The notes under the pieces were generated by a model. That model was not told the DNA's origin, ran no database searches, and saw only the letters and a program-made list of their open reading frames with translations. The position numbers and the translations under genes were made by a program. A stretch of 39,397 bases of DNA, from positions 1-39,397 of the IMG/VR virus record IMGVR_UViG_3300020601_000026; one strand, 5' to 3'. Positions 1-39,397 of the stretch are shown here, piece after piece; positions within the stretch are counted from its first letter, which is position 1, and the number at the start of each line of letters is the position of its first letter. The stretch is from a virus.

Positions 1-1947
1 GATATCGTTACGGGTTGGAATACTCGTCTATTCGATATTCCTTATCTTGTCAATCGTATCGCTCGTATCATGGGTGATGACATGGTCAAAAAGCTATCGC
101 CTTGGGGTGTAGTTCAGTACCGTAAGATTGCGGTCAAGGGTAAGGAACTCGATACATACGAAATGTATGGTATCTCTCAACTTGACTACTATGACCTGTT
201 TCAAAAGTTTGGTTATTCGTATGGCGCACAGGAATCATACAAGCTTGACCATATCGCTCATGTTGTACTAGGCGAGCGTAAGTTGTCCTACGAGGAACAC
301 AGTTCGCTTCATGCCTTGTACAAACACGACTTTCAAAAGTTCATTGATTATAACATCAAGGACGTAGAGTTGGTTGACCGTCTTGAGGACAAGATGGGTC
401 TGATTACTCTCGCACTTACTATGGCCTACAAGGCTGGTGTCAACTATCAGGATACTTTTGGAACAACTATGATTTGGGATACGATCATCTATCGTGATCT
501 TGCAGCTAAGAACATTGTTCCACCTCCATCAACCGACAAGTTCAAAGCTGACTATCCAGGTGGTTACGTGAAGGAACCTCAAGTAGGTCTTCACGAGTGG
601 GTTTGTTCATTCGATCTAAACTCGCTGTATCCCAACATCATTGTTCAATGGAACATGAGTCCAGAGACAATCATCGAGGGTATGACTGAACCGGACATTA
701 ATCCGGACACGTGCCTTGATGGCGCAAGCAATCCTAACTCCAATATGGCTCTAGCCGCAAACGGAGTTTACTTCTCTAAGGAACGTCAAGGTATCATTCC
801 TGCCATCATTGTTCAGTACTACGATGAGCGTAGGCTCGTCAAGAACAAAATGCTCGAGGCAAAACAATTACTTGAGCAGGCTGATAAGTCTGATAAGCAA
901 AGGATCTATGAGATCGAACGTGACATCAGTCATTACGAAAACCAACAAATGTCAATCAAGATTCTTATGAACTCTCTGTATGGCGCACTTGGTAATCGTT
1001 ACTTCCGTTACTTCGATCTCCGTGTTGCTGAAGCAATCACGCTGTCAGGTCAACTTGCAGTTCGTTGGGCAGAGAAAACGGTTAACCTCCGTATGAACCA
1101 ACTACTTAAGACTGACAACTTTGATTATGTTATCGCTATTGATACTGATTCGTTGTACATCAACTTTGGTCCGATGGTCAATAAGTTTGAGCCTAAGGAT
1201 CCCGTTGCGTTTCTTGATGAGGTATGTAAGGGTGAGTTCGAAAAAGTACTTGCAGAATCGTATGATGGTCTGTTCAAACAGTTCGCGTGTTACACTAATC
1301 GTATGGAGATGGGTCGTGAGGTAATCGCTGACCGTGGCATATGGACCGCTAAGAAACGTTACATTCTAAACGTACACAACAACGAAGGTGTTCAATACGC
1401 TGAACCTAAGCTCAAGATCATGGGCATCGAGGCAATCAAGTCATCAACACCATCCGCTTGTCGTGAAGCACTCAAGGAATTGTTCAAGGTTATCGTAAGT
1501 GGTTCTGAAACAAAAACTCAACACGCCATTCAGTCGTTCAAGGAATACTTCTCAACCCTTAAGCCTGAGGAGGTATCATTTCCACGCGGTGTATCCGATA
1601 TCGCAAAGTGGAAGGACAGTAAAACCATCTATAAGAAAGGCTGTCCAATCCATGTTCGTGGCGCATTGTTATATAATATGGCAGTCAAGGACAAGGGTCT
1701 TGACAAGAAGTACACCATGATTCAAAACGGAGAGAAGATTAAGTTCTGCTATATGAAGGTACCTAATCCTATCAGAGAAAACGTAATCTCTTTCCCAGAC
1801 TATCTGCCTGCCGAGTTACAACTTGAAAAGTACATTGACTACGATAAGCAGTTCGAAAAAACATTCTTGGATCCAATCATTCCAATTCTTGATGCGGTTG
1901 GCTGGAATCCCGAGGATACACAAACACTAGAAGACTTTTTTGCATAG
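1..1947 (+). CDS. 43: Family B DNA polymerase, T4 gp43-like (5' end missing)
   Basis: Replicative DNA polymerase with 3'-5' proofreading. The reading frame is open from base 1, so the gene starts upstream and the N-terminal part with the Exo I motif is outside the window. Visible motifs in order: Exo II (TGWNTRLFDIPYL, residues 4-16 of the fragment), Exo III (YNIKDVELVDRL), Pol motif A (SFDLNSLYPNII), motif B (KILMNSLYGALGN) and motif C (IDTDSLYIN, with the two catalytic aspartates). These match phage T4 gp43 and the family B signature. All three polymerase motifs are intact, so the enzyme should be active. The next gene follows after 9 bases, with AGGAG before its ATG. Identification is secure; only the missing N-terminus limits it. 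Confidence 0.97.
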   Translation, partial: DIVTGWNTRLFDIPYLVNRIARIMGDDMVKKLSPWGVVQYRKIAVKGKELDTYEMYGISQLDYYDLFQKFGYSYGAQESYKLDHIAHVVLGERKLSYEEHSSLHALYKHDFQKFIDYNIKDVELVDRLEDKMGLITLALTMAYKAGVNYQDTFGTTMIWDTIIYRDLAAKNIVPPPSTDKFKADYPGGYVKEPQVGLHEWVCSFDLNSLYPNIIVQWNMSPETIIEGMTEPDINPDTCLDGASNPNSNMALAANGVYFSKERQGIIPAIIVQYYDERRLVKNKMLEAKQLLEQADKSDKQRIYEIERDISHYENQQMSIKILMNSLYGALGNRYFRYFDLRVAEAITLSGQLAVRWAEKTVNLRMNQLLKTDNFDYVIAIDTDSLYINFGPMVNKFEPKDPVAFLDEVCKGEFEKVLAESYDGLFKQFACYTNRMEMGREVIADRGIWTAKKRYILNVHNNEGVQYAEPKLKIMGIEAIKSSTPSACREALKELFKVIVSGSETKTQHAIQSFKEYFSTLKPEEVSFPRGVSDIAKWKDSKTIYKKGCPIHVRGALLYNMAVKDKGLDKKYTMIQNGEKIKFCYMKVPNPIRENVISFPDYLPAELQLEKYIDYDKQFEKTFLDPIIPILDAVGWNPEDTQTLEDFFA

Positions 1948-1956
1948 GAGAATATT

Positions 1957-2379
1957 ATGAGCAAAGATTGGGTAAAAGATATCAATGAAATGCACGCTAA
2001 GTATGGCGTTCATAAGTGGATGCAAGCACAGATGCAATCCGACGTGGATTGGAAGGTTCTTGATGAGTTCCTTAAGTTCCGTCTAAAGTTTCTTGATGAA
2101 GAATTGAACGAAACGAAAAAAGCAGTCGTTGAGCGAGATCCTGAAGAGATCGTTGACGGTTTAATTGATCTATGCGTTGTTGCGATTGGTACACTGGATG
2201 CTTTTGGCGTGGATGCGCATAAGGCATGGGATGAGGTTCACCGAGCCAACATGGCAAAAGAACCAGGTGTTAAAGAAAGCCGTCCTAATCCATTGGGTCT
2301 ACCTGACTTAATCAAACCTGAAGGATGGACTGCTCCAAGTCATGAGGACAATCATGGAAATCTCGCTAACGCTGTTTAA
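1957..2379 (+). CDS. MazG-like nucleotide pyrophosphohydrolase
   Basis: A 140-residue all-alpha NTP pyrophosphatase candidate (MazG/HisE/dUTPase superfamily). The metal-binding helices are visible as EELNE near residue 48 and EIVDGLIDLCVVA near 65-77, giving the ExxE...ExxD pattern of the fold. The C-terminal phrase HRANMAKEP followed by KPEGWTAPS is also typical of phage MazG/PRA-PH-like proteins. The family removes the terminal diphosphate from (d)NTPs. Its place between the polymerase and other nucleotide-pool enzymes suggests trimming of the dNTP pool. In T4 a dCTPase (gp56) does this when cytosine is replaced; that role here is inference. AGGAG sits 7 bases before the ATG. Confidence 0.8.
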   Translation: MSKDWVKDINEMHAKYGVHKWMQAQMQSDVDWKVLDEFLKFRLKFLDEELNETKKAVVERDPEEIVDGLIDLCVVAIGTLDAFGVDAHKAWDEVHRANMAKEPGVKESRPNPLGLPDLIKPEGWTAPSHEDNHGNLANAV

Positions 2380-3283
2380 CAGCATATTCGATAACAAGAC
2401 GGATAAACGTATGGACCTCAGCTCGTGGGAAGAGTTTGAGAATCTTTTGTACGGGTTATCCGCAATTGAAAGAGAAGGCAAGAAAGATGCGCAACTTATA
2501 TCACCTGCTACTTATGTGGTTGACTCAACTAGGGCCAACGCGAATGTTGTTGATTGGGGAGGTTGGGCTGCTGTTGATGTTGATGACCACAATTTTAATG
2601 GGCAGCTAAAGGATGAGCTATTTAGTAGGTTTGGTAGTCATTACTACATTTGCTATAGTACTGCAAGCAGTAAAGACGATTTCCCAAAGTTTCGGCTCGT
2701 CTTCCCACTTACAACTAAGGTTGAACAATCTAGAATCAAACACTTTTGGTTTGCCCTCAACGAAGAGCTCGGACGCATCGGAGATGGGCAGACTAAGGAC
2801 TTATCTAGAATGTATTACATCCCTGCAAGCTATGCTGGCGCTAACAACTTTATCTTTACTAATGTTGCTGGTAGTTGGATTAATCCTATGGAACTTATGA
2901 ATAAGCATCCTATGGTTGAGAAACAAGGTAAGACGTTTCTTGATAGACTACCTGAGTCAATCCAAAAGGAAGTCATTAATCACCGCAAATCAAAGATGGA
3001 GAACACTAGCATAACATGGCAGAGTTACAATGACTGTCCGTTCGTTAACAAAAAACTCGTTGACGATTATAAGGCAATCAATGGAACTGGTTGGTATCAT
3101 ACGATGTATCGTTTAATGGTATCAATCGCCGCAAACGCAGTTCGCCGTGAGTATCCTATCACGGCTCATGAGGTAGCAGTACTCTGTCGAGAGCTTGACG
3201 CAGAGACAGGTCATTGGTACCAAGGTCGTTCTTTCGAGGTCGAAGCGGATCGTGCTATCGAATTTGTCTATAAAAATATGTAA
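2354..3283 (+). CDS. Primase-polymerase-like (AEP-type) replication protein
   Basis: About 309 residues. The N-terminal half has AAVDVDD (an acidic DxD-like pair), then KFRLVFPLT, then DLSRMYYIPASY, an order that recalls archaeo-eukaryotic primase/BT4734-like domains of phage replication proteins. The C-terminal part (GWYHTMYRLMVSIAANAVRR...) resembles a PriCT-type helical domain. I infer a priming or replication role; no helicase Walker motif is present. ATG 2354 is chosen because GAGGA lies 5 bases upstream; an in-frame ATG at 2342 is possible. The gene overlaps the MazG-like gene by 26 bases. T4 uses the unrelated DnaG-type primase gp61, so this would be an additional or replacement enzyme. 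The family call is moderate. Confidence 0.5.
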   Translation: MEISLTLFNSIFDNKTDKRMDLSSWEEFENLLYGLSAIEREGKKDAQLISPATYVVDSTRANANVVDWGGWAAVDVDDHNFNGQLKDELFSRFGSHYYICYSTASSKDDFPKFRLVFPLTTKVEQSRIKHFWFALNEELGRIGDGQTKDLSRMYYIPASYAGANNFIFTNVAGSWINPMELMNKHPMVEKQGKTFLDRLPESIQKEVINHRKSKMENTSITWQSYNDCPFVNKKLVDDYKAINGTGWYHTMYRLMVSIAANAVRREYPITAHEVAVLCRELDAETGHWYQGRSFEVEADRAIEFVYKNM

Positions 3284-3302
3284 AAAATATGCATATTGGC
3301 TA

Positions 3303-3331
3303 TTTACATTCCCTTCAAACTATAGTATAAT
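3303..3331 (+). promoter_or_regulatory. Sigma70/early-type promoter
   Basis: TTTACA (3303-3308), 17-bp spacer, TATAAT (3326-3331). A palindromic ATATGCATAT within an A-rich tract (3287-3296) lies just upstream and may act as an UP element. The leader contains ATGGAAGGAG, shared with three other promoters in the window. It drives the gene at 3363. Confidence 0.85.
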
Positions 3332-3362
3332 AGTAGCTATCAGATGGAAGGAGAACTAACTG

Positions 3363-3911
3363 ATGGCTTATTATGACAAGGTGAATACCGATATCAAATT
3401 AAAACTTTATGTTGAACTTATACTCGAAAATCATCCAAACTTTGCTGAAGGGACCCCGTTCCGTGAAGCATTAATTCAAAAACCACAAGTCTTTAATATT
3501 GAACATCTTATTGAGGATATGATGGCCATCAGCTCAGGCGGCCAATACAATTTCATTGATGGAATACACGAAGACTTTGATGATGGTTCAGAATGCAAGA
3601 CTGGTACACTTCACCTTAATGGTCTTTCGTCAGCAGAAATCACAAATGTTAAATCTCAGAACGGTGTACTTAAGAAAGGTGCTGTTCGCTGTGTTGTACT
3701 TAATCCTCGTTTGGAAAAATTACATTTTGTCTTTATCCCTAAAAAGGCACTACTTGACTTGATGACTACTAAAAAAGGTACCATTAAGAAATCAAAATCA
3801 GCTTGGTTAAAATACACTGATAAGAAAGATTCTTTTGATCGTTGCTTTGAGAAATACGGTATCACTGAGTTTGATACATTCAAAGAACTTGCTATGGAGA
3901 AAAACCGCTAA
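3363..3911 (+). CDS. Hypothetical protein, possible PD-(D/E)xK-type fold
   Basis: A 182-residue protein I do not recognise. It is soluble, with no signal peptide or membrane segment. Residues 66-80 read DGIHEDFDDGSECKT; the D...ExK arrangement followed by a beta-like stretch (GAVRCVVLNP) resembles the active site of restriction-endonuclease-fold proteins, but this is only a motif-level hint. The C-terminus is lysine-rich. It is first in the transcript from the promoter at 3303; AAGGAG lies 9 bases before the ATG. Its stop codon overlaps the start of the DUF5664 gene (TAATG), so it is probably co-translated with the nucleotide-metabolism genes. Confidence 0.75.
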   Translation: MAYYDKVNTDIKLKLYVELILENHPNFAEGTPFREALIQKPQVFNIEHLIEDMMAISSGGQYNFIDGIHEDFDDGSECKTGTLHLNGLSSAEITNVKSQNGVLKKGAVRCVVLNPRLEKLHFVFIPKKALLDLMTTKKGTIKKSKSAWLKYTDKKDSFDRCFEKYGITEFDTFKELAMEKNR

Positions 3912-4228
3912 TGAAATACGACGAAGGTAAACCAAAGATCCATCTAGTACCACCCGAGGCAATCATCGAGGCTGCACGGGTTTTTGGCTTTGGTGCAGAA
4001 AAGTATGGTGAGAATAACTGGCGCAAAGACATACATAAGTTCCCTGTCTCGCGACACTATTCATCCATTCAACGCCACTTGATGGCTTATATGATGGGAG
4101 AGAATGATGATCCTGAAAGCGGTCTTCCACATCTGTCTCACGCCTTGACTCAAATGATGATTCTTATCATGACGACTCAAGAAGGTGATCCCGAAACAAC
4201 TGATGACCGTTTTAAGGAGAGTGAATAA
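3911..4228 (+). CDS. dATP/dGTP diphosphohydrolase-like protein (DUF5664)
   Basis: 105 residues matching the phage family annotated as dATP/dGTP diphosphohydrolase, N-terminal (DUF5664). Signature pieces: YDEGKPKIHLVPPEA at the start, FGAEKYGENNW, SRHYSSIQRHLMAYMMGEND and DPESGLPHLSHA. The conserved H/E/D residues fit an all-alpha NTP pyrophosphohydrolase. Such enzymes alter the dNTP pool. Relatives occur in 2-aminoadenine (Z-genome) phages, but no PurZ-like gene is present here, so a Z genome should not be inferred. It overlaps both neighbours by one to four bases, indicating translational coupling with the gene at 4228. Confidence 0.8.
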   Translation: MKYDEGKPKIHLVPPEAIIEAARVFGFGAEKYGENNWRKDIHKFPVSRHYSSIQRHLMAYMMGENDDPESGLPHLSHALTQMMILIMTTQEGDPETTDDRFKESE

Positions 4229-4890
4229 TGATCTTACCTACCGTAAAGGATATTCGTCAATTCTTTATTGATGAACTTAATGATGAAGCGTATACTATCG
4301 ACAAGACAGGTCAAAAAACCATTGAAATGCTTGGCGCAAGTTTCCTTGCTACTGAACCTGCTATCTTTGGTAAACCAGTGCAAAGTTATATTGATGCTGA
4401 GTTGGATTGGTACGAATCTCAATCCACCAACATTTTTGATATACATGGTGATGATAAGGAACCACCTGCAGCATGGAAGTATGCGGCCAACCAACACGGA
4501 GAAATCAATTCAAACTATGGGCATTTGATTTTCTCTGAAAAGTATAATCGTCAATACGATTCAGTGCTAGGCGAGTTGTCGGACAGTCCTGATGGCCGTC
4601 GTGCTACTATGATCTACAACAGACCGTCAATCTGGGCTGAATACAATGAGAACGGAAAGTCAGACTTTATCTGCACCAACGCTGTTACTTATTATATTCG
4701 CAATGATGAACTGCAGGCTGTTGTTCAAATGAGATCCAATGATGTTGTCTTTGGATACAAAAACGATTATGCATGGCAACAACACGTACTTGAAATGTTG
4801 GCCGATGACCTTGAGATAGCTCCAGGCTTTATTACATGGCAGGTTCAAAACCTTCATGTGTATGAACGCCACTTTGATCTGGTAAAATGA
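4228..4890 (+). CDS. Thymidylate synthase-family protein, probable dCMP (hydroxy)methylase
   Basis: A 220-residue member of the thymidylate synthase/dCMP hydroxymethylase family. The catalytic Cys is C149, exactly 20 residues before R169 of the RSND motif (same spacing as C146-R166 in E. coli ThyA). The motif QNLHVYERHFDL near the C-terminus matches the nucleotide-binding DxHxYxxH region. At the position of ThyA Asn177, which selects dUMP, this protein has Asp180 (GYKND). Asp there is known in dCMP hydroxymethylase (T4 gp42 Asp179). A complete ThyX at 14415 can make dTMP, so a distinct role is likely. I infer 5-hydroxymethyl- or methyl-dCMP synthesis. Asn179 next to Asp180 leaves some alignment doubt. 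It overlaps the upstream gene and is followed at once by dCMP deaminase. Confidence 0.8.
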   Translation: MILPTVKDIRQFFIDELNDEAYTIDKTGQKTIEMLGASFLATEPAIFGKPVQSYIDAELDWYESQSTNIFDIHGDDKEPPAAWKYAANQHGEINSNYGHLIFSEKYNRQYDSVLGELSDSPDGRRATMIYNRPSIWAEYNENGKSDFICTNAVTYYIRNDELQAVVQMRSNDVVFGYKNDYAWQQHVLEMLADDLEIAPGFITWQVQNLHVYERHFDLVK

Positions 4891-4891
4891 G

Positions 4892-5353
4892 ATGAGTGCT
4901 GATTGGGATAGAAGATACCTAGCACTGGCTAAAGAGATATCTAGTTGGTCAAAGGATCCGTCAAGAAAGATTGGCGCAGTCGCGGTTGGAACTAAAGGTC
5001 AAGTTTTGGCTCAAGGCTACAATGGATTCCCTCGTGGAATCGCAGACAGTCGTGATCGTTATAACGATCGCCCTGTCAAGTATAAGTATGTTGTTCATGC
5101 TGAGATGAACTGCATATATAATGCTACTTATAATGGTGTATCGCTTGACGGTTCAATTATGTACGTATGGGGATTACCTATGTGTTCTGATTGCGCCAAA
5201 GGTGTTATACAAGTTGGAGTGAAACACGTCCTCTGGGGTACGGATATGCTTATCCCAAAAACCTGGGTGGACTCTTTGGAAGATACTACAGATATGTTTA
5301 GAGAGGCTGGTGTGAAAATTACTTGTTTACATTCGCCAGGATCTGTGGTATAA
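4892..5353 (+). CDS. cd: Deoxycytidylate deaminase
   Basis: 153 residues. The zinc-dependent deaminase signature is complete: HAE at residues 69-71 (His ligand and catalytic Glu) and PMCSDC at 96-101 (Cys98 and Cys101 ligands). N-terminal KDPSRKIGAVAV and GYNGFPRG match dCMP deaminases such as T4 Cd. The enzyme converts dCMP to dUMP for thymidylate synthesis and, in T4, balances dCMP between dTMP and hydroxymethyl-dCMP. It begins one base after the stop of the TS-family gene, without a strong Shine-Dalgarno, so translation is probably coupled. The next promoter is buried in its 3' end, and the TATAAT box supplies its TAA stop codon. Confidence 0.92.
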   Translation: MSADWDRRYLALAKEISSWSKDPSRKIGAVAVGTKGQVLAQGYNGFPRGIADSRDRYNDRPVKYKYVVHAEMNCIYNATYNGVSLDGSIMYVWGLPMCSDCAKGVIQVGVKHVLWGTDMLIPKTWVDSLEDTTDMFREAGVKITCLHSPGSVV

Positions 5354-5354
5354 T
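5326..5354 (+). promoter_or_regulatory. Sigma70/early-type promoter inside the dCMP deaminase 3' end
   Basis: TTTACA (5326-5331), 17-bp spacer ending TGTGG, TATAAT (5349-5354). The TGG before the -10 box forms an extended -10. Expected transcription start is about 5361, only about 3 bases before the ATG at 5364, so the mRNA would be essentially leaderless. Confidence 0.8.
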
Positions 5355-5363
5355 AACTATGTT

Positions 5364-5834
5364 ATGGAAAATTGTACTGACGTAATATTCATTGGCATGC
5401 AGCCATCAAAAGCGCGGTTTCGTAAGAACTGCGCTATTGACCGTTTTAGTATATGGATGGAGAAACTAGGTATCAACTGTGTTACCTTTCAGAACGCAAT
5501 CACTGATGTGGATCTTCCGCAAAAGGTAACATCAGCTGATTTCCAAATGCTATATAGATGTGTACAAGGATACAACAAAGTTGTTGCCCTTGGCGCACTG
5601 TCATCGCAGATACTAAAAACGATGGGTATACCACACTTTCGTATGCCACATCCGTCGCCTAGAAATCGTTTGCTGAACGATAAGGCATATGAAGAAATGA
5701 TGTTAATTGAACTCAGGAGTTATATTGATGGTGAACCTAGTGATTCCGGCAGCTGGAGCAGCTACGAGGCTGCGTCCACTTTCGACAAATACCTCAAAGG
5801 TAATGGTTCGAGTCAACGGCAAGCCATGCCTTGA
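5364..5834 (+). CDS. Uracil-DNA glycosylase superfamily-like protein
   Basis: 156 residues. Residues 7-15 (VIFIGMQPS) resemble the UDG-fold motif 'GxNPS', and residues 74-102 run VVALGALSSQILKTMG then HPSPRNR, similar to the C-terminal DNA-intercalation HPSP motif of UDG families 4-6. The known catalytic Asp/Asn is not obvious, since residue 13 is Gln, so it may bind or process another base or be a non-catalytic relative. It sits inside the candidate base-modification cluster. No Shine-Dalgarno precedes the ATG, and the promoter is only about 10 bases away. The last 36 codons overlap the next gene in another frame, so the tail is probably not conserved. Confidence 0.65.
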   Translation: MENCTDVIFIGMQPSKARFRKNCAIDRFSIWMEKLGINCVTFQNAITDVDLPQKVTSADFQMLYRCVQGYNKVVALGALSSQILKTMGIPHFRMPHPSPRNRLLNDKAYEEMMLIELRSYIDGEPSDSGSWSSYEAASTFDKYLKGNGSSQRQAMP

Positions 5835-7206
5835 CTATATAATCGAACACGCAAACAAGATGGCTGATATCGATGAGATCGTTGTTGTTGACGGTCAGTT
5901 TAATGATATTCGTGAGTACTGCTCTCGTCGTCATCCAAAAGTTAAAGTGGTGAATCAACCCTCTTTGGATGGACCTCGTGATGCCATATCCATCGGTATG
6001 AATGCACTTAAGGATCCTAATAAACCCGTTGTTGTTTGGTTAGGCGATGCAATCATTCTTGATGAATCCATGAATCTTGGCGAGGACTTCTTACTATGTA
6101 AAGAGGTAAAGAACCATTCTGACTGGTGTATGTGGGACGGTAGTACGTTCTATAATAAACCTACGCAGAACGTCACGGATGGTGTGGCACTGGTTGGCCT
6201 ATATTCGTTTAAGAATGGTTCACATGCTCAGATGGCCTTTTCGTCAACTGATGAATATGATATCTCTCATGCCTTGACCTTGTACGGTAAGTTTGACAAA
6301 GTACTTACAGATAAGTGGTACGACATTGGTGATCTACCAACGTATTACCAAACGTGTGCATCTCTTCTTGATATGAAATCGCGTGAGTTCAATCGTATGA
6401 TATACGACCACGATCTAGGTACACTGACAAAGACTCCTGACTATCATAACAAAGAATCAGTACTTACGTTAACGTGTGAGCGGTTATGGTACAATGGATT
6501 ATCCTTTGAGCAAAAGTGTTTCGTACCACGAGTGTTTAACGATGGTCAGAATATCGTTATGTCATTTGAGTCAGGTACGTTGCTTTCTGATTTAATGTTG
6601 TACGAGAATCTTAGTGAATCCGCATGGGAATATATCGTTGATAAGTTGTTTCGTATTAAGCTAAACTATTTTAGCACACGCTGTTCGGATCGAAACTTCA
6701 CTGATAAGTTTGCTGAGCAAGCAGACAAAATCTGGTTGGATAAGACCAATAAAAGACTTAAGAACACTGACCTGCCACCTAAACTTCAGAGCAAGATTAG
6801 TTCAATGGCATGGCGTGTCTGCAGGAATACATATCCTATTGAGTGTATGCACGGAGATCTTCATTTCGGCAATGTACTATACAATCAGCAAACGGATCAA
6901 ATGAAACTAATTGATCCTCGTGGCCGTTATGGTAACGAAATTGGTACTGAAGGTGATAATCTATACGACTGGGCTAAACTTGCTCACGATCTATATCATG
7001 GGTACAACGCAATGGTCGCTGATGTAAAACATAACGAGTTAGTAAAGCGAATCTTCGTTCAGAAACTCCATGAATACAATCTTCCTGTTGATGATATCAT
7101 TAATGGTGGTTTGGTACTACTAGCAACGTGCATCCCACTTCATTATGATGACAGTGAGAGACAACAAAGGTTTCTTAACTACGTAAAGGAATATAATTAT
7201 GACTGA
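5728..7206 (+). CDS. Fused sugar-type nucleotidyltransferase and APH/choline-kinase-like kinase
   Basis: 492 residues, two domains. Residues 1 to about 230 form a nucleotidyltransferase: PAAGAATRLRPLS is the GxGxRxxP NTP-binding loop, VVVWLGDAI the metal/substrate strand, and KWYDIGDLPTYYQT the typical C-terminal motif. Residues from about 240 form a small-molecule kinase: CMHGDLHFGNVLY (HGDxHxxN catalytic loop) and LIDPRGRYG (the DxD/DFG-like metal site). Such pairs phosphorylate and NTP-activate sugars, choline-like or polyol compounds. With the HAD phosphatase next door this looks like synthesis of an activated group donor. ATG 5728 is chosen for the CAGGAG 9 bases upstream; TTG 5707 is a less likely start. 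The substrate is unknown. Confidence 0.85.
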   Translation: MVNLVIPAAGAATRLRPLSTNTSKVMVRVNGKPCLDYIIEHANKMADIDEIVVVDGQFNDIREYCSRRHPKVKVVNQPSLDGPRDAISIGMNALKDPNKPVVVWLGDAIILDESMNLGEDFLLCKEVKNHSDWCMWDGSTFYNKPTQNVTDGVALVGLYSFKNGSHAQMAFSSTDEYDISHALTLYGKFDKVLTDKWYDIGDLPTYYQTCASLLDMKSREFNRMIYDHDLGTLTKTPDYHNKESVLTLTCERLWYNGLSFEQKCFVPRVFNDGQNIVMSFESGTLLSDLMLYENLSESAWEYIVDKLFRIKLNYFSTRCSDRNFTDKFAEQADKIWLDKTNKRLKNTDLPPKLQSKISSMAWRVCRNTYPIECMHGDLHFGNVLYNQQTDQMKLIDPRGRYGNEIGTEGDNLYDWAKLAHDLYHGYNAMVADVKHNELVKRIFVQKLHEYNLPVDDIINGGLVLLATCIPLHYDDSERQQRFLNYVKEYNYD

Positions 7207-7570
7207 TACAATTGTTTTTGATCTTGATGATACGATCTGCTATCCTAACTTAGACCAACCTGACACAAAGCAGCGGTATGGTAATGCACAGCCAAACGGT
7301 CGTGTGATATCCATCATGCAAAGGTTAAAGGCAAAGGGATACCACATCATCATCCACAGCGCACGAAGAATGGTCACACATAATGGTGATATAGATAAAA
7401 TTGAGAACGATGTTGGTCAAGTAACTAAGGATTGGCTAAAGTTCTACGGTGTACCATACGATGATCTAATCTTTGGTAAACCATACGCCTCAACGTACTA
7501 TGTTGACGATAAGGCAATGAACCTAAAGCAACTATATGAATGGGTAAGCGATGAAGATAGCAATAGGTAA
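7199..7570 (+). CDS. HAD-superfamily phosphatase, capsule-biosynthesis type
   Basis: 123 residues. Motif I is FDLDDTICYP (residues 7-16, nucleophile Asp and acid/base Asp), motif II is IIHSARR near residue 54, and YYVDDKAMN near residue 101 is motif IV. There is no large cap domain, so substrates are probably small phosphates. Similar short HAD proteins occur next to nucleotidyltransferases in capsule and LPS loci, where they remove a phosphate during NDP-sugar synthesis. It overlaps the upstream kinase/nucleotidyltransferase by 8 bases and the next gene by 20, indicating a coupled pathway. AAGGA lies about 7 bases before the ATG. Substrate not inferable. Confidence 0.85.
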   Translation: MTDTIVFDLDDTICYPNLDQPDTKQRYGNAQPNGRVISIMQRLKAKGYHIIIHSARRMVTHNGDIDKIENDVGQVTKDWLKFYGVPYDDLIFGKPYASTYYVDDKAMNLKQLYEWVSDEDSNR

Positions 7571-8807
7571 GGTCGGAAAGTCAATTCTATTCGACTCAAA
7601 CAAATGGGGTGCAATCGGCGGAGACAATGAGGCACCTATCTTTTACGAAAATCTGTTTCACAACAACCCTGACGTAGATTTCTATCTCGTTGGGGTATCT
7701 GACTTTACACGGTTGGATCGTAAGGAACAGGAACGTATCAATAAGCACGGTAATGTTCACGATGTTTGGGAACACTTTAATCATTGGCGTAAGACATACG
7801 ATGGCGACGAGCGTGGCGAGCGTATCTTTTATATGCAGGATTGGATGAAGAATCTATCACCTAAGTTTGATGCAGGCCTTTTCTTTATGGGTCCAACCGC
7901 AACATCAAACGTATGGGGTAAGGCACGTAAGGTAACCGAACCTGATAAACTCGCTTCACCACTTATGATGCAATGTAAGTATGCAGGTCCTGTGGTTGAC
8001 TTTATCAATGAAACCGGAATGCCATACGCAATCATCCTAAACGATCCACGATTCTTCCCAGCTCAAATGCGGGATCTTTTCCATAGACCACAGGTTATCT
8101 TGAGTCAGTATACCGAAGAGATCAACCACCGTGCCTGGAAGGCCTATACTGATATGGAGATGACTCATGTTAAAATACCTGCCGAATATAAAGCAATGGA
8201 AACAATCTTCCTCATTGGTAAGGAAAGAGGTAAAGCCATCGTTGATACTCCATCTACTCTGGATTCATTCTTCACTGATGCGGTAGAACGTAAGCCGGGT
8301 GAGAAGGACATTAACTTTATGATCGTATGTAACGAGGGTAGACCATCACGGTACAATGATCTCAAGAAATACATCCTCGATAACGTAGAGGAAGTGGACA
8401 TCTATGGTAAGTGGGACGAGCGAACGATTGGCGAGGATCCGCGATTCAAAGGTCCAAAGAAGTTTAATGATCTGCAGGAAATGCTTCCACGAGTTAAGTA
8501 TACGTTCTGCATTCCAATCAAGAAGGGTTGGGTAACCGCTAAGTTCTGGGAGATGGCCCACTATGGTATTATCCCTTTCTTACATCCAACATACGACGAA
8601 CAAGACAACCTTAAGTGTCCAGAGTTTTTAAGAGTAACGGATTCTGCTGACTTGTTCAAAAAAATTCAGTTCCTTGAGGACAATCCTGAAGCATACGAAA
8701 CACTAAAGGGCAATATCGAAAGCATGCTTAAGGATGAATACTACGATGGGTCGTATCTCAACGATCTTGCCATGAACACGCTGAAGGAGATTACAGCACA
8801 TGAATGA
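7551..8807 (+). CDS. Glycosyltransferase-like protein (GT-B type), candidate DNA-base glycosyltransferase
   Basis: 418 residues, soluble. The N-terminal half begins KIAIGKVGKSILFDS and contains DAGLFFMGPT and YAIILNDPRFF, as in an acceptor-binding Rossmann domain. The C-terminal half, VDIYGKWDER, FNDLQEMLPRVKYTFCIP, KGWVTAKFWEMAHYGIIPFL, followed by a helix with EDNPEAYETL, looks like the nucleotide-sugar-binding half of GT-B enzymes. T4 alpha- and beta-glucosyltransferases for hydroxymethylcytosine have this fold. The exact family is not recognised and DNA as acceptor is inferred only from the neighbours: an activated-donor synthase just upstream and a cytosine-C5 methyltransferase-like protein just downstream, all overlapping. 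An alternative is modification of a host glycan. Confidence 0.6.
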   Translation: MKIAIGKVGKSILFDSNKWGAIGGDNEAPIFYENLFHNNPDVDFYLVGVSDFTRLDRKEQERINKHGNVHDVWEHFNHWRKTYDGDERGERIFYMQDWMKNLSPKFDAGLFFMGPTATSNVWGKARKVTEPDKLASPLMMQCKYAGPVVDFINETGMPYAIILNDPRFFPAQMRDLFHRPQVILSQYTEEINHRAWKAYTDMEMTHVKIPAEYKAMETIFLIGKERGKAIVDTPSTLDSFFTDAVERKPGEKDINFMIVCNEGRPSRYNDLKKYILDNVEEVDIYGKWDERTIGEDPRFKGPKKFNDLQEMLPRVKYTFCIPIKKGWVTAKFWEMAHYGIIPFLHPTYDEQDNLKCPEFLRVTDSADLFKKIQFLEDNPEAYETLKGNIESMLKDEYYDGSYLNDLAMNTLKEITAHE

Positions 8808-10032
8808 TATTACTTATGGTTCGATCGTTCCACTTATTGGTGGCGAGAACTTTGGAATTATGAAATCACTTGAGGGTCAATTACCAGAGTGGGTACTTTC
8901 GTACACTGACTTTGCTAAGAACGATGCTCATTTTATTAACCATCTTAAAGAGAAGGATTGGAAAGGTGAATATGTTTTCCTTAATGAAGAGGGCAACGAA
9001 GGATACAAGGCTAAAACCGTTGATGTGGTTAATACTGTTTGCCCTTGTGCTGGACTTAGTTCTCTCTCCGTTTCATCATCTGCAGATTCTGCAGTAAACG
9101 AATGGATGTATACGACTTCGGAATATGTTCTTAGTGAGATTAAGCCTAAGGTATTCTGGGGTGAGAACGCACCTCGTCTTTATACGAAGGCTGGTGAAAA
9201 GGTTGCCAATCGCCTGTATGAAATTGGTAAGCAGCATGGTTACTCGCTTAACTTGTATTACACAGAGTCCAGACTACACGGTTTGGCCCAAAAGCGACCA
9301 CGTACGTTTTACTTCTTTACGAAGGGTACTGACAGCGCACCGTTGTTTAGGTATATCCGCCGTCCTCTTGAAAACATCGAGGATATTCTTAAAGCGGATA
9401 TTAGTCCTGACGATCCTATGAACCGTTTGATTAACTCAGACAATCCGATGGATAATCCTTGGGTTGCTTACTGCGTTCACAAGTCAGGATCAAAGACACT
9501 TGCTGAATATTACGAAAAGATTGAGAAGACGACCAACTGTATCGTATCATCCGATAACATTTCAGATAACCTAAACGAGGTTGCTGATTGGATGGAACAA
9601 CAGGGGTTTGACCAAAAGTTCGCTGACCGCGCTCGAGCAATGCAAGAGAAGGTCGACGGAGGTAAGGGTTATTGGGCACACGGTGTCACAATGCCAAAGG
9701 GGGAAATCCCATCATTGATTGGCGCAATGCCACACTCACTGATTAATCCATTCAAGGAGCAGTTCTTGACTCTACGTGATGCGCTTCGTATCATGAAGAT
9801 GCCGGATGATTTCAATATGATTGGCGATAATCCTCAATCGCCAGGAAACGCAAATGCTATCTGTCAGAACGTCCCAGTGACTACTGCGGCTGATATGATG
9901 GACTTTGTAGTTGAGTACTTAAAAGGTATGACTGATACGGTATCAAGTGATTATGTTAGACAGAACAATTCTAGCATGAAGCATGAGATCGTTAATGAAG
10001 ATCTTGTAGAGCTTGACCAATTTTTTGTATAA
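8800..10032 (+). CDS. Cytosine-C5 DNA methyltransferase-family protein
   Basis: 410 residues. Recognisable motifs: I (YGSIVPLIGGENFG, residues 6-19), IV with the catalytic Cys (TVCPCAGLSS; PCQ replaced by PCA), VI (WGENAPRL in place of ENV), VIII (GLAQKRPRTFYF) and a final region NANAICQNVPVTTAADMM equivalent to motifs IX-X. Motif I is degenerate compared with DLFAGxGG, so the cofactor site may be altered. The family methylates C5 of cytosine in DNA; phages may use such enzymes for protection or as the first step of a hypermodification. It overlaps the glycosyltransferase-like gene by 8 bases and ends the cluster. Activity and sequence specificity cannot be read from sequence alone. Confidence 0.75.
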   Translation: MNDITYGSIVPLIGGENFGIMKSLEGQLPEWVLSYTDFAKNDAHFINHLKEKDWKGEYVFLNEEGNEGYKAKTVDVVNTVCPCAGLSSLSVSSSADSAVNEWMYTTSEYVLSEIKPKVFWGENAPRLYTKAGEKVANRLYEIGKQHGYSLNLYYTESRLHGLAQKRPRTFYFFTKGTDSAPLFRYIRRPLENIEDILKADISPDDPMNRLINSDNPMDNPWVAYCVHKSGSKTLAEYYEKIEKTTNCIVSSDNISDNLNEVADWMEQQGFDQKFADRARAMQEKVDGGKGYWAHGVTMPKGEIPSLIGAMPHSLINPFKEQFLTLRDALRIMKMPDDFNMIGDNPQSPGNANAICQNVPVTTAADMMDFVVEYLKGMTDTVSSDYVRQNNSSMKHEIVNEDLVELDQFFV

Positions 10033-10037
10033 AATGG

Positions 10038-10066
10038 TTTACATACTTATCATTTTGTGGTATAAT
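10038..10066 (+). promoter_or_regulatory. Sigma70/early-type promoter for uvsX
   Basis: TTTACA (10038-10043), 17-bp spacer ending TTTTGTGG, TATAAT (10061-10066), giving an extended -10 TGGTATAAT. The leader to uvsX is about 45 bases and holds TAGGAG before the ATG. Confidence 0.85.
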
Positions 10067-10116
10067 GGTAACTATAATATACAATGATTCGCTAATGAAA
10101 CACAATAGGAGACTAT

Positions 10117-11178
10117 ATGTCTATAATGGATAAACTTAAAAAGAACTCAAAGATCAAGGAGACCTCGGTTCTCTCTGACTCAAAGTTCTTTTCTGAAAAA
10201 GATCAAACACCAACCGAGGTTCCGATGGTGAACGTTGCCCTGTCAGGTAATCCTGATGGTGGCCTTGCATCTGGTCTGACTGTCCTCGCTGGTCCATCAA
10301 AACATTTTAAGACTTCGTTCGCATTGCTTATGGCTGCAGCGTATCTTAAAAAGTATCCTGATGCAGTAATGCTGTTTTATGATTCTGAGTTTGGCTCACC
10401 GCAGGCATACTTTGAAACATTCGGTATTGATACGTCACGGGTACTACACACGCCAATCACTGATGTTGAGAAACTGAAGTTTGATGTGGTTGGTCAACTT
10501 GAACAACTATCACGAGGCGATCGTGTGATCGTCGTTATTGATTCGGTTGGTAACCTTGCATCTAAGAAAGAACTAGAGGATGCAATCAACGAAAAGTCAG
10601 TCGCTGATATGTCTCGAGCAAAAGCACTAAAAGGTTTGTTCCGTATGGTTACACCATACCTTGCTATGAAGAACATTCCAATGCTTGCGGTCAACCATAC
10701 TTATCAAGAGATTGGTTTATTTCCTAAGGCTATCGTTTCAGGTGGTACGGGTATTTACTATTCAGCTGATAACATTTGGATTCTTGGCCGTCGTCAGAAC
10801 AAGACAGGTACCGAGGTAACAGGATATGACTTTGTGATTAACGTGGAGAAATCACGATATGTTAAAGAAAAGTCAAAGATTCCTATTTCGGTTTCTTGGG
10901 ACGGTGGCATCGAGCGGTATAGCGGTCTTATGGATGTTGCTGTTGCTGGCGGTTATGTTGTTAAGCCTTCTAATGGTTGGTATGCACATGTTGATCGATC
11001 TAATGGAACGTTTGAAGGAAAAAAATACCGAATGGCGGAATCCATGACTGCAGACTTTTGGGATCCTATCTTTGAGAAAACTGACTTCAAAGAATTCCTA
11101 ATTAAGTCTTATACGATTGGCCATAAATCAATGTTTGATAGTATTGCACTGGAGATGGATGATGCAGCATCTGATTGA
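10117..11178 (+). CDS. uvsX: UvsX RecA-like recombinase
   Basis: 353 residues. The Walker A loop is AGPSKHFKTS (residues 58-67), matching the unusual GPSKSFKS loop of T4 UvsX. Walker B is VIVVIDSVGNL, and VNHTYQEIG lies in the expected place of the DNA-binding loops. UvsX catalyses strand exchange in recombination-dependent replication and repair. It is first in its own transcript from the promoter at 10038, with TAGGAG upstream of the ATG; a second in-frame ATG four codons later is possible. The order uvsX, small gene, gp41 helicase parallels T4 (uvsX-40-41). Confidence 0.95.
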   Translation: MSIMDKLKKNSKIKETSVLSDSKFFSEKDQTPTEVPMVNVALSGNPDGGLASGLTVLAGPSKHFKTSFALLMAAAYLKKYPDAVMLFYDSEFGSPQAYFETFGIDTSRVLHTPITDVEKLKFDVVGQLEQLSRGDRVIVVIDSVGNLASKKELEDAINEKSVADMSRAKALKGLFRMVTPYLAMKNIPMLAVNHTYQEIGLFPKAIVSGGTGIYYSADNIWILGRRQNKTGTEVTGYDFVINVEKSRYVKEKSKIPISVSWDGGIERYSGLMDVAVAGGYVVKPSNGWYAHVDRSNGTFEGKKYRMAESMTADFWDPIFEKTDFKEFLIKSYTIGHKSMFDSIALEMDDAASD

Positions 11179-11521
11179 TGAAATCTCAAAACTTCATTAT
11201 AAGTATATCACAAATGAAGATGATCCCGACGCAACAGTTTGCGTCGGTTTAACTCAGCCTCCATACGAGGGTGTTGTTATTCAGTACGGCAATATGGATA
11301 TAGTTGAAGATGAAGAAAGTGATGAGGCTCGACTTAGTTTTACGTATAAAGTAGTCGAGACTCCAATTGACGAAAGTCTATTTGATGATGCATTCAACGA
11401 TTACCTAGGAGCGATCCTACATCATATCGTTGAGGATGCCGTAACTAGAGCTAACGAAACCGGAGAGCAGATAATTGGAACAAAAGATTCAAACGACGAT
11501 ACTACGGAATCTGATCAATAA
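11162..11521 (+). CDS. Acidic hypothetical protein between uvsX and helicase
   Basis: 119 residues, strongly acidic (NEDDPDATV, IVEDEESDEA). I do not recognise the family. It sits where T4 has gene 40, but I see no similarity to gp40. The central part looks like a small alpha/beta domain (CVGLTQPPYEGVVIQYG, LSFTYKVVETP) followed by a helix. It overlaps uvsX by 17 bases and the helicase gene by 47. ATG 11162 is chosen for GGAG 7 bases upstream; ATG 11159 is equally in frame. Confidence 0.75.
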   Translation: MQHLIDEISKLHYKYITNEDDPDATVCVGLTQPPYEGVVIQYGNMDIVEDEESDEARLSFTYKVVETPIDESLFDDAFNDYLGAILHHIVEDAVTRANETGEQIIGTKDSNDDTTESDQ

Positions 11522-12866
11522 TGACGACTTCACTCGTAAGGTAATTCCGTTCATTCGGAAGGACTACTTCGAGTCGGATCATCGTCTAATATTTGATCAG
11601 GTTATTTCTTTCGTTGACAAGTACAACAAGTTACCAACACCGGAAGCTTTAGAGATTGAGCTTTCGTCATTGGACGTTAATGATGCATTACTTGTTGATG
11701 CGTCAACCGTACTTAATGGTATCCGCGCAACTAAAGACAATGAAGTGGATACTGAATGGCTTGTTGACGAGACCGAAAGGTGGTGTCAGGATCGCGCAAT
11801 ACATCTTGCGATCATGGAATCTATAAATATAATTGAAGGCAAGCATAATTCATTAAAGAAGGACGCATTACCAAAACTCTTATCAGATGCGCTTGGTGTA
11901 ACATTTGACTCAAGCGTAGGTCACGATTACATCAACGATGCAGAAAAGCGATTTGATTTCTACCACACGGTTGAGGATCGTATCCCGTTTGATCTAGAGT
12001 ACTTTAACTCCATCACCAAAGGTGGATTACCCCGCAAAACATTAAACATCGCACTCGCTGGCACAGGCGTAGGTAAATCCCTATTCATGTGTCATGTTGC
12101 AGCTAACGCCTTAACACAAGGAAGAAACGTACTTTACATTACAATGGAAATGGCTGAGGAACGTATCGCAGAACGTATCGATGCTAACTTGATGAACTTG
12201 CCTATCGACCAATTAGAAACTTTGCCTAAGGAAATGTTTGACAACAAGATCACGAAGATCGCACAGAAGAACATCGGCAAACTAATCATAAAGGAGTATC
12301 CTACTGGTGCTGCTCACACGGGACACTTTAGAGCCCTACTGAATGAACTGAAGCTGAAGAAAAACTTCATGCCTGATATGATCTTTATTGATTATTTGAA
12401 TATTTGTAGTAGTAGTCGGATGAAAGGCCTTGGCGGATCAATCAATACCTACTCACTCATTAAGTCAATCGCAGAAGAAATCAGAGGACTCGCAGTCGAG
12501 TTCAATGTACCAATTATCTCAGCGACTCAGACAACTAGAAGCGGATTTGGAAACAGCGACGTTGGGCTGGAAGACACGTCTGAATCATTTGGACTACCTG
12601 CTACAGCTGACTTCATGTTTGCGCTCGTCTCAACCGAAGAACTCGAAAAGCTTGGACAGATAATGGTCAAGCAGTTAAAGAATCGCTACAACGATCCTAC
12701 TGCAAACAAACGATTTGTTATTGGGGTCGATAGATCTCGTATGAAATTATATGATGTAGAAGAAGACGCTCAAACACTCATGGACGATGGCCCTGCCTTT
12801 GATAAGTCAACGAGTGGTGAGAGGGTCAACAGTGAGAAGAGAAACTTTAATGATTTTAAGGTATAA
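11475..12866 (+). CDS. 41: Replicative DNA helicase, T4 gp41/DnaB family
   Basis: 463 residues. Walker A is GTGVGKS (196-202), Walker B MIFIDYLNI, and the DnaB-family strand VPIISATQTTRSGF follows. The N-terminal region (IPFIRKDYFESDHRLIFDQV) aligns with the start of T4 gp41, which supports the TTG start at 11475, preceded by CGGAGAG. The protein is a hexameric 5'-3' helicase that works with the primase and polymerase at the fork. The start overlaps the upstream gene by 47 bases. A TATAAATA sequence at 11822 is inside this gene and is not thought to be functional. Confidence 0.95.
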   Translation: MEQKIQTTILRNLINNDDFTRKVIPFIRKDYFESDHRLIFDQVISFVDKYNKLPTPEALEIELSSLDVNDALLVDASTVLNGIRATKDNEVDTEWLVDETERWCQDRAIHLAIMESINIIEGKHNSLKKDALPKLLSDALGVTFDSSVGHDYINDAEKRFDFYHTVEDRIPFDLEYFNSITKGGLPRKTLNIALAGTGVGKSLFMCHVAANALTQGRNVLYITMEMAEERIAERIDANLMNLPIDQLETLPKEMFDNKITKIAQKNIGKLIIKEYPTGAAHTGHFRALLNELKLKKNFMPDMIFIDYLNICSSSRMKGLGGSINTYSLIKSIAEEIRGLAVEFNVPIISATQTTRSGFGNSDVGLEDTSESFGLPATADFMFALVSTEELEKLGQIMVKQLKNRYNDPTANKRFVIGVDRSRMKLYDVEEDAQTLMDDGPAFDKSTSGERVNSEKRNFNDFKV

Positions 12867-13371
12867 CGATAGCTATCCTATAATGGAAGGCGCAGGTCAG
12901 CGGGCAATCGCTGATATGATTGAAAACATTTTCGTTGAGGATATCGTAGATCAGGGTGGGGTTAAACCACAGTCAGTCAGAACCATTGAGGATGTATCAC
13001 TTGATGGTGTCCTTATAGATATTAAAACGAAGGACGTTGATCGTAGTTTCTCTATGCCTAATCTTATTTCGATTGATAGGCTACGAAAAAATTTTGATAG
13101 AACCATACGATACGTGTTTATTGATTACAGCGTTAATGATAACGAAGTAAGCATCGTTGGTGTTACCACCAAGGACATACATGAGATTCCTTGGGATTGT
13201 CTAGCGATCCAAAACCTTGGATTAGGACAATTGCAGTTAGCAAAAGATATTGGCTCTGCGGTATATAACGGAACGAAAGAAGAATGGTTTGATCAGCTTA
13301 AGGCTGAATCATACTCGTTTTATGAAAAGCAAATCGCTAAGTTTGAAAAAAAGAAGAAGGAATTATTATGA
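12850..13371 (+). CDS. Putative PD-(D/E)xK-fold nuclease
   Basis: 173 residues from ATG 12850, which overlaps the helicase end by 17 bases. GAGQRAIADMIENIF provides an N-terminal helix, and DGVLIDIKTKD near residues 54-64 is a convincing D...DxK nuclease core; IRYVFIDYSV and VSIVGVTT are later strands, and WDCLAIQNLG follows. The lysine-rich C-terminus (KFEKKKKELL) could contact DNA. I infer an endonuclease, perhaps for recombination or host DNA breakdown; the exact family is unknown. The Shine-Dalgarno is weak, so translation probably depends on coupling to the helicase gene. Confidence 0.6.
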   Translation: MILRYNDSYPIMEGAGQRAIADMIENIFVEDIVDQGGVKPQSVRTIEDVSLDGVLIDIKTKDVDRSFSMPNLISIDRLRKNFDRTIRYVFIDYSVNDNEVSIVGVTTKDIHEIPWDCLAIQNLGLGQLQLAKDIGSAVYNGTKEEWFDQLKAESYSFYEKQIAKFEKKKKELL

Positions 13372-13418
13372 GCGAACAGGCACCTGGCATATTTGGAGAG
13401 TGGGACAGTGGATTATAA
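13368..13418 (+). CDS. Possible 16-residue peptide ORF
   Basis: A 17-codon frame (MSEQAPGIFGEWDSGL) with AAGGA 5 bases before its ATG, overlapping the stop codon of the nuclease-like gene. It ends inside the start of the next gene, whose GTG lies at 13408. The segment GAATTATTATGAGYGAACAG recurs at 13743 before the membrane protein gene, so this may be a duplicated start region or a leader peptide rather than a functional gene. Confidence 0.3.
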   Translation: MSEQAPGIFGEWDSGL

Positions 13419-13746
13419 TCCAGACAGTTGGGTAGTATTAAAGATTAAAGAAGGTAAAGGTACATTCCCTTTTTACAAAGTTCTAGCAGGTTGGAGCGGT
13501 GGTTATCTTGATGGTGACTCTTGGCGTATGAACAGCGGTATCACGGGTGTAGAGAAACAGTCATATCTGTATGGATTCTACGGTAGTTCTGGTTCTGTGT
13601 ATTGGTGTCATAAAGGAGGTTATCGCTTGACAATGTCGCTCGCTGGAGTGTATAATCAACTCAAAGAGAACGAAGCCTTTGAAGGTCAGATTACGCTGAT
13701 GCCTGAAGATACTAATTGGATGGAGATTGAGTGGTGGGAAGAATGA
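13408..13746 (+). CDS. Conserved phage-type hypothetical protein
   Basis: 112 residues. The GTG at 13408 is chosen for GGAG 9 bases upstream; a TTG at 13393 is also in frame. The sequence begins DYNPDSWVVLKIKEG and contains FYKVLAGWSGGYLDGDSWRMNSG, rich in Gly, Trp and Tyr and beta-strand-like. I have a sense of similar small proteins in other large phages but know no function. The very acidic, Trp-rich C-terminus (NWMEIEWWEE) is unusual. It is part of a run of small genes between the helicase and thyX. Confidence 0.7.
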   Translation: MDYNPDSWVVLKIKEGKGTFPFYKVLAGWSGGYLDGDSWRMNSGITGVEKQSYLYGFYGSSGSVYWCHKGGYRLTMSLAGVYNQLKENEAFEGQITLMPEDTNWMEIEWWEE

Positions 13747-13752
13747 ATTATT

Positions 13753-13914
13753 ATGAGTGAACAGCAAAACTATTGTACGACGAAAGGCCTGCTTCCTGCA
13801 TTCCTTATCATCGTATTCGTAATCGTGGGGATCCCACTATTGATGGTGGATAACGCTCGGTACTGTAAGCAATCGATTATTGTACCTTGTTATCCGTGGA
13901 CGGTGCCAGAATAA
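13753..13914 (+). CDS. Small single-pass membrane protein
   Basis: 53 residues, MSEQQNYCTTKG then a hydrophobic helix LLPAFLIIVFVIVGIPLLMV (13-32), then a tail with two cysteines. The predicted orientation is N-in with a short outer tail. Function unknown. The translation start resembles that of the mini-ORF at 13368 (ATTATGAGTGAACAG), and the stop overlaps the next ATG (TAATG). Small membrane proteins of this kind in phage early regions may act on the host envelope; that is inference. Confidence 0.6.
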   Translation: MSEQQNYCTTKGLLPAFLIIVFVIVGIPLLMVDNARYCKQSIIVPCYPWTVPE

Positions 13915-14000
13915 TGGCCGAAGCAATGACAGCAGCAATGATTCTTGCTATTATCATCTTAGGCGCCGTATGGATCGTAGTATCGGAGATGAATAAATGA
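13914..14000 (+). CDS. Tiny membrane protein
   Basis: 28 residues, almost entirely one hydrophobic helix (MILAIIILGAVWIVV) with a short polar end. Its start overlaps the previous stop (TAATG) and its stop overlaps the next ATG (ATGA), which supports expression as part of a coupled string. No function can be assigned. Confidence 0.5.
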   Translation: MAEAMTAAMILAIIILGAVWIVVSEMNK

Positions 14001-14167
14001 ATGCGGAAACTAAAACGTGGCAATGCAAAATAATCACAGACTCTAGCGGTGAAGCAATGGTAGAGTTTAGCGATGAAATAATGGAACACCTTGAGCTCAA
14101 GGACGGTGATACAATTGAGTGGATTGATAATAAGGACGGAACATGGTCGATACAAAAGAAGAAGTAA
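13997..14167 (+). CDS. AbrB/MazE-like small protein
   Basis: 56 residues. The pattern TDSSGEAMVEFSDEIMEHLELKDGD, then TIEW and DGTWSIQKKK, resembles the swapped-hairpin AbrB/MazE/SpoVT fold: a short strand, a turn with 'P/S-D-E', 'LxLKDGDxIEW', and a final strand ending in lysines. Members bind DNA as dimers or act as antitoxin parts; no toxin is visible next to it. It overlaps the next gene by 25 bases. Confidence 0.5.
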   Translation: MNAETKTWQCKIITDSSGEAMVEFSDEIMEHLELKDGDTIEWIDNKDGTWSIQKKK

Positions 14168-14424
14168 GGTACACGTTTAAGAATCGCTACGGTGACACTA
14201 TGTCTATCGTAGAAATAGATAAATCAACCCTTTTATGGAGAGGATCCCATAACCACGAAAGGATCTCGTGTAACGAGGCTGGGACGATCACAATGGTCGA
14301 CCCGTCAGGAGGGCCATATATTTGTGAAGGGCAAGACATCGGTTTGGACTATCCCCCTTGGAAAGGCCGAATCGTTGACCACTTTCAGCATCATGAAGAA
14401 GGATACTTAATTTTATGCAGGTAA
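14143..14424 (+). CDS. Hypothetical protein
   Basis: 93 residues, soluble and beta-rich in appearance: RYTFKNRYGDTMSIVEIDKS, LLWRGSHNHERISC, then a Pro/Gly-rich stretch (DPSGGPYICEGQDIGLDYPPWKG) and a His-rich end (DHFQHHEEGYLILC). No family recognised. AAGGA stands about 8 bases before the ATG. It overlaps both neighbours (25 and 10 bases) and lies directly before thyX in the same transcript. Confidence 0.6.
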   Translation: MVDTKEEVRYTFKNRYGDTMSIVEIDKSTLLWRGSHNHERISCNEAGTITMVDPSGGPYICEGQDIGLDYPPWKGRIVDHFQHHEEGYLILCR

Positions 14425-15113
14425 GACTAATCGGTTATACTCAACCCGTAGCGGATGCGATCATTGGAATAGATGATGTTCAGGATTTGATCGCGTACTG
14501 CGCCAGAGTCTCTAACCCAGATAATCAGCTGAATCAGAAAACAGCGAAAAAGCTGTTGAACTATTTGGCCAAACATAAGCATTGGTCTCCCTTTGAGATG
14601 GCGTCAGCAACGATGGAGATCGAAACGACTCGTGACATCGCACGTCAGATCTTGCGACACCGTTCCTTTTCGTTTCAAGAGTTTAGTCAGCGATACGCGG
14701 ATCCTACCCAGGATCTTAGTTTTGTAAAACGAGAAGCAAGATTACAGGATCCTAAGAACCGACAGAACTCGGTAGACATCGAAAGCGATCCTTCCCTTGT
14801 GGATAACGTAAAGAATCAGGAACTGATCGCGGAGTGGGGTCGCCGACAAAGCGGTATCATTGAACTGGCAAAGAAACACTATCGTTGGGCTGTAGAGAAT
14901 AACATCGCAAAGGAACAGGCTCGTGCGGTACTACCTGAAGGCCTAACAGTTTCTAGGATGTATATGAATGGAACCATACGGTCTTGGATCCACTTCATTG
15001 AACTGCGATCAGGAAACGGAACACAAAAGGAGCACATGGAGGTCGCTAAGGCTTGCGCAAAAGCAATCGTAGAAATCTTCCCATTGGCCAATGAATACAT
15101 TTCTTCTAAATAA
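14415..15113 (+). CDS. thyX: Flavin-dependent thymidylate synthase ThyX
   Basis: 232 residues. The ThyX motif RHRxxSxxExSxRY is complete at residues 81-94 (RHRSFSFQEFSQRY). Further family features are YCARVSNPDNQ near residue 28, HWSPFEMASATMEI near 56, and ARAVLPEGLTVSRMYMNGTIRSW. The enzyme makes dTMP from dUMP using FAD, methylene-tetrahydrofolate and NADPH. It takes the dUMP produced by the dCMP deaminase. Its presence means the TS-family protein at 4228 is not needed for dTMP and is free to act on dCMP. Confidence 0.95.
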   Translation: MQVRLIGYTQPVADAIIGIDDVQDLIAYCARVSNPDNQLNQKTAKKLLNYLAKHKHWSPFEMASATMEIETTRDIARQILRHRSFSFQEFSQRYADPTQDLSFVKREARLQDPKNRQNSVDIESDPSLVDNVKNQELIAEWGRRQSGIIELAKKHYRWAVENNIAKEQARAVLPEGLTVSRMYMNGTIRSWIHFIELRSGNGTQKEHMEVAKACAKAIVEIFPLANEYISSK

Positions 15114-15861
15114 TACTAAGAATTACCACAAAGGCTGTGAAGTCGTTGCCGAGTATCTTATAAATAAATACGGCGTATCTGATTGGAGATACACTCGAGA
15201 TCAACTTGAGGATATCGACTTCAGTAAGTATGACCGCGTCGTCCTAAACGGCGAAGGTACGCTTCATCACAATACTCGTTCAGCTCGAAGACAACTAACA
15301 GCCCTGAGGTTAGCCCAGTATGCAGGATGCGAAACTCATCTTGTCAATACTGTGTGGCAAGAGATGCCTAACACTTGGGATGACGTACTCGCCAACTGTA
15401 AATCCGTTCAAGTAAGAGAGGTACTATCACAATATGAAATGTCGTCTAAACATGGAAGACTACCTACAGTTGCTCCTGACTGTAGCTACCTTCATAACGA
15501 TGTGGCTGTCCGTGAGTTCGCTCACGTAGCAGTCTACGAAGGCCAATATATGAAGGCCAATCCATACGGGGTTCAAGGCGGCTATCCTCGTATCGATATA
15601 TTTAGTCAAACGTGGGAAGAGATCGTTAACCGTTTACGTAACTGCGATTTACTTATCACTGGTAGACATCATGAGATGTATGCCGCCTGTGTAGCAGAGT
15701 GTAGATTTCTTGTGACTCCTGGTAACACCTGGAAGAACCAAGGATTGTTGAAATCAGCTGGTGTGGATATACCGTTCGACGTAGATGGAGCCCTTTCGGG
15801 CAAATACGACGATCAGTATAACCGTTTGTGGGATTATTTAAGGTCCTTTAGAACTAAATAA
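15091..15861 (+). CDS. Polysaccharide pyruvyltransferase-like protein
   Basis: 256 residues. The N-terminal half has VVLNGEGTLHHN (residues 50-61), like the GxGxxH loop of the CsaB/WcaK pyruvyltransferase family, and the C-terminal half has CDLLITGRHHEMYAACVAECRFLVTPG then WKNQGLL, the typical donor-binding motif. Such enzymes transfer pyruvate from PEP to sugars or act as related glycosyltransferase-like proteins. In a phage this is unusual; it could add to a DNA-linked sugar or alter the host surface, both inference. It overlaps thyX by 23 bases with no Shine-Dalgarno, and is followed by a strong terminator. Confidence 0.65.
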   Translation: MNTFLLNNTKNYHKGCEVVAEYLINKYGVSDWRYTRDQLEDIDFSKYDRVVLNGEGTLHHNTRSARRQLTALRLAQYAGCETHLVNTVWQEMPNTWDDVLANCKSVQVREVLSQYEMSSKHGRLPTVAPDCSYLHNDVAVREFAHVAVYEGQYMKANPYGVQGGYPRIDIFSQTWEEIVNRLRNCDLLITGRHHEMYAACVAECRFLVTPGNTWKNQGLLKSAGVDIPFDVDGALSGKYDDQYNRLWDYLRSFRTK

Positions 15862-15883
15862 TCTAAAAAAAATTCATTTTTTT

Positions 15884-15948
15884 AGCCAATAAAATCAATA
15901 GGTTACGGAGGATCACCTCTAAGCCATTGATTCTATTGGCTTTTTTTT
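15884..15948 (+). terminator. Rho-independent terminator after the uvsX-thyX region
   Basis: A long imperfect hairpin: AGCCAATA and AATCAAT on the left pair with ATTGATT and TATTGGCT on the right, separated by one mismatch. The apical part includes GAGG-ATCA-CCTC. It is followed by a run of eight T. An A/T-rich segment with AAAAAAATTCATTTTTTT stands just before it. Confidence 0.9.
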
Positions 15949-15981
15949 ATGAAAAAAAATGAAAAAATATGCATTTTTCTA

Positions 15982-16010
15982 TTTACATCCGCTAAAACAT
16001 AGTGTATAAT
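15982..16010 (+). promoter_or_regulatory. Sigma70/early-type promoter
   Basis: TTTACA (15982-15987), 17-bp spacer, TATAAT (16005-16010). ATATGCAT within an A/T tract (15967-15974) lies upstream, at nearly the same distance as at 3303. The leader ACTATCAAATGGAAGGA is shared with the promoters at 17328 and 37469. Confidence 0.87.
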
Positions 16011-16039
16011 GGTACTATCAAATGGAAGGAAACTATGTT

Positions 16040-16378
16040 ATGATTAAGATTTACCAAATTCAACTGACCGAAGATCAAGTCAACCTTATCAATGAAACTG
16101 GCGACCACAACTCGGTTCCAGCTCAAAAGGCTAAGCTTGATGCTTCTATCCTTGGCAAGTTCGCTGCCGAAAACTTCAAGTTCTACACTGAGGCATATCA
16201 TGTCTACAGCGACGATCTTGAGGAAGCCTTCGAGGCAACCAATCTTTGGAACAAGCAAGAGATCGTGGACGTAATCGGAGATCGTGGTTACAGTTCATCA
16301 ACTGGCGATATCTTTGAGAAGAACGGTGAGTTCTTCCTTTGCGCCAACTTCGGATTCAATCAAGTGGAGGTAGCATAA
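16040..16378 (+). CDS. Hypothetical protein with YodL-like C-terminus
   Basis: 112 residues. MIKIYQIQLTEDQVNLINETG leads into a helical part (LDASILGKFAAENFKFYTEA), then DDLEEAFEATNLW and a C-terminal segment DRGYSSSTGDIFEKNGEFFL. The last piece, with its SxSxGD followed by a short hairpin, resembles the YodL-like 'HSxSVGDV' tail of small phage and plasmid proteins. Function unknown. ATG 16040 is chosen for AAGGA 9 bases upstream; an in-frame ATG at 16022 forms part of the shared leader and would add MEGNYV. Confidence 0.75.
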   Translation: MIKIYQIQLTEDQVNLINETGDHNSVPAQKAKLDASILGKFAAENFKFYTEAYHVYSDDLEEAFEATNLWNKQEIVDVIGDRGYSSSTGDIFEKNGEFFLCANFGFNQVEVA

Positions 16379-16713
16379 TGTACGTAGTATCAACTCAGCA
16401 CGTCGAGAACTATGGCGCTCATTGTGAGGACGGTAAGTTCTCTTCTGGTAACTCTTATTGGAAGTTCAAGGGTGGACAGGACTACATCGTAAAGGATGTG
16501 GATCGTCCTGCCGATGCTATGGCCTTCGTCATGGCTGCGTTCTCCATGAACTCTATTATGTTCAAGGAGTTCCCAACCGAGGTTAAGACCTTTGAGGAGT
16601 GGAACGCTGATCTTCCTGACGACCAGGAGTATCGTAAGTTCCTTCGTGAGCAGGTACTTGTTGTATCTCCTCTTACTGGCAACGATTTCAAAAAGGGGTG
16701 GCTCAATGTTTAA
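16378..16713 (+). CDS. Conserved phage-type hypothetical protein
   Basis: 111 residues. It begins MYVVSTQHVENYGAHCEDG and continues YWKFKGGQDYIVKDV, a pattern I associate with small conserved proteins in phage early regions. The rest is helical (ADAMAFVMAAFSMNS, TFEEWNADLPDDQEYRKFL). No membrane segment. GTGGAGG lies 7 bases before the ATG, and the start overlaps the previous stop (TAATG). Confidence 0.72.
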   Translation: MYVVSTQHVENYGAHCEDGKFSSGNSYWKFKGGQDYIVKDVDRPADAMAFVMAAFSMNSIMFKEFPTEVKTFEEWNADLPDDQEYRKFLREQVLVVSPLTGNDFKKGWLNV

Positions 16714-16909
16714 GAACCTATGTTACTCTATAGTCTTCTTTGGATTAATTGGTGTCGGAGTGTATGCCGGCAATGAGGCTCTTAAGATGCCGGATGTAAA
16801 GTTTAGTTACTCTACTGGAGCGTGTGTTGAAGTCGTCAACTACGATTCAGACCACAACTACACTTGTGAAGACTATCCGACTAAATTCAACCACGTATGG
16901 GTAGAATAA
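16706..16909 (+). CDS. Small membrane-anchored or secreted protein
   Basis: 67 residues. An N-terminal hydrophobic segment (LCYSIVFFGLIGVGVYAG, 5-22) may be a signal anchor, followed by an outward-facing domain with two cysteines (GACVEVV, NYTCEDY) that could form a disulphide in the periplasm. It overlaps the previous gene by 8 bases. Function unknown. Confidence 0.65.
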   Translation: MFKNLCYSIVFFGLIGVGVYAGNEALKMPDVKFSYSTGACVEVVNYDSDHNYTCEDYPTKFNHVWVE

Positions 16910-17124
16910 TGAAGTTAGCTTATTGTGATTACATAGCTGATCGTATCAGACATTTCTTAAACTACGATCTCAAAGAGAATCGTCTTTACACTATTATCAG
17001 CGAGGTTGGTAGGGTTGAGATGGATCTGCATCCAACTGAAGGTTACTTTCAATCCACCAAAAAAGTCATTGAGGTAACTGACATAAATAGTAAAAGGTAT
17101 AGGATTACCGTAGAGGAGATTTAA
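16909..17124 (+). CDS. Small hypothetical protein
   Basis: 71 residues, soluble: an N-terminal helix (YCDYIADRIRHFLNYDLKEN) and a beta-rich C-terminal half (ISEVGRVEMDLH, KKVIEVTDINSKRYRITVEE). ATG 16909 overlaps the previous stop (TAATG); an in-frame ATG at 16897 would add four residues. No family recognised. Confidence 0.6.
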   Translation: MKLAYCDYIADRIRHFLNYDLKENRLYTIISEVGRVEMDLHPTEGYFQSTKKVIEVTDINSKRYRITVEEI

Positions 17125-17324
17125 TGTTTTTAGAGTATTGGATGATAGCAGTACTTGCAGCTATGTTTGCGGCAGGTATGTGGGACATGAATCTTAAAGG
17201 ATTCAAGGAAGGCGTAGCGGCTGGAGCAGAAGGTGCTTTGGCCATGTTGGAGAAGGAAGGAATCATTGATGTTAGTATCGATGGAGAAATTTCTTCGTCA
17301 AAATGTGAAAAAAATTCATTTTAG
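17124..17324 (+). CDS. Small membrane protein
   Basis: 66 residues with one N-terminal membrane helix (WMIAVLAAMFAAGMW) followed by an Ala/Gly-rich helix (FKEGVAAGAEGALAMLEKEG) and a short polar tail. AGAGGAG precedes the ATG, which overlaps the previous stop. The next promoter begins 4 bases after its stop. Function unknown. Confidence 0.65.
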   Translation: MFLEYWMIAVLAAMFAAGMWDMNLKGFKEGVAAGAEGALAMLEKEGIIDVSIDGEISSSKCEKNSF

Positions 17325-17327
17325 CTA

Positions 17328-17356
17328 TTTACATTAGCTAAAGACTATGGTATAAT
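17328..17356 (+). promoter_or_regulatory. Sigma70/early-type promoter
   Basis: TTTACA (17328-17333), 17-bp spacer ending TATGG, TATAAT (17351-17356), an extended -10. AAAAAAATTCATTTT lies upstream as a possible UP element. The leader ATATCAAATGGAAGGAG belongs to the shared cassette. Confidence 0.87.
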
Positions 17357-17385
17357 GGTTATATCAAATGGAAGGAGAATACATT

Positions 17386-17718
17386 ATGTTTCAACAAGTA
17401 AATACTAAAGCCCGCAGTTCCAAGGATTATCTTGGATCAATCTATGCTGCCGATGCGGCCGGCATGCTTCAACTCGAAGATCTTCGTCGTATGGTTAAGA
17501 ACTTGAATACCGATCTTCGTAAATTCGGTGCCACTGATTCTAAAGGTAACGCCATTCAGTTCCGAGTACGAGTCTGTGGTCGTGAACCTATTGAGACTGG
17601 AACCGCTACGCATTGGCTCTTTGGTACCGCAAAGGGTCGTAAGTACGACTGGGGCGGTAACTGCATCGGCGGTTTAGCTAACGCTTCTCGTTTTGATATC
17701 TACCTCTATAGGAGATAA
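17386..17718 (+). CDS. Hypothetical protein
   Basis: 110 residues, basic. The helical N-terminal part (DYLGSIYAADAAGMLQLEDLRRMVKNLNTDLRKFG) is followed by a beta-rich region (IQFRVRVCGREPIETGTATHWLFGTAKG) that ends FDIYLYRR. No known motif. ATG 17386 is preceded by AAGGAG at 8 bases; the ATG at 17368 lies in the shared leader and would add MEGEYI in frame. Confidence 0.72.
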   Translation: MFQQVNTKARSSKDYLGSIYAADAAGMLQLEDLRRMVKNLNTDLRKFGATDSKGNAIQFRVRVCGREPIETGTATHWLFGTAKGRKYDWGGNCIGGLANASRFDIYLYRR

Positions 17719-17720
17719 TC

Positions 17721-17930
17721 ATGGGAAGAGTTAAGGACTATTTCTGGGACGAGATCGAGGCTGCAAGGGAACAAGAATACCTTGAGCCTGATTTTGAATC
17801 ATATTACGAAAATTTGGAGTCACAAAATGCTACTGAAGATAAAGGGCGGAACCAAGAAGCAGAGAATGTTGGCGGAGGATGCGATAGTGTTCGTGGCCAA
17901 CAAGTTCATGCCACGGATGACAACTCTTGA
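17721..17930 (+). CDS. Small acidic hypothetical protein
   Basis: 69 residues. The first 35 (MGRVKDYFWDEIEAAREQ...) are acidic and resemble short phage proteins beginning MGRxKxY. The remainder (from about residue 36) overlaps the metallopeptidase gene in another frame for 104 bases and looks like low-complexity tail sequence. AGGAG lies 7 bases before the ATG. The short N-terminal half is probably the functional part. Confidence 0.6.
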   Translation: MGRVKDYFWDEIEAAREQEYLEPDFESYYENLESQNATEDKGRNQEAENVGGGCDSVRGQQVHATDDNS

Positions 17931-18276
17931 TGTAGAGCTACGCATTCGTAAGTTCAACAAGAGTGGTGAGGAAGGCGTCGTCGGATGGTGTACATGGGAA
18001 GACAGCAATGTCCGACCCAGAACCTTCTTGATTGAGTCTGACTCTCAGCAGAATACAACGTCGTTCATTAAGACCGTCATTCATGAGATGGTCCACGTTA
18101 AGCAGTATGCTACGGGTCAAATGAAGGAACGTTTCAAGATGGGCCATAGGGTCTATTGGAAAGACAAGGATTATACTGGCACGAGTTACTCAAAGACTCC
18201 ATGGGAGCGTGAGGCATATCGTAAACAGGAAAGTTTAACAAAGGAATTCCTTAGGGAATGGTTAGATGTAGAATAA
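17827..18276 (+). CDS. SprT-like zinc metallopeptidase
   Basis: 149 residues. The zinc-protease motif is IHEMVHVKQY (HExxH near residues 84-88), and a downstream W-x-x-x-A motif (WEREAYRKQE) supplies a likely third ligand. SprT/Wss1-type peptidases handle DNA-protein crosslinks; a phage role is unknown. The N-terminal basic segment (LLKIKGGTKKQR) may bind DNA. GGAG stands 8 bases before the ATG. A terminator follows. Confidence 0.72.
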   Translation: MLLKIKGGTKKQRMLAEDAIVFVANKFMPRMTTLDVELRIRKFNKSGEEGVVGWCTWEDSNVRPRTFLIESDSQQNTTSFIKTVIHEMVHVKQYATGQMKERFKMGHRVYWKDKDYTGTSYSKTPWEREAYRKQESLTKEFLREWLDVE

Positions 18277-18321
18277 GAAGCCCGTTTTAAGGGACAAGAA
18301 ACTTCCATTTGATAAACTTGG

Positions 18322-18358
18322 GGCGGCGGGGTGTAAACTTTGTCGCCTTTCTTTTTTT
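18322..18358 (+). terminator. Rho-independent terminator
   Basis: GGCGGC (18322-18327) pairs with GTCGCC (18342-18347), with one G-U, around a 14-base loop, then TTTCTTTTTTT. It closes the early transcript from 17328. The last T of the tract is the first base of the late promoter. Confidence 0.85.
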
Positions 18359-18365
18359 ATAAATA
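18358..18365 (+). promoter_or_regulatory. T4-type late promoter
   Basis: TATAAATA, identical to the T4 late -10 box read by the gp55 sigma factor, 22 bases before the ATG at 18388. No -35 is required by such promoters. It abuts the terminator, so early transcription stops where late transcription starts. It is the only perfect late box before the gene block that follows. Confidence 0.85.
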
Positions 18366-18387
18366 GTAGTGTAACTTCGGAGGTAAC

Positions 18388-19449
18388 ATGGCATACGACT
18401 TTTTTCCAAAGAGCGAACGTGAGTTAGCTAATAAGATTAAGGGATTTCCTGCTGACAATCAGTTGGAGATCATACGGCTGTTTAACTTCTTAAAGAAAAA
18501 AGCACGTGGGCTCGATGCGCCAATCAACCTAGATTTGAAAAAGCCATCCAATGTCAATGTAAGTAGACAACTCGATGGCGATGTTCGTATCGCAGACGTA
18601 TCCCGCGGAGCTAAACTTAAGAAGGTTAAACTCAAATTTGGCAATGGCTCTTCAGGAAACCGAGGAGCTAAGAACAGGGGTAACCTATTCGAGGAGCAGT
18701 TTGCTAATGCTCTTTTGGACTGGTGGGCTGGACGACCCGTTGATGGCAAAATGTTAAAGGCTATTGAGGATCTCGATAAGACCTACAAACTAGGTGACTC
18801 CAAGAAGTTCATCGTTAAGGTTGAGGGTGGAGAAAACACCAGAAGGCCATTGCAGTTTGATTCAGGTATCTACCTTGACAATCCAAAGGGTCAAGGAAAC
18901 GATGTTGGTCAATCAGTAACCGACATTACACTTGAGACGGACAAGGGGCCAATCTTTCTCAGCTTGAAACTCGGTGGTACGACTACGTTCTTTAACGTTG
19001 GTGTTCGTACTATCCTAACTCCACAAGAAATTCAAAAAGGTCAGATTACGAATCCAAAGGGTCTTTCCTTGTTGAAACTATTCGGAGTTGACCAAGAAAA
19101 GTTCTGTAAGATCTTCACCGGTGATCTACCAGGAGGAGAGATTATTAAGAACGCACCATACGACAAAGGTATGATGAAAAAGCTGATGGAGTCTGGCATT
19201 GGATTCAACTACCATATCATTCATAAGTTTCCTGCTCGTATCCTAAGTAAGAAGATGGATAAAAAGGCAATGCAGTCAGCGGCTAAGACTGGAGATCTTA
19301 CGATCTTTTATGGCGGTAAAGGCGGTAGCGGTAAACGAATAGACATGGAGTTTTCATCTCCTACATATTCATTTAAGATTAACATCAGAGACACACAAGG
19401 TAAGGATGGATTCCCTACTCGTATGATGTGTGACTTCAAATACGTATAG
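18388..19449 (+). CDS. Late hypothetical protein with a possible nuclease core
   Basis: 353 residues, basic. Around residues 97-110 GNLFEEQFANALLDWW is a glutamate-containing helix, and near residues 176-193 VTDITLETDKGPIFLSLK forms D...SxK, an arrangement seen in degenerate PD-(D/E)xK nucleases. Residues in the C-terminal third (SAAKTGDLTIFYGGKGGSGKRID) are Gly/Lys rich. I know of similar large proteins in marine T4-like phages but no function. CGGAGG precedes the ATG. As first gene behind a late promoter, it may be a virion or packaging protein. Confidence 0.7.
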   Translation: MAYDFFPKSERELANKIKGFPADNQLEIIRLFNFLKKKARGLDAPINLDLKKPSNVNVSRQLDGDVRIADVSRGAKLKKVKLKFGNGSSGNRGAKNRGNLFEEQFANALLDWWAGRPVDGKMLKAIEDLDKTYKLGDSKKFIVKVEGGENTRRPLQFDSGIYLDNPKGQGNDVGQSVTDITLETDKGPIFLSLKLGGTTTFFNVGVRTILTPQEIQKGQITNPKGLSLLKLFGVDQEKFCKIFTGDLPGGEIIKNAPYDKGMMKKLMESGIGFNYHIIHKFPARILSKKMDKKAMQSAAKTGDLTIFYGGKGGSGKRIDMEFSSPTYSFKINIRDTQGKDGFPTRMMCDFKYV

Positions 19450-19457
19450 GAACAAAC

Positions 19458-20699
19458 ATGCAGACGTTCAAAACATATATCGCTGAGGCGGCTAAGAACC
19501 TCCATATGACTCACCTTGAGGATCAAGTAATCTATGGTGGAGTGAATGGCGCAAGACAAGCAATCCTTGCTCTTCGTTCTCTTCGTGATATGTTAGCCGG
19601 TGAGGCAAAACGTCCGGTTGATGTAACCGTCAAATGGGACGGAGCACCAGCCATCTTTGCTGGAGTGGATCCAAGGGATGGTAAGTTCTTTGTTGCTAAG
19701 AAAGGCGTGTTCAATAAAAACCCTAAGATCTATAAGACTGATGCCGATATCGATGCGGATACATCCGGTGATCTATCAAATAAGCTAAAGACTTGCCTTA
19801 AGTATATGCCTTCACTTGGTATCAAAGGTGTGGTTCAAGGCGACTTGATGTTTACGTCTGATGATATTGATACCGATACTATTGACGGTACTAAGTACTA
19901 TACCTTTCAGCCAAACACAATCGTATATGCAGTACCCGTTGACTCTGACGGCGCAAAGGAAATCAAAAAGGCTAAGATGGGTATCGTATTTCATACACGA
20001 TACACCGGATCTGACTTTGAGTCAATGAAAGCATCGTTTGATGTTAAGGCTTCTGAGTTTAAGGCAACACCAAATGTTTGGTTCCAAGATGCAACCCTTA
20101 GGGATCTATCAGGTACGGCTACGTTGACTAAGAAGGATACCGACGAGGTAACCAAGGCATTATCCGAAGCGGGTAAGATATTCCGTAAGATTGCTGGATC
20201 AACTCTTCGTGAGATCGAAGGAAATGAAACCTTGGCTCAAACCATTGAGACTTACAATAATACGTTTGTTCGTAAGCAGGAAGTCATCAAGGATACTAGA
20301 AAACATGTTGACGGATTAATCAAATATATATCTGATAAGTATCAAAAAGAAATCGATACCAAAAAGTCAGAGAAGGGTAAGGCAACATGGGAAGGCAAGA
20401 AGGCGGATATCTTAAAGTTCTTTTCTTCCTCAAATAAAGCTAACCTAAAACTACTGTTTGATTTGCAAAAAGCAATCGTTTCTGCGAAACTTATTATTAT
20501 AAATAAACTAAACAGGTTGCAAAAGATGTCAACATTCGTTCGTACTCCAAACGGATTTAAGACGACAGGTGTTGAAGGATACGTTGCAATCGACAAGTTA
20601 AGTGGTGGTGCAGTTAAGTTGGTGGACCGTATGGAGTTCTCCTACAACAACTTTAGCCCTGATATTATTAAAGGCTGGGACAAACCGTCTCGATCCTAA
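19458..20699 (+). CDS. Nucleic-acid-ligase-like protein with capsid-targeting-like N-terminus
   Basis: 413 residues. VTVKWDGAPAIFAG near residues 58-71 contains KWDG, the KxDG lysine motif of ATP-dependent DNA/RNA ligases. FVAKKGVF, GVVQGDLMF and later VEGYVAIDKLSGGAVKLVDR (motifs IV and V, EGxV...KLV) fit the nucleotidyltransferase fold in order. The N-terminus, MQTFKTYIAEA, closely resembles the T4 internal-protein targeting peptide MKTYQEFIAEA, with IAE as a possible gp21 protease cut. I infer a ligase or RNA-processing enzyme packaged in the capsid. It follows the previous late gene by 8 bases. Confidence 0.65.
   Translation: MQTFKTYIAEAAKNLHMTHLEDQVIYGGVNGARQAILALRSLRDMLAGEAKRPVDVTVKWDGAPAIFAGVDPRDGKFFVAKKGVFNKNPKIYKTDADIDADTSGDLSNKLKTCLKYMPSLGIKGVVQGDLMFTSDDIDTDTIDGTKYYTFQPNTIVYAVPVDSDGAKEIKKAKMGIVFHTRYTGSDFESMKASFDVKASEFKATPNVWFQDATLRDLSGTATLTKKDTDEVTKALSEAGKIFRKIAGSTLREIEGNETLAQTIETYNNTFVRKQEVIKDTRKHVDGLIKYISDKYQKEIDTKKSEKGKATWEGKKADILKFFSSSNKANLKLLFDLQKAIVSAKLIIINKLNRLQKMSTFVRTPNGFKTTGVEGYVAIDKLSGGAVKLVDRMEFSYNNFSPDIIKGWDKPSRS
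20498..20505 (+). promoter_or_regulatory. Possible internal late promoter
   Basis: A perfect TATAAATA inside the ligase-like gene, about 210 bases before the next start at 20715. The sequence encodes ordinary residues there, so this may be chance; a weak internal late start remains possible. Confidence 0.25.
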
Positions 20700-20714
20700 T
20701 GGGAATTTGGAAAA

Positions 20715-21116
20715 ATGAAAGACTATAAACAAGTTCAACGAGAGCTTACGGAATTAAATGCAGATGGACATCAAGACTCGACTGACGAGGCCTTGACTGC
20801 TCAACAGCGAATGAAGCTGAAGCAATCCATCCGTCGTAACAAGGCTAAGATTCGCCTTGGACGTGAAAAGGCAAAACGTAAGACCGCGTCTCCAGAGGTA
20901 CTACAAAAGAGAGCTAACAAACAGGCTCGTAACGCTATCCTTAAAAAGATACTAAAGAACAAGGATAAAAGCGACCTCAGTTATTCCCAAAGATCATCCA
21001 TTGAAAAGCAGCTCGATAAAAAGAAGTCTGCTATCAAGCGTATCGCTAAACAACTCCTTCCAAAAATTCGTAAGGCCGACCGTGCTAAGTTAAGCGGCGG
21101 TAAGAAGGAGAAGTAA
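20715..21116 (+). CDS. Small highly basic protein
   Basis: 133 residues, dominated by Lys and Arg (RRNKAKIRLGREKAKRK, KKIAKQLLPKIRKADRAK), helical, without a membrane segment. The mix of basic helical repeats matches a group of short basic proteins found beside structural genes in marine T4-like phages. Such a protein could bind DNA or RNA or form part of the prohead core. It begins 13 bases after the ligase-like gene, and its stop overlaps the next ATG (TAATG). Confidence 0.7.
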   Translation: MKDYKQVQRELTELNADGHQDSTDEALTAQQRMKLKQSIRRNKAKIRLGREKAKRKTASPEVLQKRANKQARNAILKKILKNKDKSDLSYSQRSSIEKQLDKKKSAIKRIAKQLLPKIRKADRAKLSGGKKEK

Positions 21117-22555
21117 TGTCTTTTAAGAGTTTTGCTGAATACGTTACCGAAGAGACGAAAGAAGTCGTCGTTGCATGGGGTCGATATAATCCCCCTACGA
21201 TTGGTCATGAGAAGCTTATGACTGTTGTTAAAAAGGTTGCGGGTAGCGGTCAGTACAGAATCTATGCATCTCAATCGCAGGATCCCAAAGAGAATCCTAT
21301 TGAGTATAAAACCAAAGTAAAATATATGCGCAAGATGTTTCCAAAACATGCGCGCAGCATTATGCTTGAACCAAAGATCCGTACAATGTTTGATCTGATG
21401 ACCAAACTATACGACGAAGGATTTACTAAGGTAACCCTCGTTGCTGGTTCTGACAGAGTTCCTGAGTATGATGTAACACTAAATAAGTATAACGGTGTAA
21501 AGGGTCGCCACGGTTTCTATAACTTTGAGGGTGGCGTTAACATCGTATCGGCAGGACAGCGAGATCCTGACGCAAAGGGCGCAGCGGGTATGTCTGCATC
21601 TAAGCTCAGAGCTGCGGCCGAAAATAACGATTTCAAAACATTCAGTAAAGGTATGCCTGCTGGGTTCAAAGAAACCCAACAGTTGTTCAATGATGTTCGC
21701 AAAGGTATGGGTCTGAAGGAATCATATGACTTTAGATCTCACTTGCAGTTACAGTCAGTGTCGGAGGAAAGGGAAGCCTACGTTTCTGGAGATCTATATA
21801 AAGAAGGTGATCTTATTGTCGTAAAGGAAGACGACGAGGTTGGTGAGATCATTATGCTAGGATCTAATTACGTATTGGTCGAAATGGCTAGTGGTAAAAA
21901 GGTACGTAAATGGTTAACCGACATTGAGTTGGTTGAGAAACTAAAACCACAAGATCCTGATGCTGATGAAGTTCCAGGGTCTCAACCTAAAGGTTACTAC
22001 AAAGGTGTTGATAAGGATAAGAAAGTCGCACGGGCTAAGCACTTCCAACGAGGCGCTAAGAGTGACGATGATGATCCTGCTTCTTATAAGCCTGCTCCAG
22101 GAGATGCCGAGGCCAAGACTAAGCCATCCAAATTTACTAAAAAGTTCAAAAGAATGTATGGTGAGCAGGACGCAACTGACAAGGCCAAGGAACGTATTGA
22201 TAGAGAAAAAGAATCTGATAAGATTAAGCATGACCGTATGATGGATCGTGCAAGGCTCAGAGATACCAAAGCAAAAAATCAAGAGGAAGATGTGAAATCA
22301 TTTAGTTCATTTGCTGGTATCATGACCGAGGATACTACTGCAGCACTTAAGAAGAAAGCTGATAAATCAGGCATGCCAGTAGGGATCCTAAGAAAAGTTT
22401 ATAACCGTGGCGTAGCCGCTTGGAGAACAGGACATCGTCCTGGTACTACTCCTGCACAGTGGGGTATGGCTCGCGTCAATTCATTCGTAACTAAATCGTC
22501 AGGAACTTGGGGCAAGGCTGATTCCGATCTTGCTTCTAAAGTAAGGGGAAAATAA
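21116..22555 (+). CDS. Cytidylyltransferase-fold protein with DUF5824-like tail
   Basis: 479 residues, modular. Residues 15-200: nucleotidyltransferase of the HIGH-type superfamily, with WGRYNPPTIGHEKLM (GRFxPxxxGH) and GMSASKLRAAA (the ISSTxxR-like motif). Around 215-280 (VSGDLYKEGDLIVV, VLVEMASGKKVRKWL) an SH3/KOW-like domain follows. A charged linker leads to a tail from about 395: KKADKSGMPVGILRKVYN, RGVAAWRTGHRPGTTPAQWG, ARVNSF, matching DUF5824. The protein begins MSFKSFAEYVTEE, like a capsid-targeting peptide, and a second such motif (VKSFSSFAGIMTED) stands just before the tail. The substrate is unknown. Confidence 0.85.
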   Translation: MSFKSFAEYVTEETKEVVVAWGRYNPPTIGHEKLMTVVKKVAGSGQYRIYASQSQDPKENPIEYKTKVKYMRKMFPKHARSIMLEPKIRTMFDLMTKLYDEGFTKVTLVAGSDRVPEYDVTLNKYNGVKGRHGFYNFEGGVNIVSAGQRDPDAKGAAGMSASKLRAAAENNDFKTFSKGMPAGFKETQQLFNDVRKGMGLKESYDFRSHLQLQSVSEEREAYVSGDLYKEGDLIVVKEDDEVGEIIMLGSNYVLVEMASGKKVRKWLTDIELVEKLKPQDPDADEVPGSQPKGYYKGVDKDKKVARAKHFQRGAKSDDDDPASYKPAPGDAEAKTKPSKFTKKFKRMYGEQDATDKAKERIDREKESDKIKHDRMMDRARLRDTKAKNQEEDVKSFSSFAGIMTEDTTAALKKKADKSGMPVGILRKVYNRGVAAWRTGHRPGTTPAQWGMARVNSFVTKSSGTWGKADSDLASKVRGK

Positions 22556-23886
22556 TGGACTTCTTTAAGTTAAGAGAAAACGCTGGAGAGTTTGGCACAG
22601 ACAAACTCAAAAAGAAATACGAGGATGACACTCCTGGTCAAAACGAAAAGTATCGCCCACCTACTAAGGCGGAGATCGATGCTGACAAGAAGAAGGATCA
22701 AAGAGGTAAGAAGCGTCCTTCTATGTCATATAAGAGCGCTAAGAAATCTGTATATAAAGGCATGATGGGCGGTCTTAAGAACGAATCAGTTGAGCAGCTC
22801 GACGAGTTGGATGCAAAGACTCAAAAGAAGTTCGTCGCTGGCGCAAAGGCTATGAAGGCATACGCTACGAAGAATGGTGGAGTCGATAAGGCAGACTTTA
22901 TGAAGGCTGCTAAAATGATGGACGACATCGCTCGCATCAATCTACTTCAAGCAGGTCCTATCCTTTCAAGACTGAATCGTTTTGTTGATGGATTGGATAC
23001 TGATGTCCGTGAGCGTATCTACGTTGAGCTTAAGAAGGTTGGTCTTGTAGAATCCATCAACGAAGAGCTTAAGGTATCTGATGGTGTAGCAAAGTGGATT
23101 ACTGATTTCCAAGCATCTGATGCTCCACAGTTCCAAGGTAAGTCTGACGACGAAAAGAAAAAGATGGCTATAGCTGCATTCATGGCGGCTAAGCAAAAAG
23201 ACGGTGGCGACGATAAGGAACCACAAAAGGATGAAAGCTCAAAGGCGGCCTTAATGAAGAAGCTTGCTAAATCGGCAGCCTCTTCCGAAAAAGGTAAAGC
23301 AAAAGTAACTTTGAAAAAGGCTCCTTGGGATAAGAAGAACGAATCGGTTCAAAAGGGAACTCATATTTCAGACGATCCAAAGGCTATGGCTAGAATAGAA
23401 AAATTCTTCAAAGGTTTGAAGCATCAGCCCAAAGGCAAAGATATGAAAGATATGTTTGGGTTCATGATGAAACAAATGGGTTATAACTCCAAGACCGGCC
23501 TTAAAGAAGATATGAACGAAAACGAAGATCTAGCAGAAGCTCCTGGCAAATATACAAAAAGAGGTGATAAAGAGCTGTATCAATGGGGTGACATCAATCA
23601 AGCTTTGATGTCTGCCGGCGCTAATATGCGAATTATCAGCAATGTATTGACTAAGCTTTCAAAGAAAGAAGTTGGTTTACACGAAGATCTAGCAGAAGCA
23701 GCCCCTAAGATTAAAGGTCCTTCCGTAAAAGGTGGAAAGATCATGGGAGTGCCAGGAAAAAAGCTAGGGCAGAAACTTGACATCGAGCCACAAGTTAGTG
23801 GTCTGAAATTGATGTTCAGAGTAACGAGTGACGATGGTTCGTTTAAGACCGTTGATGTTGCTGGTTTAGCTAAGATGGTAAAGTAA
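22555..23886 (+). CDS. Charged late protein with repeated LAEA motifs
   Basis: 443 residues, very rich in Lys, Asp and Glu. Recognisable modules of marine T4-like phage proteins are VAKWITDFQASDAPQFQG followed by SDDEKKKMAIAAFMAAK and a helical part near SVEQLDELDAKTQKKF. The motif EDLAEA appears twice (about residues 323 and 377), encoded by a 19-bp direct repeat. LAE and LDE would fit the cleavage preference of the T4 prohead protease gp21, so processing in the prohead is possible. MDFFKLRE at the start is a weaker targeting-peptide candidate. It overlaps the previous stop by one base. Confidence 0.65.
   Translation: MDFFKLRENAGEFGTDKLKKKYEDDTPGQNEKYRPPTKAEIDADKKKDQRGKKRPSMSYKSAKKSVYKGMMGGLKNESVEQLDELDAKTQKKFVAGAKAMKAYATKNGGVDKADFMKAAKMMDDIARINLLQAGPILSRLNRFVDGLDTDVRERIYVELKKVGLVESINEELKVSDGVAKWITDFQASDAPQFQGKSDDEKKKMAIAAFMAAKQKDGGDDKEPQKDESSKAALMKKLAKSAASSEKGKAKVTLKKAPWDKKNESVQKGTHISDDPKAMARIEKFFKGLKHQPKGKDMKDMFGFMMKQMGYNSKTGLKEDMNENEDLAEAPGKYTKRGDKELYQWGDINQALMSAGANMRIISNVLTKLSKKEVGLHEDLAEAAPKIKGPSVKGGKIMGVPGKKLGQKLDIEPQVSGLKLMFRVTSDDGSFKTVDVAGLAKMVK
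23522..23540 (+). repeat. 19-bp direct repeat, copy 1
   Basis: ACGAAGATCTAGCAGAAGC, identical to the segment at 23681-23699 in the same frame, encoding EDLAEA. Together the pair spans 178 bases. Confidence 0.9.
23681..23699 (+). repeat. 19-bp direct repeat, copy 2
   Basis: Second copy of the repeat at 23522-23540, identical over 19 bases and in the same reading frame. The sequences around the two copies differ, so this looks like a repeated peptide tag rather than a duplicated domain. Confidence 0.9.
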
Positions 23887-24116
23887 TGAAGTCTTTTCTA
23901 GATTATACTAAGGAAGGTTCAGAAACCTGGGAAGCAGGTTACAAGAGAAGAGTCGTTAAGACTACGAAACCTGAACATAAAGAGAAGGGGCTTAACTGGA
24001 GGATCAAAGGTAAGGATCGTCCGGAGATATCTATAAAGCTCTATAAAGATAAGCCATCGCAGCAAGAATTTAATAAACAAATGAAGCGCGTGGCAGGTCA
24101 TGAGTTTGGAGGCTAA
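23886..24116 (+). CDS. Small basic late protein
   Basis: 76 residues, basic. It starts MKSFLDYTKEGSETWEAG, another capsid-targeting-like peptide, followed by KRRVVKTTKPEHKEKG and IKGKDRPEISIKLYKD. No known fold. The ATG overlaps the previous stop (TAATG), and the frame ends within the ribosome-binding site of the next gene. Confidence 0.65.
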   Translation: MKSFLDYTKEGSETWEAGYKRRVVKTTKPEHKEKGLNWRIKGKDRPEISIKLYKDKPSQQEFNKQMKRVAGHEFGG

Positions 24117-24117
24117 G

Positions 24118-24471
24118 GTGAAAAAATTCAATAGTTATAATCAAGACGTAGTGGATCAATACTGTGAAGAGTGTGATCTTTACGAGAATCTTGAAATCAC
24201 TGAAGCCGAATATCAGGGTAAGAAAGTTAAACTAAATGATCCGTTTAGAACGTCGGGTGGTCCTAAAAAGTTTGCAGTATACACTAAGAACGATAGTGGT
24301 AATGTTGTTATTGTACGCTTTGGTGACCCTAAAATGGAAATCAAAAGAGACGACCCAGCTCGTCGAAAGTCTTTCCGTGCCAGACATAACTGTGACAATC
24401 CTGGACCAAAATGGAAAGCCCGATACTGGAGTTGTTACCAGTGGCGAGGCGGAGCAAAAGTAGATAACTAG
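24118..24471 (+). CDS. Conserved marine-phage-type protein (AEYQGKKV family)
   Basis: 117 residues from a GTG at 24118, chosen because GGAGG lies 5 bases upstream; an in-frame ATG at 24100 is less well placed. The core AEYQGKKVKLNDPFR, KKFAVYTKND, VVIVRFGDP, DDPARRKSFRARHNCDNPGP, KARYWSCYQW matches a small protein widely seen in marine T4-like phages. Its function is unknown to me; the two C-terminal cysteines and basic surface suggest nucleic acid or metal binding. LEITE just before the core could be a protease cut. Confidence 0.75.
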   Translation: MKKFNSYNQDVVDQYCEECDLYENLEITEAEYQGKKVKLNDPFRTSGGPKKFAVYTKNDSGNVVIVRFGDPKMEIKRDDPARRKSFRARHNCDNPGPKWKARYWSCYQWRGGAKVDN

Positions 24472-24484
24472 GGGATTAACTACC

Positions 24485-24847
24485 ATGGCAACTAAACGCG
24501 AGCAAGAACTGCTCACAAAACTATCAGACAAATTTGATGTACACATGGAACAAACCGCCCATGATCAAAAGAGAATGATAGTGATGGAAGAGAAGCTAGA
24601 TAAACTAGCCGACGCTGTTGTTTCCATCGCAAGAGCTGAAGAAAAGATTTCTGTTCTCATTGAGGATACGCGTGATATAAAAACTAGCGTGGATGAGAAC
24701 ACTAAAAAGATCCATGAACTTGAACTAACTTCGTCAGCCAACTCTGCTGATCTGAAAACATTAGGCAAGTTCTTCTGGATGGTCGCTGCGGCGGCAATCA
24801 CAATCTGTGCCGGAGCAATATCAATGGCACTTGGAATACTAGAGTAA
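24485..24847 (+). CDS. Coiled-coil protein with C-terminal membrane anchor
   Basis: 120 residues. Residues 5-80 are a heptad-rich coiled coil (ELLTKLSDKFDVHMEQ, VMEEKLDKLADAVVSI), and residues about 97-117 (FFWMVAAAAITICAGAISMA) form a membrane helix, so it is tail-anchored. The architecture resembles XhlA-type lysis-associated proteins and some phage envelope proteins. Because spanin genes lie downstream in the same late region, a lysis role is plausible but not proven. AGGGG lies about 10 bases before the ATG. Confidence 0.7.
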   Translation: MATKREQELLTKLSDKFDVHMEQTAHDQKRMIVMEEKLDKLADAVVSIARAEEKISVLIEDTRDIKTSVDENTKKIHELELTSSANSADLKTLGKFFWMVAAAAITICAGAISMALGILE

Positions 24848-24863
24848 TTAAAGGAGCACTCAA

Positions 24864-25499
24864 ATGTCGCTAGACAACGAACTTAAGAGTATCGCTCAAG
24901 CGTATTTGAGCATGCTTGACGAAAAGAAAATGGCCAAAGAAAATGATGATGAGGACAAGGTTGATTGTCCTAAGTGTGAAGGCAAAGGATGCGATCATTG
25001 CGATGACAAAGGTTATCATATGAAAAAAGATGAAGCAATGGATCCTGTCAACAAAAAGGCCGTTAAAAAAGATTTTGACGATCGTAAAGATAAAGACATC
25101 GATAACGACGGAGACGTCGATGATTCTGATGAGTATCTTCACAAGCGTCGTAAGGCAATATCAAAATCAGTCAAGAAGGAATCCTATGATTGGGATACTA
25201 TTCTTGAGATGAGCGATGACGAACTCGATGCATTTATCGATAGTCTTCCAGAGTCTGCAATTGATCAACTCACGAAAGAGTTTGAAGCGATCAGTGAAGC
25301 AGCTTCCGCTCAGATGAAACCAAAGCCTGAGGATCAAGAGAAGCTTGAACCACGCGCAGCTGGTGAAAAGGATTTTGCCGATAAGCATAAGGTTGACGTA
25401 AAGGATAATCCTGAGACTAAAAAGCAGGATGGTTCTGAAAAGGTTAAACAAGCTGCTGGTCGTAAAGGCGATAAAAGACTAAAGGACGTTCGTAAGTAA
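24864..25499 (+). CDS. Acidic protein with DnaJ-type zinc knuckle and EF-hand-like loop
   Basis: 211 residues, strongly charged. CPKCEGKGCDHCDDKG (residues 34-49) is a CxxCxGxGCxxC zinc motif of the DnaJ type. DIDNDGDVDDSDEYL near residue 74 fits a calcium-binding DxDxDG loop. MSDDELDAFIDSLPES and LTKEFEAISEAA follow, and ISEA could be a prohead protease site. The rest is a low-complexity charged tail. Likely a virion or core protein; function not known. AAGGAG stands upstream of the ATG. Confidence 0.7.
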   Translation: MSLDNELKSIAQAYLSMLDEKKMAKENDDEDKVDCPKCEGKGCDHCDDKGYHMKKDEAMDPVNKKAVKKDFDDRKDKDIDNDGDVDDSDEYLHKRRKAISKSVKKESYDWDTILEMSDDELDAFIDSLPESAIDQLTKEFEAISEAASAQMKPKPEDQEKLEPRAAGEKDFADKHKVDVKDNPETKKQDGSEKVKQAAGRKGDKRLKDVRK

Positions 25500-25505
25500 C
25501 CAATA

Positions 25506-25525
25506 AATATCAGTATAATGATATT
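25506..25525 (+). repeat. Small inverted repeat before the gene at 25543
   Basis: AATATCA and TGATATT, 7 bp arms around GTATAA. It overlaps CAATAAATA, a one-mismatch late-promoter box. It might form a hairpin in the leader or be an operator; nothing proves either. Confidence 0.4.
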
Positions 25526-25542
25526 ATTGAGGTTACGCAATT

Positions 25543-25911
25543 ATGAAGTCTTTTGATGAATTGAATGATGAAAACTTTTTGGAGTTTGCTGCAAAGTATT
25601 ATAGTAATCCGCAGTGTACTTCAGAAGAAGAGTTTTATGATGACTTAAACCGTTTTAAGTATTTGAAACGATTGATGAAAAGGTATTTTGACAAGGGGGA
25701 TCTGCAGGAAAGATTGATACTAAATCACATTATTATACTATACAATGTGTTTGGTATTCCTGCAGCAAACCGCATGATGTTCTATAAGTTTGAACCTCAT
25801 TGCTGGCCCCTTATTAAAACCTTTCTTATCTTTCTTCATTACCTTAAGACGAATGAGTATAACGACATTCCTCTTGACGAAAATGTTATAGAGGTACTAA
25901 GGAATCTATAA
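25543..25911 (+). CDS. Conserved late hypothetical protein
   Basis: 122 residues, helical: FLEFAAKYYSNPQCTSEEEFYDDLNRFKYLKRLMKRY, then LILNHIIILYNVFGIPAANRMMFYK and WPLIKTFLIFLHYLKTNEY. This pattern belongs to a small family I associate with marine T4-like phages, near structural genes. The function is unknown. The hydrophobic stretch at 60-76 is a buried helix or weak membrane helix. Its stop overlaps the next start (TAATG). Confidence 0.72.
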   Translation: MKSFDELNDENFLEFAAKYYSNPQCTSEEEFYDDLNRFKYLKRLMKRYFDKGDLQERLILNHIIILYNVFGIPAANRMMFYKFEPHCWPLIKTFLIFLHYLKTNEYNDIPLDENVIEVLRNL

Positions 25912-26492
25912 TGGGCATTGTTTCTAGAGCAGCAGATGTATATTACACATACAGATTCATTCGCACGTTGGTCACACCGTGGGAAGAACTGGATGCCTAT
26001 AAGTTAGGTCTTATTGACGGAAACGGAAAGAACCTAAAGAAACCTTCTACGTCTGAGGAAAAGGATTCATACAGCGTATTCTTTAGACTCGTATTTAATA
26101 TCAAAAGAATTTTAGAAAAGTTGCCGTTCGGTAAGAGTCGTATCTCTTCCTATGCCGCAGCTTTGTTTTTGCTCAAGGAACACACTAAGATGTCCGATGA
26201 GCAAATGGCCCATGCTTTTGCCGAGGTAGGAATAGACATTGATAGTCTACTTGCTGAGGATAACGCGTGGCACGTACAAGAGAATAACACACTATCTCCT
26301 GGTGTGTTTAAGTTGGCGCAGGATATCGCTAGTCCACTGACTGGTGAAATGATTGCTCGTAAAGGAACTACTGTTTTAGTTGACGAAGGGACAGAACCGT
26401 CAGGTCTTGTCTTAGGCGAAAGTATATATAAAATTAAGCATGTTCAAACTAAGCAGGACATATTTGTATCTTCCGGAGACTTGTTGCGATGA
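25911..26492 (+). CDS. Putative structural protein of marine T4-like phages
   Basis: 193 residues. VYYTYRFIRTLVTPWEELDAYKLGLID, then SEEKDSYSVFFRLVFNIKRILEKLPFG and SYAAALFLLKEHT form a helical N-terminal half. The C-terminal half (LSPGVFKLAQDIASPLTGEMIARKGTTVLVDEG, GLVLGESIYKIKHVQTKQDIFVSSGDL) is beta-rich. I associate this layout with a conserved, virion-linked protein in marine T4-like phages. It overlaps both neighbours by one to four bases. Confidence 0.7.
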   Translation: MGIVSRAADVYYTYRFIRTLVTPWEELDAYKLGLIDGNGKNLKKPSTSEEKDSYSVFFRLVFNIKRILEKLPFGKSRISSYAAALFLLKEHTKMSDEQMAHAFAEVGIDIDSLLAEDNAWHVQENNTLSPGVFKLAQDIASPLTGEMIARKGTTVLVDEGTEPSGLVLGESIYKIKHVQTKQDIFVSSGDLLR

Positions 26493-27004
26493 AAAATTTT
26501 AGCTTTTGGGTAGCTACTATGGATGAAGAATTACAAGAAGCTGCTGCTCCTCGTTGGAAAAGAGCTGGTCCTAATGGCGAAATACAAGCTACTATCGGTG
26601 GAAAGAAATATCAAATAGAAAAAGCACTAGACCACAACGAACGCCATAAAGGCGAGTGGAAAGTTATGGTTTGGGATAAGCGTAGACGAGACTGGGAGTG
26701 GGAAACCACTGAGTACAGTAAAGCCAACGCTAAAGCTTGGATTATGGATAGACTAAAAGAAGAAACCATTGATGAAGATAGTCCTTGCTGGGATGGTTAT
26801 AAGCAAGTCGGTACTAAGAAAAAGGGAAAAAGAACAGTTCCCAACTGTGTACCAGAAGATGCACCCGTAAACGCGGTCGGTACGGACGGTGGCGTTGATC
26901 TGAACCCAACAGGTCGCCCCGTGAAAATGGATCGCAGGTCTAGGTGGGACGTGAGCAAGTTGTTCCGTCGTGCAAATGGACCTAAAAAGAAACAGGAGAA
27001 ATAG
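26489..27004 (+). CDS. Late virion-type protein with CWDGYKQVG...VPNCVP module
   Basis: 171 residues, basic. After a leader MKNFSFWVATMDEELQEAA, a beta-rich domain (GEIQATIGGKKYQIEKALD, WKVMVWDKRRRDWEWETTEY) leads to DSPCWDGYKQVGTKKKGKRT then VPNCVPEDAPVNAVGTDG. The cysteine-bracketed module and the 'NAVGTDGG' end recur in virion proteins of marine T4-like phages. LQEAA may be a protease site. Function unknown. It overlaps the previous gene by 4 bases. Confidence 0.7.
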   Translation: MKNFSFWVATMDEELQEAAAPRWKRAGPNGEIQATIGGKKYQIEKALDHNERHKGEWKVMVWDKRRRDWEWETTEYSKANAKAWIMDRLKEETIDEDSPCWDGYKQVGTKKKGKRTVPNCVPEDAPVNAVGTDGGVDLNPTGRPVKMDRRSRWDVSKLFRRANGPKKKQEK

Positions 27005-27005
27005 A

Positions 27006-27125
27006 ATGATTGACGTACTTATCTGGGTAGCAGTTGGCGCATTTATCGGTTGGAACTTTCCTCAACCGTTTTGGGCAAAGGCCATCCAAAATAAAGTTAT
27101 GAGCGTTCTTAAAAGAGACGTATAA
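27006..27125 (+). CDS. Small membrane protein upstream of spanins
   Basis: 39 residues, MIDVLIWVAVGAFIGWNFPQPFW with one membrane helix and a basic C-terminus (NKVMSVLKRDV). It overlaps the i-spanin start (TAATG). CAGGAG lies about 10 bases before its ATG, over the previous stop. A place just before the spanins fits a lysis regulator or small holin, but one helix and no known motif leave this open. Confidence 0.6.
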   Translation: MIDVLIWVAVGAFIGWNFPQPFWAKAIQNKVMSVLKRDV

Positions 27126-27505
27126 TGTTTGGTGGATTGAAGGTTTATTTGATTATGGGATCAGTGTTGGCGACGGTTGCCGTAGGTGGTTACTTTTACT
27201 ATAAAGACACTCAGGCTCAGATCAAACTATTAACTGAAAACGCAGCAAAACTAGAAACAGCAGTTGACGCCCAGGAAGTCGTAATAGACCAAATGGAACA
27301 AACTGCGGCAAGGCAAGCTGAGCTAAACACTCAGCTTAACGAGTCTTTACAAGCAGCAGAATCCTATCAGGATGAGCTATTGAATAAACTTCAGGAACAC
27401 GACCTTACTCGCTTGGCGATTCGTAAACCTGGACTAATCGAAAGTAGAATTAATGATGCAACCAAAAAACTATTTGACGATCTCGAGTCTGCTACTAGCA
27501 ACTAG
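27125..27505 (+). CDS. Putative i-spanin (Rz-like)
   Basis: 126 residues. An N-terminal membrane helix (LIMGSVLATVAVGGYFYYK, 9-27) is followed by a long periplasmic coiled coil (KLLTENAAKLETAVDAQEVV...LQAAESYQDELLNKLQEH), the usual Rz arrangement. The next gene, a small outer-membrane lipoprotein, starts inside its 3' end, as in Rz/Rz1 pairs. The pair would fuse the inner and outer membranes at lysis. This implies a Gram-negative host. Confidence 0.8.
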   Translation: MFGGLKVYLIMGSVLATVAVGGYFYYKDTQAQIKLLTENAAKLETAVDAQEVVIDQMEQTAARQAELNTQLNESLQAAESYQDELLNKLQEHDLTRLAIRKPGLIESRINDATKKLFDDLESATSN

Positions 27506-27839
27506 TGTACTCGGTGGCTGCGCACTGTTCTCTCCACAAGAGAAGATAGTAACCGTACCTCAGATCATAGAAAAAGATATCCCATTGGCTGATAGACCAA
27601 AAGGTCTTTCTTTGGCCGACGTTGAGTTTTTTGTTGTCACCGCCGAGAACTATGATGAGTTCGAAAGTCGTTTTACGGATGAGAACGGCCAATTGGTATT
27701 CGTTGCTATGTCAGTCCGCGGCTACGAGGCAATGTCCTTGAACATGGCCGAACTTCGTAGGTACATACTTCAGCAAAAAGAAGTCATTGTTTACTACGAA
27801 AATTCTTTAGAAAAAAATACGAAAAAAGACACACAATAG
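27453..27839 (+). CDS. Putative o-spanin lipoprotein (Rz1-like)
   Basis: 128 residues. The signal peptide ends in a lipobox LGGC with Cys23 (SSLLLATSVLGGC). The mature part contains EKIVTVPQIIEKDIPLADRP, moderately proline-containing near the start, and a C-terminal helix (AELRRYILQQKEVIVYYENS). It overlaps the i-spanin gene by 53 bases in another frame, as expected for o-spanins, though it is longer than the lambda Rz1. It is the last gene of the late block; the next promoter begins 3 bases after its stop. Confidence 0.78.
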   Translation: MMQPKNYLTISSLLLATSVLGGCALFSPQEKIVTVPQIIEKDIPLADRPKGLSLADVEFFVVTAENYDEFESRFTDENGQLVFVAMSVRGYEAMSLNMAELRRYILQQKEVIVYYENSLEKNTKKDTQ

Positions 27840-27841
27840 GG

Positions 27842-27870
27842 TTTACATCCTAGCCTTTTTGTGGTATAAT
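27842..27870 (+). promoter_or_regulatory. Sigma70/early-type promoter for nrdA-nrdB
   Basis: TTTACA (27842-27847), 17-bp spacer ending TTTGTGG, TATAAT (27865-27870), an extended -10. It gives a leader of about 25 bases with TGGAG before nrdA. Confidence 0.87.
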
Positions 27871-27902
27871 AGTCTTATCATTTAGAAAATTGGAGTCACT
27901 TG

Positions 27903-30194
27903 ATGGCAGATAATATTTTTGTTACTAAAAGGGACGGCCGAACTGAGCCGTTCGACCTTGATAAAGTCCATAAAGTACTCGAGTGGGCAACTGCAGATAT
28001 CACTGGCGTGTCTATATCAGAGATTGAAATCAAGGCAAATATTCAGTTATACGATAAGATCCCAGCCTATGACATTCATGAGCTTTTAATCAAATCGGCG
28101 GCAGAGCTGATATCTGATAGAACGATTAACTATCAGTATGTTGCCTCACGTCTAATTAACTACAAGTTGCGTAAAGAGGTTTATGGTCAATACGAACCTT
28201 GGCCCTTGGCTCAACTTATCATTGAGAACGTATCCCGTGGTGTATACGATGGATCCATCATGGAGGAATATACCCGTGATGAGATAGATCAATTAGGATC
28301 ATACATCAAACACGAACGTGACGATATGTTTACATTTGTTGGTATGGAACAGTTCCGTGGCAAGTATCTCGTGCAGGACCGTAGGACCAAAGAATACTAC
28401 GAAACTCCGCAGATGCTGTATATGATGATTGCGGCCACACTGTTTATAAACTATCCAAAAGATACCCGTATGAAATGGGTAAAGGAGTTTTATGATGCAA
28501 TCTCACAATTTTACATTTCTTTACCGACTCCAATTATGGCTGGCGTGCGTACACCTACTCGTCAGTTCTCGTCATGTGTCCTTATTGAAAGCGGAGATAG
28601 CTTGGATTCAATCAACGCCACGTCGACGTCGATTGTTCGGTACATTTCTAAGAAGGCTGGAATCGGCATTGCCGCAGGCAGTATCAGAGCACTCGGAGCT
28701 AAGATTGGAGATGGTTCGATTGTACACACAGGACTTATCCCTTTTCTTAAGTACTTCCAGGCTGCGGTCAAATCGTGTAGTCAGGGAGGAGTGCGCGGCG
28801 GTGCAGCAACTGTATATCTCCCAATCTGGCATTTAGAGTTCGAGGATCTTGTAGTACTTAAAAACAACAAGGGTACCGAAGAGAACCGAGTCCGTCATAT
28901 GGACTACGCGTTTCAGTTCAATAAACTGATGTATGAAAGGCTACTATCAGGTGGTAACATTACGTTCTTTTCGCCTGATGATGTCCCTGGACTATACGAA
29001 GCATTCTATGCGGACCAAGACAAGTTTCGTGAGTTATACGAAAAGTATGAGCGCAAGACATCCATTCGTAAAAACTCTATGCCAGCGATTGATGTCTTTA
29101 GTCAGTTCATCAAGGAGAGAAAGGACACTGGTAGAATCTACCTAATGAATGTCGACCATGCAAACGATCACGGCGCGTTCAAATCAGACCTTGCTCCAAT
29201 CAGGCAGTCAAATCTATGTTGTGAGATTGATCTTCCAACTAAACCATTAAACTCAGCAAACGACGACGAGGGTGAGATCTCGCTGTGTACGTTATCAGCA
29301 ATTAACTGGGGACTCATTAATGAACCTAAAGACTTTGAAAAATACTGTAATCTCGCCGTTAGATCGCTGGATGCTCTTCTCGATTACCAAGCTTATCCTG
29401 TTAAAGCAGCCGAAGTTTCCACACGGAACCGTCGTCCTCTTGGGATTGGTATTATTAACCTTGCTTACTTTTTGGCGAAAAGAGGATTGGGATATAACGA
29501 AGAAGCATTGGCCACTATTGATGAATACGCTGAGGCATGGTCATATTACCTAATCAAGGCATCTGCTGATTTAGCAGCAGAGCAAGGATCCATTCCATTG
29601 ATCAACGAATCAAAGTATGGTGACGGAGTTCTTCCTGTTGACACCTATAAGAAGGATGTTGATGAACTCGTCAAACCTAAACAGAGAATGGATTGGAAAG
29701 GTCTACGAAAGCAACTGAAAACATCAGGCATTCGTAACTCTACTCTGATGGCGTTGATGCCAGCAGAAACATCTGCTCAGATATCCAACTCCACGAATGG
29801 TATTGAACCACCTCGTGCGTTGGTATCGTATAAGCAGTCAAAGGATGGTGTAATGGCTCAGGTAGTTCCTGGGTACCACCATCTTAAAAATAAGTACGAT
29901 CTGCTGTGGGATCAAAAATCTCCACAGGGTTACCTTAAGATTTGTGCAGTACTACAGAAGTATATCGATCAGGGAATATCCGTGAACACGAGTTATAATC
30001 CTGAGCACTTTGATGAAGGTAAGGTACCTATGTCTGAAATGATTAAAGACATTGTTACTTTTTACAAGTATGGTGGTAAGCAACTATATTATAACAACAC
30101 TTACGATGGATCCGGTGAGTTCAAGGAAGAAGCATTAGTGGAACTTGAGTCAGCCGCAATAGATGATGAGCACTGTGATAGCTGCGTCATATAA
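27903..30194 (+). CDS. nrdA: Class Ia ribonucleotide reductase large subunit
   Basis: 763 residues from ATG 27903 (GGAG 7 bases upstream). Residue numbering matches E. coli NrdA: Cys225 and Cys462 form the active-site redox pair, N437/C439/E441 lie in NLCCEID, and the C-terminal shuttle pair is CDSC near the end. The N-terminal 95 residues (VTKRDGRTEPFDLDKVHKVL...) are an ATP-cone regulatory domain. TLMALMPAETSAQISNSTNG is the conserved substrate-binding segment. The enzyme makes dNDPs from NDPs with NrdB, using the glutaredoxin downstream. Catalytic residues are complete; it should be functional. Confidence 0.97.
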   Translation: MADNIFVTKRDGRTEPFDLDKVHKVLEWATADITGVSISEIEIKANIQLYDKIPAYDIHELLIKSAAELISDRTINYQYVASRLINYKLRKEVYGQYEPWPLAQLIIENVSRGVYDGSIMEEYTRDEIDQLGSYIKHERDDMFTFVGMEQFRGKYLVQDRRTKEYYETPQMLYMMIAATLFINYPKDTRMKWVKEFYDAISQFYISLPTPIMAGVRTPTRQFSSCVLIESGDSLDSINATSTSIVRYISKKAGIGIAAGSIRALGAKIGDGSIVHTGLIPFLKYFQAAVKSCSQGGVRGGAATVYLPIWHLEFEDLVVLKNNKGTEENRVRHMDYAFQFNKLMYERLLSGGNITFFSPDDVPGLYEAFYADQDKFRELYEKYERKTSIRKNSMPAIDVFSQFIKERKDTGRIYLMNVDHANDHGAFKSDLAPIRQSNLCCEIDLPTKPLNSANDDEGEISLCTLSAINWGLINEPKDFEKYCNLAVRSLDALLDYQAYPVKAAEVSTRNRRPLGIGIINLAYFLAKRGLGYNEEALATIDEYAEAWSYYLIKASADLAAEQGSIPLINESKYGDGVLPVDTYKKDVDELVKPKQRMDWKGLRKQLKTSGIRNSTLMALMPAETSAQISNSTNGIEPPRALVSYKQSKDGVMAQVVPGYHHLKNKYDLLWDQKSPQGYLKICAVLQKYIDQGISVNTSYNPEHFDEGKVPMSEMIKDIVTFYKYGGKQLYYNNTYDGSGEFKEEALVELESAAIDDEHCDSCVI

Positions 30195-30203
30195 GGAAAG
30201 CAC

Positions 30204-31325
30204 ATGTCAGTATTTCAAAAGAAGAAAAAATCTCACCTTGAGTCAATGATGTTCTTTGACGAGCCCGTGGATGTGGCTCGTTATGATCAATTGCGTTATC
30301 CTACATTGGATAAGATTACCGATAAACAGTTAGGTTTCTTTTGGCGACCAGAAGAGGTCGACGTATCAAAGGACAAGGGCGACTTTGCCAACCTGACTGA
30401 TAACGAAAAACATATCTTTACATCGAACCTTAAACGGCAGATCCTATTGGATTCCGTTCAGGGTCGAGGACCAACCGAAACGCTCATGCCGGTTGCGTCA
30501 GTTCCAGAGATTGAGCCGTTGGTTATGGCGTGGGCATTCATGGAGACTATTCATAGTCGTTCTTACACGCATATCATTCGTAACGTATATCCAAACCCAA
30601 GTCGTGTCTTTGACGAAATGTTGGATATCCAAGAGATCGTTGATTGCGCAAAGGACATTAGTCGATATTATGATGAATCGATAGAGGCCTCAAAGTGGTG
30701 GGAACTACTCGGTGAAGGCACGCATACCGTTAATGGTAAAAAGGTCGAAGTGGATCTATACGAACTAAAGAAAAAACTATGGATGGCTCTGAACTCAATT
30801 AATGTTTTAGAAGGAGTACGATTCTATGTTTCGTTCGCTTGTTCGTGGGCTTTTGCAGAGCTTAAGAAGATGGAAGGCAACGCCAAAATCATCAAGTTCA
30901 TCGCAAGAGATGAAAACACCCACCTCGCCGCCAGTCAAACAATCCTCAAAGCCCTCCCGAAAGACGACCCAGACTTCGAAAAAATCAAAGAAGAAACGTC
31001 CGACGCGGTAATTCAAATGTTCGTTGATGCAGTCGAACAAGAAAAGCAATGGGCTGATTATCTGTTCAAGGACGGATCAATGATTGGCCTTAACGCTAAA
31101 CTCTTATATGATTATATAGAATGGATCGCGTGTAAGCGCATGAAGGTGTTAGGTTACGCCTGTCCGTACTCTCCTGGTCAATCAAATCCATTACCGTGGA
31201 CTGAAAAATGGATTGGCGGAGGAAACGTTCAGGTGGCACCACAAGAAACTGAGATCAGTTCTTATGTTCTTGGCGGGGTTAAACAGGATGTATCTGAGGA
31301 TACTTTTAAGGGATTATCACTATGA
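30204..31325 (+). CDS. nrdB: Class Ia ribonucleotide reductase small subunit
   Basis: 373 residues. Iron ligands and the radical tyrosine are present: D83, E114, H117 and Y121 (LLDS, METIHSRSY), then ARDENTHLAA with the second Glu and His. This aligns one residue off E. coli NrdB (D84, E115, H118, Y122). The protein houses the diferric tyrosyl radical used by NrdA. The gene starts 9 bases after nrdA with AAGGAAAG in the gap, and its stop overlaps the glutaredoxin start (ATGA). Confidence 0.97.
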   Translation: MSVFQKKKKSHLESMMFFDEPVDVARYDQLRYPTLDKITDKQLGFFWRPEEVDVSKDKGDFANLTDNEKHIFTSNLKRQILLDSVQGRGPTETLMPVASVPEIEPLVMAWAFMETIHSRSYTHIIRNVYPNPSRVFDEMLDIQEIVDCAKDISRYYDESIEASKWWELLGEGTHTVNGKKVEVDLYELKKKLWMALNSINVLEGVRFYVSFACSWAFAELKKMEGNAKIIKFIARDENTHLAASQTILKALPKDDPDFEKIKEETSDAVIQMFVDAVEQEKQWADYLFKDGSMIGLNAKLLYDYIEWIACKRMKVLGYACPYSPGQSNPLPWTEKWIGGGNVQVAPQETEISSYVLGGVKQDVSEDTFKGLSL

Positions 31326-31570
31326 ACATTACTATCTATTCAATGGATGGGTGTGGTCACTGCGTTGGTGCAAAGGCCGCACTCACTCTTAAGAACATTG
31401 ATTTTACTGAAGTCAAGGTTCCACACGATATGACTACTGCAGCCTTCGTTGAGAAGTTTCCTATGGCAAGATCGATGCCACTTATCTTTGATGGCGACCA
31501 CCTGATTGGTGGTCTTCAAGAACTACAGTCCTATCTACTCTCAAAGGAGTTAGAGGGCGTTACGATATGA
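31322..31570 (+). CDS. nrdC: Glutaredoxin
   Basis: 82 residues. The active site is CGHC (residues 11-14), and SMPLIF with GGLQELQSYL carries the cis-proline and the glutathione-binding turn. Glutaredoxins reduce NrdA after each cycle; gene order nrdA-nrdB-nrdC supports this. It overlaps nrdB by 4 bases and the zinc-ribbon gene by 4. Confidence 0.93.
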   Translation: MNITIYSMDGCGHCVGAKAALTLKNIDFTEVKVPHDMTTAAFVEKFPMARSMPLIFDGDHLIGGLQELQSYLLSKELEGVTI

Positions 31571-31728
31571 GCATCACTAAGGAATGTTTTGCTTGTGGGG
31601 TTAAGTTTAGTATTAAGTTTGAGGATGATGAGGCAGAACTAAATTTCTGTCCTCATTGTGGTGAAGAGGATTTTGAGGAACTACAGTTCGAGGATGATCC
31701 TGACTATGGAGACTGGGACGAGGAGTAG
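31567..31728 (+). CDS. Small acidic zinc-ribbon protein
   Basis: 53 residues. CFACG and CPHCGEE form two CxxC knuckles about 20 residues apart, a zinc ribbon. The C-terminal half is almost all acidic (EEDFEELQFEDDPDYGDWDEE), which may mimic nucleic acid or contact RNA polymerase. It overlaps the glutaredoxin stop. Function unknown; regulatory use is conjecture. Confidence 0.75.
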   Translation: MSITKECFACGVKFSIKFEDDEAELNFCPHCGEEDFEELQFEDDPDYGDWDEE

Positions 31729-31730
31729 CA

Positions 31731-31738
31731 TATAAATA
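31731..31738 (+). promoter_or_regulatory. T4-type late promoter
   Basis: Perfect TATAAATA in the 39-base gap before the ATG at 31768, 2 bases after the zinc-ribbon stop. The following G and short leader fit a T4 late start. Confidence 0.75.
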
Positions 31739-31767
31739 GTCTATATTGAATAAAATATGGACTAAGT

Positions 31768-32208
31768 ATGAATTGGTTATATGAAGGCGCGGAGTACGAA
31801 CTACCAGAAGGCGTTGACCATTCGGATATTTACGGGTTTGTTTATCTTATTACTAATATCGAGAATGGCCGCAAGTACATTGGAAAAAAGTTCTTTTGGC
31901 GCAAGAAGATCCTTCCCATCACTAAAACTCGTAAACGACGAAAACACACCCAGGTCGAATCCGATTGGAGAAGTTACTATGGGTCGTCGGAAGAGCTCAA
32001 TTCAGACATAGAAAAATACGGCAAAGACAACTTTCGCAGAGAGATACTACACATCTGCAAAACCAAAGGCGAGTGTGGTTATCTGGAAGCAAAGGAGCAA
32101 TTCGTGAGAGATGCATTGCTAACAGACGAATACTACAACACGTGGATTCAAGTTAGAGTAAGAAAAAATCATATTAATGGTTTACATCTTAAGGAAAATG
32201 GTGTATAA
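31768..32208 (+). CDS. GIY-YIG nuclease-superfamily protein
   Basis: 146 residues. YGFVYLITNIENGRKYIGKK near residues 22-41 is the GIY-YIG core (here GFVY and YIG). KTRKRRKHTQVESDWRSYYG carries the conserved Arg/Lys segment, and KGECGYLEAKEQF supplies the metal-binding glutamate. The pattern FFWRKK...KRRK...SDWRSYYGS recurs in a family I associate with marine T4-like phages, perhaps a packaged or DNA-processing nuclease rather than a mobile homing enzyme. A late promoter lies upstream. Its 3' end holds the promoter for the next gene. Confidence 0.8.
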   Translation: MNWLYEGAEYELPEGVDHSDIYGFVYLITNIENGRKYIGKKFFWRKKILPITKTRKRRKHTQVESDWRSYYGSSEELNSDIEKYGKDNFRREILHICKTKGECGYLEAKEQFVRDALLTDEYYNTWIQVRVRKNHINGLHLKENGV

Positions 32209-32209
32209 T
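32181..32209 (+). promoter_or_regulatory. Sigma70/early-type promoter inside the GIY-YIG gene end
   Basis: TTTACA (32181-32186), 17-bp spacer, TATAAT (32204-32209). Expected start is about 32216, the position of the next ATG, so the mRNA would be leaderless. Confidence 0.83.
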
Positions 32210-32215
32210 AGTACT

Positions 32216-32494
32216 ATGAATGATAACGTAATACCTTTCCCTGTGGTACATAAGTCTGAGGAATCAGTCGAATTGGCCCTTGACATATTTGAAGGTATAG
32301 CCGAATTCTTAGATGATGAAGGCTACGACATAGATGATATGAAGGATGATCTGAACGTCATCTGCAATATGATGGTAGCAGCCATCACCCGACAGGCTGG
32401 AAATCCGCATTTCCTACATGAGGTATTGGCGGAACTACATCAGACCTTAAAAAAACTCGTAGAGGATAACCAAGAAGATAATGATAGTAATTGA
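32216..32494 (+). CDS. Hypothetical acidic protein from a leaderless mRNA
   Basis: 92 residues, acidic and helical: MNDNVIPFPVVHKSEESVEL, then ALDIFEGIAEFLDDEGYDIDD, IMMVAAI-like stretch and LHQTLKKLVEDN. ATG 32216 is chosen because upstream ATGs would include promoter sequence and because of the typical opening MNDNVIPFP. There is no Shine-Dalgarno; the -10 box is 7 bases upstream. It overlaps RNase H by 14 bases. Related proteins of marine phages have no known function to me. Confidence 0.7.
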   Translation: MNDNVIPFPVVHKSEESVELALDIFEGIAEFLDDEGYDIDDMKDDLNVICNMMVAAITRQAGNPHFLHEVLAELHQTLKKLVEDNQEDNDSN

Positions 32495-33329
32495 TTATAA
32501 TGGAATCGCCATAGCTGGCGTTGTGGTACAAAAACTAGAGATCAATGAGGACCTTATACGTCACATGATTCTCAACTCAATTCGAATGTATAACAAAAAG
32601 TTTCGTAGTGAGTACGGCCAAGTAGTTATCGCGTGTGATGCGCGGACATGGCGTAGGGATTACTTCCCTAACTATAAATTTAAGCGGAGAGAAAACCGTG
32701 ACGACTCGGCAGCAGACTGGGATGAGATCTTTCGTATCATCAATCAGGTCAGGGATGAGATCGCTCAAAACTTCCCTTATAAAGTTATTCATATTGACGG
32801 CTGTGAGGCTGACGATATCATTGGTGCTCTTGCTTATGAGACTCAAGAGTTTGGTAAACACGAACCAATGATGATCGTTTCATCCGACAAGGATTTCATT
32901 CAGCTGCAAAAGTTTAGTAACGTTAAGCAGTTCAGTCCAATGCAAAAGAAAGCAGTGACTGATAAGAACCCAAGACATTATCTATTCGAACATATACTGA
33001 AAGGAGACTCAGGTGATGGAGTCCCTAATTGTCTCAGTCCTGATAATACTTTTGTTGATGGTATACGACAGTCACCAGTGACTAAGAAAAAGATTGAACA
33101 TTGGCTAGAACATGCAGAGGATCTGCAGTCCGTTATGGACGAGAACACTTATCGTAATTACGTTCGCAACAAGAACCTAATCGATCTGTCCTGCACACCT
33201 AGTCATATAAAAGAAGCAATTATAAATAAGTTTGAGGAGGATCCTATTGGTCTCAAAAGGAATGTCCTAAATTATCTTATTAAGAAACGTTGCAAAATGC
33301 TAATAGAATGTGTTGAGGAGTTTTACTAA
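32481..33329 (+). CDS. rnh: RNase H, T4 Rnh/FEN-1 family
   Basis: 282 residues. The 5'-nuclease active-site pieces are in order: an N-terminal IDYNG acidic site, ACDARTWRRDYFPNYK, GCEADDIIG, SSDKDFIQL, and LKGDSGDGVPN (the helix-3-turn motif). This is the layout of T4 RNase H, which removes RNA primers and short DNA flaps in lagging-strand synthesis. It lies downstream of a leaderless gene and upstream of a DUF6433-type gene; a TATAAATA stands at 33221. Confidence 0.93.
   Translation: MIVIDYNGIAIAGVVVQKLEINEDLIRHMILNSIRMYNKKFRSEYGQVVIACDARTWRRDYFPNYKFKRRENRDDSAADWDEIFRIINQVRDEIAQNFPYKVIHIDGCEADDIIGALAYETQEFGKHEPMMIVSSDKDFIQLQKFSNVKQFSPMQKKAVTDKNPRHYLFEHILKGDSGDGVPNCLSPDNTFVDGIRQSPVTKKKIEHWLEHAEDLQSVMDENTYRNYVRNKNLIDLSCTPSHIKEAIINKFEEDPIGLKRNVLNYLIKKRCKMLIECVEEFY
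33221..33228 (+). promoter_or_regulatory. Probable T4-type late promoter
   Basis: Perfect TATAAATA near the 3' end of the RNase H gene, 103 bases before the ATG at 33331. Placement near the end of the upstream gene supports use for the DUF6433-like gene, but coding constraint alone could explain it. Confidence 0.5.
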
Positions 33330-33330
33330 A

Positions 33331-33774
33331 ATGGCAGTGAATAAGTTGACTGGACTAACAGTCCATGAAATCCTAACTAAAGCGGGTGAAGCACCTACCC
33401 GTGTTGACAAGGTTGAAGTACTTCGTGAGTACAATACCCTTGCTCTTAGGGATGTTTTGAAGGGTGCATATGATGACGAGGTTGAATTCATTCTTCCTAA
33501 AGGTGAGCCACCATACACACCTGCTGATGAAAAAAGTGTTCCCTCGAATCTTAATAAGCAAACGAAACGGTTTCGCTATTTCGTTAAAGGCGGCCCAGGC
33601 GAGTCGCTCCAACCCGTAAAGGTAGAGATGATGTTCGTCAAGTTGCTTGAGGCAATCCACCCTAACGATGCGCAGCTTGTTATTAAGATGAAGGAAAAGG
33701 ACCTAGCTGGTGCCTATAAGGGAGTTACCAAAAAGCTAGTGTCAGAAGCTTTTCCGGGCCTAATCGTTAAATGA
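33331..33774 (+). CDS. DUF6433-like conserved protein
   Basis: 147 residues. LTVHEILTKAGEAPTRVDKVEVL, then LRDVLKGAYDDEVEFILPKGEPPYTP, TKRFRYFVKGGPGESLQPVKVE and KLVSEAFPGL match the conserved DUF6433-type family of marine T4-like phages. No enzymatic motif is visible. ATG 33331 has GAGGAG 10 bases upstream. In related genomes it commonly sits near structural or late genes; I know no function. Confidence 0.78.
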   Translation: MAVNKLTGLTVHEILTKAGEAPTRVDKVEVLREYNTLALRDVLKGAYDDEVEFILPKGEPPYTPADEKSVPSNLNKQTKRFRYFVKGGPGESLQPVKVEMMFVKLLEAIHPNDAQLVIKMKEKDLAGAYKGVTKKLVSEAFPGLIVK

Positions 33775-33782
33775 TGTAAAAA

Positions 33783-33790
33783 TATAAATA
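33783..33790 (+). promoter_or_regulatory. T4-type late promoter
   Basis: Perfect TATAAATA 8 bases after the DUF6433-like stop. A terminator follows 35 bases later, so the product would be a short RNA of about 65 bases unless it reads through to the gene at 33944. Confidence 0.55.
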
Positions 33791-33795
33791 CCATT

Positions 33796-33861
33796 ATGGT
33801 AAGAAAACATTATCATTCAACTGAAAGCTCTAAGATCGTTCTACGGTCCTAGGGCTTTTTC
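33796..33861 (+). ncRNA. Candidate short RNA between a late box and a terminator
   Basis: From about 6 bases after the late box to the end of the T tract, no ORF of useful size is present. The 3' half is the terminator hairpin; the first 30 bases (ATTATGGTAAGAAAACATT...) are A-rich and unstructured. It could be a small regulatory RNA or simply a transcript cut short. Purely inferred from the promoter-terminator layout. Confidence 0.3.
33826..33860 (+). terminator. Rho-independent terminator
   Basis: AGCTCTAAGATCG pairs with CGGTCCTAGGGCT across a TTCTA loop (13 positions with two G-U pairs and one mismatch), followed by TTTTT. It ends the RNase H/DUF6433 transcript. Confidence 0.85.
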
Positions 33862-33943
33862 ACTTTTTGGAGCTATCACACAACGGAGGAACCTAACTAT
33901 ATCTCGGCAACGACCAATCACTAACAAACGGAGAGATGACGAA

Positions 33944-34114
33944 ATGTATGGATCTCAAATAGAAAGATTGAAGCGAGACTCAAAGGAGCTTAAACATTAT
34001 ATGTACAGAATGGAGAAACGTGGTAATTATCATATTCTGCATAAATTAAGAGTTAAGTACGATTACTTGAACAGCCGAATCAACGATATAGAACAGGAGT
34101 TACTTGCAGCATAA
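33944..34114 (+). CDS. Small basic coiled-coil-like protein
   Basis: 56 residues, charged and helical: MYGSQIERLKRDSKELKHYM, YRMEKRGNYHILHKLRVKYD and LNSRINDIEQELLAA. CGGAGAG lies 8 bases before the ATG. The 80 bases between the terminator and this gene hold CGGAGG and two short purine runs but no clear promoter besides the late box upstream of the terminator. Function unknown. Confidence 0.6.
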   Translation: MYGSQIERLKRDSKELKHYMYRMEKRGNYHILHKLRVKYDYLNSRINDIEQELLAA

Positions 34115-34131
34115 ATTACTTAAAATAACTA

Positions 34132-34160
34132 TTTACATTACCCTTCTTTTGTGGTATAAT
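34132..34160 (+). promoter_or_regulatory. Sigma70/early-type promoter
   Basis: TTTACA (34132-34137), 17-bp spacer ending TTTTGTGG, TATAAT (34155-34160), an extended -10. Downstream is ATGAATGC at 34168, then GAGGAGGG before the gene at 34194. Confidence 0.86.
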
Positions 34161-34167
34161 AGTAATT

Positions 34168-34206
34168 ATGAATGCTACAGAGGAGGGTAATATATGCGAC
34201 AACTAG
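34168..34206 (+). CDS. Possible 12-residue leader peptide
   Basis: ATG 8 bases after the -10 box opens a 12-codon frame (MNATEEGNICDN) that ends inside the next gene. It would start at or near the mRNA 5' end and cover the Shine-Dalgarno of the 34194 gene, so it could couple or modulate translation. Confidence 0.3.
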   Translation: MNATEEGNICDN

Positions 34207-34415
34207 AGCTTTTTCCAACATACGCCGTAATGATCGAAATCGATGAAGGCGATTGGCAATTCGTCAAGGGCCGTGGTGGTAATTGGAAATCAACCGATGA
34301 CGTTAGGATCTTTGGATCCAAAGAAGAGGCGGCTAAAGAAGCTGCTAGGTGGAATAACCCAGATATTGTATTATATGATGTAGGAGTGATGAATGAACTT
34401 ATTCATACTAAATGA
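34194..34415 (+). CDS. Small hypothetical protein
   Basis: 73 residues. MRQLELFPTYAVMIEIDEGDWQFVKGRGG, then RIFGSKEEAAKEAARWNNPDIVLYDVG, a strand-helix-strand layout typical of small phage alpha/beta proteins. GAGGAGGG precedes the ATG. It overlaps the next gene by 23 bases. No known family. Confidence 0.68.
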   Translation: MRQLELFPTYAVMIEIDEGDWQFVKGRGGNWKSTDDVRIFGSKEEAAKEAARWNNPDIVLYDVGVMNELIHTK

Positions 34416-34941
34416 GGATCCTGTCATAGCTGCACGAGAGCAGTGTGACAAGCATATCAATAAGATGGTTATTGAGTCAGCTCAAATGCTGTCAACAACT
34501 CATCGCATGCTTGATGGTACTATGTACTATGAGCTAAGCAAGAACAATCGTAGGGTCAAACGATATAAGTTAACTGACCTTCGTGAGCAGCAACTGTACA
34601 AGGCAGTTCATTTTAACCATCCTTGTACCGTCTGGACTCGTGAAAGTCTATACAACTATATATGGCACTACAAACATTTCATCGCCCTTTGCGACGAGTT
34701 CACGCATCGTTATGGTAAAGTACATATGACTGACACTAAGTTGCGTAAAGTACTGATGGCACCTCCGTTCCATATTCCTAACATTGAGCGTACTCCTTTC
34801 AAGTTGGCAATGAAATCCAATCCTGAGTGTATGTTCCCTGAGGATCCAGTCAAGTCCTACCGTATGTACTACAAGACAAAGCAGTCTAGGTTCAAAATGG
34901 CTTGGACTAAACGTGATGTACCGGAGTGGTTTGCGGCGTGA
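34393..34941 (+). CDS. Conserved large-phage protein of unknown function
   Basis: 182 residues. MNLFILNEDPVIAAREQCDKHINKMVIESAQML followed by HFNHPCTVWTRESLYNYIWHYKHF and DEFTHRYGKVHMTD is a pattern I know from many large phages and some giant viruses. Conserved His, Cys, Asp and Arg residues (CDKH, NHPC, RES, HRYGKVH) suggest an enzyme or metal site. Some annotations link similar proteins to DNA repair, but I cannot support that here. TAGGAG lies 7 bases before the ATG. Confidence 0.72.
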   Translation: MNLFILNEDPVIAAREQCDKHINKMVIESAQMLSTTHRMLDGTMYYELSKNNRRVKRYKLTDLREQQLYKAVHFNHPCTVWTRESLYNYIWHYKHFIALCDEFTHRYGKVHMTDTKLRKVLMAPPFHIPNIERTPFKLAMKSNPECMFPEDPVKSYRMYYKTKQSRFKMAWTKRDVPEWFAA

Positions 34942-35189
34942 TGTTACCTATTGACATCTTTGAGTATAAAAAGCGATGGTCTTGGAATGCTCATATCATA
35001 AAGCTCCATAGCGACTATCGTAGTGAAGCAAAGGACTGGTGTAAATCTCAAATGCTTAAGCAGCAGTGGGATGTACAACAGTATACTAACGTCTATGAGG
35101 ATACCTATTTGTTTGAGGAGAAAGACGATGCGGAAAGTTTCGCAAGACGATTTAACGTCGCCTGTAAAGACAGGTTATCCAGACTGTGA
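34941..35189 (+). CDS. Small hypothetical protein
   Basis: 82 residues. MLPIDIFEYKKRWSWNAHIIKLHSDY is followed by a helix with DWCKSQMLKQQWDV and a strand-helix DTYLFEEKDDAESFARRF. The fold may be a small alpha/beta domain; not recognised. Its ATG overlaps the previous stop (TGATG), and a GTG at 34926 would add five residues. It overlaps the next gene by 62 bases. Confidence 0.6.
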   Translation: MLPIDIFEYKKRWSWNAHIIKLHSDYRSEAKDWCKSQMLKQQWDVQQYTNVYEDTYLFEEKDDAESFARRFNVACKDRLSRL

Positions 35190-35385
35190 TGCAGTCAATC
35201 GTGAAAGCTATTACGACTACATGAAACGTCGCAGTCGTGAAGAAGATGAAAAGTTACGTATAGATAATAATACTGCTTATCCATATAAAGGATGGAGTCA
35301 AGACGCCATTGTCTCTGACTTGCGAAAACGAGCAGATCAATTGAGGAAAGACATAGATGCCTACGTACACGGTGAGAAACACTGA
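35128..35385 (+). CDS. Small charged hypothetical protein
   Basis: 85 residues. MRKVSQDDLTSPVKTGYPDCD then YYDYMKRRSREEDEKLRIDN and DLRKRADQLRKDIDAYVHGEKH. Mostly charged helices, no motif recognised. ATG 35128 is chosen for GAGGAG 8 bases upstream, inside the previous gene. It overlaps the FmdB-like gene by 29 bases. Confidence 0.6.
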   Translation: MRKVSQDDLTSPVKTGYPDCDAVNRESYYDYMKRRSREEDEKLRIDNNTAYPYKGWSQDAIVSDLRKRADQLRKDIDAYVHGEKH

Positions 35386-35587
35386 TGACGACTCAGAGTT
35401 TGAGATACTAACGTCATGGGATAGCCTTCAAGAGATTCTTAAGAAGAACCCACATTTCAAAACAGTTATAACAGCTCCTAGGATAGTTTCAGAACGTGGA
35501 ACTAATCTCAAGGTCGATGACGGTTTCAGAGAAACCATGTCAAAGATCAAGGATACATATAAAGTAAATAACATTAAGGATTACTGA
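35357..35587 (+). CDS. FmdB-like protein lacking zinc cysteines
   Basis: 76 residues. MPTYTVRNTDDDSEFEILTSWDSLQEILKKNPHFKTVITAP then DDGFRETMSKIKDTY. This matches the regulatory FmdB-type family of marine T4-like phages (MPTYxFxNxxTGExFE...DDGFxxxLxxIK). The usual C-x-x-C is absent, so zinc binding is lost or was never present. Regulatory function is only suggested by the family name. Confidence 0.72.
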   Translation: MPTYTVRNTDDDSEFEILTSWDSLQEILKKNPHFKTVITAPRIVSERGTNLKVDDGFRETMSKIKDTYKVNNIKDY

Positions 35588-35590
35588 ACA

Positions 35591-36283
35591 GTGAAAAAGA
35601 GTGCCGGTTCTCTTAAAGTTAGACTTGACGATATGGTTGAGTTTGAGCCTTTAACTAAAATACAGAAAGATGTAATCGATGAGTATGAAGCAGGAAACAA
35701 TCTCGTCCTTGCAGGATCTGCAGGAACTGGCAAAACATTCTTGGCTATGTCCTTGGCTCTTGAAGATGCACTCGACAGAGATTGCTCACAGGACAAGGTC
35801 GTCATCGTTAGATCGATCGTTCCAACGAGAGACATCGGATTCCTTCCTGGAGATGAGGAAGAAAAGAAGGATGCATACACTGGTCCATACCGCGCAATAT
35901 GCACGGAACTATTTAACGAACCTGACGCGTGGACAAAACTCAAAACGGCGGGAACCGTAGGGTTTATCTCCACCTCGTTTATTCGTGGACTTACGATTAA
36001 CGACGCAATCATCATCGTTGATGAAATGCAGAACTTGACCTTTCATGAGTTGGACTCAGTGATAACTCGTGTTGGTCGTAACTGTAAGTTTATCATGTGT
36101 GGTGACTACTATCAATCTGATTTTAACAAAGAAGGTGATAAAAATGGCATATTGAAGTTTTTAACTATTGTCGAACAACTACGGAAGTTTTCCGTATTTG
36201 AATTTGGCTGGGAAGACATTGTACGTTCTGACTTTGTTCGGGACTACATTATGACCAAGGAAATGCTGAAAATAAGAGAGTAA
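35591..36283 (+). CDS. phoH: PhoH-like ATPase
   Basis: 230 residues. Walker A GSAGTGKT (residues 42-49), Walker B IIIVDEMQN, and the helicase-like GDYYQSDF motif place it in the PhoH family. Phage PhoH proteins are common in marine phages; proposed roles include RNA processing or phosphate-stress responses, none proven. The start is a GTG at 35591 with AAGGA about 10 bases upstream; ATG 35633 is a shorter option. The protein covers the core ATPase domain without an extra N-terminal PIN domain. Confidence 0.92.
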   Translation: MKKSAGSLKVRLDDMVEFEPLTKIQKDVIDEYEAGNNLVLAGSAGTGKTFLAMSLALEDALDRDCSQDKVVIVRSIVPTRDIGFLPGDEEEKKDAYTGPYRAICTELFNEPDAWTKLKTAGTVGFISTSFIRGLTINDAIIIVDEMQNLTFHELDSVITRVGRNCKFIMCGDYYQSDFNKEGDKNGILKFLTIVEQLRKFSVFEFGWEDIVRSDFVRDYIMTKEMLKIRE

Positions 36284-36288
36284 GTGTC

Positions 36289-36465
36289 ATGGCGAAGTTC
36301 AAGAGATTTGATCCTCGTAATAAGAATGCAAACAAACACAAAAGAATGTCCAAAAACGCTTTCGTAGCAAAGAAATTTATAGATGATGAAGAATATGTTT
36401 ATACACGAACAAATAGACCTAGGGTACGAAGACCTAGAAGCGAAAACAACCTCCAGCGGGCGTAA
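36289..36465 (+). CDS. Small basic protein overlapping the RecB-like nuclease start
   Basis: 58 residues, Arg/Lys-rich (MAKFKRFDPRNKNANKHKRM, VYTRTNRPRVRRPRSEN). It has no recognised fold but could bind RNA or DNA. Its last 71 bases overlap the next gene in a second frame. Its ATG lies 5 bases after the phoH stop; the Shine-Dalgarno is weak (AGAGAG). Confidence 0.55.
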   Translation: MAKFKRFDPRNKNANKHKRMSKNAFVAKKFIDDEEYVYTRTNRPRVRRPRSENNLQRA

Positions 36466-37069
36466 GTATCAAACGCCAACGGGTAAGCAGTATCCGTCAG
36501 TAACGACGGTATTGTCAATCCTATCAGAGGAAGCAATTCAGAAGTGGAGAGCCAGAGTTGGCGCAGAGGAAGCGAATAAGATATCGCACCGAGCGGCAAC
36601 TCGAGGTACTGCTGTACATGAGATCATTGAGAAGTATCTTGATAATGATCCACAGTTCAAGGAAGGATATATGCCAAACATTATATCCGACTTCATGGAC
36701 GTTAAACAGATCCTAGACGAAAGGGTCGGGACGATCTATGCTCAGGAGTGTCCACTCTACTCTGATTACCTTAAGATCGCTGGCAGGGTGGATTGTGTAG
36801 CTGAGTTTGATGGTAAACCTTCAATCATTGACTTTAAGACTTCGCGCAAAACCAAAAAGAAATCTTGGATTGAGAACTACTTCATTCAGGAGTCCGCATA
36901 TGCCATTATGTGGGAAGAAAGAACTGGTATGCCAATCACTCAACTAGTGACAATCATATCCGTTGACAACGAGGACTCTCAGGTCTTTATCGAACATAGG
37001 GACAACTGGGACGCTAAATTATTGGAGACCATTGATGAGTACAAGAAGAGAAAAATCTTTGGCCGTTAG
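36395..37069 (+). CDS. RecB-like PD-(D/E)xK exonuclease
   Basis: 224 residues from ATG 36395 (ATG 36383 also in frame). SVTTVLSILSE and RGTAVHEIIEKYL form the N-terminal part. The nuclease core is GRVDCVAEF (Asp133), IIDFKTS (Asp146, Lys148) and IQESAYA (Gln165), the RecB-family motif order D-[x12]-DxK-...-Q. This resembles the MGME1/PDDEXK_1-type exonuclease of marine T4-like phages. Likely role is DNA processing in recombination or host DNA breakdown. It overlaps the basic protein gene by 71 bases and the next gene by 35. Confidence 0.85.
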   Translation: MFIHEQIDLGYEDLEAKTTSSGRKYQTPTGKQYPSVTTVLSILSEEAIQKWRARVGAEEANKISHRAATRGTAVHEIIEKYLDNDPQFKEGYMPNIISDFMDVKQILDERVGTIYAQECPLYSDYLKIAGRVDCVAEFDGKPSIIDFKTSRKTKKKSWIENYFIQESAYAIMWEERTGMPITQLVTIISVDNEDSQVFIEHRDNWDAKLLETIDEYKKRKIFGR

Positions 37070-37217
37070 GGCTCATCAACAGATTGGAATTTGTTGTGAG
37101 ACTCTTTGTGAAAAGGGCGTTGTGATTGACTACATCAAAGAGTTAGAGGATAAAGTCGATAAGCTTGAACGTGCAAACAAGCTATACGAAAAACTGCACA
37201 ATGGGGTATTAAAATGA
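37035..37217 (+). CDS. Small coiled-coil protein
   Basis: 60 residues. A basic N-terminal segment (MSTRREKSLAVRAHQ) is followed by a helix with heptads (IKELEDKVDKLERANKLYEKL). The two cysteines at GICCETLC are notable. GGAG stands 7 bases before the ATG inside the nuclease gene. Its stop overlaps the next ATG (ATGA). Unknown function; oligomerisation is likely. Confidence 0.65.
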   Translation: MSTRREKSLAVRAHQQIGICCETLCEKGVVIDYIKELEDKVDKLERANKLYEKLHNGVLK

Positions 37218-37429
37218 ACCTAAAGAATATCATAGCCAAGACAGGTAGATCCATAGCATTTTCGCTGATGGCTATGTTTACAGCATTTTTTATCATGTTA
37301 CTTACAGTAGTTTTTTTCGACGAAACCGTCAAGAAATGGGACATTAAAAACGCACTTCCAGTGTTTGTCGCAGCGTGTGTTGGCTGTTTTGCAGGTAATA
37401 CCATAGGCAAAGCAGTGAAAAAAATGTGA
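37214..37429 (+). CDS. Two-helix membrane protein, holin-like
   Basis: 71 residues with two hydrophobic helices (IAFSLMAMFTAFFIMLLTVVFF and ALPVFVAACVGCFAGNTIG) and basic ends (KNIIAKTGRS, KAVKKM). A class II holin has two helices and this size, but nothing else here proves a lysis role; other early membrane proteins have the same shape. A terminator-like A/T hairpin and a promoter follow. Confidence 0.65.
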   Translation: MNLKNIIAKTGRSIAFSLMAMFTAFFIMLLTVVFFDETVKKWDIKNALPVFVAACVGCFAGNTIGKAVKKM

Positions 37430-37433
37430 AAAA

Positions 37434-37462
37434 ATATGAAAAAAAATGAACTTTTTTCATAT
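37434..37462 (+). repeat. Perfect A/T inverted repeat upstream of a promoter
   Basis: ATATGAAAAAA and TTTTTTCATAT, 11 bp arms with a 7-base loop, 7 bases before the -35 box. It may be a weak terminator for the holin-like gene or an UP-like element or operator for the promoter at 37469. Similar A/T tracts lie before the promoters at 15982 and 17328. Confidence 0.6.
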
Positions 37463-37468
37463 TTGCTA

Positions 37469-37497
37469 TTTACATCTCCTTCGATATAGTGTATAAT
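37469..37497 (+). promoter_or_regulatory. Sigma70/early-type promoter
   Basis: TTTACA (37469-37474), 17-bp spacer, TATAAT (37492-37497). The leader ACTATCAAATGGAAGGAGAA is nearly identical to those at 16005 and 17351. Confidence 0.88.
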
Positions 37498-37526
37498 AGT
37501 ACTATCAAATGGAAGGAGAATATATT

Positions 37527-37850
37527 ATGAACTACGAAAATGCAGTACAAAATGTGCTAGATTACATGGTCAAGGACTACTCTCGGTGGTCAAGCGGTAA
37601 AGATATGCCGTTACCAACTTACGTAATTGAGTCAGGTCGCAACTACGATCGTATCGTACAAATCTGCGGTTACAACCAGAGCCGATCTTGCGCTGGTTTC
37701 ATCTGTCGTAAAGACAACTCAAAGAAAGGTTTTAAGACCGGAGACTTACTTATGTCTGCTGGTTGGAACGGTCCTGCAACTAACTTCACTCGTGGAAACA
37801 TCTTCGAGGATAATTGCATGGAACGCGTTCGTTGGACGGGGATATTATGA
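37527..37850 (+). CDS. Hypothetical protein
   Basis: 107 residues. MNYENAVQNVLDYMVKDYSRW and then a beta-rich, Gly/Cys-containing part (RIVQICGYNQSRSCAGFICR). It is soluble, without a known motif. ATG 37527 has AAGGAG 8 bases upstream; ATG 37509 in the shared leader would add MEGEYI in frame. The HAD gene overlaps its stop (ATGA). Confidence 0.7.
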   Translation: MNYENAVQNVLDYMVKDYSRWSSGKDMPLPTYVIESGRNYDRIVQICGYNQSRSCAGFICRKDNSKKGFKTGDLLMSAGWNGPATNFTRGNIFEDNCMERVRWTGIL

Positions 37851-38434
37851 ACATGTATAAAAAAGATAAATTAATTTTAGTTGATTGTGATGGAGTCTTG
37901 GTCGATTGGGCCTACTCCTTCGACTGTTGGATGGAGGCTCGTGGTTACGAGCTTACCGATGAACATCATTACGATGTAGCAAAAAGGTATGGTATACCAA
38001 GACATGTTACCAAATCACTGGTTCGTGACTTTAACGAATCTGCTGCGATTGGTTTCTTACCTCCTCTAAGAGATGCGGTATACTACATCAAGAAGCTGCA
38101 TAAGGAACACGGGTTTGTGTTCCACTGCATTACGAGTCTAAGCCTAGACAAGTATGCAGGTAAGCTTCGTAAGCGTAACCTAGAAATGCTCTTTGGTGAA
38201 ACTGTCTTTGACGAAGTAATCTGTTTGGATTGCGGAGCAGACAAGGAAGATGCATTACGTAAGTATGCTGATACCGAGTGTTACTGGGTAGAGGATAAAG
38301 TCGAAAACGCTGAGGAAGGTCTTCTTCATGGTCTTGACTCAATCCTAGTTGCTCACGATCATAACGCTAACTATGAGGGAGAGATCCCAAGATACTGGAA
38401 GTGGAAACATATTTATGAATACATCACTAGTTAA
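37847..38434 (+). CDS. HAD-superfamily 5'-nucleotidase-like protein
   Basis: 195 residues. DCDGVLVDW near residues 13-21 is HAD motif I (DxDG). CITSLSLDKYAGKLRKRNLEML supplies motif II and the conserved basic residue, and VEDKVENAEEG the acidic motif IV. The cap region (DVAKRYGIPRHVTKSLVRDFNE) fits NT5C-type deoxynucleotidases. Phage relatives may hydrolyse dNMPs. The start at 37847 overlaps the previous stop by one codon; ATG 37853 also fits. It overlaps the next gene by 20 bases. Confidence 0.82.
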   Translation: MNMYKKDKLILVDCDGVLVDWAYSFDCWMEARGYELTDEHHYDVAKRYGIPRHVTKSLVRDFNESAAIGFLPPLRDAVYYIKKLHKEHGFVFHCITSLSLDKYAGKLRKRNLEMLFGETVFDEVICLDCGADKEDALRKYADTECYWVEDKVENAEEGLLHGLDSILVAHDHNANYEGEIPRYWKWKHIYEYITS

Positions 38435-38924
38435 AGCGGGGCTAGTCGCCGCATTCGTTATTGGCTGTGCACCTGCACATGCTGATACAGTTTACCTCAC
38501 AGGTACGGTCGTAGACGTAGACCCTACCTATACACAGCAGCGAGTCCAAACGCCGTATCGTGCTTGTGAGGTAAACCAAGTACCAATCTATGGTCAAGGA
38601 AACATGAACCAAGACGGTGCCATCCTTGGTGGTATCATCGGAGGTATCCTTGGTAACCAAGTTGGGAAAGGATCTGGCAAGGAAGTTGCCACTGGAGTAG
38701 GAGCACTAACCGGAGCTATCATTGGCGGTAAAGGCAATCAAAAGATTATCGGTTACCAAAATGTTGAGCAGTGTAGTGTTCAGTACGAAACATCAATCAA
38801 GGACGTATTTGTATCAAACACTGTTACCGTAAGGGTAGGTGAAGAAAACTTGACGTTCTATAGCAAACGCCAATACGATGTCGGTCAGACCGCTCGTATT
38901 AAAATCAATAGAACTTTGGATTAA
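38415..38924 (+). CDS. Secreted glycine-zipper protein
   Basis: 169 residues. A signal peptide (MNTSLVKAGLVAAFVIGCAPAHA, cut after AHA) is followed by a glycine-zipper two-helix segment (GAILGGIIGGILGNQVGKG, then GVGALTGAIIGGKG), as in the Rick_17kDa/SlyB-like outer-membrane proteins. The C-terminal half is beta-rich (SVQYETSIKDVFVSNTVTVRVG). It could insert in the host outer membrane or alter superinfection. The start overlaps the HAD gene by 20 bases. A phage-borne secreted protein of this type is uncommon. Confidence 0.78.
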   Translation: MNTSLVKAGLVAAFVIGCAPAHADTVYLTGTVVDVDPTYTQQRVQTPYRACEVNQVPIYGQGNMNQDGAILGGIIGGILGNQVGKGSGKEVATGVGALTGAIIGGKGNQKIIGYQNVEQCSVQYETSIKDVFVSNTVTVRVGEENLTFYSKRQYDVGQTARIKINRTLD

Positions 38925-38933
38925 GAGGTAAAA

Positions 38934-39131
38934 ATGAGAGAACATTTAATTAAAGCCCTGAAGGCTCACGCGCATGGTCACATTCAAAAGCATGTGGCTA
39001 ACGTTGAGATCTATCTTGAGCGAGCACAAGGAATTGCTGAACATCCAGACGTGGTCGACTCAATAGAAAAAGAACTTGCTGAAATCGCAGTATACGATGA
39101 TCAACTATCAATGCTTGAGAAGTATTTCTAA
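38934..39131 (+). CDS. Conserved small protein of marine T4-like phages
   Basis: 65 residues. MREHLIKALKAHAHGHIQKHVANVEIYLERAQGIAEHPDVVDSIEKELAEI followed by YDDQLSMLEKYF is a family I associate with marine T4-like phages. It is helical and His-rich in the first third. AAGAGG stands 5-6 bases before the ATG. The stop overlaps the next ATG (TAATG). Confidence 0.75.
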   Translation: MREHLIKALKAHAHGHIQKHVANVEIYLERAQGIAEHPDVVDSIEKELAEIAVYDDQLSMLEKYF

Positions 39132-39397
39132 TGTATAGACCTCTTCCTAGCTGCGTAACTATTCGTAACTCAGATATTGAGGGTCTAGGATTATTTGCTA
39201 TTGAAGAAATAAAAAATGGCACTGAGATCGGAATGTCTCATTTCTACTGGGGTGAACAACTTTGCCGAACGCCACTCGGTGCCTTTTATAACCATTCGAC
39301 TGAACCAAACATTGAGAAGGTTCGTCGAGACAGCAGATACTTTATTACAGCCACAAGAGACATTGGTGCTGGTGAGGAACTTACATGCTTATATACT
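39131..39397 (+). CDS. SET-domain protein (3' end missing)
   Basis: At least 89 residues; the frame is open at the window end. VTIRNSDIEGLGLFAIEEIKNG is the N-terminal SET fold, GAFYNHSTEPNIEK the NHS cofactor-pseudoknot motif, and ATRDIGAGEELTCLY the conserved GEELTxxY end. SET proteins methylate lysines in eukaryotes and some bacteria and large phages. The protein target here is unknown. It begins on the previous stop codon (TAATG) in the same transcript. Confidence 0.8.
   Translation, partial: MYRPLPSCVTIRNSDIEGLGLFAIEEIKNGTEIGMSHFYWGEQLCRTPLGAFYNHSTEPNIEKVRRDSRYFITATRDIGAGEELTCLYT

Follow-up and report, generated by a model that had tools for sequence, protein, structure and literature searches.

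Hypermodification of DNA bases is a main route by which phages evade restriction and CRISPR, and modified bases that are new can serve as tools. The glucosyl-hydroxymethylcytosine (glucosyl-hmC) system of T4 (gp42, BGT and AGT) uses host UDP-glucose and has neither genes for making a donor nor a protein resembling a C5-cytosine methyltransferase. RB69/Mosigvirus phages, also T4-like, carry arabinosyl-cytosine and the genes ORF055c, ORF53_52c and 051c (PMC6024577, PMC13390438); their thymidylate synthase (TS)-family enzyme makes 5-hydroxy-dCMP, and the product, 5-ara-dC, has arabinose on 5-hydroxy-C rather than on hmC (PMC13390438). Shewanella phage Thanatos has deoxypentose-cytosine, for which a direct O-link to cytosine has been proposed; inactivation of its TH1_060 gene almost abolishes propagation (PMC12838424). 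In CmoX of Synechococcus phage S-B43, the fold of C5-cytosine methyltransferases (C5-MTases) has been repurposed for hypermodification of unmodified C in GC sites (PMC12783734).

The locus described here lies on a fragment of an uncultivated T4-like phage, 39,397 nucleotides long (the window). As the first-pass annotation had proposed, seven ORFs run on one strand from 4228 to 10032, overlapping or nearly so (Table 1). The landmarks to the left and right are a family B DNA polymerase gene, whose product is 33% identical (1e-100) to residues 234–901 of the Shf125875 polymerase, and uvsX. The order polymerase, pyrophosphatase, hydroxymethylase, deaminase, a variable slot, C5-MTase-like gene and uvsX is found in dozens of relatives, which were picked by similarity and are not independent of one another; because it recurs in so many other contigs, it is not a product of chance.

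Table 1. Features of the probable hypermodification locus and its surroundings
Feature	Coordinates	Strand	Evidence or remark
DNA polymerase, family B, C-terminal two thirds	70..1947	+	left-hand landmark of slot
MazG/PRA-PH-type nucleotide pyrophosphohydrolase	1957..2379	+	PF01503 1.5e-12, phrog_671 5.9e-26
dATP/dGTP diphosphohydrolase N-terminal match (PF18909)	3911-4228		8e-29
TS-like, predicted T4 gp42-type dCMP 5-hydroxymethylase	4228..4890	+	Pfam TS 4e-17; profile vs 1b49
dCMP deaminase	4892..5353	+	PF00383 2.4e-17, phrog_174 1e-41
Small protein, UDG-superfamily-like motifs	5364..5834	+	alignment of relatives
Fused nucleotidyltransferase (LicC-like) + small-molecule kinase	5728..7206	+	PF00483 (NTP_transferase) 8.4e-14
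HAD phosphatase	7199..7570	+	PF25109 (HAD_PNKP) 1.7e-6, phrog_1238 7.8e-19
Probable GT-B glycosyltransferase	7551..8807	+	AlphaFold model; Pfam weak (0.005)
C5-methyltransferase-fold protein	8800..10032	+	PF00145 (DNA_methylase) 3.5e-13
UvsX recombinase	10117..11178	+	right-hand landmark; 53% identity to Shigella phage Shf125875 UvsX
ThyX thymidylate synthase	14415..15113	+	PF02511 3.9e-43

We then compared the TS-like protein, in which a dCMP-type Asp had been noted, with the two kinds of dCMP enzyme used in the known systems. Its family profile matched T4 dCMP hydroxymethylase (1b49) with an E-value of 1.8e-101, whereas the next families of the TS superfamily scored 1e-13 to 1e-15 and the RB69-type 5-hydroxy-dCMP-synthase-type enzymes 9iqc/9iqu, a far poorer fit, 4e-15; the T4 type is thus ahead by over 80 orders of E-value. 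Cys149 and Asp180 correspond to T4 Cys148 and Asp179, the catalytic Cys and the dCMP-selecting Asp, and both are kept in all 52 of the proteins aligned. At the DNA level, the sole matches in a search of named phages, all of them short, were to gp42. ThyX provides a separate source of dTMP, leaving the TS-like gene free to act on dCMP. We conclude that the protein is a T4-type dCMP hydroxymethylase, with its activity predicted from its T4-type active site, and reject its identity as a 5-hydroxy-dCMP synthase. The adjoining dCMP deaminase is as first assigned.

The two upstream pyrophosphatases, both first thought able to strip dCTP, fared differently. The MazG-like protein, whose position after the polymerase is conserved in relatives, is a candidate for this role, its substrate being presumed from its family. 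The ORF at 3911–4228 is unlikely to be a dCTPase, because its match is to a dATP/dGTP diphosphohydrolase and it is missing from most relatives. No gp56-type (dUTPase_2-type, PF08761) dCTPase was found in the eight records searched, and a dNMP kinase of the T4 gp1 type gave weak matches in two of seven larger relatives. The small protein at 5364–5834 does have UDG-superfamily-like motifs (GxxPS ... HPSP.NR), but the UDG-like label gains no profile match in Pfam or PHROG (best PDB profile E 0.56); it is an accessory component, present in some relatives.

The fused nucleotidyltransferase-kinase (NTase-kinase), with an ATG start at 5728 and a TTG at 5707, has the LicC CTP:phosphocholine cytidylyltransferase as its nearest PDB match (1.5e-8). 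Its kinase half bears the motifs HGDxxxxN ... DPRG, and the catalytic residues of the fusion are conserved. Pfam supports the original assignments of this protein and of the HAD phosphatase. The accompanying view of T4 as the nearest known case, with donor-synthesis genes of this sort being unprecedented, is not supported. The fusion is homologous to the RB69-type ORF53_52c relative (1.2e-12), and the HAD protein matches the RB69-type 051c relative (8e-6) and, more strongly, the HAD of Enterococcus phage 9183 (7e-30). The RB69-type genes occupy the same polymerase–uvsX slot near a TS-family dCMP enzyme, so the cluster is not unprecedented, and homology places RB69-type phages, not T4, as the closest case for donor synthesis. 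Those phages differ in having A5P isomerase and U32-peptidase-like genes and in lacking, in that slot, a homologue of the glycosyltransferase (GT) and a C5-MTase-like gene, both described below. Thanatos TH1_060 is likewise homologous to the RB69 NTase-kinase and accompanies a TS-family dCMP enzyme, although Thanatos uses a different pyrophosphorylase (PMC12838424).

Enterococcus phage 9183 and the cultured Pseudoalteromonas phage XG4 also resemble the window, combining an Asp-type TS, HAD, NTase-kinase and a homologous GT (29–34%); XG4 also has the C5-MTase-like gene, whereas the annotated stretch of 9183 does not. A literature search found no published chemistry for either phage, and no paper on XG4. 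In Bacillus phage G, a jumbo phage, gp301–gp313 include a separate NTase (309), HAD (310) and kinase (311), together with alpha-GTs of a different family (306, 313) and a C5-MTase-like protein (301).

The GT was examined through its AlphaFold model (pLDDT 84). The top six PDB folds were all T4 beta-glucosyltransferase, with E-values of 3e-7 to 1e-6 and 12% identity, at TM scores of 0.41–0.56, which are below 0.6. Pfam gave no AGT, TAGT or BGT sequence match, and there was no sequence match in the PDB. We believe that the protein is probably a GT-B glycosyltransferase acting as a DNA-hmC transferase.

The slot between the dCMP deaminase and C5-MTase-like genes is common among uncultivated T4-like phages, marine ones included, and its donor-making enzymes are interchangeable among relatives. 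It holds either this GT or AGT (PF11440, DNA alpha-glucosyltransferase), TAGT (PF20691, TET-associated glycosyltransferase) or HMUDK (PF18723, hmU-DNA-kinase-like). Six or more donor/transfer cassettes take turns in it: NTase-kinase; HAD-kinase with TagD; AGT; TAGT; UDP-sugar dehydrogenase/epimerase; and inositol synthase with an hmU-kinase-like protein. When mapped on the tree of the C5-MTase-like proteins, cassette type requires at least 15 changes. Beside the same GT, HAD plus NTase-kinase alternates with HAD-kinase plus a TagD-like cytidylyltransferase, and the kinase domains of the two are homologous (hhalign 96.8%); the donor logic is conserved through enzyme replacement. MetaGPA selected contigs for modified cytosine, and in these the same three Pfam families, PF00303, PF01503 and PF00383, occurred together (PMC8670742).

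Cytosine hypermodification with a phage-made donor, as first suggested, is well supported by the T4-type hydroxymethylase, the BGT-nearest GT fold and a slot shared with known DNA transferases. Two other readings of the donor genes were weighed against it. The homologous NTase-kinase and HAD of RB69-type phages would also suit an arabinose-type system, with a 5-hydroxy-dCMP-forming TS-like enzyme and the sugar directly on ring O5, and the slot of two relatives (L066/L075) indeed contains an epimerase, an SIS isomerase, an NTK and a GT. We consider this unlikely, given the profile preference for T4 hydroxymethylase, the resemblance of the GT to T4 BGT and a cassette without an isomerase (no A5P isomerase gene was present among the ORFs examined at 4228–10032). 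Alternatively, the donor genes and GT might serve to make a glycan of the host surface or to modify a protein, leaving only the hydroxymethylase to concern DNA. The GT-B fold is common to capsule enzymes. Bacteria, too, have homologues of the NTase-kinase (PMC6024577), but among 84,980 cellular species genomes the GT was found only on one phage-like contig, and the slot is equivalent to that of AGT, TAGT and HMUDK. Nor do the donor genes belong to capsule or LPS synthesis in every relative, an outcome that would have refuted the first-pass annotation: they adjoin an Asp-type TS in RB69-type phages, 9183 and XG4, and lie near one in phage G, so that the same pairing holds in unrelated phages. 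We therefore reject a capsule or LPS pathway, and regard this family of explanations as very unlikely.

The C5-MTase-like protein is the new element of the cluster. Its fold matches DNMT1, MET1, HhaI and CmoX, and its catalytic motifs are intact: the Cys of PC, the Glu-Asn of ENx, and the Gln and both Arg of QxRxR are present in 84/84 homologues, motif IV is mostly CPCAGLS and the motif III Asp is mostly kept. The SAM-binding motifs, by contrast, are altered. Motif I, A-G-x-G-G in SAM enzymes, reads P-L-[I/V]-G-G in all 145 distinct homologues, nearly all of which also have Gln for the motif X Asn, and in the smaller alignment A-G is replaced by P-L in 84 of 84; the motif X Asn is Gln in 83 of these 84, and the Glu/Trp that contact SAM ribose and adenine are not conserved. 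The fold assignment thus stands, while 'methyltransferase' is doubtful. An Asp-type TS is close to the gene in all 55 loci with enough upstream sequence; S-TIM5 also has one, as does phage G, where it lies at 233 kb, and it is by this context that we place the protein in the pathway.

The retained fold and catalytic residues could still belong to a conventional SAM-dependent methyltransferase whose motifs have diverged and which acts on residual cytosines. This is doubtful in view of the altered motifs I and X and lost Glu/Trp contacts, since the canonical Anabaena phage A-1(L) enzyme retains these residues in the same alignment. Use of a modified SAM such as carboxy-SAM, as in CmoX, seems improbable. 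CmoX (8yf3) was the second-best sequence-profile match and a strong fold match, and the motif X Asn is changed in both proteins; CmoX, however, needs an Arg there (Arg350) and has retained the Phe that stacks on adenine and the Glu that binds ribose (PMC12783734), whereas the C5-MTase-like protein has Gln and neither contact. It also lacks the SPPC motif. Membership of the CmoX family is rejected for want of the Arg and of the two contacts, and no CmoA was seen among the annotated cassettes. A more speculative reading, less likely than not, is a new enzyme class: a C5-MTase fold that would work without ordinary SAM on hmC already present in DNA, its Cys activating C5-CH2OH for exchange, removal or coupling of another group, and that would form the fixed core of a modular system with swapped sugar-donor cassettes. 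To our knowledge, no natural enzyme is dedicated to such reactions on hmC. C5-MTases can perform them in vitro (PMC11347137, PMC7176277).

What we observe directly are protein families, active-site residues and a recurrent gene order; from these we infer all of the reactions, as well as the donor and function, of what is very probably a hypermodification operon, making hmC and a donor and transferring the donor group to phage DNA. The hydroxymethylase would convert dCMP to 5-hydroxymethyl-dCMP, and the MazG-like enzyme would probably remove dCTP, after which the phage polymerase would copy hmC into DNA. HAD may dephosphorylate a host metabolite; the fusion's kinase half would then re-phosphorylate the product at the activating position, and the transferase half would couple it to a nucleotide, either CMP or UMP in all probability, to give a nucleotide-linked sugar or polyol. 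The GT-B enzyme would transfer this sugar or polyol to the hydroxymethyl group that hmC carries in DNA. In the least certain step, the C5-MTase-like protein, which constantly partners the hydroxymethylase and stands outside the swappable cassette, may flip out and covalently activate cytosine or hmC without ordinary SAM. The modification would presumably shield the DNA of the phage against restriction enzymes and CRISPR nucleases.

The cluster is a variation on a known strategy, with its nearest counterparts in RB69 and T4; the most unusual component is the C5-MTase-like protein with its rewritten methyl-donor site. The slot provides a rule for mining genomes for new DNA modifications, and the locus poses a testable question: why an Asp-type TS is always accompanied by a C5-MTase-like protein whose SAM site has been rewritten.

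The first-pass annotation had proposed that seven ORFs at 4228-10032 form a DNA cytosine hypermodification cluster. Their positions are confirmed; all lie on the plus strand, tightly packed with short overlaps, and are flanked by a T4-like polymerase and UvsX. Its domain assignments held in Pfam for the TS-like protein, dCMP deaminase, nucleotidyltransferase, HAD and C5-methylase-like (C5-like) protein and weakly for the glycosyltransferase (GT), while the UDG-like protein gave no match in Pfam or PHROG searches. The window, an IMG/VR fragment of 39.4 kb, leaves out most of the phage genome; a gp1-like kinase was matched weakly in two larger relatives, of 170 kb and 107 kb. Three near-copies of ATGGAAGGARAMTAYRTTATG (16022-16042, 17368-17388 and 37509-37529; 0.02 expected) lie at small-ORF starts, where they probably serve as a common ribosome-binding leader and not as coding sequence.

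Positions of individual features in the window
Feature	Position	Match	Remark
Uncharacterized protein between MazG-like and hydroxymethylase	2342-3283		conserved order in relatives
Nucleotidyltransferase-kinase protein	5728-7206
HincII-like endonuclease, weak match	12787-13371	PF09226, 0.0012	below cut-off
Polysaccharide pyruvyl transferase-like protein	15091-15861	PF04230, 1.5e-5	overlaps ThyX end
SegE-type GIY-YIG homing endonuclease	31768-32208	PF19835, 2.5e-38

A profile built from the window TS-like protein and ten relatives gave 1.8e-101 with T4 dCMP hydroxymethylase; the second-ranked group (9iqc and 9iqu, whose sequences match the gp42-like protein of RB69-type phage Shf125875) followed at 4e-15, and thymidylate synthases at ∼1e-13. 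The catalytic Cys149 and Asp180, equivalent to T4 Cys148 and Asp179, are present in 52/52 sequences, and the phage encodes ThyX separately for dTMP; together these make 5-hydroxymethyl-dCMP the likely product, judged by family. Its identity matters because the RB69/NP modification, originally reported as arabinosyl-hmC, is now described as 5-arabinosyl-dC on 5-hydroxy-dC (PMC13390438).

The C5-like protein has the C5-MTase fold, and its cytosine-activating residues (Cys83, Glu122-Asn123, Gln164, Arg166 and Arg168) are invariant in 84 aligned homologues. In the same alignment, P-L-[I/V]-G-G replaces A-G-x-G-G in motif I, a change present in all 145 distinct proteins among the matches listed; the SAM-contacting Glu and Trp are not conserved, and motif X carries Gln instead of Asn in 83. 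The homologues were also aligned with M.HhaI; the database sequence of a canonical Anabaena phage enzyme gives the same register, and M.HaeIII and CmoX confirmed motifs IV-X. Among the matches listed, every C5-like locus with enough upstream sequence (55/55) has an upstream TS, always of the type with a dCMP-type Asp, a pairing that extends to the cyanophage S-TIM5 branch. One related contig (L100, 927-3749) encodes hydroxymethylase, dCMP deaminase and C5-like protein without a cassette between the last two. Gene content thus argues that the partner of the C5-like protein is the Asp-type TS, not the sugar. In vitro and without SAM, C5-MTases are able either to release the hydroxymethyl group of hmC or to derivatise it (PMC11347137, PMC7176277); that the C5-like protein is a dedicated hmC-acting enzyme is the most novel suggestion, and one that we consider less likely than not.

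The nucleotidyltransferase-kinase protein is a LicC-like nucleotidyltransferase (nearest PDB entry CTP:phosphocholine cytidylyltransferase, 1.5e-8) fused to a kinase, whose HGDxxxxN and DPRG motifs are kept across a 16-sequence alignment. It is homologous to the Shf125875 relative of ORF53_52c (1.2e-12), and the window HAD to Shf125875 051c (8e-6), with both homologues lying between gp43 and uvsX as in the window. Enterococcus phage 9183 and Pseudoalteromonas phage XG4 likewise have the donor genes with GT and an Asp-type TS; in Bacillus phage G the donor set occurs as separate genes, with an Asp-type TS at 233 kb. In many relatives a HAD-kinase fusion and a TagD-like cytidylyltransferase (PF01467) substitute for the donor set beside the same GT; as the kinase domains of the two sets are homologous, the HAD-kinase-nucleotidyltransferase logic survives a swap of nucleotidyltransferase fold. 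CTP is the usual substrate of LicC-like and TagD-like enzymes, and a CDP-linked donor is therefore a reasonable guess.

The predicted GT structure (pLDDT 84) had T4 BGT at ranks 1-6 of its PDB fold matches (E 3e-7 to 1e-6), with TagF at rank 46; because TM was 0.41-0.56, the modelled resemblance to BGT would be at fold level only. Among 84,980 cellular species genomes scanned, GT had a single match, in a Flavobacteriaceae MAG; the 28 kb contig that carries it has the same phage backbone.

Relatives were contigs recovered by similarity to GT, nucleotidyltransferase-kinase or C5-like protein (at most 80 per scan); they share ancestry, so that counts over them are non-independent trials. Their common order is polymerase, MazG-like, uncharacterized protein, hydroxymethylase, dCMP deaminase, a slot of variable content, C5-like and uvsX. 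In contigs L012 and L026-L030, uvsX is in two or three pieces ∼1 kb apart, which suggests an intron or intein. The slot of L066 (5416-8721) and L075 holds ribulose-phosphate 3-epimerase, SIS isomerase, HAD-like protein and nucleotidyltransferase-kinase, followed by GT and the C5-like gene, and would be an RB69-like arabinose route. That of L102 (1434-4874), with UDG-like protein, AGT-family DNA glucosyltransferase, epimerase and UDP-sugar dehydrogenase, would provide a phage-made donor of UDP-uronate/pentose type. An inositol-based DNA modification is possible for L084 (1227-5633) and L085, which carry in this slot myo-inositol-1-phosphate synthase, HAD-like protein, an hmU-DNA-kinase-like helical domain (PF18723), FkbM methyltransferase and an uncharacterized protein.

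Independently, MetaGPA showed that domains of TS, PRA-PH and dCMP deaminase occur together in contigs that had been selected for modified cytosine (PMC8670742). Slot contents in other members include DNA alpha-glucosyltransferase (PF11440), TET-associated glycosyltransferase (PF20691), and an hmU-DNA-kinase-like protein with inositol-phosphate synthase. A tree built from 77 C5-like proteins requires cassette type to have changed at least 15 times. These replacements argue that the slot is a site for DNA-hypermodification cassettes, in which the window GT occupies the place of known DNA transferases.

Follow-up and report, generated by a model that had tools for sequence, protein, structure and literature searches.

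A T4 gp42-type dCMP hydroxymethylase gene and its predicted cytosine-glycosylation cassette in a viral genome fragment

Results

Gene content of the window

The window, by which we mean the entire 39,397-nucleotide stretch of viral DNA that was analysed, carries the following genes and signals:

70-1947, plus strand: C-terminal portion of a T4-type DNA polymerase, at the edge of the window (phrog_262, E 1.5e-243)
1957-2379, plus strand: PRA-PH/MazG-like nucleotide pyrophosphohydrolase, a candidate dCTP-pool enzyme (PF01503, E 1.5e-12)
3911-4228, plus strand: dATP/dGTP diphosphohydrolase N-terminal-type protein (PF18909, E 8e-29)
4214-4219, plus strand: AAGGAG, the likely ribosome-binding site of the hydroxymethylase gene, read from the sequence
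4228-4890, plus strand: dCMP hydroxymethylase, T4 gp42 homologue (220 aa, ATG start; Cys149, Arg169, Asp180)
4892-5353, plus strand: dCMP deaminase (PF00383, E 2e-17; phrog_174, E 1e-41)
5364-5834, plus strand: uracil-DNA glycosylase (UDG)-superfamily-fold protein (AF2 model, pLDDT 77)
5728-7206, plus strand: NTK, a nucleotidyltransferase-kinase fusion with predicted sugar-phosphate kinase and NDP-sugar pyrophosphorylase activities (PF00483, E 9e-14)
7199-7570, plus strand: HAD phosphatase with DxDxT motif (PF25109, E 2e-6)
7551-8807, plus strand: GT-B glycosyltransferase, predicted to act on 5-hydroxymethylcytosine (hmC) in DNA (AF2 model, pLDDT 84)
8800-10032, plus strand: C5-cytosine-methyltransferase relative (PF00145, E 3.5e-13)
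14415-15113, plus strand: ThyX, flavin-dependent dTMP synthase (PF02511, E 4e-43)

The start codon of the hydroxymethylase gene shares one base with the upstream stop codon (TAATG), and the dCMP deaminase gene starts one base 3′ of it. The hydroxymethylase, dCMP deaminase, UDG-fold protein, NTK, HAD phosphatase, glycosyltransferase and C5-methyltransferase relative form a cassette that recurs in related contigs, and in the window uvsX comes after the C5-methyltransferase relative. The NTK is a homologue of RB69 ORF53_52c (24% identical to its Shf125875 counterpart, E 1e-12), and the HAD phosphatase of the RB69-type 051c protein (E 4e-6); relatives of both are found in phages with arabinosylated cytosine. 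The PRA-PH family co-occurs with cytosine modification (PMC8670742); hhalign gave no link between the PRA-PH protein of the window and T4 gp56. No kinase for 5-hydroxymethyl-dCMP (hmdCMP) was recognised in the 39-kb window fragment. A protein search of eight long contigs returned nothing for T4 gp1; the DNMK profile matched two of six long contigs, and a 170-kb relative encoding both the hydroxymethylase and a glycosyltransferase of the 7551 type has a DNMK-family (T4 gp1) match. A TET/JBP search gave no match, and its controls gave none either. Elsewhere in the window, 19458-20699 and 21116-22555 correspond to separate portions of phrog_455, as though a single protein family had been divided between two genes.

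Plain Foldseek of the 5364-5834 model gave weak matches, and the UDG fold emerged upon realignment with VIA-align, the best 50 rows of which comprised UDG family 4, UdgX, SMUG and TDG together with one phage polymerase (best Z 9.7). Many relatives also have the UDG-fold protein in their hmC cassettes, and its GxxPS and HPS..NR motifs are conserved.

The hydroxymethylase belongs to the T4 gp42 family

A preliminary description had assigned 4228-4890 to the thymidylate synthase (TS) family; the coordinates are correct, and the product matches Pfam Thymidylat_synt (E 4e-17) and has the thymidylate-synthase fold. Its best match among solved structures is T4 deoxycytidylate hydroxymethylase (PDB 1b49, phmmer E 2e-65), and T4 gp42 is its closest characterised relative, sharing 53% identity with it over 217 aligned columns; identity to the RB69-type enzyme is 24%, and to E. 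coli ThyA 23%. The best match among 50,697 phage records was likewise 53%, placing the protein in a clade without a close isolate. The C-terminus is approximately 20 residues shorter than that of T4 gp42; relatives span 218 to 259 aa.

Residues were compared in a MAFFT alignment of the protein with E. coli ThyA, T4 gp42 and 77 relatives from viral contigs. Cys149 and Arg169 keep the ThyA spacing, as had been proposed, and align with C146 and R166 of the E. coli enzyme and C148 and R168 of T4 gp42. Asp180 stands at E. coli Asn177 and T4 D179, as the preliminary description held by analogy to dCMP hydroxymethylase, and an independent phmmer alignment to PDB 1b49 concurs. The alignment shift that would have moved Asn179 into the key position, named there as grounds for refutation, is absent, since Asn179 aligns with E. 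coli F176 and T4 N178. Asp180, Cys149, Arg169, Glu58, Trp83 and Asp172 are each kept in 78 of 78 aligned family members. Thr150 occupies the position of E. coli His147, and neither Asn177 nor His147 of ThyA is thus retained; these two positions best separate the TS homologues of cytosine-modified from those of unmodified viral contigs, the former mostly carrying Asp at 177 (PMC8670742). The homology demonstrates a T4 gp42-type family member with the dCMP-selecting Asp180, and in itself the hydroxymethylase is an ordinary new member among known enzymes.

The aspartate marks a cytosine substrate, not the group that is added. We rejected the proposition that Asp at 177 alone proves hydroxymethylation, because the 5-hydroxy-dCMP synthase of the RB69 type also carries it. 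In Shigella phage Shf125875, the 048c protein, a close match to PDB 9iqu in the aligned stretch, likewise carries Asp at 177, but the Trp and Asp shared by ThyA, T4 gp42 and the 4228-4890 protein (Trp83 and Asp172; E. coli Trp80 and Asp169) are replaced in it by Ala and Asn. Another combination is seen in cyanophage S-TIM5 (L086:15906-16742), where a gene annotated as thymidylate synthase encodes Asp at 177 with His at 147 kept; it lies approximately 2.4 kb from a C5-methyltransferase relative.

The 7551 glycosyltransferase resembles T4 beta-glucosyltransferase in predicted fold

Foldseek of the 7551-8807 model placed T4 beta-glucosyltransferase ahead of all other solved structures (1qkj, E 1.4e-8), and VIA-align superposed the model on 1j39 with Z 19.7 and 4.5 Å over 311 residues. 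No confident family match was found for the glycosyltransferase sequence, and hhalign of its 18-row alignment against T4 beta-glucosyltransferase (beta-GT) returned a probability of 0.6%; the two are tied by the modelled fold only.

A C5-methyltransferase relative with an altered cofactor motif

In the C5-methyltransferase relative (8800-10032), Cys83 (in PC), Glu122-Asn123 and Gln164-x-Arg166-x-Arg168 are invariant (51/51 sequences). The FxGxG S-adenosylmethionine (SAM) motif I is absent and is replaced by [IV]PL[IV]GG, with P11 and L12 in 51/51; the acidic residue of motif II varies, and the Pfam match of the window protein starts past the motif I/II region. As a single sequence the protein had no PDB match; its alignment profile gave weak matches to M.HaeIII and M.HhaI, the listed local alignments running from about profile position 66 onward.

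The protein may still methylate. That it is an ordinary site-specific C5-methylase of residual unmodified cytosines strikes us as an evenly balanced proposition: the invariant catalytic Cys, ENA(P) and QxRxR speak in its favour, while the changed motif I, the variable motif II acid and co-occurrence with hmC genes, where unmodified cytosine should be scarce, speak against it. More speculatively, it may instead act on hmC through the same Cys chemistry.

A polymerase tail motif recurs in DNA-acting cassette enzymes

Short motifs of the LDxFF type occur at three places in the window:

1927-1941, plus strand: LEDFF, C-terminal motif of the DNA polymerase, the reference motif
8259-8273, plus strand: LDSFF, residues 237-241 of the glycosyltransferase, in a low-confidence linker (pLDDT about 47)
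10012-10026, plus strand: LDQFF, C-terminal motif of the C5-methyltransferase relative

The DNA polymerases of the loci end in LEDFFA or similar, comparable to SLDFLFG of T4 gp43. A motif matrix derived from polymerase tails alone was run, at a threshold of 7, on all distinct ORFs of at least 100 aa in the loci and gave 93 matches as against 2.5 expected from shuffled tails, to be read in light of the motif having been noticed before it was tested, of the loci being related and of some family members being without it. Polymerases made up 42 of the matches, and the 51 others all belonged to the C5-methyltransferase relative, alpha-GT, unk2, unk4, TAGT or glycosyltransferase families. None of the 557 unlabelled ORFs matched, nor did any hydroxymethylase, deaminase, sugar-nucleotide enzyme, uvsX, DnaB, primase or ThyX. 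Searching the final 14 residues for the plainer pattern L[DE]xF[FLMT] recovered 125 of 1344 ORFs from the same families and, in addition, the HMUDK-helical one. At the internal LDSFF site, members of the glycosyltransferase family keep L in 18/18, D in 17/18 and F-F in 16/16 within variable surroundings.

An LDxFF-type motif is thus common to the polymerase tail and DNA-acting modification enzymes in the window and in loci L002-L145, and is absent from the tails of the sugar-, nucleotide- and precursor-acting enzymes tested. Some members of the unassigned protein families unk2 and unk4 have a clamp-type tail. The motif is lacking in T4 alpha-GT, beta-GT and Dam. A gp45-type clamp was found in seven of eight long relatives.

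Judged from sequence, these tails suggest that the DNA-modifying enzymes of the cassette ride on the sliding clamp. T4 alpha-GT binds gp45, which beta-GT was not seen to do (PMC13216743), and this was the only case that we found in the literature on clamp binding by phage modification enzymes. Given the motif evidence, its limits and the T4 precedent, clamp tethering is therefore reasoned rather than demonstrated.

Cassettes have probably been exchanged behind the hydroxymethylase gene

A scan with the 7551 glycosyltransferase retrieved 40 viral loci, many of them near-identical. Wherever a locus extends sufficiently upstream it has a gp42-type gene, and wherever it extends sufficiently downstream it has the C5-methyltransferase relative. 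The order of the glycosyltransferase and HAD-NTK genes differs among loci, and some have a HAD-kinase fusion and a cytidylyltransferase-like gene instead of HAD-NTK. In Pseudoalteromonas phage XG4 the genes run HMase-HAD-NTK-GT-GT2-C5MT, and Enterococcus phage 9183 has an Asp-type TS homologue near HAD-NTK-GT.

The exchange site was surveyed in 42 loci spanning hydroxymethylase to uvsX, 25 of which contain the C5-methyltransferase relative. Across the relatives, no fewer than six alternative gene sets occupy this slot: T4 alpha-GT family plus epimerase and UDP-glucose-dehydrogenase-type genes; an inositol-phosphate-synthase-type gene with the HMUDK helical domain; a PLP-type enzyme with families unk2 and unk4 (L061:2968-3960, L043:12946-13998); UDP-galactopyranose mutase; TAGT; and others. 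No link between unk4 and the HMUDK helical family was found by hhalign. Mapping seven cassette labels onto the hydroxymethylase tree takes no fewer than 22 changes, compared with a possible minimum of 6 and a mean of 39 after shuffling; cassettes have therefore probably been exchanged repeatedly. Compared with window positions 4050-4650, contig L004 shows 93-97% identity just upstream of the hydroxymethylase gene and 73-75% inside it, the drop that recombination there would give, suggesting a recombination boundary within the gene. Plasticity of the DNA polymerase-uvsX region in T4-like phages is already known (PMC6024577).

Discussion

Taken together, a pathway for cytosine modification emerges that we consider very probable as a whole: the gp42-type enzyme would supply hmdCMP to DNA, the cassette would furnish an NDP-sugar, and the beta-GT-fold enzyme would transfer the sugar to hmC, conferring protection. 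Cys149 would attack C6 of dCMP, its cytosine selected by Asp180; with a carbon from methylene-tetrahydrofolate, attack of water on the exocyclic methylene would yield 5-hydroxymethyl-dCMP, which would be phosphorylated and then replace dCMP in DNA. The kinase, HAD phosphatase and nucleotidyltransferase would convert a sugar phosphate to the sugar-1-phosphate and then to the NDP-sugar, as proposed for NTK/HAD-related genes in RB69 and Thanatos (PMC6024577, PMC12838424). The sugar on hmC would probably protect the DNA from host nucleases.

The preliminary description had left the reaction at dCMP (hydroxy)methylation. The 53% identity to the T4 enzyme, the folate-site residues and the downstream gene with a predicted DNA-glycosyltransferase fold support this and allow it to be narrowed to hydroxymethylation, because that glycosyltransferase would need a hydroxyl. 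We thus infer that hydroxymethyl, rather than another group, is added. In RB69-like phages the TS homologue makes 5-hydroxy-dCMP (PMC13390438), and a synthase of that kind, in which Asp and Thr also occupy positions 177 and 147 and whose phages have homologous NTK and HAD genes, is a rival candidate that would leave the sugar joined to C5 directly via oxygen. We judge this very unlikely here: identity to the RB69-type enzyme is less than half of that to T4 gp42, and a comparison covering 18 window genes revealed no significant relative of the RB69-type 050c or of isomerase 055c. Hydroxymethylation is favoured because Trp83 and Asp172, both lost in the RB69-type enzyme, are retained.

Xanthomonas phage XP12 has a dCMP methylase that makes 5-methyl-dCMP. 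A single Asn-to-Asp change can turn a TS into such a methylase, according to work cited in PMC8670742, but an XP12-type activity would sit poorly with an identity so much higher to T4 gp42 than to ThyA and would leave the neighbouring glycosyltransferase without a hydroxyl target; we regard it as very unlikely. Least plausible, to the point of being scarcely credible, is a second dTMP synthase using dUMP, which the TS fold and the label 'thymidylate synthase' on homologues in many phage records might suggest; Asp180 and Thr150 argue against it, as does ThyX. The preliminary description had invoked a complete ThyX at 14415, and the PF02511 match is indeed full-length; ThyX makes a second dTMP synthase unnecessary, but says nothing on what the 4228-4890 enzyme does.

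The cassette adds a new variation to the known cytosine hypermodification systems of phages. T4 gp42 (PDB 1b49, 1b5d) shares the fold and all tested catalytic and dCMP-selecting residues; T4 uses host UDP-glucose, whereas the window gene has dCMP deaminase and a sugar-activation cassette beside it. The RB69/Mosigvirus arabinosyl-cytosine module (NTK ORF53_52c, 051c HAD, 048c; PDB 9iqu, 9iqc) has homologous NTK and HAD genes in the same order, an Asp-type TS homologue and the same location in the plastic region between DNA polymerase and uvsX. Unlike that module, the window has a gp42-type rather than a 5-hydroxy-dCMP-synthase-type TS homologue, a glycosyltransferase of another kind inside the cassette and the C5-methyltransferase relative, and no isomerase was found in it. 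For the pentose modification of Shewanella phage Thanatos (TH1_060, TH1_062, TH1_063; PMC12838424), a dCMP hydroxymethylase-like gene lies near a nucleotidyltransferase and phosphotransferase-domain gene, but gene content differs from the window cassette.

Asp at 177, PRA-PH and dCMP deaminase are markers of cytosine-modified viral contigs, and all three occur together in the 5-carbamoyloxymethyl-dC gene network (PMC8670742) as in the window; the window differs in its glycosyltransferase cassette, and no carbamoyltransferase was recognised in it. Bacillus phage G, an unrelated jumbo phage, encodes in one stretch (gp301-gp311, L155) a C5-methyltransferase relative, alpha-GT, nucleotidyltransferase, HAD and kinase-like protein as separate genes, with an Asp-type TS homologue approximately 5 kb beyond. 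T4 alpha-GT on the gp45 clamp (PMC13216743) likewise places a DNA-modifying enzyme at the sliding clamp; it has no LDxFF-type tail, and for the window proteins the motif is what points to clamp binding.

For specialists, the shared motif and the C5-methyltransferase relative are of most interest. The tail motif is a simple sequence rule that may separate DNA-acting from precursor-acting enzymes; it predicts that unk2 and unk4 act on DNA, and makes clamp recruitment of the T4 alpha-GT type testable as a general principle. We lean, by a little, towards a model in which marine T4-like phages keep the dCMP hydroxymethylase and swap the cassettes behind it, and in which the DNA-acting cassette enzymes, among them the C5-methyltransferase relative with its changed cofactor site, bear the clamp-binding motif of the polymerase and would therefore modify DNA at the replication fork. 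The cassette presents hmC as a fixed platform, on top of which phages would swap sugar chemistries.

Follow-up and report, generated by a model that had tools for sequence, protein, structure and literature searches.

The window, a virus contig of 39,397 nucleotides (IMG/VR record IMGVR_UViG_3300020601_000026, positions 1 to 39,397), ends within a gene for a small SET-domain protein, which belongs to a phage family marked by the signatures YxPLP and RTPLG. Because the motifs, the predicted fold and the selection on relatives favour it, we infer, with slightly better than even confidence, that the family is an active SAM-dependent methyltransferase of a minimal, stand-alone SET type, most likely acting on protein lysine as part of host takeover. 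The following features were located at the end of the window.

38934 to 39131, plus strand: upstream 65-amino-acid gene matching phrog_1811 (unknown function)
39131 to 39397, plus strand: SET-domain protein, 89 amino acids seen and cut by the contig end (97 amino acids in the relative L002)
39134 to 39148, plus strand: YRPLP, the family-specific N-terminal signature, residues 2-6
39182 to 39190, plus strand: GLG, the GxG SAM-binding motif, residues 18-20
39266 to 39280, plus strand: RTPLG, the family-specific signature before the knot, residues 46-50
39290 to 39298, plus strand: NHS motif, residues 54-56
39371 to 39394, plus strand: GEELTCLY with the putative catalytic tyrosine Y88, residues 81-88

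The SET reading frame starts with ATG and stays open to the contig end without a stop codon. Its 89-residue product matched the Pfam SET domain PF00856 (E 3.2e-12, 47.2 bits against a cut-off of 22.4 bits), with the best stretch at residues 49-88, and 34 of 34 aligned relatives also matched PF00856 (E up to 0.1); at the sequence level, the matches of the window protein and its relatives are far above chance. A nearly full-length match was obtained with phrog_28741 (E 1.4e-17; window residues 1-89 on profile positions 2-94 of 100), which is the same family in PHROG, carried there without a name, and no difference was seen. The stop codon of the 65-amino-acid gene and the SET start codon overlap by one base, so the two genes are likely to be co-transcribed. 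The gene at 38415-38921 of the window encodes a protein whose glycine-zipper 2TM domain resembles that of the Rickettsia 17-kDa antigen (PF05433, E 1.2e-6) and whose N-terminus was read as signal-like.

The 3' end, which the earlier note had named as missing, was supplied by the relative L002. This contig is 99.92% identical to the window across 7,618 overlapping bases and identical within the 267 bases of the SET reading frame, and its SET gene continues for 8 residues beyond the window end before a stop codon, giving a total of 97 amino acids. The reading frame is complete in L002-L006. A truncated domain without the SAM-binding residues, the outcome that the earlier note held against its own proposal, was ruled out, as GLG (residues 18-20), N54, H55 and Y88 are present and the L002 gene is complete. 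It is the contig edge alone that cuts the window copy.

To assess conservation, crude ORF calls from the window and 140 viral loci (141 sources, some contigs being present twice) were clustered, and the SET cluster comprised 127 ORFs, of which 93, including that of the window, were distinct. In 14 of the 141 sources, including L002-L006, ORF calling did not recover the SET gene, and these sources are therefore absent from the conservation, tail and neighbour counts; the motifs were seen separately in L002-L006, L028, L029, L048, L050, L051 and L059. NHS and GEELTCLY lay where the earlier note had placed them. The GxG, NHS and GEELxxxY motifs were all present, in the order of the SET superfamily, and the roles of the GLG, NHS, E83 and Y88 positions are presumed from other SET enzymes. 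GLG of the window aligned with IHGRGLF of MLL, and G18 and G20 were found in 89/92 and 92/92 distinct viral sequences, respectively. N54 was kept in 93/93 and H55 in 92/93, with S56 in just 72/93, and both E83 and Y88 were present in all 91 distinct sequences reaching those positions. Consistent with these counts, G18, G20, N54, H55, E83 and Y88 were invariant in a 34-member alignment that included L002, L004, L028, L048 and L050. When the family profile was compared with the MLL SET domain, GLG fell on GxG, AFYNHSTEPN on the NHS motif and GEELTCLY on GEELTYDY.

The positions peculiar to the YxPLP/RTPLG family were Y2, L5, P6, H37 and RTPLG (46-50). In YRPLP, Y2 and L5 were found in 92/92 and P6 in 91/92 distinct viral sequences, with A in place of P4 in some; in RTPLG, the counts were R 93/93, T 91/93, P 93/93, L 92/93 and G 93/93, an invariance that is partly ascertainment because the search patterns contained RTPLG or its neighbours. 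The otherwise invariant H37 was replaced by W in 2 of the 93 sequences (L177 4420-4722 and L195 818-1114), a natural variant of the site.

The L002 protein, modelled by AlphaFold2 with 35 relatives, gave a pLDDT of 89.6 and a pTM of 0.79, with residues 94-97 below 50. The best PDB matches of this model in Foldseek were MLL4 (E 3.9e-6) and vSET 3kma (E 4.8e-6, TMq 0.74), and VIA-align gave a Z of 12.2 for its superposition on vSET 3kma (85 residues at 2.2 A), a score that MLL1 and MLL3 equalled. From this homolog model and its Foldseek and VIA matches, a SET fold is predicted for the phage family. Predicted viral structures matching the model included SET proteins from giant viruses and uncultured Caudovirales.

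Most of the distinct viral sequences were short, with 75 of 93 at 93-100 amino acids and 14 at 101-126; the four shorter ones (64-89 amino acids) were the window and other cut copies. The tail after Y88 had a median of 6 residues in 91 sequences, the window's own tail being cut. A cysteine post-SET was looked for after Y88, and two or more cysteines were found in 0 of 91 tails and a single one in 3. As the tails are short and without a cysteine cluster, an MLL-type closed lysine channel would not be available in a monomer. By length and composition, the family fits a vSET-like minimal class, i.e., a stand-alone viral SET of about 100-120 amino acids without post-SET. The whole phage protein has about 95 residues, which suggests a short SET-I. 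An ordinary second SET gene with a CxC..C tail was observed in a SAR11 genome (L225 1459-1935), directly downstream of a 309-amino-acid gene read as deacetylase-like.

Selection was estimated as dN/dS for 13 genes (78 possible pairs, 30 listed). The seven listed pairs with finite dS above 0.3, among L018, L020, L025, L028 and L037, gave dN/dS values of 0.03-0.14, and these measurable pairs show, as judged from their codons, purifying selection on the SET relatives. Between the window and distant relatives the synonymous sites were saturated, with dN of 0.18-0.29. The near-identical pairs window-L004 and L008-L009 (dN/dS 0.27-0.28) carry little weight, with one synonymous and one non-synonymous change each. 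The proposal of the earlier note that a phage encodes a SET-domain protein is thus borne out by family profiles, the predicted structure, the conservation of the motif residues and the purifying selection.

A tblastn search of the 89 residues against 50,697 phage records returned six records representing four distinct phages, namely pelagiphage Kolga, cyanophages P-SSM7 and P-RSM6, and virus AG-345-P14, all with full-length versions at 39.8-45.2% identity. In the three annotated phages, the homologs are annotated as hypothetical proteins. In IMG/VR, a search with the single window protein yielded 71 loci, and a profile search confirmed at least 579 of 600 stretches, of which the best 80 were retained. 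The DNA polymerase of the window was 60.5% identical to that of phage C48C1 (Kyanoviridae), and the other phages among the best 12 of 2,590 records, all cyanophages, showed 50.7-52.2% identity. The window also encodes both ribonucleotide reductase subunits, thymidylate synthase and PhoH, and by its gene content looks T4-like; the T4-type prohead protease PF03420 was found in 1 of 7 records. The carriers of the SET family are tailed phages, marine T4-like ones among them. Elsewhere in the window, two genes at 19458-22555 matched phrog_455 (E 5.1e-102) and the cytidyltransferase phrog_3041 (E 2.4e-97).

Among crude ORFs of the 141 viral sources, the commonest neighbour of SET was family C3, which occupied the second position upstream in 23 places, and a protein weakly matching C93 peptidases (E 0.00067, below cut-off) lay directly upstream in 21. 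Directly downstream, a 62-amino-acid protein of unknown function was found in 17 places and a class-3 lipase in 15. No convincing candidate for a substrate gene linked to the viral SET was found among these commonest neighbours.

The YxPLP/RTPLG signature is common to the viral family and to cellular relatives. When genome contigs were scanned with the profile, 340 candidate stretches were obtained, of which 206 were confirmed and the best 80 retained; 61 of these 80 were SAR11-type, defined as a match to the L148 protein of at least 45% identity and at least 100 amino acids. The SAR11-type homologs have about 123-146 amino acids and, in the alignment, carry an insert absent from the viral versions. 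The model of a SAR11-type protein was poorer (pLDDT 74.6), with vSET as the first VIA match (Z 10.6, tied with MLL1).

Genes of small-molecule catabolism adjoined the SET homolog in 61 of the 61 SAR11-type loci retained (e.g., L148 6886-8441 and L101 8001-9681, with 59 further loci). In 31 of them, an alanine dehydrogenase gene (TIGR00518, over cut-off) ended directly upstream of SET; an omega-aminotransferase gene preceded it in 27 of these 31, the remaining 4 loci starting in or just before the alanine dehydrogenase gene, and both sulfonate/taurine transporter genes were present in 24 of 31. In the other 30 loci, which are betaine/DMSP-like, the gene upstream of SET encoded a Rieske oxygenase in 18, a class-I methyltransferase in 11 and a dimethylglycine-dehydrogenase-like protein in 1, and an M24-family gene lay directly downstream of SET in 30/30. 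A homocysteine-methyltransferase-like gene was found upstream in 21/30 of these loci and a dimethylglycine-dehydrogenase-like gene in 26/30; the full-length locus L096 had neither upstream on the same strand.

NCBIfam cut-offs were exceeded by alanine dehydrogenase, AptA-type omega-aminotransferase, ArgC and ProC. The transporter protein (SsuA/TauA), the BHMT-/homocysteine-methyltransferase-like protein, the dehydrogenases and ArgD remained under them, and the best NCBIfam match of the M24 gene was the DMSP lyase DddP, with 352 bits against a cut-off of 600. The names Rieske, DAO and methyltransferase in the SAR11 loci are Pfam matches. The SAR11 aminotransferase was also considered as taurine:pyruvate aminotransferase, an identity that was rejected, NCBIfam giving omega-aminotransferase AptA over cut-off. 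The labels 'taurine' and 'betaine/DMSP' are likely to denote the pathways of the SET neighbours, names that are not firm because several of the gene names lie under NCBIfam cut-offs.

The remaining 19 of the best 80 cellular matches came from other bacteria or phage-like contigs. Three Pelagibacter-titled contigs, L077, L082 and L086, lay outside the SAR11-type count. They probably represent phage contigs within single-cell or MAG assemblies, since the tree placed L077 and L082 with phage genes and L086 encodes a protein nearly identical to that of pelagiphage Kolga. L103 and L131, both from bins, also resemble phage contigs. In a Formosa MAG (L085 4659-4952), the SET homolog lay between argC and proC-argD in an arginine-biosynthesis cluster, and in Porticoccaceae (L088, L124 and L113) it followed a gene read as fabB. 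In a tree of 65 chosen sequences and 95 columns, the 10 SAR11 sequences formed one group (99/96), and the smallest well-supported groups around the window consisted of IMG/VR sequences alone. The deep forks of this tree were without resolution, and it gave no support for a SAR11 origin of the phage genes.

Among known systems, the family was compared with vSET (A612L) of PBCV-1, a histone H3K27 methyltransferase (PDB 3kma and 1n3j). Both are small stand-alone viral SET proteins, and the structural match given above is accompanied by a profile match (E 3.3e-7). They differ in length, the PDB chain having 119 amino acids against 97 in L002, with 26% identity in the structural alignment. Bacterial hosts would have no H3. 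The phages carrying the family are expected to infect bacteria, whereas the substrate of vSET is a eukaryotic histone (PMC3089700). The SET domains of MLL/COMPASS (KMT2) were the best sequence-profile matches to the family and tied structurally with vSET; unlike them, the phage family is without a cysteine post-SET. Two proteins of uncultured Caudovirales, named 'SET domain containing protein' in UniProt, matched the L002 model in structure and are longer than the 97-amino-acid L002 protein (A0A6J5PTS6, 263 amino acids; A0A6J5L8Y2, 128 amino acids). As phage SET proteins are named in databases, this kind of protein is already known. In the open-access literature, the range of our search as distinct from subscription journals, no study of the minimal YxPLP/RTPLG SET family or its SAR11 setting was found, and the terms 'SET domain' and 'nuclear protein' occurred 0 times in the main text of PMC5069961 and PMC3160333.

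A further comparison is offered by BurB, a small bacterial SET-domain methyltransferase like the phage protein, which is described in PMC12542666 as a methionine S-methyltransferase of 172 amino acids, tetrameric and acting on free methionine. No sequence link between BurB and the phage family was found among the best 60 matches listed. The SAR11 profile (E up to 10) matched 33 PDB sequences, which did not include the BurB structures 9L4T and 9L4V; nor did these appear among the 50 matches listed for each VIA search with the L002 and SAR11 models, in libraries that may lack both entries.

BurB bears on the unlikely alternative that these proteins methylate small molecules or metabolic enzymes of amino-acid, sulfur or osmolyte metabolism, the phage copies being auxiliary metabolic genes. 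A metabolic role is possible because of the SAR11 catabolic setting and BurB: SAR11-type SET lies beside alanine dehydrogenase (31/61) or an M24/DddP-like gene (30/61), with the homocysteine-methyltransferase-like gene upstream in 21 of the 30 M24-type loci, the Formosa homolog sits between argC and proC, and at least one SET enzyme, BurB, methylates free methionine (PMC12542666). This setting of the SAR11-type relatives does not point to protein targets. However, the genes most often found next to the viral copies are of other kinds, the SAR11 versions carry an insert that the aligned viral ones lack, the BurB structures were missing from the PDB matches noted above, and several operon genes were named from matches under curated cut-offs. 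The NCBIfam comparison weakened the taurine label yet added a DddP-like neighbour, and as these pull in opposite directions our estimate was left unchanged. The more specific proposal, distinctly unlikely in our judgement, is that the family is metabolic and not of the chromatin type, serving in SAR11 the breakdown of compounds such as taurine, glycine betaine or DMSP. Its substrate there would be a pathway enzyme, an amino acid or a compound of sulfur, and the trimmed phage copies would redirect the methyl or osmolyte economy of the infected host.

It is quite improbable that the protein is a SET-fold SAM binder without methyl transfer, acting for example in SAM sequestration or as a regulator. 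The median tail of 6 residues after Y88 would make closure of a monomer over its substrate doubtful, which suits such a role, but the putative catalytic Y88 is retained in 91/91 sequences and is not obviously needed for SAM binding alone. The probability of a decaying or chance ORF at the contig end is negligible: the frame is incomplete within the window, but this explanation was refuted by the full-length relatives, with a complete gene in L002-L006, purifying selection on relatives and at least 579 matches in viral contigs.

We therefore return to the SAM-dependent methyltransferase as the preferred explanation. Protein lysine is the usual substrate of SET enzymes and for that reason the first choice, and methylation of lysines in host or virion proteins by the phage protein, as the earlier note suggested, is plausible by analogy. 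The protein would be produced during infection and would bind SAM in a pocket formed by GLG and NHS. A lysine beside Y88 would accept the methyl group; the protein carrying that lysine would most likely belong to the host or the phage, and its modification would serve host takeover. Without a post-SET, its active site may be completed by a dimer or a partner; completion by a dimer is presumed by analogy with vSET.

Most of what is known about SET enzymes concerns eukaryotic chromatin. If the proposed activity is true, the YxPLP/RTPLG SET family would be a new phage route to modify host proteins or metabolites, and it would offer a small, tractable case for studying the function of a SET domain that has no post-SET.
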